Origin: Nymphaea colorata
Taxonomy: Eukaryota > Streptophyta > Magnoliopsida > Nymphaeales > Nymphaeaceae
Assembly: GCF_008831285.2 (NCBI RefSeq)
Contig: NC_045144.1
Location: 20,847,716-20,911,715, forward strand
Length of the DNA: 64,000 nucleotides
Direction of reading: 5' to 3'
The position numbers were made by a program, and so were the translations under genes. Shown here piece after piece: positions 1 to 64,000 of this stretch. Under the pieces are notes generated by a model. The model did no database searches. It saw only the letters and a program-made list of their open reading frames with translations, and was not told where the DNA came from. Within the stretch, counting starts at the first letter, position 1, and each line of letters starts with the position of its first letter.

Positions 1-1838
1 CATCAAAACGGTGCCAAATTCAACATGCCAAAATTTTAAAGGGCAACTTGTGTGTTATTCCACAGTTAAAAGTGAAATACCCCAACAAATAACTTGCTCC
101 ATAAACTCTCATGCTACAAACAATTCGGTCTCAAGATCAAATAATTCAATCTAAGTAGTCGCTGATAGTAGTTTCAGCAACAATGAAAGCTGCAAAAAAC
201 ACAGCAGCGATACCACTGAAAAACACAGTTTCAATATTGCCCATATGTAATGCTTCGCGTAAAAGTTGAAGAGTTTAGGGGCAGAGCCAAGGAGGGCGCC
301 TACATGTGCCCTGCCCCCATCTCAAAAAGGAAAAAATTTAAAATTTACATATAAAGTTTAGAAAATTCCATTTGTTCTATACAAAAATTTTGAAAAATGG
401 TATTTCAACTCCAGTTAAAATTTAAAAACTTTAATTCAGCCTCCTTCGTGAAAAAATTTTAGTTTCGCTTTTAAAAGAATGAAGGAGGACACTAAGATGA
501 AAGGGACTCGCTAATATTCCCAAGATGCCTCAGCACAAATTTGAACCCAAATTTCAATTTGAATTTGCATAGAGGTTCAAAGTAATGGTAAAGCTGATTC
601 CAAGTTAAAGCCAGGTCGGCCACAGTTGAGAATAAACCAGCTGCCTTTTGAATTAGGAGCAAAATTAAGCCCTTAAATGAAGAACCTTCCTGTCAAATAC
701 TGATCAAGGATAAGTACGAGACCACCATATGATGTGTTCAATTGTTTATAAGTAGAAACTTTAGTGGATCCGATGCACTTTACATTTAAGAAGGAAGAAT
801 GACTAGCTTTTCCACCTTTTCCACCGTGTTATTAAAGGTAAAGGGGTGATTGGGCGCATGTGGGCGGAGCTAGAATTTTTTTTAAGAGCGGGTCGAGCCA
901 AGAGAAGTGATGGGTCGAATCAAACTAAAAAAATTTGAATTTTTCAATATAAAAAAAAAATCCTGCACTCACCCCCGGGCCATGGCCCAGGCGAACCCCC
1001 CCCTCCCTCCGCCCCTGTCTTCATGTACCATTATTTCTTTGGTATAAGAGACTTTGTCCCTTGTGTAAAACCGTTGATTAATAATTATGTTCTTGGGGCT
1101 CATACTTGTTTCATCTTTTGTAAAAGTTTGACATTCACGAAACTCAGAACCATTGACTAACTTTGCCGCTTTCATCCTTTTCTATCTCCTTTAAACACTA
1201 AACCTACTTTTGGTATCTCAGTTGCAGAGATGCTGACTGCAGTGTGATTAGTGTAGGCTACTGTTCATGCCGGCCTTTGAAATCTTTTATGGTGACAAAT
1301 TAAACCCGGCCGTGTTTGATGTCCATACTAGACTTATGTCAGTGTCATGCGAGCACCTATTTCATTAATTCGGAGACTTATCGGTGCCCTTCGACTAAAA
1401 TTTTCTAGCTCTAGCAAGGGATGAGGAAATTTGATTAGACTATGGGCGGATAAAGGGTGGCGGAGCAACGTCTTATACTATCGAGGTCAGCACGCTATTT
1501 TTATATTTTTAAATATTTTTATACCTTTCTTTTTTGTCAATCTATAGCTAATTTAATTGTCAACCGACCGATTTGCTTTAAATTGGCTTGGACTCCTTTG
1601 CAATCCTACCTACCCATGGTTTGGTACTTTCAACGTTGATTTAATTTATTCTCACCCTTTCGCCTGTTTAAATGTATATATATATATATAACGGCCGATT
1701 ATCTTTACTGCCGGGTGGTTGTCTCTTTCTTTTTTTTTTATAAGTGTCATGTTTAATGCATGTTTTCCAACGGTTTTCAGTAATACTAAATTAGAAACCT
1801 TCCACTACAAAGGTAGGTAGATATTTTTCAATTCTCTC

Positions 1839-1870
<32 letters not shown>

Positions 1871-4743
1871 GATGTAGTTGGATAAGATGGATGGACAAGA
1901 ATAAAAGTTCACTGTTATAAAATAGTTGTAAAAATATTAGCAATGGTTTATAGTGTTTTTAGCAAAAGTTTATGGTATTTTTAACAACGGAGTTATAATT
2001 CTTAGTTATTTGATAATATCTAGCATTCTTTCATAAATAATTTTTGTCAATTTTTAGCCATCTAAGAGTATTTGGCAACTGGTATATTTGATTCTTCTTT
2101 ATATAAAGAAAAGCAAATGACAACCTTAATGAGACTGCATTCATGTGCATATATATAGTCAATAATAACCGATGACTCTAATTATCAACCAGCCATTCTC
2201 CGAAACAGATGGATGGTTGAGAGGAAAATAAAGAAAAAAAAATATAAATTAATAATATATGACAAAAATACCTATCACATTTTTTCTCGACTATCCATCA
2301 ATTTAAATGGAACAGTCCTAATTAAATGGTTGTATCAATCAGAAAAAGTAAATCTCCATTATATATATATATGAATAGTTTTTTTTTTATCTTTTCCTCC
2401 TACCAACAAGGCTAGACTTTCTATTTTGGACCTTTTAAGACACCTTTGTTCCTTTTTAATGTTTTGGACCTACTTCACCCTTCTTCTTTGAATTTCTAAG
2501 GGTGTTTGAAAACTATTCTCAATTGTACCTGACTTGTCCTTGCAAATTCTTCTCCAGTGTACCCATCTTGTCCTTTTATACAAAACAAAAGCTTGTTGTG
2601 CTTGATATTTTTTATCTTCTACCATTTATTTTATGTATATAATAAATGTTTGAAGATGTTTTGGGTCGATAATGGTGAGAAAAGTTGCTCACAAAAGGTC
2701 AAGAAAACAAAAAATTAGAACTGTGAAAGGAAACGTCCAAAATGGGACTGATGTGTGTAAATTTACACCATCTTTAAGGATTTTTTTTTTCAATTATTTT
2801 ATCCTTTTTTAAAATTATAAATATGAGGACATAGTTTCATCCCCGTCTAAGATTTGAAATCGAAATTTAGTCGCAGATTTGAAATCCGAAGCTATCAAAT
2901 ACGGCCTAATAATAATCATGGATTTCAGGTTGGATGTCTAAAGTAACCTGTGACCAATCGTGCTTTCTACTTGAGGGCCTATTCACTGGCCGACCTTGTC
3001 TAATGTTATTTTGTTTGGAGTTTAGGAAACTAAGCGGTTCTGATTTGGCCTGGATCTGCACTTTACCGAATTCAATCTAATCCTATGTAATGAGATCCAC
3101 ATTTGTTATTAGATTCAGATCCTATTTTTAAAAATCGGATTTGGATCTGACAAGTGTCAGTTCTATCCGAATATGAATTTTGCCTTAATCATATCTGTTC
3201 TTTTCGAATATTCACATATTTGGATTCAAATTTGGATTTGAATATGAATAAAGCAAAGTCAGATCTGAATCCGAAAACCAATTTCACAATCCAAATCCGA
3301 TTTTTATATTCATATCCGAATACTAATTTTGAACCGAGTTCTGCCAATTTTCAAAATGTAAGAGCATTAAATATAAGGATATTTGTCTAAAAATAAATCC
3401 TATCCAAATCTATATCGAATCCGATTTGATGTTATTTTTTAAACCCGAATCCGATCTGGTTTTTTAATCTGATATTAAAATTTTTGTCATGTCTGATTTG
3501 TTGGGATTGGTTCAATCGGATATGAGATTCAAATCAGATATGTTGACATCCCTATGCATAGGGAATACAAATATGCTTAGCAATACGATCTCAACTTTAC
3601 TTACCAGATCCAAATAAATGGTACCATAGTCAAATCGGTAATCTAGAGGAAGAAAACCAATAGATGGGCATGGCCAAGGAGCCCCTTCTCCTTTCCTCTT
3701 GTCCTGTGATCCAGGGCAGCTTAGAGACGTGAGTAGGGAACCACACACCTATCAACTAAAGTATCGTGTATCTACCGTTTGCCATCAAAACCTACTAAAA
3801 TATTAGAATCACATGAACCAAAAACGTTTGCTACTAATAATTTGTGTGAACCACTTCTGACCTTTTACTTTGCAAAGATTTTAAAAAATTAACGAGAAAC
3901 AGAGTTCGCCTCATTAGCTCCATATATTTTATTAAACCAAATATTATCTGCTGATTGTACATCATTAATATCAGCTTCAGGAATCCTGCCCTTGGCAGTC
4001 TGTAGATCCATGGGTTCTGTTTGAAACCCTGTTGCAAACTTGGGAAATAGCTTGGGTTGAATAATTTGGTGCAACGAGAGACCTACTAACATTCAAGACG
4101 CATTCATGCTTTGTTCTTAACTACTAGAAATAAATGAAGTCCCAACCAAAATCCTGATATTTCTTATATATGTCATACTTGAAATATGATCGAGATATTA
4201 AACGAAAGAAAAAAGGGAAGGATCGAACACGGTTGCTTTTGAAGTTCTCAGCTTTGTTGATTTTTTCTTCACCAAACTCCAAAGGGAAAATTTAAGAATC
4301 AGCCCATTCGATGGTTTATGAAAATCCAACCAACAATCTGATAATATTCAAGAATATACAGCATCTGCATTTGATTTCGAATCAAACACCTACTTGCACC
4401 GAGTCCACCTTGTTAAAGTTGCACAGAGAACCTGCCAAAGGGAAAGCATTCTGGGCTTCGAGTTGGGAAAGAATCAGTTCGGCTAAGAGAAAGCAGCAAA
4501 AAATAGAAAGCGGATTTCCCCACTAAAACCGCAGCATGATTTTATATACGGGCCTTTTGAGCCCAAAAGCGCTGCTGCTAACAACAATTTTGTAGTCCAA
4601 CAACATAAACTACAGCTTTCTGCGGAAGCTATATTACAACAAGAGATACACCATTTTTGCCTTTATTTTCCCTGGAAGAAAGAACTCTAGCAGAATCTCC
4701 GACCGTGGGGATCACCTCAGTAAGAAACCATGACAAAACTGGG
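1..4743. other. Intergenic region 3' of the WRKY gene
   Basis: I see no convincing gene. The stretch is AT-rich and holds short (TA)n tracts near 1673-1690 and 1842-1860 (the second followed by CA repeats). A dispersed repeat lies at about 855-1016. A degenerate tract at about 3060-3540 is made of variants of GGATTTGGAT/ATCCGAAT. The last 120 bases are probably the 3' untranslated region of the minus-strand WRKY gene. The short open frames here have no domain signature. Confidence 0.6.
855..1016. repeat. Dispersed repeat, copy 1
   Basis: The run GCGGAGCTAGAATTTTTTTT, followed by a CGGGTCGAGCCAAGAG-like stretch and then AAACTAAAAAAATTTGA...TTTTTCAATATAAA, recurs with changes at about 57890-58010. 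Related 'gcagagccaag' sequence also occurs near 270. This looks like a dispersed non-coding repeat. No terminal repeats or target duplication could be fixed, so its class is unknown. Confidence 0.5.
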
Positions 4744-7700
4744 TTATCTTGTGAACTGTTGAGCATGAGATGCATCTACTTCGGACCCCAACATAAATCT
4801 GCCAGTGCTACGATGGAAATTGTTCAACGATGACATCACATCGAAGTTGAAATTTTGGCCCTCTTCTTCTTTAACTCTGTAATGATCAGGTCGGTTGCCC
4901 ATAATTCCATTCCCATAAAAAGGTAAAATCCCAGCAGATTGAACTGGACAGTTGATCCCTGAACTGGGAACATTGCCACCATGGACCTGTCTCAACATGC
5001 TGTCCGCTTCTGCTTGATTCTGCTTGTGAAGGGAACTGTTTTCAGCAGCTTGACTGATCCCCACACCAAGATCCAGACTAACTGCATCAGGTCCTCTAGA
5101 ATAAGGTACTGCCCTGTTAACCTCAATCTGATTAGGTGGCATTAGCATAACAGGATTCAGAGACACCTGCATATTGGTATTGAGAGGACTGAGGTTCTGC
5201 ACTGCCATTGGTGCAGATGTTTCACGGTTGGTGGAACTGGAAGTGGGTACATCATGATTATGTTTTCCTTCGTATGTTGTAATAACAGACTTTGGGTCAT
5301 GCGAGGCTCTCTCCACATGCTTCCTAACAGGGCATCCAGCATTGGTGCATTTGTAGTAACTCCTGCCAACAGTAAAGCATTGATGAAAAACAACAGCACT
5401 TCATTGGTTCTGCTTTGCTCTTACGGAAGCACGAAGACATAGTTCATCCAACTTCAAGATGATCAATTATGAATTAAATCTGACAAGCTAGAGCCCAACA
5501 TGCAACAAAAGTTTACATCCTCAAGTGACAGGCATTTGGTAAATATGGGTGAGTTCCAAGTAGTTCACTTTTGTGAATGCAGTAATCGAATTTAAATCAA
5601 GAAAAAAAAAAAAAAAGAAATCCCAGTAGTTTGACGAAAAAAAGGCATTAAGCCAGATAAGGTTATCAGAATACTTCACTAATTGAAATTCTAGTCACTA
5701 ATTATCTTTCTAAGCCATATGACAAGGAGAAATAGTAGATTGTTTCCAGTTCTGAACACACAATAACAACTGAAAGGGAGCATGCCAACTTATAGCTAGT
5801 AAGCAGAGTAGGCAAAGCGACTTTGCCCTCACAATCTCAGGATCATATGCTAACCCACTTTGTGGCATGAACTCACAGATTGCAACATAGGACAGAACAG
5901 TGGCATAAAGACCAGATGAATTAGCAGGAAATATGGGAATAGTGGATGATGCAAGAAGCCGATGAGCGAGTGCATCAATAGCAATATGCTAAGAAGGTTT
6001 AGATGTTGTGATAAATAGGTGATCAGCCACAACCATATGCTCATGACGTGAACACCAATGAATGACAGAATGAGTGGATTCAAGTCATTGAAGAGAAGAC
6101 ATAAACACACCCATACACCTAAACCCCATCATATTAGTTGGACAAGCCCTAAGAGTAATAGACTAAACAATTGACACGCACACACACACATACACAGTAA
6201 TAGACTAATGAGTAGGTGTCAGACCCTTAGTTGTTAAATCCATCAGGAACGATCTTTGGCATTTGACTTTTTCGATATTGACAGTTGAGAGAAAAAGAAA
6301 ATAATGTAATGAACTAATAATACTAGACAACCAAAAAAATGCTCTTTTTTCTTTTTCTTCTTCTTTTCTTCCAACCATCCGTATCAACAGAAAGTTGTTC
6401 TTAAAAAAGTTAACTTCCAAAATTATCCTTAAAAATAAAAGGGAAAAAAATGCTCTTTTCTAGTTACCTACCACGGACTAGCTGGCCAACAATTAGTTTG
6501 TCAATGTGTACCAAAAACCAATCGTCTCATTTGTCCTTAAAAAAGTTAACTTCCAAATTATCCTTAAAAATAGAGGGGAAAAAATGCTCTGTTGTAGTTA
6601 CCAATCACGGACTACCTGGCCAATAATTAATTTGTCAATGCGCACGAATCATCGCATCAGCTGCCAAGCCTAAAAAAAGAGCCTTACTGGCTTCAAGGCC
6701 AATGACTGGTTAGCTGAGCAGCAACTAGGCTGAGTGTTCAACTAATTTCTAATTTGACCACACAAGATCTAGCGCAAAAACCATCTCTAAGATTGCTCAA
6801 ATACTATTCATATGTACAGATATTAAGCATACATAAGAATAGTGCTGATCTCATGCAGTTGCAACTCAAGAAATTCTACATGAAATTTCAGACAAGCATC
6901 CCCAAAGAAAATAAGATATCATACCTATAAATTATACAGATAAGCAGACGTACCTACTTTAACTACCACCAAGAATGATACATGCAATCTCTTCAAAACA
7001 AGAAAGTCAAAAACATATGGTTGTAAAAATTTATTTTGTTGTACATAGCAGCAGCATTGTAACATCACATCATCATGACAAAAAGTTTTATGTTTATCAT
7101 TCCGTACACTTGCTAAGCCATATATAATGAAGCAAACCAAGACCAACCTTGGATTAGGATTTCCTTTCACCACTTTCTGACCATATTTACGCCACCTGTA
7201 CCCATCATCAAGGATATCAACTTCACTCAGTGTCTGTACAACAACACGTGGCTCTCGAGTTGTTCTAGTAGTTATTGTACTATCCATGGCCACAGTCTCC
7301 AGTTTTCTGCTTGAAATAAACTTGAGCATCAGATTGATTGGCACAATCTCAGTAGTAAATTAATTAGAATCAGAGCTTTAAAATGATACAAGACCTGCGT
7401 TTTGCTTCAGGATCATCTTCATCAGCCTCATCATTCCTGTCTCGGTGAGCACCAGATCCATCAACGTCTTCATCATCATCACTTACAGATACAGAGGACA
7501 ATTCCGGAGTTCCATTTGATTCTAACTGATTACATGCCTGACCAATGGCATTCAGTGACTTATCTGTAATAGACGATCAGGTCATACAACTGCAAGACTG
7601 CACACATAGGGAAAGTACATAACCACAGCAGATTATTAATTAAATCTCATATTACCATCTATGTTAGTTGATCTATCTGATCTGTCATCTCCATGTGCAT

Positions 7701-10700
7701 TTTCAGAAGCACCAACAGCTAGCCTCCGGCTTGGCTGAGGCTTAGGATGATCATGCACCCCTTCGTATATAATTGCGGTAACCAACCCTTCATGGTTTCG
7801 CTCCAGCTTTTTCTTCATTTGGCAGTTTGGATGAGTACATTTATAGTAGCTCCGTGGGAACTCACTTCCCTTAACCAACTTCTGCCCATACTTGCGCCAA
7901 TTGTATCCATCCTCAGATGGCCTTTCAACTACTGTCAAAGGAGCACCTTTCTGGTCTAGGGATACATGTTGAGTCTCGGCGTCAGGGCCCCTTCTAACAT
8001 TTAACTCATCAGATGAAGGATTGGCAGGTGTGATAGAATTTGACGCAGCACCACATGCAGGTGCCTCAGAAGTTGCAACAGAAAGGGAAAGATCCTTAGC
8101 AGAGACAGCCATTGCCTCAATCTTTATGGATGCTTGTGGCTCAGAGTATCCTTGACATTGCCCAAAATTTTGATTTTTTTCTGGATTCGAGTTGACAACA
8201 GCCTACAAAGGGTAATAAAACAATGTTTAAATTGTAAACACAAGGTAGATGCAGAGGAAAAATAGTACTTGACAACCAAATATGCAAAAGCATTTTTCAT
8301 ATACTAAATGATAAATATATACTCATCCTTTTTTGGTAACATGCTTACATATTTGATAAACACACACCCGTCCTGTCCATATAGTAATCACTTATCAAGC
8401 ACCAATTTTAGTTGATTTTAGTTTCTCATTACTTTAATAATTAATATATACATAAATACAGCATGGTAGTCCTAGCACGATGCAATTGTATTTGCTTCAA
8501 TGATGCAATGTCTCTAGGTTCCAGGAGAAACTGAAAATCTGAAGTTTGAGATGTTTCCAGGAGAAACTGAAGAACAGAGTTTAACTCGAACATTTTTCTT
8601 TGATTTATTCAAAAAACAATTGTCATATTCATGTCCAAAACCAATGAGATGGAATTCAGCAAGAAGAAACTGCAGTTCTACTTCTGAGTTCTGATAAAGC
8701 AGTATGTGGTCAACTCTCAGGATCAGATTTGCACGTTCTAGCCATAATAATCTGTATTAACCTTGCAAATCAGTCACAACTCCTTTAAGGGTTAAGCAGT
8801 CGTATAAATATTAACAACGAAATGCTTTCCAACAATGGATTAGTGCCCGTCATGACATCTATGAATGTATGAATAAACAATTGTCACTAGTTTCTTGTGT
8901 AAGTTAAGCTGGGTATACTCCAGGTTGGCAATAAAAGGAAAGAAAGAAAACCATGGAAAAAGAGAAAGAAACCATACAAACTTTCCTGTGTACATCTGTG
9001 TTACTGTCTGATGGACCAAAAGCTGAAGCAGCAAACAAAATGTGCACAAGTGTGTCAGCTAATTCTGACTATGAAAAGAGGGCAATATACATGAGTCTTC
9101 CTAGTTGTCATCATTAACACGGAGGAAGCCAGTGACCATCCCAATTCCCAAGGAAGTGTTTGAGTTTATATACGAACAAAAACAATTCCTCTTTTACCCA
9201 TATTCCATTTTTTAGAAACTGTGTAATGTATTCAGCCACAAGCTAGTTGGAAATTTGTAGTGTAAATGTTAGCATTCCATTTCAGCTTTGCTGACTTATA
9301 CGAAGTAGCTAAACACATTGATAATGTTTCTCTACATCCTTTGGTCTAAAATTGCATATGAATATGAGCAAATGCACCTAATTTAAGAAATAGCTCGTGT
9401 CTACATCATAAATATAAGCAATTTCATTTTTTTTAAAGAAAAAGAAAAGACAAAAAACTTAAAATCGCATCAATAACATAAATTTTTCGCCATCATCATC
9501 ATAGGCATCATAATTACTAATTTTTGTTCATACTGACAATAAAAACATCAAATGTGACTAAAATAAGGATGGTCTTGATGCTGACCTACTAGAGATTTTA
9601 AGGCTAAGGTTTGAGATTTGAATTTGACTAGTTTTGGTTTTTTAGGGCCCACATAATAGATGGACAGGGTATTACATCATTTTGCACACTGTTGTGCTGA
9701 AGGACTCTTAACCATCCTGGAAAATTGTTTAATAGTTCATCATCTTGTTGAACATAAGAAGGTTCTGTTTTGGGACCTGTAGTTAGGGATGACATGTATC
9801 CCATGACACGAGAAATCATGGAATAGGTAAAAGTGGATTTCACAACTACGACATGGCCAAGCACCACCACTTCCAGCCATGCATTCTCCTTTTTGGACAG
9901 CTTAGGAGCAGCAAAACACTGTCAACTCAACAGATTACTTCTTCCTAAAAGTTCAAGGTGGACTAATGATTTGCGAGCAACAATGTTAACCAATGCAAAT
10001 CAGGTGTCAGTTATTGGATATGCCAATCATCAGCTTATTCAAAGGCATTCAAATCCATATATATGAGAGACTTGAAGATGCCAAATTCCTCTTGATCCCC
10101 ACTTTTTGCCACTTTGGCCCTCAACTGATGGAATGGGGTTCTAATGAACAAAAAAACTCACTGCTGCCACTGATGCCCATTCCCAAACTTCTAAGATAAT
10201 CAATAGCATAAGCTAATACTCGAACCTATAACTTTCTTTAGCACATAAAAAAAGGCAAACACATAAAATACTATCACAGTTTAATATTCAACCTCTTGTT
10301 CCACTGTTAAACTTCCAATAGGAGAAATGGTATGGTTATGATATGCAAGAACAAATTCGTGCATCACAACAAAGACGAAAAAATATGCATTAATTATTAA
10401 TATGTTATTTTCTAAGACCAGTTGACAATAGCTCAAGTGAAGCATTGATATGTATTATGCAAGAACAAACTCCTAGAAACCACAAAATTGGCGAACATAA
10501 TTCTATCTTAAAAGGAAGTAATATAGTCATCAGACTGTCATCATGAATGTGATGTCACAAACCAATGAGCTTTACAATCACTGGAAAGAGAAAATCAACT
10601 TTTTTTTCCAAAGAATGACACACAACCAGAAAAAAGTACATACAGTACTTACAAGGGCACCCACACTGGAACTTGCTTCTTCACGTGGTTTAAACACAAA

Positions 10701-10957
10701 ACTTCCGGGGCCACTGCCATCACCAAGATAGTGCTTCTTGGAGACATTCCATGAGGAAGAAAATGCATTAGATACAAGGCCAGAATTGAAACCAGCATTG
10801 CATGGACGAAATGAGAAGGTCCCCGTAGTTGGAGAGGGCTCTGCAAGCTACATCATGCAAATTGACATGGTACATTCAGCATGTGTCAATTCCAAGTAAC
10901 AACAAATAACAAAATAATAAGCACACTTGTCATAGAAATAAAGTGGTGATTCAAGAG

Positions 10958-11001
<44 letters not shown>

Positions 11002-13589
11002 GGAATTCAGACATATCCATGAACCCATGTCAAGACAAGTCTACAGGGACGCAACAAATTGCTGCTTTATTCATGTCATATAGAGGGGTAAAGGAGTTTT
11101 GTTTTGAAGAAACCAAAGGAAGTGCAATTCTATAAGTCTGAATTTGACAAGCTGAAACCATGTCAGAAACCTGGCCTTTACACCAAAACAAACCTTTGAA
11201 ACTTGTTTTAATGCTAAATCTAGCTAACTTTTAGTATCATCCACATGCATTATAAATGTTAGGTCTATACAATACAAACATGAACATAGAACTGCAGTAG
11301 CTGCCTTTTCCAGAGATGTTAATTTAGACAAGCTGGAATTACTAAAATAATAACTAAGTTAAGCAACCATCAAGGAATTTTAATCCAAAGAAAACTAGCC
11401 ATAAAGGTCTTTTCACTTTCCAATTTTTTGATTGCAATAAACAGCTGAAAAATAACTGGAACTCTGCTGAAAATAGAACTATTGAACACCTCTATCCTAT
11501 TCCGAGAAAGGAAAAAATGAGAAAGAACTTTCAGAAAATAATTAAGTTTTAAAATTTTAAGCGAATAACCTAGCAATTGCAAGTAAAAAAGGAAGTCATT
11601 TTCCTGTGCATGAATACCCTAGTTGACAATTCTGATGAACCTAGATTTCACTTGTTTGAGTGAAACACAAGCCTGTAGGATTGTGCCAAAGAATCTTACT
11701 TAAATATACCACATATACCAATATAATGACCTGATTTTAAGGGCACACATTAGCTGATAGTTCTGATTGTGAACTTCTAGAACCATCAAGACACCGGAAC
11801 CATAAAATAACAAGCATTCCTGCTCTGACATCAAGTTTCCTCTTACTGCACAACCCTTGCCTGTTAGCAGACAAGGAGAGGTTGCTATTATACAGCTTGA
11901 AGCCTTGAACTTTGTTTGGATTTGCTTAGTTATAAGGTCTTGGAGGCATTCCAGGAACCCTGATAATAGTGTAACAGCTATGTAGTACACCACTAAATCA
12001 GTCGGCAGAGAAGATGACAAACCTGAAAGCATTTATTACCCTCATCATTGGCCATGTTAACACTGCTTCCATTACATACTTCCCCATAATACATAGCAGA
12101 TGGATTATATCATCAATGGATATCCAAATCCGACAGCTTTAATGCAGTCAGTATCCCTTATCTGACTTCCCATGAACTTCTACTTTAAAAATTCCTAAGA
12201 AGTCGCAAGCTTACGGTGCTTCATGACACAGACTAAGAAGAACAGAACTCTTCACGATTGGTTGATTCAGTTCCATGACTCTAAAATCACTCAAAAAGGA
12301 TAGCTTGTAGAGGATGATTAAAGAACAGTGTAACCAACTCGAAGTCAAAAGGGGTGGCTTGTATAGAATGACTAAAAGAACTATAGCCAATTCGAGAACT
12401 CTTGTGGGAGAAGGGTGAGTTCCTGTTGGGACTTGGAACCGTTGGGAAATTCTAAGGCATGCTATGTCTCATGGTCGCCTTGTTCATTTTACCTTTTGCC
12501 CCACTCTTGGAACTTGACATACCATTTACACATTTCACAAACCTTCAAGCAAAAGAGATAAAAACCAAAATGATAAAAAAGGACAACATAATAACTCCGG
12601 GGACAAATCCAACTGAGAAAAGAGATGAGAACTATAGATAAATATTCTCTAAGATATCTCATATATCACGGACAGATTCCCACCACACGTTTCGGAAGGC
12701 TAACTTACAAGATCAAAACCCCTAAAAAAGTGACAGTGTAAAGAAATTCCAAAAATCGAACAGCATAAAGCTGCCAAAAGAACCAAAATCACATCAAAAT
12801 CTCATTATCTCGTACTACAATCATTTAACGTCAGAACCAATTTTATTCCTGGGAAGCATGAGATTCATCATCATATGACTTCAACACGCGATTCACTTCA
12901 CCCAATCTGAAAGACCAACCAAAACCAAGTAATAACTAATGACGAACAAAAATTGAAAACAGCTCTACGGAAGAAAATACGAAAATTTCTCGGCCAAATA
13001 CAGACTAAATTTCGCCAATACCACAATCATAACAGTTAACTGGACATGTGCCTCCATCCAACTAATGAGAGCATCTAAGCTGGTGTTCTACCGAGATTCG
13101 CTCCAACTTTCAACATTTTAAGCTAAAGGTCAAAAAACTTCACTCCCTTATCAAAATTCTTCCCTTTAGGGTTTTTAACCATCTTCTCCAATACGTTACT
13201 CATCACTACCCAAAAATCAGAAGAGAGCATATCCAGGACCAGAGAAACGATCTGACTAAAAGAAGAACTAAAAATTTATCATTCGTGCTCCCGCACTGTT
13301 ATCCATGCCTCCATCTCCAGCGCATTCGCAAATTTCCCCCAAAAATGATCAACCTTTCGCAGCTTCAAAGGGAAATTTTTGGCATAATCTTCCAAAAGGA
13401 GTTCAAGCGAGGTTCGCATTCTCACCCAACATCAACAAACCCAACCGACCAGAGAGGAATCTGACAAGGGGAACACCATACCGGAATGTTGGAGAGGAGG
13501 ACGGGCGACTCAAGCAGTGTGGTGGGCTTAGACCCGAGGGATCGTCCAAGCAGGGGGAGCGCGCCGATCGGCAGGCTCGCCGGAGACAT
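4744..13589 (-). CDS. WRKY: Group I WRKY transcription factor (two WRKY domains), WRKY20-like
   Basis: Nuclear DNA-binding regulator of W-box (TTGAC) promoters. Exons in transcript order are 13589-13482, 10847-10653, 9022-8978 (45 nt), 8202-7656, 7563-7395, 7306-7148 and 5362-4744. All junctions are GT-AG and in phase, giving about 613 residues. The N-terminal WRKYGQK is near residues 218-224 with a C-X4-C and HDH zinc site. The C-terminal WRKYGQK is near 393-399 with C413, C418 and H442-N-H444. The intron after NPNPR is the classic PR intron of the C-terminal domain. An acidic stretch and AKRRKLE (likely nuclear signal) precede it. The N-terminus carries the SP-rich signature [11 protein letters not shown]...EPSPTTG typical of group I. 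From memory, the ARYKxMSPAxLP context resembles Arabidopsis WRKY20. The start is uncertain: ATG 13589 is the first in-frame Met, but similarity seems to begin upstream of it. Confidence 0.9.
6400..6641. repeat. Tandem duplication in WRKY intron 6
   Basis: Two diverged copies of about 110-130 bases with a period near 136. Both begin CTTAAAAAAGTTAACTTCCA and end near a GGCCAA(C/T)AATTA...TTTGTCAATG motif. They lie inside the 1785-base intron 5363-7147, which I otherwise see as empty. Confidence 0.7.
10957..11001. repeat. Compound (CA)n(GA)n microsatellite in WRKY intron 1
   Basis: An uninterrupted run of CA dinucleotides passes directly into GA dinucleotides. It lies in the 2.6-kb first intron (10848-13481) of the WRKY gene, where I see nothing else that can be supported. 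Confidence 0.9.
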
Positions 13590-13792
13590 CGTTTTGTACC
13601 TCGCCGTGCTGGACCCCGCGCCGCCTCCCGGCGTCCCCTTCCGCCCCTCTGCCGCCAGCTCCGCCGGCGGCGGCGGCTGAGGAAGACGACGAAAGCTCCA
13701 GGTGATCACCACCAGGGCCGTTTCTGGGAGGATCGGGGTTGACTCTGCGTCCCATCGGGGAGCATCAGGAGACAGCAACCTCCGCGTTTGAT

Positions 13793-13827
<35 letters not shown>

Positions 13828-14040
13828 ACTGTTCCCTGTCCGTCTTTTTCCTCTGGCTGTGTATTTGGGGTTTGAGCCAAAAGATCCTTATAACCCTCAA
13901 ACTCTTCCACTAATACTCATGCGTCCCTGTCAACGGTTCCTTCGCGACGTATCGGATTTCCGGTTCTTGTCAACGAGTCACATTGTACGGTTCGCTCGTT
14001 GGGGCCCGTTTGGCTGTGAAACCATGAACTTTGACTGTCT
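13590..14040 (-). promoter_or_regulatory. WRKY 5' leader and proximal promoter
   Basis: Sequence directly upstream of the predicted WRKY start. A CpG-rich block (about 13560-13690) contains a GGC run at 13664-13677, and an (AG)n tract lies at about 13797-13825, which reads as CT repeats on the gene strand. TTGAC/GTCAA cores are visible at 13929-13933, 13969-13973 and 14031-14035. WRKY promoters often carry W-boxes used in auto- or cross-regulation. That role here is inference; only the third site has the full TTGACT form. A second ATG in another frame lies at 13755-13753. Confidence 0.45.
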
Positions 14041-14218
14041 GGTTTTCTGCTTTTCAAAATCACAAACTTGTTCACTCAATATTTCAAAGTGAGAAGGACG
14101 CCAAAAAGGAGAAGTTGAAATGCCATGCAACTTTTCATTTCTAAAAACATTGCCAACTTTCCTTTGGTTATTTAATCATAGTTTTTTCCATCATCACAAA
14201 AAAAAAATCATGGTTTGC

Positions 14219-14375
14219 AAGTCGAGTGGAGTGAGTTCGTGAACCACTCCAACTTGACTCATTTATCAATTCGAGTATTTTGTAAGCTTTATCTCGGCTC
14301 GTTTATAAACGAATCGAGCACGAGTCAAGTTTTTTCGAACCAGTTCAAGTCGAGAGCCCGGCTCATTGTGCAGCC
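14219..14375. repeat. Degenerate TCGAG/CTCGA-type dispersed repeat
   Basis: Irregular clusters of CGAGT, CTCGA and TCGAG spelling variants of 'GTCGAG...CTCGACTT'. The same kind of sequence occurs at about 30033-30200, 30380-30500, 38620-38860, 42420-42795 and 61400-61530. It appears to be an old dispersed family; no coding capacity is seen. Confidence 0.5.
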
Positions 14376-15277
14376 CTAGTTTTACAAGAATGAAAATGTG
14401 TATTTAACCCATGAAATGTCAACTTCCACTATTGAGCCGGGTTCTCAAGGCATCGAATTGGCTTAGTTGGACGGAGCCAGGTTGGGAAACCCATCTTGGT
14501 TTGACATTTTATTTATTGTCAGGCCTGAGCAAATGGATCTGGGTCACCCATCCCGCCCCAAGAACGTCAGGTTGGTGGGAGCCCATTTTGGGTGAACGAG
14601 AGGATCATCCCATTGCCGAAACGAAGCCCGAAGGCCCCCCATTCTCTAGGAGTCATGAGCTACATCGATGTCAGCAGAACGGTCCACCCTTCAACTTATA
14701 TGTTGTGTCATATCACTTTAAGACACAAGAGCATAGTGCTCATGATAATCGAATTAGAGACATGTCTTTACATAAACTCCTAACCTAACCAGCTACGTTA
14801 TGTTCCTTGAGAGCCCACAAAAGGTCGGCTATTCATACTTTTTTTTTTCTCTCGACCATCAATATGCTTTAAATGAACGGTATTGATTAAATGATTGGGT
14901 GACTCTAGATAGTCATTGTTATATATATAAACTAATAATTAAACCTGTAGATATGAATAGATAGAAATGAAGATCATTAGAAAGAACTCTGGTTTTGTTT
15001 TCTTCCAATAATTATATTTCCTAATACATGATTAAAAACAAAATTGAATGTAAACAAAATATATACATTTTTGTTATGTTTGCAAATACTAATTCAAAGT
15101 TTTTTTTAAGAAGAATACTTATTTTTCTACCGTCAAAAATTTGGTATCATGAGAGCCATTTATTTTTTTAATACTAGAAAAACATGTTAAACTCAAAAAA
15201 ATGATTGACTTAGTATATGATTCTCACTAAAACATTATTAAGATCATATCCATGTGGTTAGATTATACAAAAGAATA

Positions 15278-15281
<4 letters not shown>

Positions 15282-15342
<61 letters not shown>
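15282..15342. repeat. Compound (TA)n(GA)n microsatellite
   Basis: A run of TA dinucleotides passes directly into a run of GA dinucleotides. The same compound form recurs at several other places in the window. Confidence 0.95.
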
Positions 15343-15346
<4 letters not shown>

Positions 15347-17420
15347 AAATGATAAAAAAAATACTTACACTTGATGTTAGCAGAAACTGCAAAGAAGAAA
15401 AAGAAGAAGACAAAACAAATAAAGAATGGGAGAGAGAGAAAACGAAAAGCTCAATTATCACGTTTCATCATAGTAAGACATCGTCATAAACTTATCCATC
15501 GTTCTTCATGACAAAAACCGCCGATAATAATTAGTGACGGCAGGACTGAATCACTGACGTCTCTTCAATATTTTCAACCCATTCACGACAGATTAAACTG
15601 AACCGACAGCCATGCCGATTCTATTCAGAACTCGATTTTTACAGCTGCTGAGAACTGGATGTCTGATTCCTGAAGTTTCGAGTTAAACACTTTGAGTTTT
15701 AGGTGTAGTTGACAAACTCATGAACTCGGACTCGGATCAGCATATGATCGGGTCATCGTTATCAGCGAGTTGACTAGTCGACTTGGTCGACTATTAAAAT
15801 AACCTGAATAGGACAAGTCATGACGAGTCGGCGGCGAGTGGAGAGTGAGTCAGGCCAACCTTGACTAGTGGCCAGGTTTTTTAGCGATCTAAGCTAACTC
15901 AGATTCAAACCAACTGTAGTTTTAGGGGCACATAAGTCATTTTAGGCCATCCGAACATGTAACCAAAGCATGTTAAAGAGAAAACCACGTATCAATTTTC
16001 TGGATTAAACACTCGTATCTTAAAGGATACATGCCCGCCTGTTAGGGAATGTCAACCCGTTGAATATAATCCGGTGTTTGAATTCGTGTAGTTGCACTCC
16101 AAGAAAATTAACTTCTTATCTGAAATGAGATCAGAAATCAATGTACCATTTTTTTTTCTTTTGGGGTATTCGATGGATATTCGATATCCAAATCTATTAA
16201 TTATATAGTTCTGCATTTTGTATATTCAAATTCAAAAGTTGGATTAAAGAATATCCGAATAGTCTGGTAAAGGTGACAGGGATATCTGATTCAAATTTGA
16301 AAGCACATCCCTACCATATGTCATTATGTCCTTGTGCTCTCTTTCTCTCTCTTACTTTCTACAATTTTTCTTCTTTGAAAGAGAGACAACAGCTACGTTT
16401 GCTTGTCTGACCCCGTTTTTAAGGGCCGGTTAGCGTAAATGGAGAGCCATAAATGTGAAAGGTCAAAACTTGTTGCAAATCGGGCCGCCATGCAATTTTC
16501 TATTATCGCCTCACTAAAATATCTACAATCTTACGATGAAACTAGTGGCCTATATCAGAGCCTAAATCATTATATAAATCACATTTTTAATGGTATATAT
16601 ATATATATATAGAGAGAGAGAGAAAGGATTAAGCAATTCTTTTATTGGGTGACCTAAGCTTTGGCATCTGGTTGGGTACTCGATAGGTACATGGTACCCA
16701 ACTTGATTTGGGCTTGTGCTCGTGTTAGAAAAAAAAAGAAGAAAAAAATGAAAAAAAAAAACCCAATTGACCTTATAAGTCATGGGCCGACCCGGGTGGG
16801 CCCTGGCTAACGTCGGTTCCGTTTGATAAGATATTTATTTAATATTATAATATTTTATTATGAATAATTTTATATATTATTTTATTTTAAAAAATATATA
16901 TTTTTTTAAATTCTAACCGAGTCAGGCCTGGACTCGTGTTTTGGGTGTTGCGTCGTGCTTAGGTTTTGGGTGTCGAGCTAGCCAGAGCCCTTATCGGACC
17001 TGATCAGGCTGGGCCGATACCCAAGGACTCATTTGGGCCAACAGCGGGTGGTTTAACAGCATTATCTCTTACTCAAAGTTACACATGCGAAAATAATGAT
17101 GGGTTGATTGACAGCAAGTCTGTGTTTTATAAATTTGCCCCAAAAATGAGGTTATGTTATTTCATGAAATTTTTCCAATCATTAAAACAAATTCATAAAA
17201 CACTTACACCATATTTCATATTCTTTCTTGCTGCCAAAAGGCCCCTTAGCATTTTTAAGCTCCACCAAGTAGACTTTTTTTTTTCTTTCTTTTAGAGAAA
17301 AATGCATTGAATTGGTCATCTTTTTCAACTTGATGATATGTGGGGTTACAAGCTTTTTAAAACTCATGTCTCTAGTTTGATTCCTGTGAGCGTTATGCTC
17401 CTGTGTCTTAAAAACGATAA

Positions 17421-17520
17421 NNNNNNNNNNNNNNNNNNNNNNNNNNNNNNNNNNNNNNNNNNNNNNNNNNNNNNNNNNNNNNNNNNNNNNNNNNNNNNNN
17501 NNNNNNNNNNNNNNNNNNNN
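17421..17520. other. Assembly gap (100 N)
   Basis: Exactly 100 unknown bases, the conventional size for a gap of unknown length. The first base after the gap lies inside a segment duplicated at 55148 onward, so the gap probably coincides with a repeat that collapsed or failed to assemble. Confidence 0.99.
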
Positions 17521-17605
17521 GCAAGTCTTGCTTTCAATGGATGTTGATGGTGGGGAAGGTTTTGTTGATTATCCACCTATTGTATTCAGGCTTTTTGATC
17601 AGTAA
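17521..17605 (+). pseudogene. Truncated copy of an unknown gene's 3' exon
   Basis: Duplicate of the last part of the exon-like frame at 55026-55232. The frame reads to ...DYPPIVFRLFDQ then TAA, where the other copy has FRLLDQ. Everything upstream is lost in the gap, so it may be part of a longer copy. I do not recognise the protein. Confidence 0.4.
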
Positions 17606-18400
17606 ACCAAACATTTTTTATTGAATATGCAGCAGAGAGATTTACTGCGGAACAGTCAATATTTGTCTTTTTTTATATTTAATTGTTATTATGACAGTTA
17701 CAATATTCATTGTCGATTGTGTTGTTTAAAGCTTCAAATGCATATCCAGGGACTTGATCATTCATCTGTACCAATAACATTGCATAAGTTTTGCATAACA
17801 TTTATTTAAATAACTTTAGAAAATTTTGCCTTATTTTTCTCATTTGGTAAACTCCTTTGCTGCGAAAAAACAATTATGCGACACAACTGAAGACAAGCAC
17901 CCAGTTACATGCTTAGTTCATTCATGAACAAAGAAGGGCTTAAGTTGCCCGGAAGAAAATATTTCGAACACAGATTAGCATTTTGTTTAGCTGAATTGAG
18001 CTGATCAGCAACCAGCTGTTGAGTTCATGGCATTTTTCACTTTCTGCAAAAGCAATGTGTGGCCAAAGAAAGTGCTTCATCCACCTGTTCAGGGGCTGAA
18101 CTCGAATACAAATCAAGTCGAAGATTGTGTCTCTTTATTGGCATAATATGATAATCTGCCTAACCCACCTTGCTTATATTGGCTGCTAGAAGAGCAAGCA
18201 TCTGTACATGGGTGGAATGCCTGGCAAGGGTTGTTCAACATTTAATGCGCAGAACAGAAAGCGTTTGGTTTGTTTCGAGCATCTTTTCACCTGCTTACAA
18301 TCAGGAAGACTACTTAGAACCATCGACCTAACATGGCACAAAAATATTCAGTTGGTAATGGTGGTCCAATTGATATACATCGCCGATATGTACGATGATG
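17521..18400 (+). repeat. Segmental duplication D1, copy 1
   Basis: Nearly identical by eye to 55148-56020, same orientation, with scattered single-base changes and a few small indels. The homology starts at the gap edge, so the left boundary is unseen. It ends near a TACGATGATG/TACAATGATA divergence point. It includes the 3' end of an exon-like reading frame. Confidence 0.9.
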
Positions 18401-20030
18401 AGATGCATCAAATCACATGGAAACGAATCATATAGAAAAATGTATAGACTTGCTGTAGGTTGGCTCTTTCCAGTCTGGCTTGAAGCGTGGTTGGAGTCAT
18501 TAATAAGATACAACTATAGAGAGGGAGAGCTTTGGCGGGCCATGAAGAAGGCCACGGAAAGAAAGAGAGACTGTGCTCTGGTGGGCCATTAAGCCACCAC
18601 TCAGAGCCCTGAATTTCCACAAGGGCCCATGGAAGAACCTCCCCTATCTAGTTGTTCTTTCCAAGTAAAACCTTTTCCTCATCTTAGGCAATTTCTAAAT
18701 TTGAGCATTCTATTTTCCTTTTTGCCAATTCCTGATTTACTTTTCTATTTATGACAAAGGGGAGTGTATGATCAAGAATATTACGGCATTTTACTTGTGA
18801 TTTTACGTGGTGGAATGTTATAATATACATGTCACCCTCACTATGTCCAAGTCAACTGTAAATGTTTAAAAATGTGTGCATATGACTTCTCGAACCAACC
18901 GACGAACCATACTTTTTGTCAAACTTGTAAGGCCTTTTTAGTCTTGAAACTTCTGCTTTTTCCCCATTAATTTTAAGAACTCCCATGCCACTAACTCAAA
19001 TAGAAGATTGATGAAATTTAGAAAACCAGAAAGGTATTTGAAAAAATTGTTAAGTGGGTGATTACAAAAATATCTCCTTTGACTAGAAAAGAAAAAGTAG
19101 TAGAGAAAAAAGAAAAAAACAAGGGTTGTTGGAAAGGACATGATAAGAACTTGCATATCAACCCGGTGATCAGTTGCTGGCGAATGAAGCAATCGTGGTC
19201 AGACAGCAAAGTAAAGAATTGGTTTGGAAGTTTGGGTTCTATTTCCTTACAAATGTTTGTATCTGTTACGCGGTCTCGATTGATCTATTTGAAACTGCAG
19301 TGAGTAATGTCAACTGAAACCTCTATTTCAAATCAGCTGGTTAACGTTGTGGTTGGATGGCTTTTTTCTTTATTATTATGCATCACTAAAAACCATCACA
19401 AAAAGTGAATTTTGTCGCTACAAGCCATGGTCAAGTAATTGGTCATTTCCAATATATCTTTTGTGACAGTTTTTATCAATGTAAAATAAATAAAACCATT
19501 CGACCATAGAAGTCACTGGTTGATTTCAATTATTCTCTCTCTCTCTCCCTATATATATATACACACACACATGCCTTCGAAGAAACGGTACTCTTCATCC
19601 AATTCTTTGACAATCCATTCAGTTGAACAAATGATCTTGTGTGGAGAGCCTGCGGCGGCTGAACCAATTTACAACACGATTTCACATATCTCCATTGGTT
19701 ATCAAATGTTTGATACAGTGTAATATGTGATACAACTTTTTATTTATTTTGCTAGTTGTCCCGAACCAATTATAAGATTCCTCTTCAATCGACGTTTGTA
19801 AGTTCATATCTATGATGGTGCCACGTGTGCGGGCACGCGCACGCTATGACCATTTGTCCATGAAATTTAGTTGGATTTCTCTTTCATACTTACTTTTTTC
19901 CTGGAAGTTAACTCATCATTATCAATGTGATCTACAAGGCACCTAAAAGCGCCCCTTCCTAAGTTGGTCACATGTGAACGAGTTAGCTGTCTCAGTCACA
20001 TAAAGCATAAGTTTTTCCCTTCTCTTCTTT
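18401..20030. other. Non-coding spacer between duplicated segments D1 and D2 (copy 1)
   Basis: No gene found. This spacer differs from the one between the second copies (56021-56893), so one or both were replaced or inserted after duplication. A short TA/CA tract lies at about 19549-19571. A CACTAAAAACCATCACAAAAAG-like stretch near 19383 hints at transposon-end sequence but cannot be assigned. Confidence 0.5.
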
Positions 20031-20910
20031 GGACTCAAGGTGTCAAGTGTCAACAGCATGTGGGTTTGTCTCTGGACACATGTGAATTTATTATAAAACT
20101 GAAGACATGTGAATTTCAACTTAAACAAATCCTTTGTTATGGAACTAAAACCGGTGAATTTAAACGATATGTTCCGGATTCAATGTTCAGACAGCATAAG
20201 TTGGCCTCCAAATGCAGCACCCACGCTAATATCGGCAAACATCCATGATGAAAATGGATGATGGGGTTCTCAGATCTTGAGAATATGATTTGCCATACTA
20301 TGGAACTGCTCATATCTTTTCAAGGTGAACAAAGTACTTGTAAATTCCTTATTAGACATTAATGTTCCAAATGCACCAAATCTCTCAGATGAATGATGAT
20401 TTGAAGAGCTTTCTCAAGGGGTAGTGTGAATATTTGCAATGTTCCCTGTTATACGTGGATGATCAGAACTTCTGCACCATCAAGCCATGAAAGCGTAAGA
20501 GTTGGTATTCAAGTGCCACCAAATTTTATGCAGCCTACAAGGCTAACTTTTTTTTTTCATGGACAAAATGCATCATCTATCATGCAATAATATTTATTCT
20601 CTATAATATTCAAGTCTAAATCCATCTGATCACTTTGGTCTATTGGCCAGATCGGGAATGCTGAACATTGATCAATAAATTCAAAGGTTTACCAATTAAA
20701 GGATGGCTTTTCGAGCTGTTTCATCTCTTTTACATGGAACAAATAAATATAGAATTAAATCAAATTTCCAAAATACCCTTCTAGAAATTATCATGTAGTC
20801 TTTGAAACTCATTAATTAGTCGTTTTATTGAAGAAAATAGTTAAAAAAAATCACTTTGGATTCATCCAGTTCTGGACATCACCTAGAGATTCATTGTCAC
20901 GAAAGTTCAC
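20031..20910 (+). repeat. Segmental duplication D2, copy 1
   Basis: The part at 20031-20610 matches 56894-57350 in the same orientation, with several indels. The part at about 20540-20910 matches 43060-43490 in the opposite orientation. No coding frame stands out. Confidence 0.8.
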
Positions 20911-21048
20911 AAGACACTGACAAGTCCTAGCAGGCCCAAATACCATCTTATTCGTTTCAGAATAATGAAAATACAGTGACCTGCTCAGTCGGTCCAATTC
21001 AACACCGCTAGCTTAAGCACATCAAAATGGACTATGTATCTGATTCAA

Positions 21049-21050
<2 letters not shown>

Positions 21051-21132
<82 letters not shown>
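21051..21132. repeat. (AT)n microsatellite
   Basis: 82 bases of uninterrupted AT dinucleotides, one of the longest such tracts in the window. It lies about 430 bases downstream of the stop codon of the minus-strand membrane-protein gene. Confidence 0.98.
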
Positions 21133-21135
<3 letters not shown>

Positions 21136-21560
21136 TTTTGGTGAATTATCCAAGTTGATGCTGATAAAATGTTTCCCATATTTAAGAAAGTTGAGATGTT
21201 CTAAGTTGTTTTCCGAAGGTTTTACCTCGTTGAAAAACATCGTTAGAAAATTGATAATATGTCGCTGCAGTAAACAACCGGATCAGCTTTCAAAAATACC
21301 CATGAGATGACATTAATCAATAACCATGTTTTTCAAGAGCTTTATTACTACAGCAATGTTAATGTGAAGGGATGGCCGCAGACAGCTTCTTACATCCTTA
21401 TGCTTTCTTTTCAATTATAATTCACTTTGCATGTGTAAATCGGGACGAAAAAAGTTTCTCTGTACATATTATGCTCTAGGCTTATTCACTAGACTTATAC
21501 AGATCATAACATATGCTCTAGGCGTATTTCCTAAACTTATATGGATCATATTGATGCTCC

Positions 21561-24500
21561 TCACTCTGGAACTCTCCGACCATATCTTTTTGAAAGCTCC
21601 CTAATGAGAGGCTTCTCATTAGCACCATGCGGCCCATCAAAAGTATCATGCTTCGAGATGCTCTCAACCTGAAATTAACGGATCAAAGTTACAAAACTTA
21701 GCAGGAACCAGAAAAGTTCAATGAACTATGAACCTCCACTCACCCATGTCCTAAGTGGAGTAAAGCATGCTTTAACACCTTCAAACTTTGGCTGAAGGAG
21801 ACTTTTTCCTTTCACCTTAATGTCCTCGTTCTTCCCGACATAGAGAAAAAATAATGAAGGTTAAACCATCAAAACAGTAGCATAAGTACACAGGTATATT
21901 TATGCAGTACAAGGATATGAGCAAATTGCTATTCGAAGTATACACAGTTCTTGTTGTACGTGCATGCATATGACTTTATAGTTTATACCAAACCAGTACT
22001 ATCAGTCTCAACAAAAATATGGTCAACGCAATTCCAAGTGTTGTATTGCATCATAAACTCTAAGAGTCTAAATAGATAGACATGTTAAGCACTGAGCTAT
22101 ACATAATGAAGAAACTGGCAGTGAATTGTAGGATCAATTTGAAGTTCCTAAGCAGAATGGTATATCCATGCGTTTACTCACTAAAACATCCACAACAGAG
22201 AACTGCGTTTCTTTCCACCTTCGCAATAATTAGTTTCCTTCTCCCACAATAGAAAATGGTCATTACGCCCATGAACGTGCAATATCCAGATATAGGTTAT
22301 TCTCATGTTCCAAAATTTCAGCCTTGAGTAATGGAAACTGGACACTGTCAGACGGATTATTTAACAAATCTCACTGTATCATTCAATCTAAACTTAAGAT
22401 AATATGAAGACCAGTTGATTGCTTCAAAATGAGAAACTAAGCAATCAGCTATCTCGTCAGAGAACAAGTTACAAAAGGTACTGCAAATTATTTCAATCTA
22501 CGGCATGCGCTTCACTGGCTGAAGCACATGCCTCACAGTGGTCCACACTTGAAGCCTGAGACAAGCTTCAGGAAAAGTATTACCTTTAGTAAAAAATTAA
22601 AACAAAGGTTCACACATGATGCGCCTAATGATAAGCAAGGCATTAATGATGACCTTTAGGCACCTGCAAGTAGTGAGGATGACATGGTTTGCCATCCTGT
22701 CACATGCAAAAAGCCCATTTTGTGCAACAGGTGGAACCGTGGAAGTGAGCCTAATCTATGTTTTGTACTTTTTTTTTATGCAAAATACCAACTTATACAA
22801 TAAGAAAAATAAAGAGAACAAATTTTTTTTATTTCTTCAACAATTTCATAGTTAACAATTACGCATAGTACTTCTATTTACATGCAAAAGTAACAATCAA
22901 GTGATCTATTTTAATATATTGCATTTTAAAAAGATTAAATGGATAATCTCAAAATTTCAAAAATAAAGAGACATGATATTTTTCTTAGAAGTTTTTTGGT
23001 GACCATCTGTAATGTTCTATACAAATTCCGAAAGAATGTTGTCACTTGCTGCATGACAAAAGTAAAAATTATCTAAAGACCATCCAACTTTTGGATGATT
23101 TAGATAATAATGTGATGTAAATGTATTTTATTGTGCTTTTAGTTTTTTTGTCAAGTTTTCACTATTTGTATGAATATTATATGTTTATAATTATAATCAT
23201 GAAAATTATGCCTCACCTCATGATGGACTCACTGCCTCGGTTCGCCTCATGACATTTAACAACATTTGTATTTATATCACAAAGCAGCATTTTATGGCAT
23301 TATATCTCACTAGGGATCATGACAGTTATTCGTAGCCCTCTGACAACTGGTCATTTAGCCTGACATTCTCCTACTCGACTAAAGAAAAATGCCTGAGCAA
23401 TGGAAGGTTAGTAATGCAGATTATAGTTGACTGCTTGAACAGTAATAATATGTTGTACTTACAGATTGCAAGTCTAACTGTGAGGCAGCAAAAGCAAATG
23501 TGATAGTTGCAGCCCCAAAAACAATCATTGTAGCAACAACAAAAGCTTTTCCAACTACAGAAAAGGAAGACAACATAAGAGACTCCCAGAGAAAATACTT
23601 CTATCCAGCTAAAATAACTAGAAAAATCATGGCTGACAGAGATTTTGGTATAAAGTTAGGGGCAAACTAATTTCACAAGAATGAAACTGCTAGGAACAAT
23701 TGTGCTATATACATTCTCCACGGACAGAAAACGTTTTCAAAGGGTCCACTATTCTGCAGACGAAACTTATGGAGAGAGAATATTTTTCAGGAGTTCTTGC
23801 ATCTAAATAGCGAATGAAGATGGTTGCATGTAAGAGTTTTCTATCCTAACAAAAACTGGTCCCACAAACGAAACTGAATTATAGGTGATTATAACCCTTG
23901 AGGAAAATAATTTAGATGACCAAGACCGTACCTGAACTACAGATTGGTTTTTGGATATATGAAAACAATCTCTCAGTTAAAACTGGTTGACAAAACATCA
24001 GAAGTCCAAAGATTTATTGTCCTTATGGTAGGTGAGCTATGACTATGTTTTTCTTCTTTAAAAGAACATTAGGTTCCATGTAAAGAACGGATCACAACTA
24101 GCAGAAATTTCATTATGGAACCAAAGACATGTTCAAGATTTTCCTGGAAATTAGTAGTAGAAAGTCATGCTGACAACAGATGATGAGCAAATTATTTCAC
24201 TGACATGGGACTTACTTTGTGAAATTCCCTCAGCCATGGCCCTCAATTTCTTAGCATCACTATTTGTGGCCTTGTCACGCCTTAATTCGTTCGCTGTTGA
24301 GGCTGGAATTGACTGATCAGAATTGGGCAAGCTCCACCTATTAAATCATTTAGATTTTTCACATCATCAATACTTTGTGTGGCTTCATTTTGCAAACTTA
24401 CTTCACCAGACTCCAGAGCTAATGATAAATAGGGAATGTGTTCACCTAGTTGATTCCAGTGATTGAAGTTAAAGCTAGTACTAAAGGGCACTACACAATT

Positions 24501-27033
24501 ACAAATTAAATAAGGGGAACACATATTGACACTGTTCATGTAAATAGCAAGATCAATTTAACATACTCTGTGGATGCTTTAATGGGACACATACATGTAA
24601 AACCAGTAATGGCTTGAGTAACACACTTTAAATCAGTTAAGATTGTCATTGGTTTGTTCCTAGAATTTTTATTGCATTGAACTGTCACTTGTCTGAAGAC
24701 TCAGGAATAAAGCAAGCAGGAGGTAAGCAGAGAAAGCAAGGATAATATAGCAACAAAGTGAAAATCTCAAGAAACTCATTGTTGATTTGTTTGGAGTCTT
24801 GGACATCTTATTATTCAGGCAACAGTGCATGATTAGAGCAGTAATTCTTACAATTACATAATGAGATATATACAAAGACCTAGTAAAATTCTACGTGCCT
24901 TACGTTGAATGATGATTACATGTTTGGCCACATTTTCTCTATCATCATTTTCAAGTTACAAATGGTCCGTTTGATTGATGACTTGTGCTTAAGGAATCAA
25001 TGTCCTGTCTTAGTCTAGCCATTTAATGAATATGTTAGGTACAAGGATTCTATAACAAACAAATTGAATATGCTTCTATTAGTTGAAAATGTTGATTAAG
25101 AGAATTAACCAATTAAGTATTATTCCCTTGGTTAGATGTTGATAATCACAATAAATATCCAGTTCATCAAGTCAAGTGAACGATGTATACTGAGATTGCA
25201 ACCATTACAGATGCCACCGATCCCAATTTGACTTCCTTCTTAGATGAAGTGATGTTGTCTTGCATTCCACTAGTCCAAAATATGATGTTTCTTCGCATAG
25301 GCACACAACATGCTGAGACATTCATTATTATGTTGGCATCTCAAATCCAATCGTACAGGATAAACACTCATAATTAAAGGACTTTTTTCTCGTTTTTGCT
25401 AGCCATTTCTCTTGTGTTACTTTTTGGATACAACGACATATCAAAAGATAGAATTTACTGTACCTAGATGCGAATTTGAGGGTTAAGCACAATGTTTGGC
25501 TCTGGGAAACTGTAGTCATAGATTCAGACATCTACCCTTGTGAATATTATGTACTTATTTTCCTGCTCAATGCAGAAATAAATATCTGTCATCAGCTTCT
25601 CTTTTCTAATTAATAGAAATATGTGATTTTCTTTGCAATCTTTGGTACTTTTCTTTAACATATTTATAGGACTTCTTTATTGAGGAAAAATATTTGGCAG
25701 AGTCCTCTACGAACATGGACACTAAAAGATTTTTAAGTTATCAAACACACCTTTCGATTAAAATTTAACTAGTCACTCATGTAGTTCGGTCTCATGATTT
25801 AATAATGGTCGCACAATTATTTTTCACGGTCTCCAGTATTGAAAAAGGAAGAAAGGAGCAGTTAATTGGACTTCTCCAATGCTTTTAACTTCCGGGCTAC
25901 TAGTTTGAACATAAAAGATTTTGCACTTAATCCTTCGCCAATTATATTCTTAGAGTCCTTCACCCACTAAGTAACTGGTCAATTTTGTACAACTTTGGCC
26001 AACATCAACCGATAAATTGTATAGTTCTCGTCTACAAATATCGCAAAAGACCCAGATAAAAAACTGGTGAAATCATAACCAAGAAAAGCAAGCAAAGAGT
26101 TGGTGAAGCAAAAAACAAACATACATAAATCATAAAGGATGCATCCATCTATACGAGCAAGTGCTTGCATAGAGAATTTGAATGTATTGTCGTTTTAAAA
26201 TATCAACTAATCAAGGACAAATAATTGATGAGGAAAACAGAGAAGTCAGTGGTTGTTGTTCTTTCATTCATGCATAAAATTCAGGAAATTCTGTGGAATT
26301 AAAATAAGTTACGCTAAACTCCTTGTGTCCGACAAGCGGCAGTTCCACTAAATCCTTTGCTTCTAAATACACGGGAAAGACACCCAAAATAGAAAAAAGA
26401 AGAAGAAGAAGAAGAAGAAGGAAAGCCTCAAAGTAGCATTTCTCGAGCACAAGTTATGATCGGAGAGTTAAAACTTACTAAGTAATTAACATAATACTTT
26501 ATAATGGAGAAGCAGAATAAGAAAAAGCAAGACAATTTCATCCAGCTCGTAGCTAATTCGGTAAATTGAACAAAGAAACTCCAATGTAAAACCGAAAGGT
26601 GATCACGACAACTTTCCATTAAACCAACGAGAAAGACGATAAAAATAGCCTAAAAGCCATGTCAAGTCAACCCAAGAAAAGCTCCCAACCTTCTCGGGCC
26701 AAAAGTAACCGGCGGCAAGGAGACGAAAGCACGAAGTGGGTTCACTGCGTCCAGGGAACGGCGAGAAGAAGGATCCGATGAATTGGGGAGCGACCATTTG
26801 GAGTAGGCAGAGAGTGTGGACAGCGAGGACGGCCGATCGGTCTTCAACGGGAGGGAGTGGCGAAGGACCTCAGGGAGGACGTCGGCGGCCGCCGACGAGG
26901 AGGAAGCTGGTGGGGAGGACGACGGAGAAGGAGGAGAGGGAAGTCTCTGAGCGAGACGAGCCGCAGCGTGCTTGGACTCCTGAAGGAAGAAGGAGCCCTC
27001 CTTGCTCGCCAATCGCCCCGCCAAGAAGCTCAT
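21561..27033 (-). CDS. Conserved plant single-pass membrane protein of unknown function, 248 aa
   Basis: Five exons assembled from GT-AG sites and matching phases: 27033-26690, 24337-24216, 23554-23463, 21824-21744 and 21668-21561 (stop TGA). The start ATG at 27033 opens with MSFLAGRLA, a beginning I associate with an uncharacterised plant family. Residues about 1-30 could form an amphipathic or targeting helix. Residues 31-115 are Ser/Pro-rich. A basic Lys/Arg segment (RRDKATNSDAKKLRAMAEG) precedes one clear membrane helix at about 159-180 (AFVVATMIVFGAATITFAFAA). The tail ends in LIRELSKRYGRRVPE. No catalytic motif is seen. The fourth exon has two possible in-frame acceptors six bases apart. 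The function and compartment are unknown; an organelle or endomembrane location is only a guess. Confidence 0.8.
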
Positions 27034-27705
27034 CCCCCTTTCCCTCTCTCTCCCCCGGAAGTTCAGGCTCTGAATGGTCCTCGCGTCCCATTCGTATATG
27101 AGGCTGAGCCATGTTATTTTCATGTAGGTCCATCCTTTATAGGATATTGACGTATTCGAGCTTCAATTTTATTTCTATTTTCCCAGTCCGGTTATAGCAT
27201 TTGAAAATAGTGCTTGTGAATCGTGACTAATTTTGCTAGTAAAGTTAATTCTTCATCAAGTGATATTAGCACTCAAAAAACTCAACAAAAAAAATGAAGT
27301 CATGAAAGTACAATATTGTAGTATACCATAGGTTGATTTAAATTTCAAAGCAACTTGGACTCAAAGACAGGAAGAAGGTTGAAGAATGATGTCGATTTTA
27401 GTCTTTCTATTTGCATGACATCAAAATTGGATGTTTCCTCTTCTAACCTAAAAAAATTGGAACGTATAGAGAGTTGCCTGAATTTCGAACTCTGATACCA
27501 ACTTTTGACAAACCCCACAACTACAATAGACTTCCTTAAGGAAAATTAAATACAACAAGTTCAGGCGAGTTTATATGCATGCCAAGGAATTAACCAAGCA
27601 TTAAAACTGATCATTACATATTAATATTATATAATTTGATCGAATGTAATTGATTTACATCTTTAGTCAACAAAGATCAAAGAAGAAGAAAATAATAAAA
27701 ACACA
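27034..27705. other. Intergenic region between the membrane-protein gene and RING gene A
   Basis: The first bases (27034-27150) are the 5' leader and promoter of the minus-strand membrane-protein gene. The rest is AT-rich. On the minus strand, the 27480-27510 region contains TTGGTATCAGAG, which resembles a retrotransposon primer-binding site, but no LTR is visible. The last 100 bases are the 3' flank of RING gene A. Confidence 0.5.
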
Positions 27706-28515
27706 TCACGAGTCATCGTCAACGGGCAGCTCTAAGCGACAGACTGGGCAAGAATGCGCTCGTTTAAGCCATGCCAAGATGCAGCCTTCATGAAACTCGT
27801 GGGAGCAAGGCATCTTAGCTAAGCAGTCTCCTCTGCCAACTTCATCCTGGCAAACCACGCACATCTTCTGCTCAGAAATCTCCTCCTCCTGGTCGTCGAC
27901 CTTCTTCCTCTCCAAGGCATCCACCGAAGCCTTTGATGCAGGAGCCGGCGGCGGCTCATAAGCAAACAGAGAATCGCCGGCAGCCAAATCCTCTGTCTCC
28001 GCGAGAAAAAACTCCACCAACTGCTCCTCCAAAGCGTCAGTCATATCATCGGCGCCGGCAACCCCCCACTCCTCGTCCCTGAGCGCCTGATAAGTCAAGG
28101 TGGTAGTCGACACTACCACCAGAGACTCGTCGGGTCCCACCACCGTCCGGCGATCTCCCGGCTGGATGAAGTCCCACAGCTCTCCTAAAACATGGCCGAC
28201 CCACCCGACCAGCCGCTCGCACCGGACATCGGAGAAGTGTCGCACGACGTGCTGCGCCACGTCCTCTCGGGTCTGTAAGCTGCTCCGATCCACGACGACG
28301 GAGCTTCTGAACAAGTTGAGAAGACGAAGATGCGCCGGCGTCTCCGTTGAACGTCCTTCTTGACGACCACCTTCAGCTCCTCTGGTTTGGAAAAGGATCA
28401 TCGTTTGGAATTTCAAATGCACCGTTCCTGAAGCCGTCCCATGCTCCTCAGATCTTGGTTCCAGCGATCCCATTGCGAAACTGCGATTCGATGTGCGAAT
28501 CGTCGACCTCAACAT
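27706..28515 (-). CDS. RING-H2 E3 ubiquitin ligase, paralogue A (269 aa)
   Basis: Intronless. A C-terminal RING-H2 domain at about residues 219-259 shows all eight zinc ligands in C3H2C3 order: CVVC, MPCSHEFH, GC, CPVC. It is followed by RLELPVDDDS, a tail typical of RNF126/CIP8/AIP2-like plant RING proteins. Such proteins recruit E2 enzymes and ubiquitinate substrates, usually in cytosol or nucleus; no signal peptide or membrane helix is seen. The N-terminal half opens with MLRSTIRTSNRS and contains a conserved block (SSVVVDRSSLQTREDV...HFSD) shared with paralogues B and F. Its centre is rich in Asp/Glu. It is the most diverged of the four same-type copies and lies outside the large duplicated blocks. 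Substrate unknown. Confidence 0.9.
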   Translation of the reverse strand: MLRSTIRTSNRSFAMGSLEPRSEEHGTASGTVHLKFQTMILFQTRGAEGGRQEGRSTETPAHLRLLNLFRSSVVVDRSSLQTREDVAQHVVRHFSDVRCERLVGWVGHVLGELWDFIQPGDRRTVVGPDESLVVVSTTTLTYQALRDEEWGVAGADDMTDALEEQLVEFFLAETEDLAAGDSLFAYEPPPAPASKASVDALERKKVDDQEEEISEQKMCVVCQDEVGRGDCLAKMPCSHEFHEGCILAWLKRAHSCPVCRLELPVDDDS

Positions 28516-30599
28516 CTCTCCCTCAACGTCTTCTGCAGATTGGAACTCAGAAGTTCGGACAGTGCTTAACTAATAGATGAAGAGATATAGATAGCAACAA
28601 GCATCAAAGCGGGAGCGCCTACCCTTCTCATTTATCTTGATTAGATATGCATTTTTTGATTGATATAAAGCTGGACGTATATCTAAAATCTCCAAACCAA
28701 AGCTCTCCTAGCTGAGTGGATTAAATGTTGATGCAGTTTAGACCGGTAGTTGAATATGTATCTCTCTAAATTGCAGGCGTAACTGAGTCTTAGATTGGCT
28801 TCTTAGTTGTTAGACTGGGAGTTGTTTTAGATAAATATATATATATATATCTCTAATTACGTTATGTTTATGCCATCTTGATATGTTAACTACCTGCACG
28901 TTTTAAAACTTATCAACTGACTAGTCTACTGAGTAGATATGTTTTAAGATAAGATCTTTGTTGAGAGAGAGAGAACTCATGTTAGAAGGAGCGCACCATT
29001 TTTTATTTGGCAATTTTCTCAATTCTGTTCTCAAACTTTATATGTGGAATTGGAACAAATAAATGTGTTATAGTAAAAGGATATGTGTTCTTAGTCTTAT
29101 TGTCATCTCATAAATATTATTTTATATTTATTTATTATTTTATATTTTTTATCTTAAATACATGAATGTACAAATGTTTGAGCATGCAAGTAAATGCACA
29201 TGTTGATAGTAGAATTCACCCTCGACGTATGCTCATTTATGTAACTCAATTTGTATTAATCATGGGCTTCAAAAAGAAAATCACCAGTTGACCAGAGACA
29301 AAAGGTTAAGCTGCGCAATATAAGCGTCACAATAGGTCTAACATGGCGCTTTCCTTTAGTATCAGAAATGAGGGTATTCTCTGGCGCTATATTACCACTA
29401 AAACCATAGTTAACTTTTTTAATCGGCATCCACGAAAATGCAATTTCCTTTAATATCAGAAATGAGGGTATTCTCTGGCGCTATATTACCACTAAAACCA
29501 TAGTTAACTTTTTTAACTGGCATCCACAAAAATGCAAGTGAAAACTCTAGCACCATATTAGCACCATAGTTAATTTTTTTAAATTGAAGTCTCATTCCTG
29601 GTGAATGTTCCTTATCCTCCCTGGTGGGAGCAGAAACTGCTTGTCACTTAAGGGCCGTTTAATGGGCAGGAAATATCCTGTAGCACTAGAAATAAAATTC
29701 AAACTTTTAAAATTTTCTTTTTGCCCATCAAACGTGGGATGAAAAAAACTTACCATTGGTTCGGTTTTCGGAAACTGTTTTTAGAAAATTCCATCTCACC
29801 CCAAGGGGTAAAAAAAAATTTATGAAAAAAAAAACGTTGGCTTCTTCTTCTCGCATCAACATCACCCAACCTCACCCTCTCGTCTGCTGCCATTCCTCAA
29901 CAAACTATCTGCCGCCCTCCTTCACCTATGAAACTCTCCACTAGGTGGAGACAAGCAGATGGTTTCTGGGCTAAAACCCTCGGCACCTTCTGCCTGGACT
30001 GTGCCTCCTCTCTTTGCAAACTCTCCACACCCTCCACCTCTAGTAGGTTTGTTCAACCAGTCAAGCTCGACTTGAAGTTGTTCGATAAACTTGACTTGAA
30101 CTCGACTTGTTTATTAAATGAGTCGAGTTTGAGATATGAAATGAACTTGATAACCTAAACAAGTCGAGTCCGAGTTAAGTGGGCTCGGCTCGGTTAAACT
30201 TAGTAAGCTCGAGAAAGAAAATATATAAAATATATCTCATAAAATTATGAAAAAAAATAAATTGATCAAATGGGTACACACGTGGCTAGTATATGACTAG
30301 TATATGAGAGGTCCAATGCTCAAGTCTACATGCCACCTCTTTCTTTAAACTTTTTTTTTTTAATGAAATGCTTGGCCTGACTCAAACCAATCTTTTGCTC
30401 GAACCGAGTTCGAGTTTTAAGAACTGGAATCGAGTCAAGCTCTATTAATGAAAACAAACCCGAGTAGAGCTCAAGCCAAGTTCGAGTTTCTTTCAAGACA
30501 TGGGCTTCGGTGAAAAAGAAGGGTGGAGAAAAGCTCCACTGAAGAAAAAAATAGTGAAAATGTGTCCAAACCCTTGTGTTTTTGTCAAAAATTTTCAAT
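28516..30599. other. Intergenic region 5' of RING gene A
   Basis: No gene found. The first bases form the 5' flank of RING gene A. A short TA tract lies at about 28831-28851, a 94-base tandem duplication at 29351-29535, and CTCGA-type repeats at 30033-30200 and 30380-30500. From about 29930 it forms the outer end of the inverted duplication matched at 42780-42970. Confidence 0.6.
29351..29535. repeat. 94-base tandem duplication
   Basis: Two adjacent copies starting TTCCTTTA(G/A)TATCAGAAAT, with only a few differences. A partial third echo (CTAGCACCATATTAGCACCATAG) follows. Nothing coding is seen. Confidence 0.85.
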
Positions 30600-31850
30600 T
30601 CAACCCCACAAGTTTACATGTTTTTTTAAATGGTTGGGTATCTTTTAAAACAATTACGTAGACACCCCACAATTAAGCTTCACATTAACTAGATTGTGTA
30701 ATCCTCCCATCTTGCACAACCTACATTAATTGATTCAGTGGCCTTTTAAGGGTAGGAAGAACGCCCTTAGTCTGAGCAACAAAATATCATGTAATCAATG
30801 GCAGACTCAAAATTTTTTGGCTAAGGGTACAGTAAGTTTAAATTTCAAACTTTAAGGAGCACTCATACACAAAAAGCTTAAAATTAATGAGGTCTATATA
30901 TGTAAATAAAGAAATTTTGTGGGCTGGTGTGGGCAATTGCCCACACCAGCTACAATGTAGCTCCACTTCTGCATGTACAGAGTCTACTTACAACAAGTCT
31001 TATGACATATACAACAAAATTTATAAGAAAATATACAAAAGATGCTGGTCACATTTATCAGAACGATATACTTATGAAAAAATGAGTACATTACAAGAAA
31101 ATAAGAAAAAGGAAAAAGAATGAAGGAAAAGAGGGAATGAAGAATAAACGAATCTGGGAAGCCAAAAAAGGGGAAAACGAGAAGTCACGTTGGGAGAAGA
31201 AAGAAAAAGGAGAAGAGAAAGGGAGAAGAGAAAGGGAGAAGGATGAAAGAAAAATAAATCATTTCATCTTTTTTAAAATCGTCCTAAAAATTGTTCAGAG
31301 AGTTGGCTATTTTCAGTATCTTTTTTTTTGTGAATTTTAAAATTTAAATATTGGAAAAGAAATTTGCTGTTTCTTACATTACAATTCTGCGAAATTCAAG
31401 ATATGCATAACTTGTCACATTTGAAGAATTTTGTACGGAATCATTTTACTGAAAATTATCTACACTTTAATTCTTTTTGAAAAATCATTTGATCTGTACC
31501 GAAAAAGAAAAATCCATGAGTCTTCTTCCAAGAAAATTCAATCTAAGAACCATGATAGAAGAATCGATCATATTGGAACAGATTTATCTCAGCATATTCT
31601 GCAAGATCCATTGGGATTAATATAAGATTGTCTCTGTTATTCCCATTCCTGCGTATATATGAATGCATTAGTTCTCCAATTTCCCAGCAAGAACAAAGAT
31701 ACGGATGCAATCACTGGAATATCTTCGATCGTGAAAGAGAGAATGAAGTCAGCAACACAATGTGGAAGATGCGAACACTAGAGAGAGAGAGAGAGAGAGT
31801 GGAACGTGTGCCCAAATACTCAAAGCTGAAAAGCATATGAGAATCTAGCT
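30600..31850 (+). repeat. Segmental duplication D3, copy 1 (3' flank of RING gene B)
   Basis: Matches 57384-59250 in the same orientation, where an extra stretch of about 600 bases is present near 57460-58070. It includes a purine-rich tract (31090-31250) that gives Lys/Glu-rich open frames in other readings. It also includes a GGGCTGGTGTGGGCAATTGCC segment near 30920-30945 that is half of a small palindrome. Confidence 0.8.
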
Positions 31851-31852
31851 GC

Positions 31853-31854
<2 letters not shown>

Positions 31855-31920
<66 letters not shown>

Positions 31921-31923
31921 GGG

Positions 31924-31958
<35 letters not shown>

Positions 31959-31962
31959 GAGG
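31855..31962. repeat. Compound (AT)n(AG)n microsatellite, 3' of RING gene B
   Basis: An AT run to about 31886 passes into AG-rich sequence to about 31962. It lies about 200 bases downstream of the RING gene B stop codon. Equivalent tracts follow copies E (41859-41924, reversed) and F (59257-59367). Confidence 0.95.
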
Positions 31963-32163
31963 TTGAGGGACTTCTTTGCCTAATGTTGGTATATGTTTGC
32001 ATTGTCAATATAGACGAAGGATGAAAAATTATCAACATATGATATATTATATATCTGATAAAATGTTGAGTTACATCTTTAATATTATATATCTGATAAA
32101 ATGTTCTTTAATCAACAAACATGATCGAAGAAGAAAAGAAGTAGTAAAAATGCATGAAATCTG

Positions 32164-32958
32164 TCAATAATCATCAGTCGGCAACTCATGGCGACAGACA
32201 GGGCAAGAATGGGCTTGTCGAAGCCATGCCAGGATGCAGCCTTCATGAAATTCATGGGAGCAAGGCATTCTAGCCAGGCAGTCTCCTCTACCAACTTCAG
32301 CCTGGCAAACCACGCACGTATTCTGGCCATTTTCCTCCGCCTTCTTCCTCTCCAAGGCATCTACGGACGCCTTCGACGCTGGGGCCGGCACCGCCTCGTA
32401 AGCAAACAGAGCATCGTCGTCGGCCAACTCCTCCAAATCGTCGGCAAGATCCATCTCCTCCTGAGCTTCCGTCATATCTTCTGTCGGATCCTCCAAATCG
32501 CCGTCAACATCTTCCCGGGAGTCCATTGAGTGATAAGTGACGGTGGTAGTCAACGATACCGTCTGAACCTCGCCGGGACTCAACGCCGCCCGGCCATCTC
32601 CCGGCTGCAGGATCAAGTCGCACATCTCAATTGCAACATGGTCGGCCCAACCGAGAAGCAACCCGCACTCGTGATCGGAGAAGTGTCGCCGGACGTGCTC
32701 CACGACTTCCTCTCGTGTCCGCAAGCTGCTGCGGGTCACGATGACGGAGCTCGTGAACAAGCGGAGAACATGAACCGCCGGAGTCTCCGTTGAACCACCT
32801 ACTTCACCACCACCTTCAGCTCCTCCGGTTTCTGAACAGATCCTTGTCTGGAAATGCAGATGCACCATTGCTGAAGCCGTCGCGTGATGTCCAGTTCTTG
32901 GTTCCGGCGCCGCCACCGTGGAACTGCGAGTAAACGAGCTAACAGTCGTCCTCAACAT
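32164..32958 (-). CDS. RING-H2 E3 ubiquitin ligase, paralogue B (264 aa)
   Basis: Intronless, start ATG at 32958, stop at 32164. The C3H2C3 RING at about residues 215-255 is complete (CVVC, MPCSHEFH, GC, CPVC), followed by RHELPTDDY. The N-terminal part shares SSVIVTRSSLRTREEV...HFSDHECG with A and F. The acidic middle (about 145-190) is Asp/Glu-rich. No signal peptide or membrane segment. Predicted role is E3 ubiquitin ligase; substrate unknown. It sits in the left arm of the inverted duplication and faces copy E head to head across about 8 kb. A CT-rich tract lies directly upstream of the start (32959-32985), a likely 5' leader feature shared with E and F. Confidence 0.9.
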   Translation of the reverse strand: MLRTTVSSFTRSSTVAAPEPRTGHHATASAMVHLHFQTRICSETGGAEGGGEVGGSTETPAVHVLRLFTSSVIVTRSSLRTREEVVEHVRRHFSDHECGLLLGWADHVAIEMCDLILQPGDGRAALSPGEVQTVSLTTTVTYHSMDSREDVDGDLEDPTEDMTEAQEEMDLADDLEELADDDALFAYEAVPAPASKASVDALERKKAEENGQNTCVVCQAEVGRGDCLARMPCSHEFHEGCILAWLRQAHSCPVCRHELPTDDY

Positions 32959-34819
32959 CTCTCTCTCTCTCTCGCTCTCCCTCTCCGATCTTCTGCAGAT
33001 TGGAAGTACTCGAGCTGCGGTGCTTAAGCAATTAATCTATGAAGAGATATGTAAAGCAACAAGCACGAAGATCTGGAAACTCATGCCGCTTGATTTATCT
33101 CCATTCTCGGTTAATTCAATATTTTTTAATAGATATATGTGTAGAATCTGGAACTCGAAACTCATGCCGCTTGCTTTATCTCCATTCTTGATTAATTCAA
33201 TATTTTTTAATAGATATATGTGTAGAAGCTGGAAATATATAGAGATATATATCTAAATCCAGATGGCAACAACCGTTTACGTGGATAGGATTCGGATGCA
33301 GCTTAGACTTGTAGGTGAATATATATATCTCTCTAAATCGTAAGCAGATCTAAATCTGAGATAGTTGTCTTAGTTATCAGATTGAAATTGCTTCAGCCGT
33401 CCCAACTGTTCATTTATTTTCCAAACTTATCTACTGGACGCACCATTTTTTATTTTGCAGTTTTCTCATTTGTTTTCACAATTTTTTTTTATGGAATTGG
33501 AACACATAAATGTATGTTCTAACTGTAGGATATATATCATCTTAGTACGCTCACTACTAATTAAATGGAAATTGACATTTGAAGAATTTACATGGAATCA
33601 TTTTATTGAATTGAGCTTGACCCACATAAATTTTAGCTAATGACATTGACTGAATGCGTGCAATTGGGTTCTCCATCTCATCATCATGTTCTTCTTCTTC
33701 TTATGTTCTCGTATGGCTACAGATCAGGCTGAGCCGGGGCCAAGCCGATCCAAATCGTCAGCTTAATTCGTTGAGTCGGCTAGGGATTGTCTAAATCTAG
33801 ACTGTTTAATTTAGCATCAATTTTAACTATTAAACAACATCATTAAGACATGAACTAAGTCTTTTTGTTAAAAATAAATGAATCTAGTACTCATGTATGT
33901 TGCTTATCAGTTATTATTTTGTAATACTGTTCATAAATTTTAGTTTTTTTAATCATATTGACTTAATGTTTACTTAGATATCTTCAACTTCCTCACAGAA
34001 CTGTTTTTGCTATAATCTCAAACGCTCTGCGTACCACACATACTGCGGCAAGGATCGGTATCAGTAATGGCTTCGTTTTTATGCCATCCACAAGATCAAA
34101 GGTATACAAAAAATATATATATCACCATGAAATCATATTTTTAATTACCATAAAACAAAAATCTAGTAGTGATCACTTCGATTTACATTAAGTTAAATTC
34201 AAGATTAACCATGAGAAAGTTATCAATGGCAGAACTGGTTTATCAAAACACTCGGTAATTAAGATCCACGGGATGACCGTTTAGTTTGTCTGTGTGAAGC
34301 CAACAATCGTGAGCTTTTTGCCGGTAAACACATGAACGCAACCCCTGCAAGCTAGAATCGACTTGAACATATAAAAGGCGGATTCATTTCGATTTGTTAG
34401 AAGGATTGGAAAAATCTAAACTGACTCATTTTCAATCCTTGTTAGATCTAATTATCTGTGCATCAAATGGACGTGTTGAAACCATTTGCAGGTGAGAGGG
34501 AGTTTAAATTTCCACTGCTGTGTTTGCAGCAAACGTAAATGAATCTTCATGTTCAAATCCATGGATCCCGGCCAGAGCCGAGTCTTTCTTTAATTTTCCA
34601 GCTTCTATATATAATTAATATCTAAGATCCACCATGAACAAACTAGTATTTATAATAGATTTCCAGGCAAAAATTGTATTACTTGAAAAACCTGCATCTT
34701 ACACATAGAATAAGGTTTAAAATGTTCATACATCAGATGAATCAATGTTTCGTATCAGAAAAAACGTAGGTCATGAGCCCAATGAAAATGGGTATAACCT
34801 AAATACATTGGTGAGTACA
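32959..34819. other. Intergenic region between RING genes B and C
   Basis: 5' flank of RING gene B followed by the 3' flank of RING gene C. It contains an internal tandem pair (about 33070-33145 and 33150-33235) sharing GAT(A/T)...CTCATGCCGCTTG and AATATTTTTTAATAGATATATGTGTAGAA. Sequence at 34110-34370 recurs directly at 38890-39130 and inverted at 61003-61270. No gene is seen. Confidence 0.6.
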
Positions 34820-35446
34820 TCAATCGGTCGGCAACTGGAACCTACAGAGTGGACAAGAGTGGGCTCGTTCGAGCCAACCAACGATGCATTTCTCATGGAA
34901 CTCGTGGTCGCAGGGCATGGCGGCCAAGCTCCCTTCCTTGCCGAACTCGTCCTGGCAGATGACGCAGACCTTCTTTGCTAGCGGATCATCGCCATTACCA
35001 TCCATGGCCGCTCTCTTTCTCTTCAACGAATGCACCGACGACTTGGATGCTGGAACCGTCCTGGTGGGCTCGGACGCTTCCAGACCCTCACCGGCGTCCT
35101 GGCCGGGCAAAACCTGGGAGAGCTGCAGAATGAAGGTGAGCTGGATGGGCTCACCGTCTGGAATATGCCGTGCACGGATGCGAACCGCTTCTTGGATGCT
35201 GCCGCACAGTTCCGACGCATGGCTCTGCATGTGTGCGGCAGTTGCAGCCGGCCTGCCGGCGCACAGTCGCCGTCCGATGTGATCCCAAATGGAATCTACC
35301 GTGTCAAAGCAGCAATAGCACATGGTGGTACGATGAGTCTCTGCCCCTAAGAGCACAAACATCCTTATTCCGTCATGCTCTGCACGTCTCTGCTCGTCAT
35401 ACAGCTCCACCACCAGCGTCAGCTCCACTTTCCTCATTTCTGCCAT
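34820..35446 (-). CDS. RING-H2 E3 ubiquitin ligase, paralogue C (208 aa, second type)
   Basis: Intronless, ATG at 35446, stop TGA at 34820. The RING-H2 at about residues 161-201 has all ligands (CVIC, MPCDHEFH, KC, CPLC) and ends RFQLPTD. The N-terminal region (MAEMRKVELTLVVELYDEQ) differs from A, B, E and F, so it is a separate subtype. A basic run LKRKRAA at about 142-148 may be a nuclear signal. Predicted soluble E3 ligase with unknown substrate. The 3' third has a decayed inverted copy at 39133-39362. A CTT/AAG repeat lies just upstream (35450-35475). Confidence 0.88.
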   Translation of the reverse strand: MAEMRKVELTLVVELYDEQRRAEHDGIRMFVLLGAETHRTTMCYCCFDTVDSIWDHIGRRLCAGRPAATAAHMQSHASELCGSIQEAVRIRARHIPDGEPIQLTFILQLSQVLPGQDAGEGLEASEPTRTVPASKSSVHSLKRKRAAMDGNGDDPLAKKVCVICQDEFGKEGSLAAMPCDHEFHEKCIVGWLERAHSCPLCRFQLPTD

Positions 35447-35875
35447 CCTTCTCCTTCTTCTTCTTCTTCTTCTTCAAGATGAGGTTAGAAAAGAAGCGGT
35501 AAACAAGATGAGGTTAGAAAAGAAGCGGTGCTTATTTACCCATTAATGAACGAACAGATACATATATATAGCAGGCGGCACAGAGCAGAAGTCTAGAGGC
35601 ATATTGTTCGAGTTTATCTCCATTCTTGATGAACCCATTTTGTGATTGGTACAAGAACTGAATAGAATTTGAATTTGAATCCACCGACACCAATTCAGAT
35701 CTGAGTCTTGAGTAGTTGATGACGGTTGCCTCCGATAAGTATCTGATTATAGTGCAATATGTAACGGTATGTATATCTTAACCGTCAGGAAGTTTTAAAA
35801 CTTGTCTTCTAAGTTTCTAGCCAGTCGATTGAGTGAATATTAAGAAGATCCATACCCCTCTACGGTTAACGTTAA

Positions 35876-36145
35876 TTAATTTAATTTATATGAAGTAAAT
35901 TAATATTGGGGACACACACATGCGTGTGTGTCCAATAGTTATTTATAAATTAAATTAAGAAACATGATAAATCATCAAGGTGAAGTGCCCAATTTAATAG
36001 GTACTATTTTTACATATATATATATATGCCTTAATTTAATTCCATTAAAGATAATTTTGAGTAGAAATAGTCCCCATTAAATCGGGCACTTCACCTTGAT
36101 GATTTGTCACGCTTCTTAATTTAATTTATTCGAAGTAAATTAAAT
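35876..36145. repeat. Foldback (MITE-like) element
   Basis: Two arms of about 70 bases, 35943-36013 and 36061-36130, are reverse complements with few mismatches (each contains ATCATCAAGGTGAAGTGCCC or its complement). The loop of about 47 bases includes an AT tract. Outside the arms, TTAATTTAATTTA..GAAGTAAATTA occurs on both sides in direct orientation. A near-perfect small hairpin, GGACACACACATGCGTGTGT, starts at about 35913. No coding capacity; consistent with a non-autonomous element. Confidence 0.7.
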
Positions 36146-36225
36146 ATAAAGGTGGCTATGTGTACCGGGGTTCATATTTATCAAGGTGCACTGTGCATAG
36201 TCTCTCGTGCACCCATCCACAAACT

Positions 36226-36311
36226 CCTATAGGCCGATGGCTCAGTCTTAAGGATACTTGTCATGCATCCTATAGGCCGATGGCTCAGTCTTAAGGATAC
36301 TTGTCATGCAT
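36226..36311. repeat. Perfect 43-base tandem duplication
   Basis: Units 36226-36268 and 36269-36311 are identical, each beginning CCTATAGGCCGATGGCTCAG. Perfect identity suggests a recent slip or duplication. Confidence 0.95.
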
Positions 36312-37004
36312 ATGAGCCCGTCTACAAGTGCACATACCAATGTATATAACTAGTGGCTTTTTTTTCAGTAAGACGAATCACTTATATACGAAAGATCGAG
36401 ATCACTGCAAGAATACACTTGAATACCTAGATTGCTTTGTTTGATTATATTTATGTGAAGAATACGTACATTTGGTTAGATAGAAAATCCCAACTGATTT
36501 CATTTTCGAACATTGTTTTGCTCATCATCTGATGGTAGACGTGTTCAAGCCAATAAATCATTGCTGCTGTAAGGGAAGCCATATGTAAATCCAGCGTCAA
36601 GTTCTAATTCAAACCCATTGAAGTATCCAAACAATAGTTTGATTAAGAGGCTTTAGTTATACAATTTTAAATTTTTAATGAGCACCAATATGTAAACAAA
36701 GAAATTACTATGAATTAATAATATCAATATGAAAATAAGCAACTTTGTATTCAACTATCTAAATCCAGAAGCTAAGACTCTCCAAAATGGATTGAATTTG
36801 GATCCTGCTTAGACCGTGAATTTATCTCTCCCTTTCTAAATCAAGCGGATCTGAGGCTGGGATATATAGCTTCCTTAAATAGTTGTCATATTGGGCATTG
36901 CCCGTCATACTGGGCATTGCCCAAGAGAAATACATATCTCTAATTACTTTATGTTTATGCCAATATGATATCTTTACAATCCTACGCTTTAAAGCTTATT
37001 TAAC

Positions 37005-37008
<4 letters not shown>

Positions 37009-37090
<82 letters not shown>
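37009..37090. repeat. Compound (AT)n(AG)n microsatellite
   Basis: An AT run to about 37056 passes into an AG run to 37090. It has the same composition as the tracts beside the RING copies, but no RING gene is adjacent here. Confidence 0.97.
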
Positions 37091-37092
<2 letters not shown>

Positions 37093-37530
37093 CACATTAA
37101 AATGGCAGCACCATTTTTAATTTTGTAATTTTCTCATATTTGCGGCCTTAATAATAACTTAATTATCATATTGCTCCAAGGGCTATATCATAGCTGGTGG
37201 TGAGAGTATCATTGTTAGTTTGATTCATGTGGGTGCTACTCATCTGACCTGCAAATGGTGATAGTGTGACACTCTAATTGACGAGTATATCACGGGTCCT
37301 TCTAGGTCCTGAAGCAGCTTTGGACATCAAGGGCAGAGAGAATGAGGGAGGGCTTCCGTGATTCTTCAGGTGGCTCCCACTCATCCAAACTTAATTACCT
37401 TCCTGAATTTGCTTTTATTATAACAAAAGGTTTTCTTTCTATGTCTTCATATATTTTATTCATCCACAAGCTATGTGTTAGAAATACCTCTCCTCCATGT
37501 TAGAGCTTAAGTACCAAATTTGGAATACAC

Positions 37531-37666
37531 TGATGTGGTTCCTCCACTATTACATGTTGATAATGACCTTTGCAATATATATATATATATTGAAATTGAT
37601 GTGGTTCCTCTACTATTAGATGTTGATTATGACCTTTGATATATATATATATATATATTGAAATTG
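37531..37666. repeat. 66-base tandem duplication with internal AT tract
   Basis: Two copies start TGATGTGGTTCCTC at 37531 and 37597. Each carries its own short AT run and then TTGAAATTGA. They differ in AT-run length and a few bases. Confidence 0.85.
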
Positions 37667-38009
37667 ACTCGGGAATTTCATCCCGAGTCAGATTGCCATC
37701 AAACTGGGCCATTTAGGTACTGACCCAAAAGCACCGAGTCCTAAAGGACTTAGAGGATTTGATTCTGGATTGGGCGGATCAGTTTAATTGTTTTGAGTCG
37801 TTTCATATCGTCCAAATCTAGACTGTTTAATTCTGCACCAATTATAACTCTTGCTCAATATTCCTAATTAAGACATGAATTAAGTTTTTTTTTTTAAAAA
37901 AATGAATCTAGTGTATGTTGTTTATTAGTTATTACTTCGTAATTGTGTTCATTAACCATAAATATTTTCTTGATGCTTATTCCTATTTTACAGATATTTT
38001 CAGCTTCTT

Positions 38010-38759
38010 CATCAATTTGTACTAAAAATTATTACTATATAATATGTTTCATTTTCTATATATCATCCACAACAAATACACCCGAGCAGAGCCATAAATT
38101 TCTAGCTAAGTTGCACAAGTAATAAATTTAAAATTTTTAAGTGATACTGGAACTATTCCTCTTTAGCCCCCTCCATTCCTTGAATTCTTAAGAGTGCAGA
38201 GTTGTTTCTGCAATGTTAAATTATGGTGAGTGCTCAAACAAATTGGTCTGAAAACATGGTTCAGATCTCTCGGTCATGATCTTTTAGCTGTATAAAGCAT
38301 AGGGAAAGGGAGAGGCTTTAGCCTTCACTTGGGCATGCAGTAGAACCTCCTCCTTTCACCCAAAGCACAAGGCGCAAAACTGCTCCTCTACTACTGTTTG
38401 CTCGGATCAACTGGTTATATGGGCCGCTTCCTCTACTACTACTTGCTCGATTCAGCTTGCTATATGCGTCGGCTGGTGCACAATCTTCTTTTTAATAGAA
38501 AAAAAAAAAAAAGAAAAGAGAAAAAAAGTTAAAAAACTACTGAAAAGGACGTTTCTTTTAAAATAATTTTCAAAATACCCCAACTGCCACATTTATATAC
38601 AAGTCCAGCTTGAGCTTGAATTAAAACTAGAGTTATAAACTGGTCGAGTTTCAACATTTAAGCCCGACTTGGCTCGTGTTTTTTTTGTATTTTGAGTTTT
38701 CCTGGGCTGTCAATAATTTTTGACAAATTTTATCACTCTTTTAGTGGTGTTCACTTTCA

Positions 38760-38801
<42 letters not shown>

Positions 38802-39130
38802 GGTTTACTCAGTGAAGCTTGAAATTGCCTCGTAAAGCTCGAGCCGATCTCACTTGTTGTACGTCTAAAAGTTATTCTTATTGTTGTTGTTATAAAAGAA
38901 AATACATTACCATAGAATCACATTTTCAATTACCATAAAACAAAAAATCCAGAAGTGATCACTTCGATTAACATTAAGTTAAATCAAGATTAACCATGAG
39001 AAAGTTATCAATGGCAGAACTGGTTTATCAGAACACTCAGTAATTAAGATCCACGGGATGACCGTTTAGTTTGTCTCTGTCAAGCCAACAATCGTGAGCT
39101 TTATGCCAGTAATCACTTGAACGCAACCCC
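38010..39130 (+). repeat. Segmental duplication D4, copy 1
   Basis: Matches 61003-62050 in reverse orientation, including the poly-A stretch near 38500, the CTCGA-type repeat and the TTACCATAAAACAAAAA segment. Its right end (38890-39130) also matches 34110-34370 directly. No coding frame stands out. Confidence 0.85.
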
Positions 39131-39132
39131 AG

Positions 39133-39362
39133 CATCGAAGTCGTCGGTGCAGTCGTTGAAGAGAAAGAGAGCGGCCATGCATGAAAATGGCGATGATTGT
39201 TTAGCAAAGAAGGTCTGTGTCATCTGCCAGGACGAGTTCGGCAAGGAAGGGAGCTTGGCCTCCATGCCCTGCCACCACGAGTTCCATGAGAAATGCATCG
39301 TTGGTTGGCTCGAACGAGCCCACTCCTGTCCACTCTGTAGGTTCCAGTTGCCCACCGATTGA
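39133..39362 (+). pseudogene. RING-H2 pseudogene D (3' fragment of paralogue C)
   Basis: An inverted partial copy of gene C retaining a complete-looking RING-H2 (CVICQDEF, MPCHHEFH, KC, CPLC) and RFQLPTD before TGA. Everything upstream of PASKSSV is replaced by unrelated D4 sequence. The frame upstream lacks an ATG until 39177, just before the RING, so a normal protein is unlikely. If transcribed, it could make a RING-only peptide of about 61 residues. The junction at about 39130 marks a recombination breakpoint. Confidence 0.8.
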
Positions 39363-41098
39363 TGTACTCACCATTGTATTTAGGTCATACCCATGTTCAT
39401 TGGGCTCATGACCAACATTTTTTTCAGATATGAAACATTGATTCGTCTGATGTTTGAAAATTTTAACTTCAGGAACCTTATTCTATGTGTAAAATGCAGG
39501 TTTTTTAAGTAATTGAATTCCAAACAATTTTTGCTTGGAAATCCATTGTAAATACTTGTTTGTTCATGGTGGATCTTAGACATTGATTATATATAGAAGC
39601 TGGAAAATTAAAGAAAGACTCGGCTCTGACCGGGATCCATGGATTTGAACCTGAAGATTCATTTACATTTGCTGCAAACACAGCAGTGGAAATTTAAACT
39701 CCCACTCACCTGGAAATGGTTTCAACATGTTTATTTGATGCGCAGATAATTAAATCTAACAAGGATTCAAAATGAATCAGTTTAGATTTTTCCAATCCAT
39801 CTAACAAATCGAAATGAATCCGCCTTGTATATATTATAGTCGATTCTAGCAGAAAACTCATGAGTTTGCTGGCAGAGTGTGCTGATAAGCCGCTTCTGCC
39901 ATTGATAACTTTCTCATGGTTAATATTGAATTTAACTTAATGTAAATCTTTGTATACCTTCGATCTTGTGGATGGTATAAAAACGAAGCCATTACTGATG
40001 CCGATCCTTGCAGCAGTATGTGTGGTACGCAGAGCGTTTGAGATTATAGCAAAATCAGTTCTGTGAGGAAGTTGAATATATCTAAGTAAACATTAAGTCT
40101 ATATGATTAAAAAAACTATAATTTATGAACAGTATTACAAAATAAAAACTGATAAGCAACATACATGAGTACTAGATTCATTTATTTTTAACAAAAAGAC
40201 TTAGTTCATGTCTTAATGATGTTGTTTAATAGTTAAAATTGATGCTAATTTAAACAGTCTAGATTTAGACAATTCCTAGCCGACTCAACGAATTAAGCTG
40301 ACGATTTGGATCGGCTTGGCCCCGGCTCAGCCTGATCTGTAGCCATACGAGAACATAAGAAGAAGAAGAACATGATGATGAGATGGAGAACCCAATTGCA
40401 CGCATTCAGTCAATGTCATTAGCTAAAATTTATGTGGGTCAAGCTCAATTCAATAAAATGATTCCATGTAAATTCTTCAAATGTCAATTTCCATTTAATT
40501 AGTAGTGAGCGTACTAAGATGATATATATCCTACAGTTAGAACATACATTTATGTGTTCCAATTCCATAAAAAAATTTTGTGAAAACAAATGAGAAAACT
40601 GCAAAATAAAAAATGGTGCGTCCAGTAGATAAGTTTGAAAATAAATGAACAGTTGGGACGGCTGAAGCAATTTCAATCTGATAACTAAAGACAACTATCT
40701 CAGATTTAGATCTGCTTACGATTTAGAGAGATATATATATTCACCTACAAGTCTAAGCTGCATCCGAATCCTATCCACGTAAACGGTTGTTGCCATCTGG
40801 ATTTAGATATATATCTCTATATATTTCCAGCTTCTACACATATATCTATTAAAAAATATTGAATTAATCAAGAATGGAGATAAAGCAAGCGGCATGAGTT
40901 TCGAGTTCCAGATTCTACACATATATCTATTAAAAAATATTGAATTAACCGAGAATGGAGATAAATCAAGCGGCATGAGTTTCCAGATCTTCGTGCTTGT
41001 TGCTTTATATATCTCTTCATAGATCAATTGCTTAAGCACCGCAGCTCGAGTACTTCCAATCTGCAGAAGATCAGAGAGGGAGAGCGAGAGAGAGAGAG
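39363..41098. other. Intergenic region between RING copies D and E
   Basis: Entirely part of the right inverted arm: 3' flank of D, then sequence matching 33000-34700 in reverse, then the 5' flank of copy E with its GA-rich leader (about 41075-41098). No independent gene is seen. Confidence 0.65.
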
Positions 41099-41608
41099 AT
41101 GTTGAGGACGACAGTTAGCTCGTTAACTCGCAGTCTTGCAAGAGAGATGTGCGACTTGATCCTGCAGCTGGGAAGTGGCCGGGCGGCGTTGAGTCCCGGC
41201 GAGGTTCAGATGGTATCATTGACTACCACCGTCACTTATCACTCAGAGGAAGTGCGGGAAGATGTTGACGGCGATTTGGAGGATCCAACCGAAGATATGA
41301 CCGACGCTCAGGAGGAGATGGATCTTGCCGACGATTTGGATGAGTTGGCCGCCGGCGATGCTCTGTTTGCTTACGAGGCGGTGCCGGCCCCAGCGTCGAA
41401 GGCGTCCGTAGATGCCTTGGTGAGGAAGAAGGCGGAGGAGAATGGCCAGAATACGTGCGTGGTTTGCCAGGCTGAAGTTGGTAGAGGAGACTGCCTGGCT
41501 AGAATGCCTTGCTCCCATGAATTTCATGAAGGCTGCATCCTGGCATGGCTTCGACAAGCCCATTCTTGCCCTGTCTGTCGCCATGAGTTGCCGACTGATG
41601 ATTATTGA
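41099..41608 (+). CDS. RING-H2 protein copy E, in-frame N-terminal deletion (169 aa)
   Basis: Intronless, with its own ATG in the same leader context as B and F. It starts MLRTTVSSLTRS, then jumps directly to REMCDLILQ, skipping about 95 residues present in B and F. The reading frame is kept. The acidic middle and the RING-H2 at about residues 120-160 are intact, ending RHELPTDDY. The lost part holds the conserved N-terminal block (about residues 13-108 of B), so it may keep E3 activity but lose a partner- or substrate-binding region. It could be a functional short form or a pseudogene. Its plus orientation makes it divergent from gene B. Confidence 0.75.
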   Translation: MLRTTVSSLTRSLAREMCDLILQLGSGRAALSPGEVQMVSLTTTVTYHSEEVREDVDGDLEDPTEDMTDAQEEMDLADDLDELAAGDALFAYEAVPAPASKASVDALVRKKAEENGQNTCVVCQAEVGRGDCLARMPCSHEFHEGCILAWLRQAHSCPVCRHELPTDDY

Positions 41609-41854
41609 CAGATTTCATGCATTTTTATTGTTGATTAAAGATGTAAATCTACATTTTATCAGATATGTAATATTTCATATGTTGATGAACAATTTTTCAT
41701 CCTTGTTCTATATTGACAATGCAAATATACGCCAACATTTTATTTTAGTTCAAATTTGCCTGAACTCCATCTATATATTTTTCTCTGCATTTTTTCCTGT
41801 TTTGATTCCTGGCCTGACCACACCTCGCTCCCATTTTAGGCAAAAAGTCCCACA

Positions 41855-41899
<45 letters not shown>

Positions 41900-43059
41900 G
41901 CTATATATATATATATATATATATGGGCACACGATCATCTCTCGCATCTTCGACATTGTGTTGGTGACTTCATTCTCTCTTTCACGATCGAAAATATTCC
42001 AGTGATTGCATCCGTATCTTTGTTCTTGCTGGGAAATTGGAGAACTAAAGCATTCATATATACGCAGGAATGGGAATAACAGAGACAATCTTATATTAAT
42101 CCCAATGGATCTTGCAGAATATGCTGAGATGAATCTGTTCCAATATGATCGATGCGTCTATCATGGTTCTTTGATTGAATTTTCTTGGAAGAAGACTCAT
42201 GGATTTTTCTTTTTCGGTACAGATCAAATGATTTTTCAAAACGAATTAAAGTGTGGATAATTTTCAGTAAAATGATTCCATACAAATTCTTCAAATGTGA
42301 CAAGTTATGCGTATCTCTCTCTCTCTCTCTCTCTCTCTCTAACTGGTGTTCCCAAGCGGAGGGTTGTAGGGCTTTGAAACCCTCCGCCTCCATGCTAAGG
42401 CTGTTCATGAGCGAGTGAGTATGAACCAAATTGAGTCGAGTTCACATGTCTGGAAAGAAACTCAAACTCTGCTTGAGCTGAGCTCGGCTTGAGTTTGATT
42501 TCATTAGCTTGAGCTTGACTTGGCTCCGTTTTAAAAAAAAAAAATTTTTTTGACCTCCCACGTACTAATCACATGTGTATCCATTGAGCAATCTATTTTG
42601 TTTGATCATTTTATGATATGTATTTTATATATTTTCTTTCTCGAACTTAACCGAGTTTATGCGAGCCAAACCCACTTAACGTGGGCTCGACTCGTTTAGG
42701 TTATTGAGTTCATTTGTTAACTCAAACTCAACTGGTTTAATAAATGAGTCGAGTTTAAGTTCGATTCGAACTTCACTCGTTGAACAGCCCTACTTTAGGC
42801 GAAGGATGTGGAGAGTTTGCAAAGGGTTGAACAGCCCTACTCTAGGCGGAGGATGTGGAGAGTTTGCAAAGGGAAGAGACACCTTACACCGAGGAGGGTT
42901 TGCAGGCAGATGGTGTGGAGGGTGAAACCATCTGCTTTTCTCAGCCTAGTGGAGAAAATTGTTCTCTTTATTTTTCTTATTGTAATAAGTTGGTATTTTG
43001 CATAAAAAAAAGTACAAAACATATATTAGGCTCACTTCTACGGTTCCACCTGCCTACGC
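41609..43059. other. Intergenic 3' flank of RING copy E
   Basis: Remainder of the right inverted arm plus degenerate repeats. It holds a CT/AT microsatellite at 41859-41924, another CT run at about 42318-42341, CTCGA-type repeats at 42420-42795, and a tandem of about 47 bases near 42785-42880. No gene found. Confidence 0.6.
41859..41924. repeat. Compound (CT)n(AT)n microsatellite, 3' of RING copy E
   Basis: Reverse-orientation counterpart of the tracts at 31855-31962 and 59257-59367. It lies about 250 bases beyond the stop codon of copy E. Confidence 0.95.
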
Positions 43060-43490
43060 CTCAAACTTTCGTGGCAATGAATCTTTAGTTGATGTCCAGA
43101 ACTGGATGATGTTCTGGCTCTGTCATGAATGGAAAGAGTAGAGTTGACATGCAGAATCCAAAGTGATTTTTTTAATTATTTTCTTCAATCAGACGACAAC
43201 TTAATGAGCTTCGAAGGCTACATGATAATTTATTGGCTTCTGGTCTGTTAAATAGCTAAGGTACTGTGGGATGTCCAGAAGGGTATTTTGGAAAGTTGAT
43301 TTACTTCTATATTTATTTGTTCCATGTAAAAGAGATGAAACAGCTCGAAAAGTCATCCTTTAATGTGTAAACCTTTGAATTTATTCAACAAAGTTCAGCA
43401 TTCCCAATCTGCCAATAGGCCAAGTATTTAGACTTGAATATTATAGAGAATAAATGTCATAGATGATGCATTTTGTCCATGAAAAAACCA
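43060..43490 (-). repeat. Segmental duplication D2, inverted copy
   Basis: Reads in reverse as the block at about 20540-20910. Shared marks include the TTCTGGACATC region, the GCTGTTTCATCTCTTTTACA region and the TGGACAAAATGCATCATCTA region. Moderate divergence with indels indicates an older copy than D1. Confidence 0.75.
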
Positions 43491-43497
43491 GTTGGCT

Positions 43498-43756
43498 TCG
43501 TAAGCACGACTGGGCGTCGGGCCGGGAAAAACCTGGCCTAGGCCGGGCCCGATAGGCTGGCCCATTTAGGATTAAAAAATAATTTTTTAAAATTTTTTTG
43601 TTTTAATAATATATATTTATTGATAACAAATATATTTTATATTTAAAAATTTTATTTTATAATTAAAATTTTATTTTTTATTTTTAAACGGGCCAAGCCT
43701 GGCTGGACCTGGGCTATCAGGCCGGGCTGACCAGCCCGATCGGACCCACCCTTAGC
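43498..43756. repeat. GC-rich-ended, AT-rich-cored dispersed element
   Basis: GGGCCGGG/GGCCTAGGCCGGGCC-type sequence at both ends encloses a core of about 130 bases that is almost pure A/T. The right end reads partly as the reverse complement of the left. A similar arrangement lies at about 16780-17030. This is probably a small foldback element, but no target duplication could be defined. Confidence 0.35.
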
Positions 43757-46700
43757 CACCATAAATTTTGGTGGCACTTAATACAAACTTTCAAGTTTTG
43801 ATGGTCTGCACAAGTTTTGAGAATCCACGTATAATAGGAGACCTTGGAAATATCCAGTATTTTCTATAAAAGATAGAGATTCTTCTACACTTTTTATATA
43901 TATATATACCCTCAACTTTTATTTGACTAATTGGATTCAGGTTGGAGAAGACCTTGTTAAGGTCATCGCAAAGCTCAACAAAGAGAGCAAGTTGTGTGGG
44001 CAGCTGGAGCTCACAACAAGCATGATGGGACCTGGTTATATGCGGTTATGAGTTATGACAAAAATATTTCCGTTTACACATAAAAACGAAAACCTGACAA
44101 AAATGAAAATCACGAAAAAAGTAATATATATATATATATATATTAAATTACCAAAATGTCTCTCTACTCTTGCTACCTACAATGTAGGTTGGGTGCTCAT
44201 AACAGCACCCAACTCAATCTAAACAAGCATAGGCCAAAAAAAAAAAAAAAGAAATGAATTGTTGAAAAAAATGTTTTATTTTTAATTGTCTCGGTTTTTT
44301 TCTCTTTACAAAAAAATTATTTTTTTTGTGAAATATTTTTATCATTTGACTTACAAAATTTCCTGGTGCGAACAAATAAAATCTCTATAAAACAGAATCG
44401 ACAATGAATGAAAAGTAGAGTTGATTTCAAATGGGAAAAAAGGAGAGAAACATAGGCATTACATAAACGTGGTCCTCCATTTTGGAGAACAATTGAAAAT
44501 CAAATGACATGGTCAAACACTTTACGGCATGACCTTTAATTTAGTGAACAAAGAAATACAATATGTTTGTCACTGCCATGAAGCTTAGAGAATAAACATA
44601 ATGGTAGCTCAAGTTCAACGAATAACCAATACATAATTCATTAGTAGACCATTACTTTTTTCTCCAAGGTTTGATTGTAGCACGCAGTTACCCCATGATT
44701 ATCGCATTATAATTTGTTAAAATAGTAAATTTCTTAACGTTGAGCATCATTTTCACCAGTATCAAGCAACATCAAGTTCCCAGAGTAATACAACAACCAA
44801 TAAATCTCTTATATGTTACATTCAACAATAAACCTTGCCTAAGATGAATTTTAGTTCGCTATTTGCCTCATTTCCCCCCTTTTCTTTAAGTTCAAACGTA
44901 TAAATAACTATTCATGATAGACAAGTTTAAATTGTTTGGGCAATAGCTTAGAATAGATGTATCCATAACACAATAAAACTACTGAAAAACGTACTTTAAT
45001 TGACCTACCGTTTGTTCGGTAGAGTTTATGTCGGTTTGATTTTTTGGTTCGGAAGGAGATTAAGCTTGCGCTGGTAGTTCCCTTGTGTGTGTTTGTGTTG
45101 GTAGATTATGACTTTTGTGCTTTTTTCACAAATGTAACATTATGATAACTAGCTCTGTTGGCTCCTAAAATCCAATATAGTTACTTAAAATTCATGGGCT
45201 TTTTTTATGAATCCTGTATTTTCATGATTGTATAGGCCTTGAAACGTGGACAATCTTAAGATTTCATACGGTGAGAAGAAGAAGAAAATGGTCATCTTCA
45301 ATCCGAGCTCTGACATAGAGGGGACGGGGGGACTTCACATGCATATTGTGAATGCAAGAGCAGTATCTTCGACATTCAACACTACTTATTTTTCTTTCAT
45401 TTTTCCTTTCTCTTGACATGATAGATATATAAGCATGTGTCTCTAATTGAACAGTAATGGAGCAAACAACAACAGTTATGGACCAGTAAACAATAGAACT
45501 AGCTTAGGCACGCGTTGGATGGAATGCTCTAATTTACGCATTTCATTTGTTTATCTGAGGGCTCTGCTTCTTGGGATCATGCTTCTTCTACATTCGATAA
45601 TGTTTATTTGTTTACAGATGTAGAAGTTTTACTCTTCTTATGTGCTTTTACCTAAAACATGGGCACATTGTTGGATTTTTGGTGTCCTGTTATGAACTTA
45701 TGATGCTGAACTGATACATTCCATGTTTTGAGTTTCCATATAAACCATTTACCACTACCACCTGCTTTCTTATCTTCAGCTGTAGTAGGTTCGTCCTAAA
45801 TTGGAATTGGGCAATTGAAGCGAGGCCCTAACAATGCTCAAACATATGATAGGAATCTCCTGCTGCGTGAAGTTACTATATTGCTTCTGGGTCTCTTTTA
45901 ACTTGATCTGTTCTTGAAGGTATCCACTGCGATGATCGAGGAAGAAGTCCAGTCGAAGAGATTGAGAGCACCTCTACATTTTGAAGTCCCGACATATGCT
46001 TAGTACAGAGTGAGCAACGCCAAGCTTGGGAAGGATCGTTGGAGGGGCAGAGATAGTTGGAGATCGTTGCTCATATTTTTGAAGAGGGCCTTTATTGTGC
46101 TTTTTTCATGGTTCTAAATATTGTTTCTTTTGGAGTCATGTTCTCAAGTTTTTTCTGCATCACACGGTTGTGTTTCTATAATTTTAACTCGGATGTTAAG
46201 CTGTCCAATTGATTTGTTGTTTATGCAAGTTTATTAACAAAAAATATATATTTTTTTTATTAGATTGCAGGCCTCAGGCAAACTGATTTCTGACAAATTT
46301 ATTCATAATTGATCCCGTGATGATATCACAAATATAGAACTGTTTTAATTTTGTTGGCCTCTAATAATTGACCATTAAATATTTTCTTTTTAACCAATGA
46401 TAAACTAAACCCCATTACTTAGCTGAGACCATTCCATGTTTTTGGTTATACTTGTGGATATCAATTAAACAACTATGACATGCATTTATCTTAAGGCAAT
46501 TATATACTGACTCAAGTAAAGAATACCTGTGCGTATCAATTAAAAAGACATTTTAGTTCAGGATAATCAATGATGAAAGATAAAATATATAGAGAGGGGG
46601 GTGGGGTGGGGTGTGGGGGGCAGTTCTCAAAGGCTTTTCCTGGCTTGGAACCACAACTTGGCACCATTAATAAATCATATGAAAAGTAGTAACTGAGAGG

Positions 46701-47111
46701 TGAAATGCTGTATTTGTTAAATAAACCAATAAAAAGATCGTACAGATATTTCTTAAATCTTATTGATAGGTAGATAGAATCTTGCTTAAAGTGGCTAAAA
46801 GGCCAGAGGAGCATGAAACAACTATATTGACTGCACTAGGAGGAAACATGTAAGAGAGTATTGGAGAATAAAAAAGTGGGTTATTGCATGGGCCACTTGA
46901 ATAATTGGGCAAAACAGAAAAGGATCCTAATAAACAAGAGAAATGGAATATTTCTGAGTCGTCCTCTAAGCAAAAGAGTTTCCTTAAATCAGAAAATACA
47001 TGGTTCCCCTACATGGCTCAACTTGTAAAGCCTTTCAGCCAGTTTGCGTTTTGTTGAAAATTCATTTTTCTGATTACATTTATACTTGTTGTCTTCTTAA
47101 ACTTCATGCAG
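43757..47111. other. AT-rich intergenic region with scattered exon-like fragments
   Basis: No complete gene recognised. After an acceptor-like TTGGATTCAG, 43941-44051 encodes an open 36-residue frame (VGEDLVKVIAKLNKESKLCG...) ending TGA, which looks like an orphan last exon. Near 45930-46080 a frame reading TAMIEEEVQSKRLRAPLHFE is followed at once by TAG. These could be remnants of a broken gene. A G-rich run (46590-46620) and several AT tracts are also present. Confidence 0.4.
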
Positions 47112-47498
47112 AAACTGGGGGATCCAGTTCTTCATCCATTTCTGCAGGTACTTGTATCCACAGAAAATTGTCAAGATCTTAAAATGTTACTTATTTCATC
47201 AAGAACTTGCCCCTTTTGAGAAAATTACAAGTCAAGAATCTTCTTGTTATGATTTTTTGACAGGACGTGGTCCAGTTTTGGCCACTGGCAAGGACATTAG
47301 GAACTATTGTGCTAAGCCAGCCACAAATTCTTCCATCGATTTTCAAGCAGGTAACTATAGCAATATTCATTTATTGTCCCAGTTGTTGTCGTCCGTAGAA
47401 TTTCTGTTACAGGTAAAACCGTAGAAGAGTTGTTTATGTCTGGTTTGATCCGTGGCTGCCACTTCTCTTCTGACGTTTGCTCCCATGAGGAGACTTGA
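47112..47498 (+). pseudogene. Three-exon fragment of an unrecognised gene
   Basis: Three segments, 47112-47147, 47264-47350 and 47413-47498, are each bounded by AG and GT and join in one consistent phase. They read through GGSSSSSISA, GRGPVLATGKDIRNYC and KTVEELFMSGLIRGCHF to a TGA. The second intron would be 62 bases, near the lower limit for plants. Another frame (KLGDPVLHPFLQ, DVVQFWPLARTLG) is also open through the first two segments, so the true frame is not certain. I do not recognise the protein. It lies just upstream of the hAT pair; the 5' end is not identified. Confidence 0.3.
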
Positions 47499-49070
47499 AC
47501 GAGAAATGACCAATTTGACTGAGCACCACATCTTTCTTCTTCGCCTTCAGATAACTTGGTCATTTTGTGTTTTTATCATGATGACAAACATTGATGGAAT
47601 TTTCAAAATATTGCAGTATTACCCAAAAAAAAGTTTATCACAAACTTTTTGAGAATGTTGCCAAAACTCATTTTCCCAGAATATCACAAGTAGCATTATT
47701 TTAAAAATACATTCTGATTTTTTTTCGCTCCTAACGCTTGGAATAATTATTTAATTTCTCATTAATGTTCCTGTAAGAAAATCAGTAGAAAACTGATAAT
47801 TTCATTTTTCCAATTATTTTTTGTACGTCTTTTTTTTTTTGGGTCGTATGAGATGACAAACTTTTTGTTAATACCCAAGGAAAACCTCTGTTAAATTTTC
47901 ATAACAATTGCCAAAATCAAGTGTTTAAGTTTTTTAAGATAATTTTCAATGTTAGCCTACCTTTTTCAGAAAATGCACCTAATTACCATGTTTCCAGAAT
48001 GGGTATAATCTTTCTAATTTTGAAAAGCGTTTTCCATAAAATTATTGTTTTGCCTTTTCTAAGAGCACAGAAATCATTGATCACTTCAAAGGAGCTCGGA
48101 TACTTATTATGTATACTATTTCATGGAATTAAAAAATATGTAAGAAAAATTATCTGCACACAAGTGTAATCTAGGAGAATAGCTAGCTTGCATCAAGACG
48201 ATAAACTATATGTGAATATCATGGTCATAAAATATCACCTTTGTTTTAGAAAAATTGCGTTTTTATCACCAAAACTGCATGAAATGTTTTAATGGATGAA
48301 GCTTGTTAATTTGTCAGCATGCGGCCAAAAGATATTTCTTGATGTTAGCATGATATTTTCTTTTTGTATAAAAAACTGGATGTCGATGTATTATATGTTT
48401 TCATTTTTTATTTAAGATTTTAAAAACTATTTTAAATTTTGTCAATATGCTAAAACGAAAAAAAAAACGCGTCTAAACGTGTATTTTCGCGTCTTTTGCA
48501 ATTTTTATTTCGGGCGGTGGCATTCGACTATAATTTGAAAAACGTTTAAATGGTAATTTGGGTAAAAAATGAATAAAACGTAAAACTCAAGACATTTCGA
48601 GTTCTTCGACAGAAGGGGGCGGACGAGTTTTTAAAGAGTTTAGGGTTTTCAGATTTGGGAACGGCTCTCGTGCTCAGGTAGGCTTTCCGTTTGATTTTTA
48701 GTCCATTTTCATATGTGCGTTGGACATTTTGACTTTTTGTTTACGTCCGTTAGTTTCTATTTATTTATTTTTTTTTTCAATCGATTAGTTTCAAGTTTTT
48801 GTTTTCACTCAATTTGCATACATCTGTTGGTCGTCTACTTTATAGTTTATAGTTTATACTATATACCTCTTGTTTCAGTCTATTTGCATATGTGTTTAAG
48901 CAATTGTCTATCGCTGTTAAACTTTGTAGTTTGTACGTTTCTTGCTTTGTGGAATAGTTTTGTTTTCAGTCGATTCGCGTATGTGCTTAGGCAATTGTAT
49001 GTCGCTGAAATGACGGTCAGATTTTATGGCTTCAGGACCTCAGTTGTTTGATACTTGACAGCTGCATAAA
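47499..49070. other. AT-rich region upstream of the outer hAT transposase
   Basis: No gene. It is likely to contain the 5' end of the outer hAT element: a leader near 48600-48677 ends CTCAG followed by GTAGGC, and an acceptor-like TTGACAG lies just before the ATG at 49071. This would be a 5' untranslated intron. The outer terminal inverted repeat could not be located by eye. Confidence 0.4.
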
Positions 49071-49474
49071 ATGCCTAGAGGGAAGGACATGTTTTGGTCA
49101 CATGCAACTCAAAGCGATGATGGGAAGTTGATTTGTGAATTTTGTTCTGAGCAATATGCCGGAGGAATTACACGATTTAAGTATCATTTGGCTGGACTTC
49201 AGGGCAATGATGCTGCTCCATGTTCTAATGTGCCTGAAAATGTCAAGCAAAGGGCAATCATAGCTTGTGGAGTTATTTCTGACAGACCCATGAAGAAGGG
49301 GAGAATGCAAAGTGGAAGTGAATCACATTCAAGTGTAGGTTCACCATCTTCAGGCAGCAATTTTTTTTGTGGAACTTTGTCTGAGGGAGGAACAGGCCAA
49401 CAACAAACAATTCCAGGCATGATGAAAAAAGTAGAAAAAGATTTTGTGGATAAGCTTCTACTGAAAGCAATGTT

Positions 49475-49680
49475 GTACGTATCGTACGATACGACCCCGT
49501 ATCGTACGATACGACCCCGTATCGTACGATACGTATCGTATCGTTTGAAGAAAACGATACGATACACCCCTCGTATCGTAAAAAGGGGGTGTATCGGCCT
49601 TGTATCGCACGTATCGTACGATACAGGGCCCGTATCGTACGATACGGGGCGATACACCCCGTATCGTACGATACGGCCTA
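49475..49680. repeat. Left subterminal palindrome array of the inner hAT
   Basis: Six perfect copies of the 14-base palindrome GTATCGTACGATAC within about 205 bases, plus many partial CGATAC/GTATCG units. Subterminal short repeats are transposase-binding sites in hAT elements such as Ac. The array is CpG-rich, so it could be sensitive to methylation. The right end has a different, non-palindromic array. Confidence 0.9.
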
Positions 49681-50035
49681 AAAACGCAAAAGGGGGCCGA
49701 GACCTACTTATTCGGCTTCTTTTTCAAATTTTTCTTCCGTTCTTCATTTCTAACGCTTGGATAGTGCCGTGAGGGAGGGCGATCGTTCATTTTGACCGTG
49801 AAGAACTTGATTTTCATCGTCAAATCGAAGATTAAGTGGTCGATTTGTGCGTGGGTGCTTGATTTTCGTGGGAAGGAAAGGGGTTTTCTTCATTTCAGAC
49901 ATTTCTTCTTCGTAAGGTATGAAATCTCATGTTCTTACCATGTATTCTTAATTTTTTACCGTATAATCGTAGATTTGAAGACTTTGAGTGTTTTTCATTA
50001 AGTTTACCATATGATTTCGTTTTTTTTTTGAAGAT

Positions 50036-52568
50036 ATGGATCCTACATGGCAATGGTGCGAAAGGGTGAAAGAGAATAACCGTTTGAAAGTCAAATGTGG
50101 CTTCTGTGGGAATACACTTTCAGGAGGGATTATTAGAATGAAACACCATTTGGCAGGAACCTCCAAAGATGCGTCTCCTTGTGTTGGAGGACCAAACAAA
50201 CCTTTGCCTCCATTTGTGCGTCAACAATGTTTAGATATGCTTCATGCTTTACGTCAAAAGAGAATACAAAAAGAAATTGAAGATGTAGATGTAGGCTATA
50301 ATGTGCCTTTGGAAGATGAAGAAGAAGAGGATGAAGCTTATGAATGTGATGATGAAGACGATAGCAGTCTAAGAACAGATTTGGAGACCTCAAGAGGTAG
50401 AGATCGTAGAGGAAAAGGGATTATGTATGAAGGAGGTCGATCTGGCATAACGGGAAGGAAGAGGAGAGGCACAACAGATGTTAGGGCCAGGCGTGGTATG
50501 CGACCACCTAGTGGTAGAGTTCCTACTGGTAGGTCTAGTGTTGGCTCTATTAAGAGTTTTTTCCCTTCATATACCAGCCCAGGTGGTCAGCCGCAGATTC
50601 GTGCTGCTATGACATCTAAAGATATGCTATATCATGCACAAAAGCAGGTAGGGAAATGGTTTTATGATGCCTGTATTCCATTCAATGCAGCTAATTCTTT
50701 TCAATTCCAAGCCATGGCAGATGCAATTGCTTCTATAGGCCCCGAATTCAAAATGCCATCATATCATCAGTTGAGAGGCAAAATTCTTCAGGATACAGTC
50801 AAAGAAGTGTCTGAGCATTGCGATGAGTTGAAATTATGTTGGAAGGAAACAGGTTGCTCCATTATGTCAGATGGTTGGACTGATACAAGGTCAAGAACAC
50901 TTGTAAATTTTCTTGTGTATTGCCCTAAAGGTACAATGTTCTTGAAATCTCTTGACTTGTCTGATGTTCCTAAGACTGCTGAGATTTTATTCAATGTTTT
51001 TGATAATGTTGTACAAGAAGTTGGACCTGCAAACATTGTACAGTTTATTACAGATAATGCTGCAAATTATAGAGCTGCAGGAGATTTGTTATTTCAAAAG
51101 TATAGAACATTTTATTGGAGTCCATGTGCCACTCATTGTGTTAATCTAATGCTTCAAGATCTTAATGAGATGCATGATATGAAATCAGCCATTGACCAAT
51201 GTCAAGAGGTAACAAAATTTATCTATAATCATGCATATGTATTGAGTTTGATGAGAAAATTTACAAAAGGAGTTGAATTAATACGACCTGCACAAACTAG
51301 ATTTGCCACAAATGTATTGACTGTGCAGAGTGTGGTGAAACAAAGAACTCCTTTGAGACAGATGTTTGCTAGTGAAGAATGGGCTGCATATCCACATGCT
51401 CATAAAAGAAATGCTTCTTTAGTTGTGGATATTATATTCAATAACGTATTTTGGGAATCATGTGTGAAGCTATTGAAGGTTTGTGTTCCATTAGTTAAGG
51501 TTCTCAGGTTGGCTGACAGCGAGGACAGACCTTCTATAGGGTACTTATATGAGGCTATGGACAAAGCAAAAGAGGCAATTCGAGACAACTTAAAGGAAAA
51601 GAAAAAGTTATATATGCCCATATGGAAGATTATAGATAAAAGGTGGACTGGACAGCTTCATCAACCTCTTCATGCAGCAGCTTATTATCTAAATCCTGCA
51701 ATTAGATTTTCTCCTACATTTAAGAAGGACAGAGAAGTCATGCATGGTTTGTTAGATTGTATTAATGTGTTAGTGGAAGATTCTACAGAACAAGATGCTG
51801 TGCACAATGAGTTGGATCTATATGATAGTTGTTTTCGGAACATGGGACTACCTGCCGCCGTTCGAGCCAGGACAACGATGCGCCCAGGTAAATACATAGA
51901 AATTTTTAATTTACTTTGCATTTGTTACATTTGATTCTTTTAAAACTTTCACATTGATTTGTTATATTTTTGTTTAGATTTGTGGTGGAATAGGTATGGG
52001 TTTGATTGTCCAAACCTAGCACGTTTTGCAGTCAAAGTCCTCAGCCAGACATGCAGTGCTAGTGGATGCGAAAGGAACTGGAGTGTGTTCCAACATATCC
52101 ATAGCAAAAAAAGGAATAGGCTCGAACATAAAAGGTTGAATGACCTTGTCTTTGTTCGATATAATATGAGGTTGAAACAAAGGTAATATAGGCATATACC
52201 TTAATTAATGTTTACATTTTTATGTACAATATATTTATATGAAATTATATACTAACAAATTTTCTCTTATTTAATGTAGAGAATTAGAAAAATCATTAGC
52301 AAGGAAGCACACATCTCAGTTCGATCCTATCAGCTTTGAAAATTTTGACGATCTAGAGCCATGGATTGAAGAAGAACCAGCTACAATATTTGATGATGAA
52401 GATCTTGAATGCTTCAACCTTGAAGTTGAAGCAACAGAAGGCTTTGTTGATGAAGGAGAGTCTGCTACTGCTGGTGCTGGTGCTGAATATGTTGGTGAAG
52501 ATCTTCCAATTCTTGACGATGAAGAAGAAGAAGAAGATGAAGATGAAGATGATGAAGATTATGAATGA
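50036..52568 (+). CDS. hAT-family transposase, intact (781 aa)
   Basis: Catalyses cut-and-paste transposition in the nucleus. Three exons (50036-51887, 51978-52182, 52280-52568) join in phase at GT-AG sites. A probable 5' untranslated intron (49917-50033) ends just before the ATG. A BED zinc finger near residues 5-50 shows C21, C24, H37/H38 and C49. An acidic then Arg-rich linker follows (about 90-165). The catalytic core has SDGWTD with D279 and FITDNAANY with D340. The C-terminal dimerisation region has CSASGCERNWSVF with E649. These match the hAT D, D and E positions. The tail is very acidic (poly-Asp/Glu). No stop or frameshift is visible. The length fits plant hAT transposases of this type. 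Confidence 0.93.
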
Positions 52569-52919
52569 TGAATCATGAATGAGAGTTAAGTCAAGAGTGC
52601 TTTCATTTTATATGTATCAAAAACTTAAGAGTTATGAATCTATGGTTGTTGAACACTTGATTGAATGTTTTATCATTTATGACTTTATCACTTTATGGCT
52701 TATGGCCTTATGCTTTGTTGAATGATATTGTATTATTGTTATGAATTTTGATGTTTATGAATGATGAACGCGTAAGTTTATAGCAATAATAAGTCTATCA
52801 TTATCTCAAACATGTTTTCTATGAACAATTTATTATTTTTAATTTTTTCTGATTTTTTTATGAATTTTCCGAATTTTTTTAAATTTTTTCTGATTTATTA
52901 ATAATTTTTTAAAAAAATT

Positions 52920-53004
52920 TACGATACGGTTACGATACGTTACGATACGTTACGATACAGCGTATCTTAAAGCCCGACCGATACGGCTTACGATACGCGT
53001 TTTA
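52920..53004. repeat. Right subterminal repeat array of the inner hAT
   Basis: Several head-to-tail TTACGATACG units followed by CCGATACGG and TTACGATACGCG. Unlike the left end, the units are in one orientation and do not form the 14-base palindrome. Confidence 0.85.
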
Positions 53005-54674
53005 CAACATTGACTGAAAGGTATTGTAATGAATAACGTGCCTTTCAACTTGCTTCAATCAGTGGATTTCAAAAATTTTGTTGCTGCTGCTACAAACTTT
53101 GGACCAGGGTACATTCTCCCGAGCTCTGAAACAACGAGAACGAAACTACTAGATGAAACAACGAGAACGAGACACGATTAGAAGCAAGTTCTATATAAAC
53201 TTATTGGTGAGCTCTCCAACTGGCACCGTATTTTGGAAGGCAAGTCAAGTTGAAAAAGGCCCTAAAAGTGCAGAATTTATAGTTGATTTTTTATCTCCAA
53301 CTATAGAAGAAATTGGGGCAAACAATGTTGTACAGATTGTTACCGATAATGGAAGCAATTATAGAAAAGCAAAACGTATTCTTGAAGGAAAATATCCAAA
53401 CATTTTTACCACATCTTGTGCTGCCCATTGCATTGACTTAATGCTTGAAGACATTGATAGTTTAGAAGATGTGAAAAATATCATGTGCAAAGCAAGGCAG
53501 GCTGTCAAGTTCTTATATAATAAGCAACATGTTTTAGATATAATGAGAACTTATACAAAGGGAAAGGAGTTGAGGAGGCCCGGTGTGACTAGATTTGCCT
53601 CTCAATTTATTTGTTTGGATTCCATCTTAAAACAAGAAGAGGGCCTGAAGTTTATGGTTGCCTCCAATGATTGGAGACATGTTGAAAACACTGAAAAAAA
53701 ATGATGCAAAAGAACTTACAAGGCTCATTCAAAATGAAGATTTTTGGAGAAAGGGAAAAGAAATAATAAGGTTTGTTGAACCATTAGTGAGAGTACTTAA
53801 GATGGTAGATGGGGAAGGAGCCACTATGGGCTATTTGTATGAAGCACTTGATAGAGCTAAAGAAGCTATCAAGAGTGCATGCAACAACATGAGAGAAAAA
53901 TATATTTCATATTGGAGTATAATTGACAAGAGATGGAACCGTAATTTGAACAGTCCCATATATGCCGCAGCAGCTTATCTAAATCCTCATTTGTTCTGGA
54001 ATAATAAAGTAAGGATGAATGATGAAGTTCGGAAAGGTTTGGAGTTAGCAATAGAAAAACTTCTTGTTCCTGAGGATTGTGCAAATATGTCTCTTGAATT
54101 GGCCAAATATCAAACCAGACATCCATCATTATTTCGTGGTGAGCTATCCATGAATATTATTGACACTTCTCATCCACGTAAGTGTCTCACTTTTTCTGAA
54201 TTGTTGATGATTGGTTAAATGTTTTAATTACAAATTTGCGATTGTATGATTCTCAATTTTGTTTGTTTGTTTCTTTAAATTATGTTAGGTGTTTGGTGGT
54301 TGATATGTGGATGTTCTGTTCCTATTCTTCAAAGAGTAGCAATCAAAATTTTAAGCCAGCCATGCAGTGCATCAGCTTGCGAAAGAAATTGGAGTGCATT
54401 TGAAGCTGTTAATACAAAGAAGAGAAGCAATCTTTTACCATCTAGATTAACTGATTTGGTATTCATTAGAATGAACATGCATTTGCAAAGCATGGCTGCA
54501 GAAATAGCAAACATAAATGCAGATCGAATCTATATTGACCATGTGAATCCATTTCCAGAAGCAGAAAATTTAGAGGTTGGGTTGTCTTCAGATTTAGAAG
54601 AAGAAGATGATGAAGAATGCGGACCAAGTAGAACCAATGAAGAAGATGACTCTACTTCATGGGATGAAGATTAA

Positions 54675-55025
54675 TGCTGTATACAATTCTTTTCCTCGAA
54701 GCAATTATACGTGATAGTTACTGGGATGACACTGCTTTTTTTTTCCCCTTTGTGTTTGTATATGTGCCTTTTTTCCTTACCTTGAAAGTTCACTCTTATA
54801 ACACCACCACTAACCACATTGTTATCATCTTCCATTGAATTGGCTGACAATTATCAACTCCTGTTTGTGTTGGTCATTTGTTTGTTGGACTTGGAAACAT
54901 AGCTTCATGGATCAATGTTAACTGAGTTACATGTCAATATTTCTAACAAAATGCAAAGCACGTGTTCAATATATTCCTTATTTTTTTGCAATTCATAGAT
55001 ATTGTTACTAGCCTGGTAGTGTCAG
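54675..55025. other. Sequence 3' of the outer hAT gene
   Basis: The 3' untranslated sequence of the outer element and unknown flank. The right terminal repeat of the outer element should lie here or a little beyond. No gene seen. Confidence 0.4.
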
Positions 55026-55232
55026 AACTGCAGATGGCATTTGCTAGCTGTGACCAAGACAAACAGGGTCATCATTTACATCTCCTGCAGTTCTAGAGAA
55101 TTACTTGAATGCGGGGCACTACTATCATCCGTTCTTTATGCAGTCCAGCAAGTCTTGCTTTCAATGGATGTTGATGGTGGGGAAGGTTTTGTTGATTATC
55201 CACCTATTGTATTCAGGCTGCTTGATCAGTAA
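55026..55232 (+). pseudogene. Exon-like 3' end of an unrecognised gene
   Basis: After an acceptor-like GTGTCAG, a 69-codon open frame in phase 0 reads CRWHLLAVTKTNRVIIYISC, then ELLECGALLSSVLYAVQQVL, and ends DYPPIVFRLLDQ before TAA. It looks like a real last exon, but I do not recognise the family. It may belong to the same gene as 47112-47498, with the hAT pair sitting in an intron. Another frame is also open over part of the segment. Its last 85 bases are duplicated at 17521-17605. Confidence 0.4.
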
Positions 55233-56020
55233 CCGAACATTTTTTATTGAATATGCAGCAGAGAGATTTACTGCGGAACAGTCAATATTTGTCTTTTTTT
55301 ATATTTAATTGTTATTATGACAGTTACAATATTCATTGTCGATTGTGTTGTTTAAAGCTTCAAATGCATATCCAGGGACTTGATCATTCATCTGTACCAA
55401 TAACATTGCATAAGTTTTGCATAACATTTATTTAAATAACTTTAGAAAATTTTGCCTTATTTTTCTCATTTGGTAAACTCCTTTGCTGCGAAAAACAATT
55501 ATGCGACACAACTGAAGACAAGCACCCAGTTACATGCTTAGTTCATTCATGAACAAAGAAGGGCTTAAGTTGCCCGGAAGAAAATATTTCGAACACAGAT
55601 TAGCATTTTGTTTAGCTGAATTTAGCTGATCAGCAACCAGCTGTTGAGTTCATGGCATTTTTCACTTTCAGCAAAAGCAATGTGTGGCCAAAGAAAGTGC
55701 TTCATCCACCTGTTCAGGGGCTGAACTCGAATACAAAATCAAGTCGAAGATTGTGTCTCTTTATTGGCATAATATGATAATCTGCCTAACCCACCTTGCT
55801 TATATTGGCTGCTAGAAGAGCAAGCATCTGTACATGGGTGGAATGCCTGGCAAGGGTTGTTCAACATTTAATGCGCAGAACAGAAAGCGTTTGGTTTGTT
55901 TCGAGCATCTTTTCACCTGCTTACAATCAGGAAGACTGCTTAGAACCATCGACCTAACATAGCACAAAAATATTCAGTTGGTGGTCCAATTGATATACAT
56001 CGCCGATATGTACAATGATA
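55148..56020 (+). repeat. Segmental duplication D1, copy 2
   Basis: Nearly identical partner of 17521-18400 in the same orientation. The homologous sequence starts inside the exon-like frame because the other copy is cut off by the gap. Confidence 0.9.
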
Positions 56021-56893
56021 ATTGGATATGTTCATTAATCCATTTGCATCCTACCTCGCTGTATAGTTGTAAAGGAGACCCTCAGCAATTGGGTGGGCTT
56101 ATATTACAGGGGGAGCGAAAACTTACTTCTTCAGCAGCATATTAAGGGCATAACAATGACAAAAATGCCCAGGAATTATGAAAAGGAGACGAGCTAAAGA
56201 AAATCAGGGCTGAGAGCTCCAAACATCTCCAGATATGGCTGCAGTTTTGAGTGCGTGGATATGGGTATGGATTATTAATGACAAAGCCTCTTGGACACTC
56301 AGATCCACATTATTCCGGCTCAATCCAAACCTGAATACCTGAATTTTATGGATTGGGTTTGGATTTCGTTTTCACAAACGAAAATTAAGAGCTGCAACCT
56401 GAATCATATGTACGGATATCAGTTAAAAATATTATTAGAAGGTAGGTGCTGCACATTCTGGTCTCTGTTCTCTTAACAGCTCCGTTGGTCCCCTGTTTAA
56501 TTTTCCGTGCGTCGTGACTCGCACCATTCAACTGATCGCTTACGTACATTTTTAAAATGCAGTTGTATCTTTCAATTGTATAAAAAATGCCCTTCCTCTC
56601 TCTCCTCAAGAATCAATCACTTCAGTGTGCACCCAATTTCATCTCCACTAAAGAGACTGGACAAGTTTTTGCCATTGTTTCTCTTCTTTCTGTTCAGTTA
56701 TAAAAATAGCTGAGCAGAGCCCATGTGAAAAATTATTGATGTGATAACTAAACGGCCGAGGGCTAGGCTTTTTTCTATTGAATTATCAACTATTGATCAC
56801 AATTTAATCAAAATTAATGAATATTTGGGCCGTCGCCTTAAATTGCAAATTCTGGATGTGTAAACACAAGTATGGCCCATTACTAGGAAGCCA
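56021..56893. other. Spacer between duplicated segments D1 and D2 (copy 2)
   Basis: No gene found. It is unrelated by eye to the corresponding spacer of copy 1 (18401-20030). The short open frames have no domain motif. Confidence 0.5.
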
Positions 56894-57350
56894 ATGACTC
56901 AAGGTGTCAAGTGTCAACAGCATGTGGGTTTGTCTCTGGATGCATGCCAATAAATGAATGATTTATTATAAAACTGAAGACATGTGAATTTCAACTTAAA
57001 CAAATCCTTTGTTATGGAACTAAAACCGGTGAATTCAAACGATATGTTCCGGATTCAATGTTCAGACAGCATCGTACTTGTAAATTCCTTATTAGACATT
57101 AATGTTCCAAATGCACCAAATCTCTCATATGAATGATGATTTGAAGAGCTTTCTCAAGGGGTAGTGTGAATATTTGCAATGTTCCCTGTTATACGTGGAT
57201 GATCAGAACTTCTGCACCATCAAGCCATGAAAGCGTAAGAGTTGGTATTCAAGTGCCACCAAATTTTATGCAGCCTACAAGGCTAACTTTTTTTTTTTCA
57301 TGGACAAAATGCATCATCTATCATGCAATAATATTTATTCTCTATAAATA
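56894..57350 (+). repeat. Segmental duplication D2, copy 2
   Basis: Matches 20031-20610 in the same orientation, with a deletion relative to copy 1 around 57070. At about 57350 the homology switches abruptly to the RING-associated D3 block, a duplication junction. Confidence 0.85.
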
Positions 57351-57889
57351 TTGTGTTTTTGTTAAAAAATTCAGTTCGCGCTACAAGTTTACATGTATTT
57401 TTAAATGGTTTGGGTATCTTTTAAAACAAGTAAGTAGACACCCCATAATGTATAATAAAATTTCAAAGCAATGCTTAATCTCCAACGACTCTGTTTTTCA
57501 TCTTTCATTCCTATCAAACTGAGAAATTTATTTCCTGGAACATAAACCAAAGTCCGGCAAACACAAAAGGGTTTTGAAAATCTAGATTTTGTTTCCATTT
57601 CTTCAGTGTTCCTGAAATAAGTTTATGAAAACTTCTTTCCAATTCTATATTTTCAATGAGTCAAATGGCCCTTAATGAAAGTAGTGAAAACTTGCCATGA
57701 AATCATTGCAATTCTTTCAAGAAACCCTATAACATAGGAAGCGCAAGACCTCAACAACCCAAAAATGGATAAAATATGGACCTTTTGATTCCACCTTAGA
57801 ACATTTGTTTAAATCATTGGCATCAGATGGTTGTGAATCAAGAGCAGCTCCAGCAGCTTTTATGGCCGATAGAGTAAGGGCATCCAAGG

Positions 57890-58010
57890 GCGAAGCCAGA
57901 ATTTTTTTCAGGGGCAGGCCAAACGGTCTGCAGGTCGGGCCAAGAGGAGCGACGGGTTAGGCCAAACTAAAAAAATTTGATCTTTTCAATATAAATTTTT
58001 TTTCCCCCCT
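57890..58010. repeat. Dispersed repeat, copy 2
   Basis: Related to 855-1016: GCGAAGCCAGAATTTTTTTC, then GTCGGGCCAAGAG...ACGGGTTAGGCCAAACTAAAAAAATTTGA-like sequence and TTTTCAATATAAA. It lies within the extra stretch of the D3 copy, so it may be a later insertion. Confidence 0.55.
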
Positions 58011-59254
58011 CTGAGGGCATCTGAACCAACCAGTTCCATAAAATCAGATCGAAAGCTAAAATGCTATCATAATAACTAGATTGTGTAATCCTCCCATCTT
58101 TCACAACCTACAGCAAGACATCACTTGTAGCAACCATTAATTGATTTGAGTGGCCTTTTCAGGGTAGTAAGAATGCCGAAGTATGAGCAACAAAGTATCA
58201 TGTAGTGAATGGCGTACCAAGAAATTTTTGGCTAAAGGCACTCTAAGTTTGAATTTCAAATTTTAAGGGGCACTCATATATAAAAAGCTTAAAATTAATG
58301 AAGTTTATATATGTAAATAAAGTAATTTTGTGGGCTGGTGTGGACAATTGCCCACACCAGCTTCAATGTAGCTCTGCTTCTGCATGTACACAGTGCACGT
58401 ACAACAAGTCTTATGACATATACAACATAATTTGTAAGAAAATATACAAAAGAAACTGCTCACATTTATAAGAACGAATATACTTATGATAAAATGGGTA
58501 CATTACAAGAAAAAAAGAAAAAAGAAAAAGAATGGAGGAAAAGAGGGAATGAAAAATAAACGAATGTGAGAAGCCAAAAAAAGGGAAAAACAAGAAGCCA
58601 GGTTGGGAGAAGAAAGAAAAAAGAGAAGAGAAAGGGAGAAGGATGAAAGAAAAATAAATCATTTCATTTTTTTCAAAATCGTCCTAAGAATTGTTCGGAG
58701 TTTTGGCTATTTTTCAGTATCTTTTTTTGTGAATTTTAAAATTTAAATATTCGAAGAGAAATTTGCTGTTTCTTACATTACAATTCTGCGAAATTCAAGA
58801 TATGCATAACTTGTTGGAGAGAGTGGACATTTGAAGAATTTATATGGAATCATTTTACTGAAAATTATCTACACTTTAATTTGTTTTGGAAAATCATTTG
58901 ATCTGTACCGAAAAAGAAAAATCCTCGAGTCTTATTCCAAGAAACTTCAACGAAAGAACCATGATAGAAGCATCGATCATATTGGAACCGATTCATCTCA
59001 GCATATTCTGCAAGATCCATTGGGATCAATATAAAATTGGCTCTGTTATTCGTTTTCCTGGCTATATATGAATGCTTTAGTTCTCCAATTTCCCAGCGAC
59101 AACAAAGATACGAAGCAATCACTGGAATAAGCCCAAGAAACCCACTTGAATGAGAGTGCACCGAGGTGCATGTATCTTCGATCGTGAAAGAGAGAATGAA
59201 GTCACGAACACAATGTCGAAGATGCGAACACGAGAGAGAGAGATGATCGTGTGC

Positions 59255-59371
<117 letters not shown>

Positions 59372-59622
59372 TGTGGGACTTTTTGCCTAAAATGGGAGCG
59401 AGGTGTGGTAGTTGCAGGCCAGGAATCAAAACAGGAAAAGATTAAGAGAAAAATATATAGATGGAGTTCAGGCAAATTTGAACTAAAATAAAATGTTGGT
59501 GTATATTTGCATTGTCAATATAGAACAAGGATGAAAAATTGTTCATCAACATATGAAATATTATATATCTGATAAAATGTTGATTTACATCTTTAATCAA
59601 CAGTAAAAATGCATGAAATCTG

Positions 59623-60417
59623 TCAATAATCATCAGTCGGCAACTCATGGCGACAGATAGGGCAAGAATGGGCTCGTCGAAGCCATGCCAGGATGCAGCC
59701 TTCATGAAATTCATGGGAGCAAGGCATTCTAACCAGGCAGTCTCCTCTACCAACTTCAGCCTGGCAAACCACGCACGTATTCTGGCCATTTTCCTCCGCC
59801 TTCTTCCTCACCAAGGCATCTAGGGACGCCTTCGACGCTGGGGCCGGCACCGCCTCGTAAGCAAACAGAGCATCGCCGGCTGCCAACTCCTCCAAATAGT
59901 CGGCAAGATCCATCTCCTCCTGAGCGTCGGTCATATCTTCGGTCGGATCCTCCAAATCGCCGTCAACATCTTCCCGGAATTCCACTGAGTGATAAGTGAC
60001 GGTGGTAGTCAACGATACCGTCTGAACCTCGCCGGGACTCAACGCCGCCCGGCCATCTCCCGGCTGCAGGATCAAGTCGCACATCTCAATTGCAACATGG
60101 TCAGCCCAACCGAGAAGCCACCCGCACTCGTGATCGGAGAAGTGTCGCCGGACGTGCTCCGTGATCTCCTCTGGTGTCCGCAAGCTGCTGCGGTTCACGA
60201 TGACGGAGCTCGTGAACAAGCGGAGACTATGAACCGCCGGAGTCTCCGTTGAACCTCCTTCTTCACCACCACCTTCAGCTCCTCCGGCTTCTGTACAGAA
60301 CCTTGTCTGGAAATGCAGATGCACCATTGCTGAAGCCGTCTCGTGATGTGCAGTTCTTGGTTCCGGCGTCGCCACCGTGAAACTTCGAGTTAACGAGCTA
60401 ACTGTCGTTCTCAACAT
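59623..60417 (-). CDS. RING-H2 E3 ubiquitin ligase, paralogue F (264 aa)
   Basis: Intronless, ATG at 60417, same length as B and very similar throughout. The N-terminal block (SSVIVNRSSLRTPEEI...HFSDHECGW), acidic middle and RING-H2 at about residues 215-255 (CVVC, MPCSHEFH, GC, CPIC) are intact, ending RHELPTDDY. Predicted soluble E3 ubiquitin ligase with unknown substrate. It lies in the D3 duplicate in the same orientation as B. The leader directly upstream is CT-rich on the plus strand, as in B. Lack of stops or frameshifts suggests it is under constraint or very young. Confidence 0.9.
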   Translation of the reverse strand: MLRTTVSSLTRSFTVATPEPRTAHHETASAMVHLHFQTRFCTEAGGAEGGGEEGGSTETPAVHSLRLFTSSVIVNRSSLRTPEEITEHVRRHFSDHECGWLLGWADHVAIEMCDLILQPGDGRAALSPGEVQTVSLTTTVTYHSVEFREDVDGDLEDPTEDMTDAQEEMDLADYLEELAAGDALFAYEAVPAPASKASLDALVRKKAEENGQNTCVVCQAEVGRGDCLVRMPCSHEFHEGCILAWLRRAHSCPICRHELPTDDY

Positions 60418-61002
60418 CTCTCTCTCTCTCGCTCCCCCTCTCTGATCTTCTGCAGATTGGAAGTACTGGAGCTGCGTTGCTTAAGCAATTGATCTATGAA
60501 GAGATATGTAAAGCAACAACAACGAAGATCTGGAAATTCATGCCGCTTGATTAATCTCCATTCTCGATTAATTCAATATTGTTTAATAGACATATGTGTA
60601 GAAGCTGGAACAGGAAACCCATGCCGCTTGATTTATCTCCATTCTTGATTAATTCAATATTTTTTCATAGATATATGTGTAGAAGCTGGAAATATATAGA
60701 TATATATCTAAATCCAGATGGCAACAACCGTTTACTTAGATAGGATTCGGATGCAGCTTAGACTTGTAGGTGAATAGATATGTATCTCTCTAAATCGTAA
60801 GCAGATCTAAATCTGAGATTGGTGTCCTTAGTTATCAGATTGAAATTGCCTCAGCCGTCCTAACTGTCCATTTTTTTTAAACTTATCTACTGGCCGCACC
60901 ATTTTTAATTTTGAAGTTTCCTCATTTGTTTTCACAAATTTTATATGTGGAATTGGAACACATGAATGTATGCTGGAACATATATATTTTAAAAATATAT
61001 GT
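60418..61002. other. 5' flank of RING gene F
   Basis: Matches 32959-33540. It contains the GATCTGGAAA/CTCATGCCGCTTG-type tandem pair and short TA tracts. Promoter sequence is likely within the first few hundred bases, but no specific element is convincing. Confidence 0.5.
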
Positions 61003-62050
61003 TCAAGTCGATTCTAGCTTGCAGGGGTCGCGTTCATGTGTTTACCGGCAAAAAGCTCACGATTGTTGGTTTGACAGAGACAAACTAAACGGTCATCCCG
61101 TGGATCTTAATTACCGAGTGTTCTGATAAACCAGTTCTGCCATTGATACCTTTCTCATGGTTAATCTTGAATTTAACTTAATGTTAATTGAAGTGACCAC
61201 TTCCGGATTTTTGTTTTATGGTAATTAAAAATATGATTTCATGGTAATGTATTTTCTTTTATAACAACAACAATAAGAATAACAACTTTTAGACGTACAA
61301 CAAGTGAGATCTGAGCAATTTCAAGCTTAAATGAAAGTGAACACCACAAAAAGAGTGATAAAATTTGTCAAAAATTATTGACAGGCCCATGAAAACTAAA
61401 AATACAGAGAAAACACGAGCCAAGTCGGGCTTAAATGTTATAACTTGAAACTCGACCCGTTTATAACTCTAGTTTTATATCAAGCTCAAGCTGGACTTGT
61501 TTATAAGTGTGGCAGTTGGAGTATTTTGAAAATTATTTTAAAAGAAACGTCCTTTTCAGTCTTTAACTTTTTTTTTCTCTTTTCCACTTTTTTTTTCTAT
61601 TAAAAAGAAAATTGTGCACCAGCCCACACATATAATAAGCTGGTTCGAGCAAATGGTAGTAGAGGAAGCGGCCCATATAATCAGTTGATTTGAGCAAACG
61701 GTAGTAGAGGAAGCAGCTTTGTGCCTTGTGCTTTGGGTGAAAGGAGGAGGTTCTACTGCATGCCCAAGTGAAGGCCAAAGCCTCTCCCTTTCCCTATGCT
61801 TTATACAGCTAAAAAATCACGATCGAGAGATCTGAACCATGTTTCCCTACCAATTTGTTTGAGCACTCACCATAATTTAACATTGTAGAAACAACTCTGC
61901 ACTCTTAAGAATTCAAGGAATGGAGGGGGCTAAACAGGAATAGTTCCAGTATTACTTAGAAATTTTAAATTTATTACTAGTGCACCTTAGCTAGAAATTT
62001 CTGGCTCTGCTAGGGTGTATTTGTTGTGGATGATATATAGAAAAAGAAGC
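61003..62050 (-). repeat. Segmental duplication D4, copy 2 (inverted)
   Basis: Reverse-orientation partner of 38010-39130. It includes the segment also found at 34110-34370, CTCGA-type sequence at about 61400-61530, and a poly-T/poly-A stretch near 61570-61600. No coding frame stands out. Confidence 0.85.
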
Positions 62051-62679
62051 ATATTTTATAGTAATAATTTTTAGTACAAATATTTAGCACTTGAGATTCG
62101 TAGAACATGTGATTCGTAGAACTTGAGATCACCCTCAACAAGCTCAGTAGGATACTAGGATTTGTCCTCCAAGAATCAAACTTAATGAAAAAAATATCTA
62201 TATGCAGGAAAGGCACTAAAAATTAACGTTTTAGGCAATAATACATGTATAAGTAAAAAAGCTCAAACCTCGACGTAGGGATTAACAAAGATGACACTTT
62301 AGATTCTAATCTTATTATTGACATTGGATGTTTGCAAATATTTAGCACTACCAATTGTACATTCCAAATTTCGATTATTCATATCTATATTTTCCAAACT
62401 TATGCTTTTGCTTCATTTGAGAGAATAGAGTTGGCGGGAAGACCTCATATCTGTCGTTGTTTGAAAACTTGGATGTCACAATCTTATAAAATGGAAAGTG
62501 TAGTGTTAGGACTAGAGTAGCAAACGGTTCAAGTTTGGAAGCTGTACGTATAAATAAAAAAATCCATGCATTTAAGTATTCAATAATAAGGATGGAAACT
62601 TTAGGTTTCATTATTAATAATGGTTCCAAATACTGATGGTCCCACCTTTTGTTTAGCAGAACTAGCTATACACCAGAAG
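62051..62679. other. Intergenic stretch between D4 and the LINE remnant
   Basis: I see no gene, repeat family or clear motif in this AT-rich stretch. Confidence 0.5.
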
Positions 62680-64000
62680 CAGTTACTCATACTTTACATG
62701 AAGATGGTTAAACATAGCTACAATATCAAAAGAGGTGTCAATATGGAGCATAACAAACATGTGACTAAACCTATTAAGCGAGAAATGAGAGTTGGAACAC
62801 GAAATGCTATATTCTTCAATTAGAATACACTTGCTACGGACACAAGTTAGCCATTTATGATTCCAAAACTTTATCAAGCCTTCTTCAATCCTCCATTTAA
62901 CGTTATTGGCAATTCCTTTCCAGCTATTGGAGAGGCCTTTAAGGAACCATAATGAAGAGGAGTTCTTGAATATCTCATGAGACCAGAAAGTGTCATTTCA
63001 GAGGTAATTCTTAAGAACAAATTTGGCCTGGGCTTAACTTGAAGCAAACCTGCAAAGCAAGAAAAGCAATTTGACTTTGACTAATTTCACAAACATAATT
63101 AATGTCTGCCCTACCTTCCTTAATCAAATGACTGATCACATTCCAAGAAATGAGATGTCTGAATCCAGTCTGAGAAGAGGAGTCCCAAAGGAAGGAAGAT
63201 ATAGGAGATTACCCAATATTGAATAATGTAAATTATTACATGATTTATAAGGCACAACCTGCCAAAAAACAAGACGAACCTTCACTTCCAACTGGCATGC
63301 TGCTTGTTAACTTTGAGAATTATGCACTCACACCATTCCTCTCTCAACCGGTCATGGAACAGTAAGACTCGAAGGTAACAAATGGAAAAAGTCCAGACCA
63401 ACCAATCTTGCATAGAGCTAATCCAAAGGACCATCAAATCCTCCACATGAAATTGACATACTGACTGGAGTTAATCCTAAGCCCCACGCAATTGGACAAC
63501 TTCTCCAACATAGATTCCACCATTTTCAAGGGATTGACCTTTGCCCAAAAAAATAGCAGCACATCACACATGAAGAAGACTATCACTGAACACTTATCCT
63601 CACAGGGGAAGGGTGTGCGTAGAAAACTCTTATCTCTAGCATATTCATAGACAAGCCTAAAGAAGGCCTCTATGACAATAATAAAAAGGAAAATGGTCAC
63701 CCAGCCTCATACCTCGTTTAAGGTTAAAAAACCTACCTGGGCTACCATTCGCCAAAACTGCTGCCAAAGCAATAGAGACATAGGTGAATACTCTAAGGAG
63801 CTGTTGGAAGTACCCTTGGTAATATGCTAGGATGGCATGTTGATCCCCAATCATGGAGCCTTCCACCTCCAGCTCAGTGATGGAACTTCTTTTTCTCCTA
63901 CTTCTGGAAATAAGTGGTATTACGATCACCTTCCGACATCCATCTCACCCTAGCCGATGTCACCAACTGCTCCCTTCCTCATCGAGGCACTTCCTTATTG
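62680..64000 (-). mobile_element. Decayed LINE (non-LTR retrotransposon), reverse transcriptase region
   Basis: On the minus strand, broken frames read in LINE order. Near the window edge is RWMSEGDRNTTYFQ, then DQHAILAYYQGYFQQL, ANGSPGRFFNLKRGMRLGD, IEAFFRLVYEYARD, and a degraded catalytic box (CDVLLF where FADD-L is expected). LEKLSNCVGLRINSSQ follows, and a 3' part with FWNHKWL-type sequence near 62830-62880. Several stops and frameshifts are present and the FADD box is lost, so it is inactive. The 5' part lies beyond the window; the 3' boundary is approximate. Confidence 0.85.

Follow-up and report, generated by a model that had tools for sequence, protein, structure and literature searches.

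An apparently complete DUF659-type hAT element of a young family nested in another hAT gene of Nymphaea colorata

The window analysed here, a 64-kb stretch of Nymphaea colorata DNA, contains an inner hAT element of 3,545 bp (49468-53012) inside an older hAT gene. The element very probably belongs to a young cut-and-paste hAT family of the DUF659 type and was inserted in the coding frame of the other hAT gene. An intact transposase frame, its splice sites and both ends are all present in the window copy, and judged by its sequence this copy is plausibly autonomous.

As the preliminary description had it, the element is bounded by a perfect 8-base target duplication (TSD) and by matching short inverted ends. 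The TSD ACTGAAAG occupies 49460-49467 and 53013-53020, and the terminal inverted repeats (TIRs) are CAATGTTGTA on the left (49468-49477) and TACAACATTG on the right (53003-53012), all given on the + strand. The two ends agree at 10/10 bp and diverge beyond that; the left one was also compared at other family copies, and it fits the hAT superfamily consensus (T/C)A(A/G)NG quoted in PMC6027215. A chance control, whose filter required perfect inverted ends of 10 bp lying 0.5-8 kb apart with a perfect 8-bp repeat on their flanks, gave two such pairs in 30 simulated 64-kb sequences. The same filter gives four pairs in the window, and the three besides the element's lie in a large inverted duplication. 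Stronger support for an insertion comes from empty sites, described below, and from 30 independent copies, no two of which share the same perfect TSD.

The transposase gene (+ strand) consists of exon 1 (50036-51887; BED finger, DUF659 with D279 and D340, R422-F423), exon 2 (51978-52182; E649 and most of the hAT dimerisation region) and exon 3 (52280-52568; acidic tail and stop codon), the first two assigned from sequence, Pfam and an alignment with Hermes and the third from sequence. Joined across GT-AG introns, they give a frame of 781 codons with 0 internal stops, and the earlier reading of an uninterrupted three-exon transposase with D279, D340 and E649 in hAT positions was borne out by the Hermes match (E 2.7e-9, residues 194-678), in which these three align with acidic residues. 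A candidate 5' leader intron (GT...AG; 49917-50033, + strand) was placed by inspection of the letters. Pfam matches are DUF659 (9e-60), Dimer_Tnp_hAT (PF05699, 3.1e-13) and zf-BED (PF02892, 3.9e-4), the last marginal at 20.8 bits against a cut-off of 20.6. The hAT residue set D, D, R-[W/F], E, C-x2-H is complete (D279, D340, R422, F423, E649, C364, H367), and all ten plant-hAT residues listed in PMC6027215 are present. An RNase H-like fold, as in the hAT superfamily, may be expected from the sequence match to Hermes; the structure prediction of exon 1, with a mean pLDDT of only 37.6, is too poor to inform on it. Relatives of the protein were sought in viral and prokaryotic contigs and none were found.

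Searching the whole genome (407.8 Mb) returned many copies, about thirty of them closely similar. Of these, 36 were examined, the window copy included, and 34 were aligned; the L080 and L087 stretches hold two more copies, which had no separate analysis. A perfect 8-bp TSD flanks 31/36 copies, and 26/36 combine it with perfect TIRs. With one segmental duplicate left out, the 30 independent sites carry 30 different perfect TSDs, which are the different 8-base flanks that the preliminary description had proposed to look for. The full reading frame persists in 8/34 aligned copies (the window's and seven others, among them L077, which has lost D340), and the youngest group, ten copies with pairwise K2P of 0.0022-0.0082, is star-like, so the other copies are not all older fragments. 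Together with the empty paralogous sites, these observations support the view of the element as young and structurally complete, in a hAT family with a recent burst. The copy nearest to the window's differs by 13 substitutions in 3,210 (K2P 0.0041) and the closest pair among the 34 by 7 in 3,186 bases, no pair being identical; these distances make no case for an ongoing burst.

A possible, if somewhat unlikely, alternative to an autonomous window copy is that it looks intact and is non-functional, being silenced or subtly defective, and was mobilised in trans by a sister copy. Transposase could be supplied by the full-frame copies, 7/33 of the others aligned (L077 without D340), and the window copy has the minority state at nine substitutions that its segmental twin does not share. 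Against a defect, we looked in the window copy for a stop, a frameshift, or the loss of a splice site or catalytic residue, and none is visible.

Both ends of the element carry arrays of the half-site GTATCG/CGATAC, defined by motif count on the + strand. The left array (49478-49675) has 20 exact half-sites and holds six 16-bp palindromes CGTATCGTACGATACG, five perfect and one with CG changed to CA, the first of them at element bases 11-26. The right array (52922-52996) has six exact half-sites in a single orientation; the element interior has 0 and the other 60.4 kb of the window six. As a control, 0/919 placements in window 1-49459 reached six shared 6-mer copies between ends, the best having three. 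Left palindromes and one-way right repeats recur in 34/34 aligned copies, the right half-sites being co-oriented in all 34, and the palindrome at bases 11-26 is perfect in 28/34. Left palindromes that stand in tandem are spaced 20-21 bp, and the four right sites that form the inner cluster 10-11 bp. The window copy has five perfect left palindromes, against three or four in the nine other young copies. Speculatively, and in our view doubtfully, the two ends might be opposite codes, paired palindromes on the left and one-way sites on the right, with array length a fast-mutating dial on cutting or silencing, given that CpG is dense in the arrays. The gapped end pattern was matched in 51 stretches of viral contigs (52 matches), which we take as chance because none has more than two half-sites per 200 bp; a literature search with two strings of the palindrome returned, by title, only unrelated work.

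The outer gene is also a DUF659-type hAT, as expected from the claim of one hAT nested in another. Its 5' coding part with a BED finger (26.8 bits) lies at 49071-49467 (+; sequence, Pfam), and its broken 3' part at 53021-54674 (+) comprises DUF659 from profile position 45, an intron at about 54178-54288 and the hAT dimerisation region. Read through a single TSD copy, the host frame stays open for 185 codons from its ATG, 53 of them past the insertion site, before a stop, so it was correctly described as resuming in phase. Two lesions follow: at 53128-53170 (+) a 16-bp repeat replaces a segment around the first catalytic position that other host copies keep, and at 53694-53701 (+) the alignment shows a run of eight A, against seven in each of the four other host copies aligned. 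Neither the replacement of the catalytic D segment by filler nor the 8-A run appeared in the preliminary description. A search of the flanks for the outer element's own ends, taken as an inverted end next to an 8-bp repeat, yielded only low-complexity or weak pairs. Among 12 host-gene loci fetched, seven are unoccupied, two filled and three not spanned; the empty paralogous loci carry the target ACTGAAAG once.

Another assembled locus with the filled site lies on this chromosome at a distance of about 80 kb. It repeats the segment from 46071 to at least 59665 (+) in inverted orientation and has the inner element in the identical position; this places the insertion before that duplication. The region of the window is a nest of recent duplications, and an assembly gap lies at 17421-17520. 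Independent insertions at the two loci, or overwriting of one copy by gene conversion from another, would fit the observations that over element bases 215-3440 the pair shares no state found in two or fewer of the other copies, and that its K2P of 0.0044 is no closer than that of some unlinked copies (0.0041-0.0044). We nevertheless consider this improbable, and dropped a double insertion, given the same position, orientation relative to the host gene and TSD, and similarly diverged flanks (33 mismatches in 6,520 on the right; 62 in 2,511 on the more diverged far left, 46171-48664); if the duplication soon followed the insertion, this would account for the lack of private shared changes. That the nesting stems from a chimeric assembly or from an artefact of segmental duplication, as the gap and the nested duplications might suggest, is very improbable and was dropped in view of the TSD, the two assembled loci sharing the filled site and the alignment of seven loci across the empty one. 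Domesticated hAT genes lack TIRs and TSDs and sit at a single conserved locus; here a full hAT-type reading frame would fit a domesticated gene under host selection, but dispersed copies largely refute this reading and leave it a negligible chance, given the perfect TSD and TIRs, at least 96% identity in 29/33 other aligned copies at different TSDs with most frames broken, and singleton coding changes free of constraint (N/S 1.44 times an expectation that ignores CpG bias; 34 nonsense). The last point also counts against the main reading.

For the mobile element that we favour, the chemistry would follow Hermes by homology: the transposase would cut at the element tips and insert them into an 8-bp staggered target, which becomes duplicated. 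Excision of hAT elements proceeds through hairpins on the flanking ends. The BED finger may read CGTATCG half-sites, which are paired at the left end and all point one way at the right; the two ends would then be recognised differently and the transpososome assembled with polarity. One family copy would have entered the coding frame of a hAT gene, in one of the several duplicates that this host gene had recently produced; the host copy thus filled would later have been duplicated in inverted orientation at a distance of about 80 kb, and further sequence would have been lost from the host gene in the window.

With this family the water lily, an early-diverging flowering plant, gains a set of hAT elements that is a candidate for autonomy: several copies retain the full frame, the empty sites are clean and the order of insertions can be read. 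It is a convenient start for a native transposon-tagging system and useful for testing how hAT transposition takes its polarity from palindromic versus one-way subterminal arrays. The general picture of hAT elements is unchanged: the element is a hAT of the ordinary sort, whose family is new while its kind is well known, set apart from Ac/Ds by TIR and hexamer.

The element resembles Hermes of the housefly in its 8-bp TSD and in its transposase, across the aligned stretch with D, D and E. According to PMC10368747, the Hermes BED domain binds subterminal repeats arranged differently at the two ends, and the first two repeats form a quasi-palindrome at left-end bases 11-27, against a perfect palindrome at 11-26 here. 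The motif is GTATCG rather than AAG(T/C), the TIRs differ too, and the inner transposase, unlike that of Hermes, matches DUF659 and has TRF in place of TRW. The Hermes target nTnnnnAn is only weakly enriched here, and at positions 3 and 6 the family itself prefers T and A, respectively. Maize Ac/Ds, according to PMC3260210, likewise has an 8-bp TSD, a transposase of similar length (807 aa) and, in its terminal 200 bp, repeated hexamers that the transposase binds, but these are AAACGG, and its 11-bp TIR is (C/T)AGGGATGAAA; the element ends in CAATGTTGTA and lacks the TIR of that family. PMC6027215 treats plant hATs with five key residues and a TIR of at least 8 bp as candidate autonomous, and the inner element has both, as do the elements catalogued there; its third TIR base, A, lies within the older YARNG consensus and outside that source's (T/C)AGNGNNG. 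Herves, an Anopheles hAT, has another host, another sequence and another motif (CG/AATTCAT). According to PMC3143072, its transposase binds a single short motif that recurs at the two ends, which are asymmetric; a motif common to both ends and asymmetry between them are seen in the element described here too.

The element at 49468-53012 (3,545 bp) is flanked by two copies of the 8-bp target site duplication (TSD) ACTGAAAG, at 49460-49467 and 53013-53020, and its ends match at 10 of 10 bases of the terminal inverted repeat (TIR) CAATGTTGTA and diverge beyond. Three exons (50036-51887, 51978-52182 and 52280-52568), separated by GT-AG introns, encode a transposase of 781 codons with Pfam matches to DUF659 (9e-60) and the hAT dimerisation region (3.1e-13); its BED finger match is marginal, at 20.8 bits against a cut-off of 20.6. 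The best PDB match is Hermes (2.7e-9), and in that alignment D279, D340 and E649 fall on acidic residues of Hermes. According to the list in PMC6027215, ten residues are critical or conserved in plant hATs, and the transposase has all ten on that list (D279, D340, R422, F423, E649, C364, H367, W652, S653 and R663). The interrupted host gene also belongs to the DUF659-type hATs: it has fragmentary matches to BED, DUF659 and the dimerisation region, and its protein is 38% identical to the inner transposase over 174 residues. The preliminary description of a hAT nested in a hAT, with a TSD, inverted ends and the three acidic residues in an intact three-exon frame, was correct as an observation.

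The genome search covered the 407.8-Mb, 783-contig assembly (window, C7:20847716-20911715), and copy numbers are lower bounds because 37 of 1,731 first-look candidates were scored. In total, 36 copies were examined, one from each of 35 fetched stretches plus the window copy; second copies within two stretches, L080 and L087, stand outside this set. Paired ends were found in 35/36 (L094 is without a right end), a perfect 8-bp TSD in 31/36, and a perfect TSD together with perfect TIRs in 26/36. Copies with different 8-bp flanks, sought genome-wide, occupy 30 independent sites with 30 different TSDs, excluding the segmental duplicate of the window copy, L065. In an alignment of 34 copies (excluding L094 and L070, which has six TSD mismatches), the 33 others are 91.9-99.5% identical to the window copy, 29 of them at 96% or more. 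GT-AG splice sites are kept in all 34, and eight (window, L060, L063, L064, L067, L068, L077 and L079) retain a complete frame encoding 769-781 amino acids, five of them with six motif strings exact. Changes in L064 and L079 adjoin acidic residues that are themselves unchanged. L077 (G000:C12:2559880-2564200) has a full frame, and its transposase is probably inactive because N stands at D340, the second catalytic D; it illustrates that an intact frame is not equal to an active transposase.

Nesting is not unique to the window copy within this family. At L080 and L087 copies lie in or beside other family copies, and at L076 (G000:C1:11338000-11342770) a full-length copy has inserted next to or within the left-end array of a shortened relative, from whose match bases 423 to 3267 are absent; the TSD there, CGATACGT, is the family's own motif. 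At L080 (G000:C9:8707930-8716000) two near-full-length copies adjoin in opposite orientations, an arrangement that can break chromosomes in the case of maize Ds. The inner element represents a putative new hAT family of known type, documented here in more depth than usual.

The nearest copy to the window copy lies at a K2P distance of 0.0041 (13 substitutions in 3,210); across the set, nearest-neighbour distances range from 0.0022 to 0.075. In the tree the youngest group is open and star-like and comprises 10 copies, six of them full-frame (SH-aLRT 94), with pairwise K2P of 0.0022-0.0082. At 6.5e-9 substitutions per site per year, the value for grasses, a distance of 0.0044 would correspond to approximately 0.3 million years, as an illustration only. 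The reading of this hAT as young and recently active is right within limits: the youngest group speaks for it, but for present activity no identical pair was seen among the copies compared, some of whose differences may be assembly errors. Relative to an expectation that ignores CpG bias, N/S is 0.67 times for shared coding variants and 1.44 times for singletons, and there are 34 nonsense changes; in the youngest 10 copies both values are 1.55, on few changes. Constraint was weak over the family's past, and individual copies are without it.

With the 3' part of the host gene as query, 67 matches were listed and 12 loci delivered. Among these 12, two are filled (window and duplicate), seven lack the element in an alignment that crosses the site, and three (L104, L106 and L108) have no alignment spanning it. 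Exactly one ACTGAAAG stands at the empty sites L098, L100 and L101, and diverged letters at L102, L103, L105 and L107. The duplicate is an inverted repeat of at least 46071-59665 at approximately C7:20.974-20.988 Mb, its right limit being the edge of the fetched sequence, and carries the element at the same site with the same TSD. Host-gene differences (window-duplicate 13/2,049, window-L100 17/2,050, duplicate-L100 12/2,123) do not by themselves order the events. The presence of the element in the window and duplicate and its absence from L100 suggest that host-gene copies were duplicated, that the element inserted in one, and that the filled copy was duplicated again. L100 could possibly have lost the element cleanly instead of never having had it, but this requires excision free of a footprint. 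On the order of duplication, insertion and second duplication, the window and duplicate elements have no common state occurring in two or fewer other copies (bases 215-3440), so the interval from insertion to duplication was short or conversion occurred. A deletion with filler and an 8-A run probably arose after the duplication, since they are restricted to the window's host copy among five aligned; for the 8-A run, a one-base difference, an assembly error is another possible source. Within the segment of the filler deletion, other host copies bear their own changes. The duplicate's element (L065, G000:C7:20980300-20984650) has at base 2553, in exon 2, a tandem 8-bp duplication CAGACATG, seen in 1/34 aligned copies; slippage could have produced it, or it could be the footprint of a hAT excision.

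Elsewhere in the window, a 100-N assembly gap at 17421-17520 is followed by 17521-20610, which resembles 55148-57352 (98% identity, 880 bp), a region that lies downstream of the outer hAT at a distance of approximately 470 bp. A further copy of the hAT region may be concealed in the gap. A repeated RING-H2 gene cluster occupies 27603-42300 and 58067-60972, with an inverted duplication (32923-34110 against 39949-41134, 98% identity), and WRKY-domain coding pieces, which fit a plant genome, lie at 4744-8202 on the minus strand.

Across the 30 independent sites, 34/60 half-sites have T at TSD position 3 or the mirror-image A at 6 (p = 6e-5 against 0.31), and 43/60 have G or C as the outer base (p = 1.5e-7); these p-values are optimistic because the positions were chosen after inspection of the table. 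T3 and A6 occur together in 11/30 sites and neither in 7/30; the Hermes pattern nTnnnnAn is weakly enriched (27/60, p = 0.025).

Both ends of the element carry arrays of exact GTATCG/CGATAC half-sites: 20 in the left 210 bp and six in the right 91 bp, against none in the interior and six across the other 60.4 kb of the window. On the left, 12 half-sites pair as 16-bp palindromes CGTATCGTACGATACG, of which five are perfect and a sixth carries a CG-to-CA change, the first palindrome lying at bases 11-26; the six right-hand half-sites share one orientation. As a control, a 3,545-bp frame was placed 919 times over window positions 1-49459, in steps of 50 bp; with A/T-only and low-complexity 6-mers excluded, the maximum number of 6-mer copies common to both 250-bp ends was 3, compared with 6 in the element. 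The 34 aligned copies have 9-23 left half-sites with 1-5 perfect palindromes, the palindrome at bases 11-26 being perfect in 28, and 2-6 right half-sites in one orientation with none reversed in any copy. A 20-bp unit of the left array is present twice in the window element and once in 8/9 other young copies. CpG observed/expected is 2.28 at the left end and 3.25 at the right; the window as a whole has 0.64 and exon 1 has 0.36. In Hermes, as described in PMC10368747, the BED domain binds subterminal repeats whose arrangement is unlike between the two ends, and the first two repeats of the left end form a quasi-palindrome within bases 11-27; by analogy, the BED finger of the inner transposase would be the natural binder of the half-site arrays.
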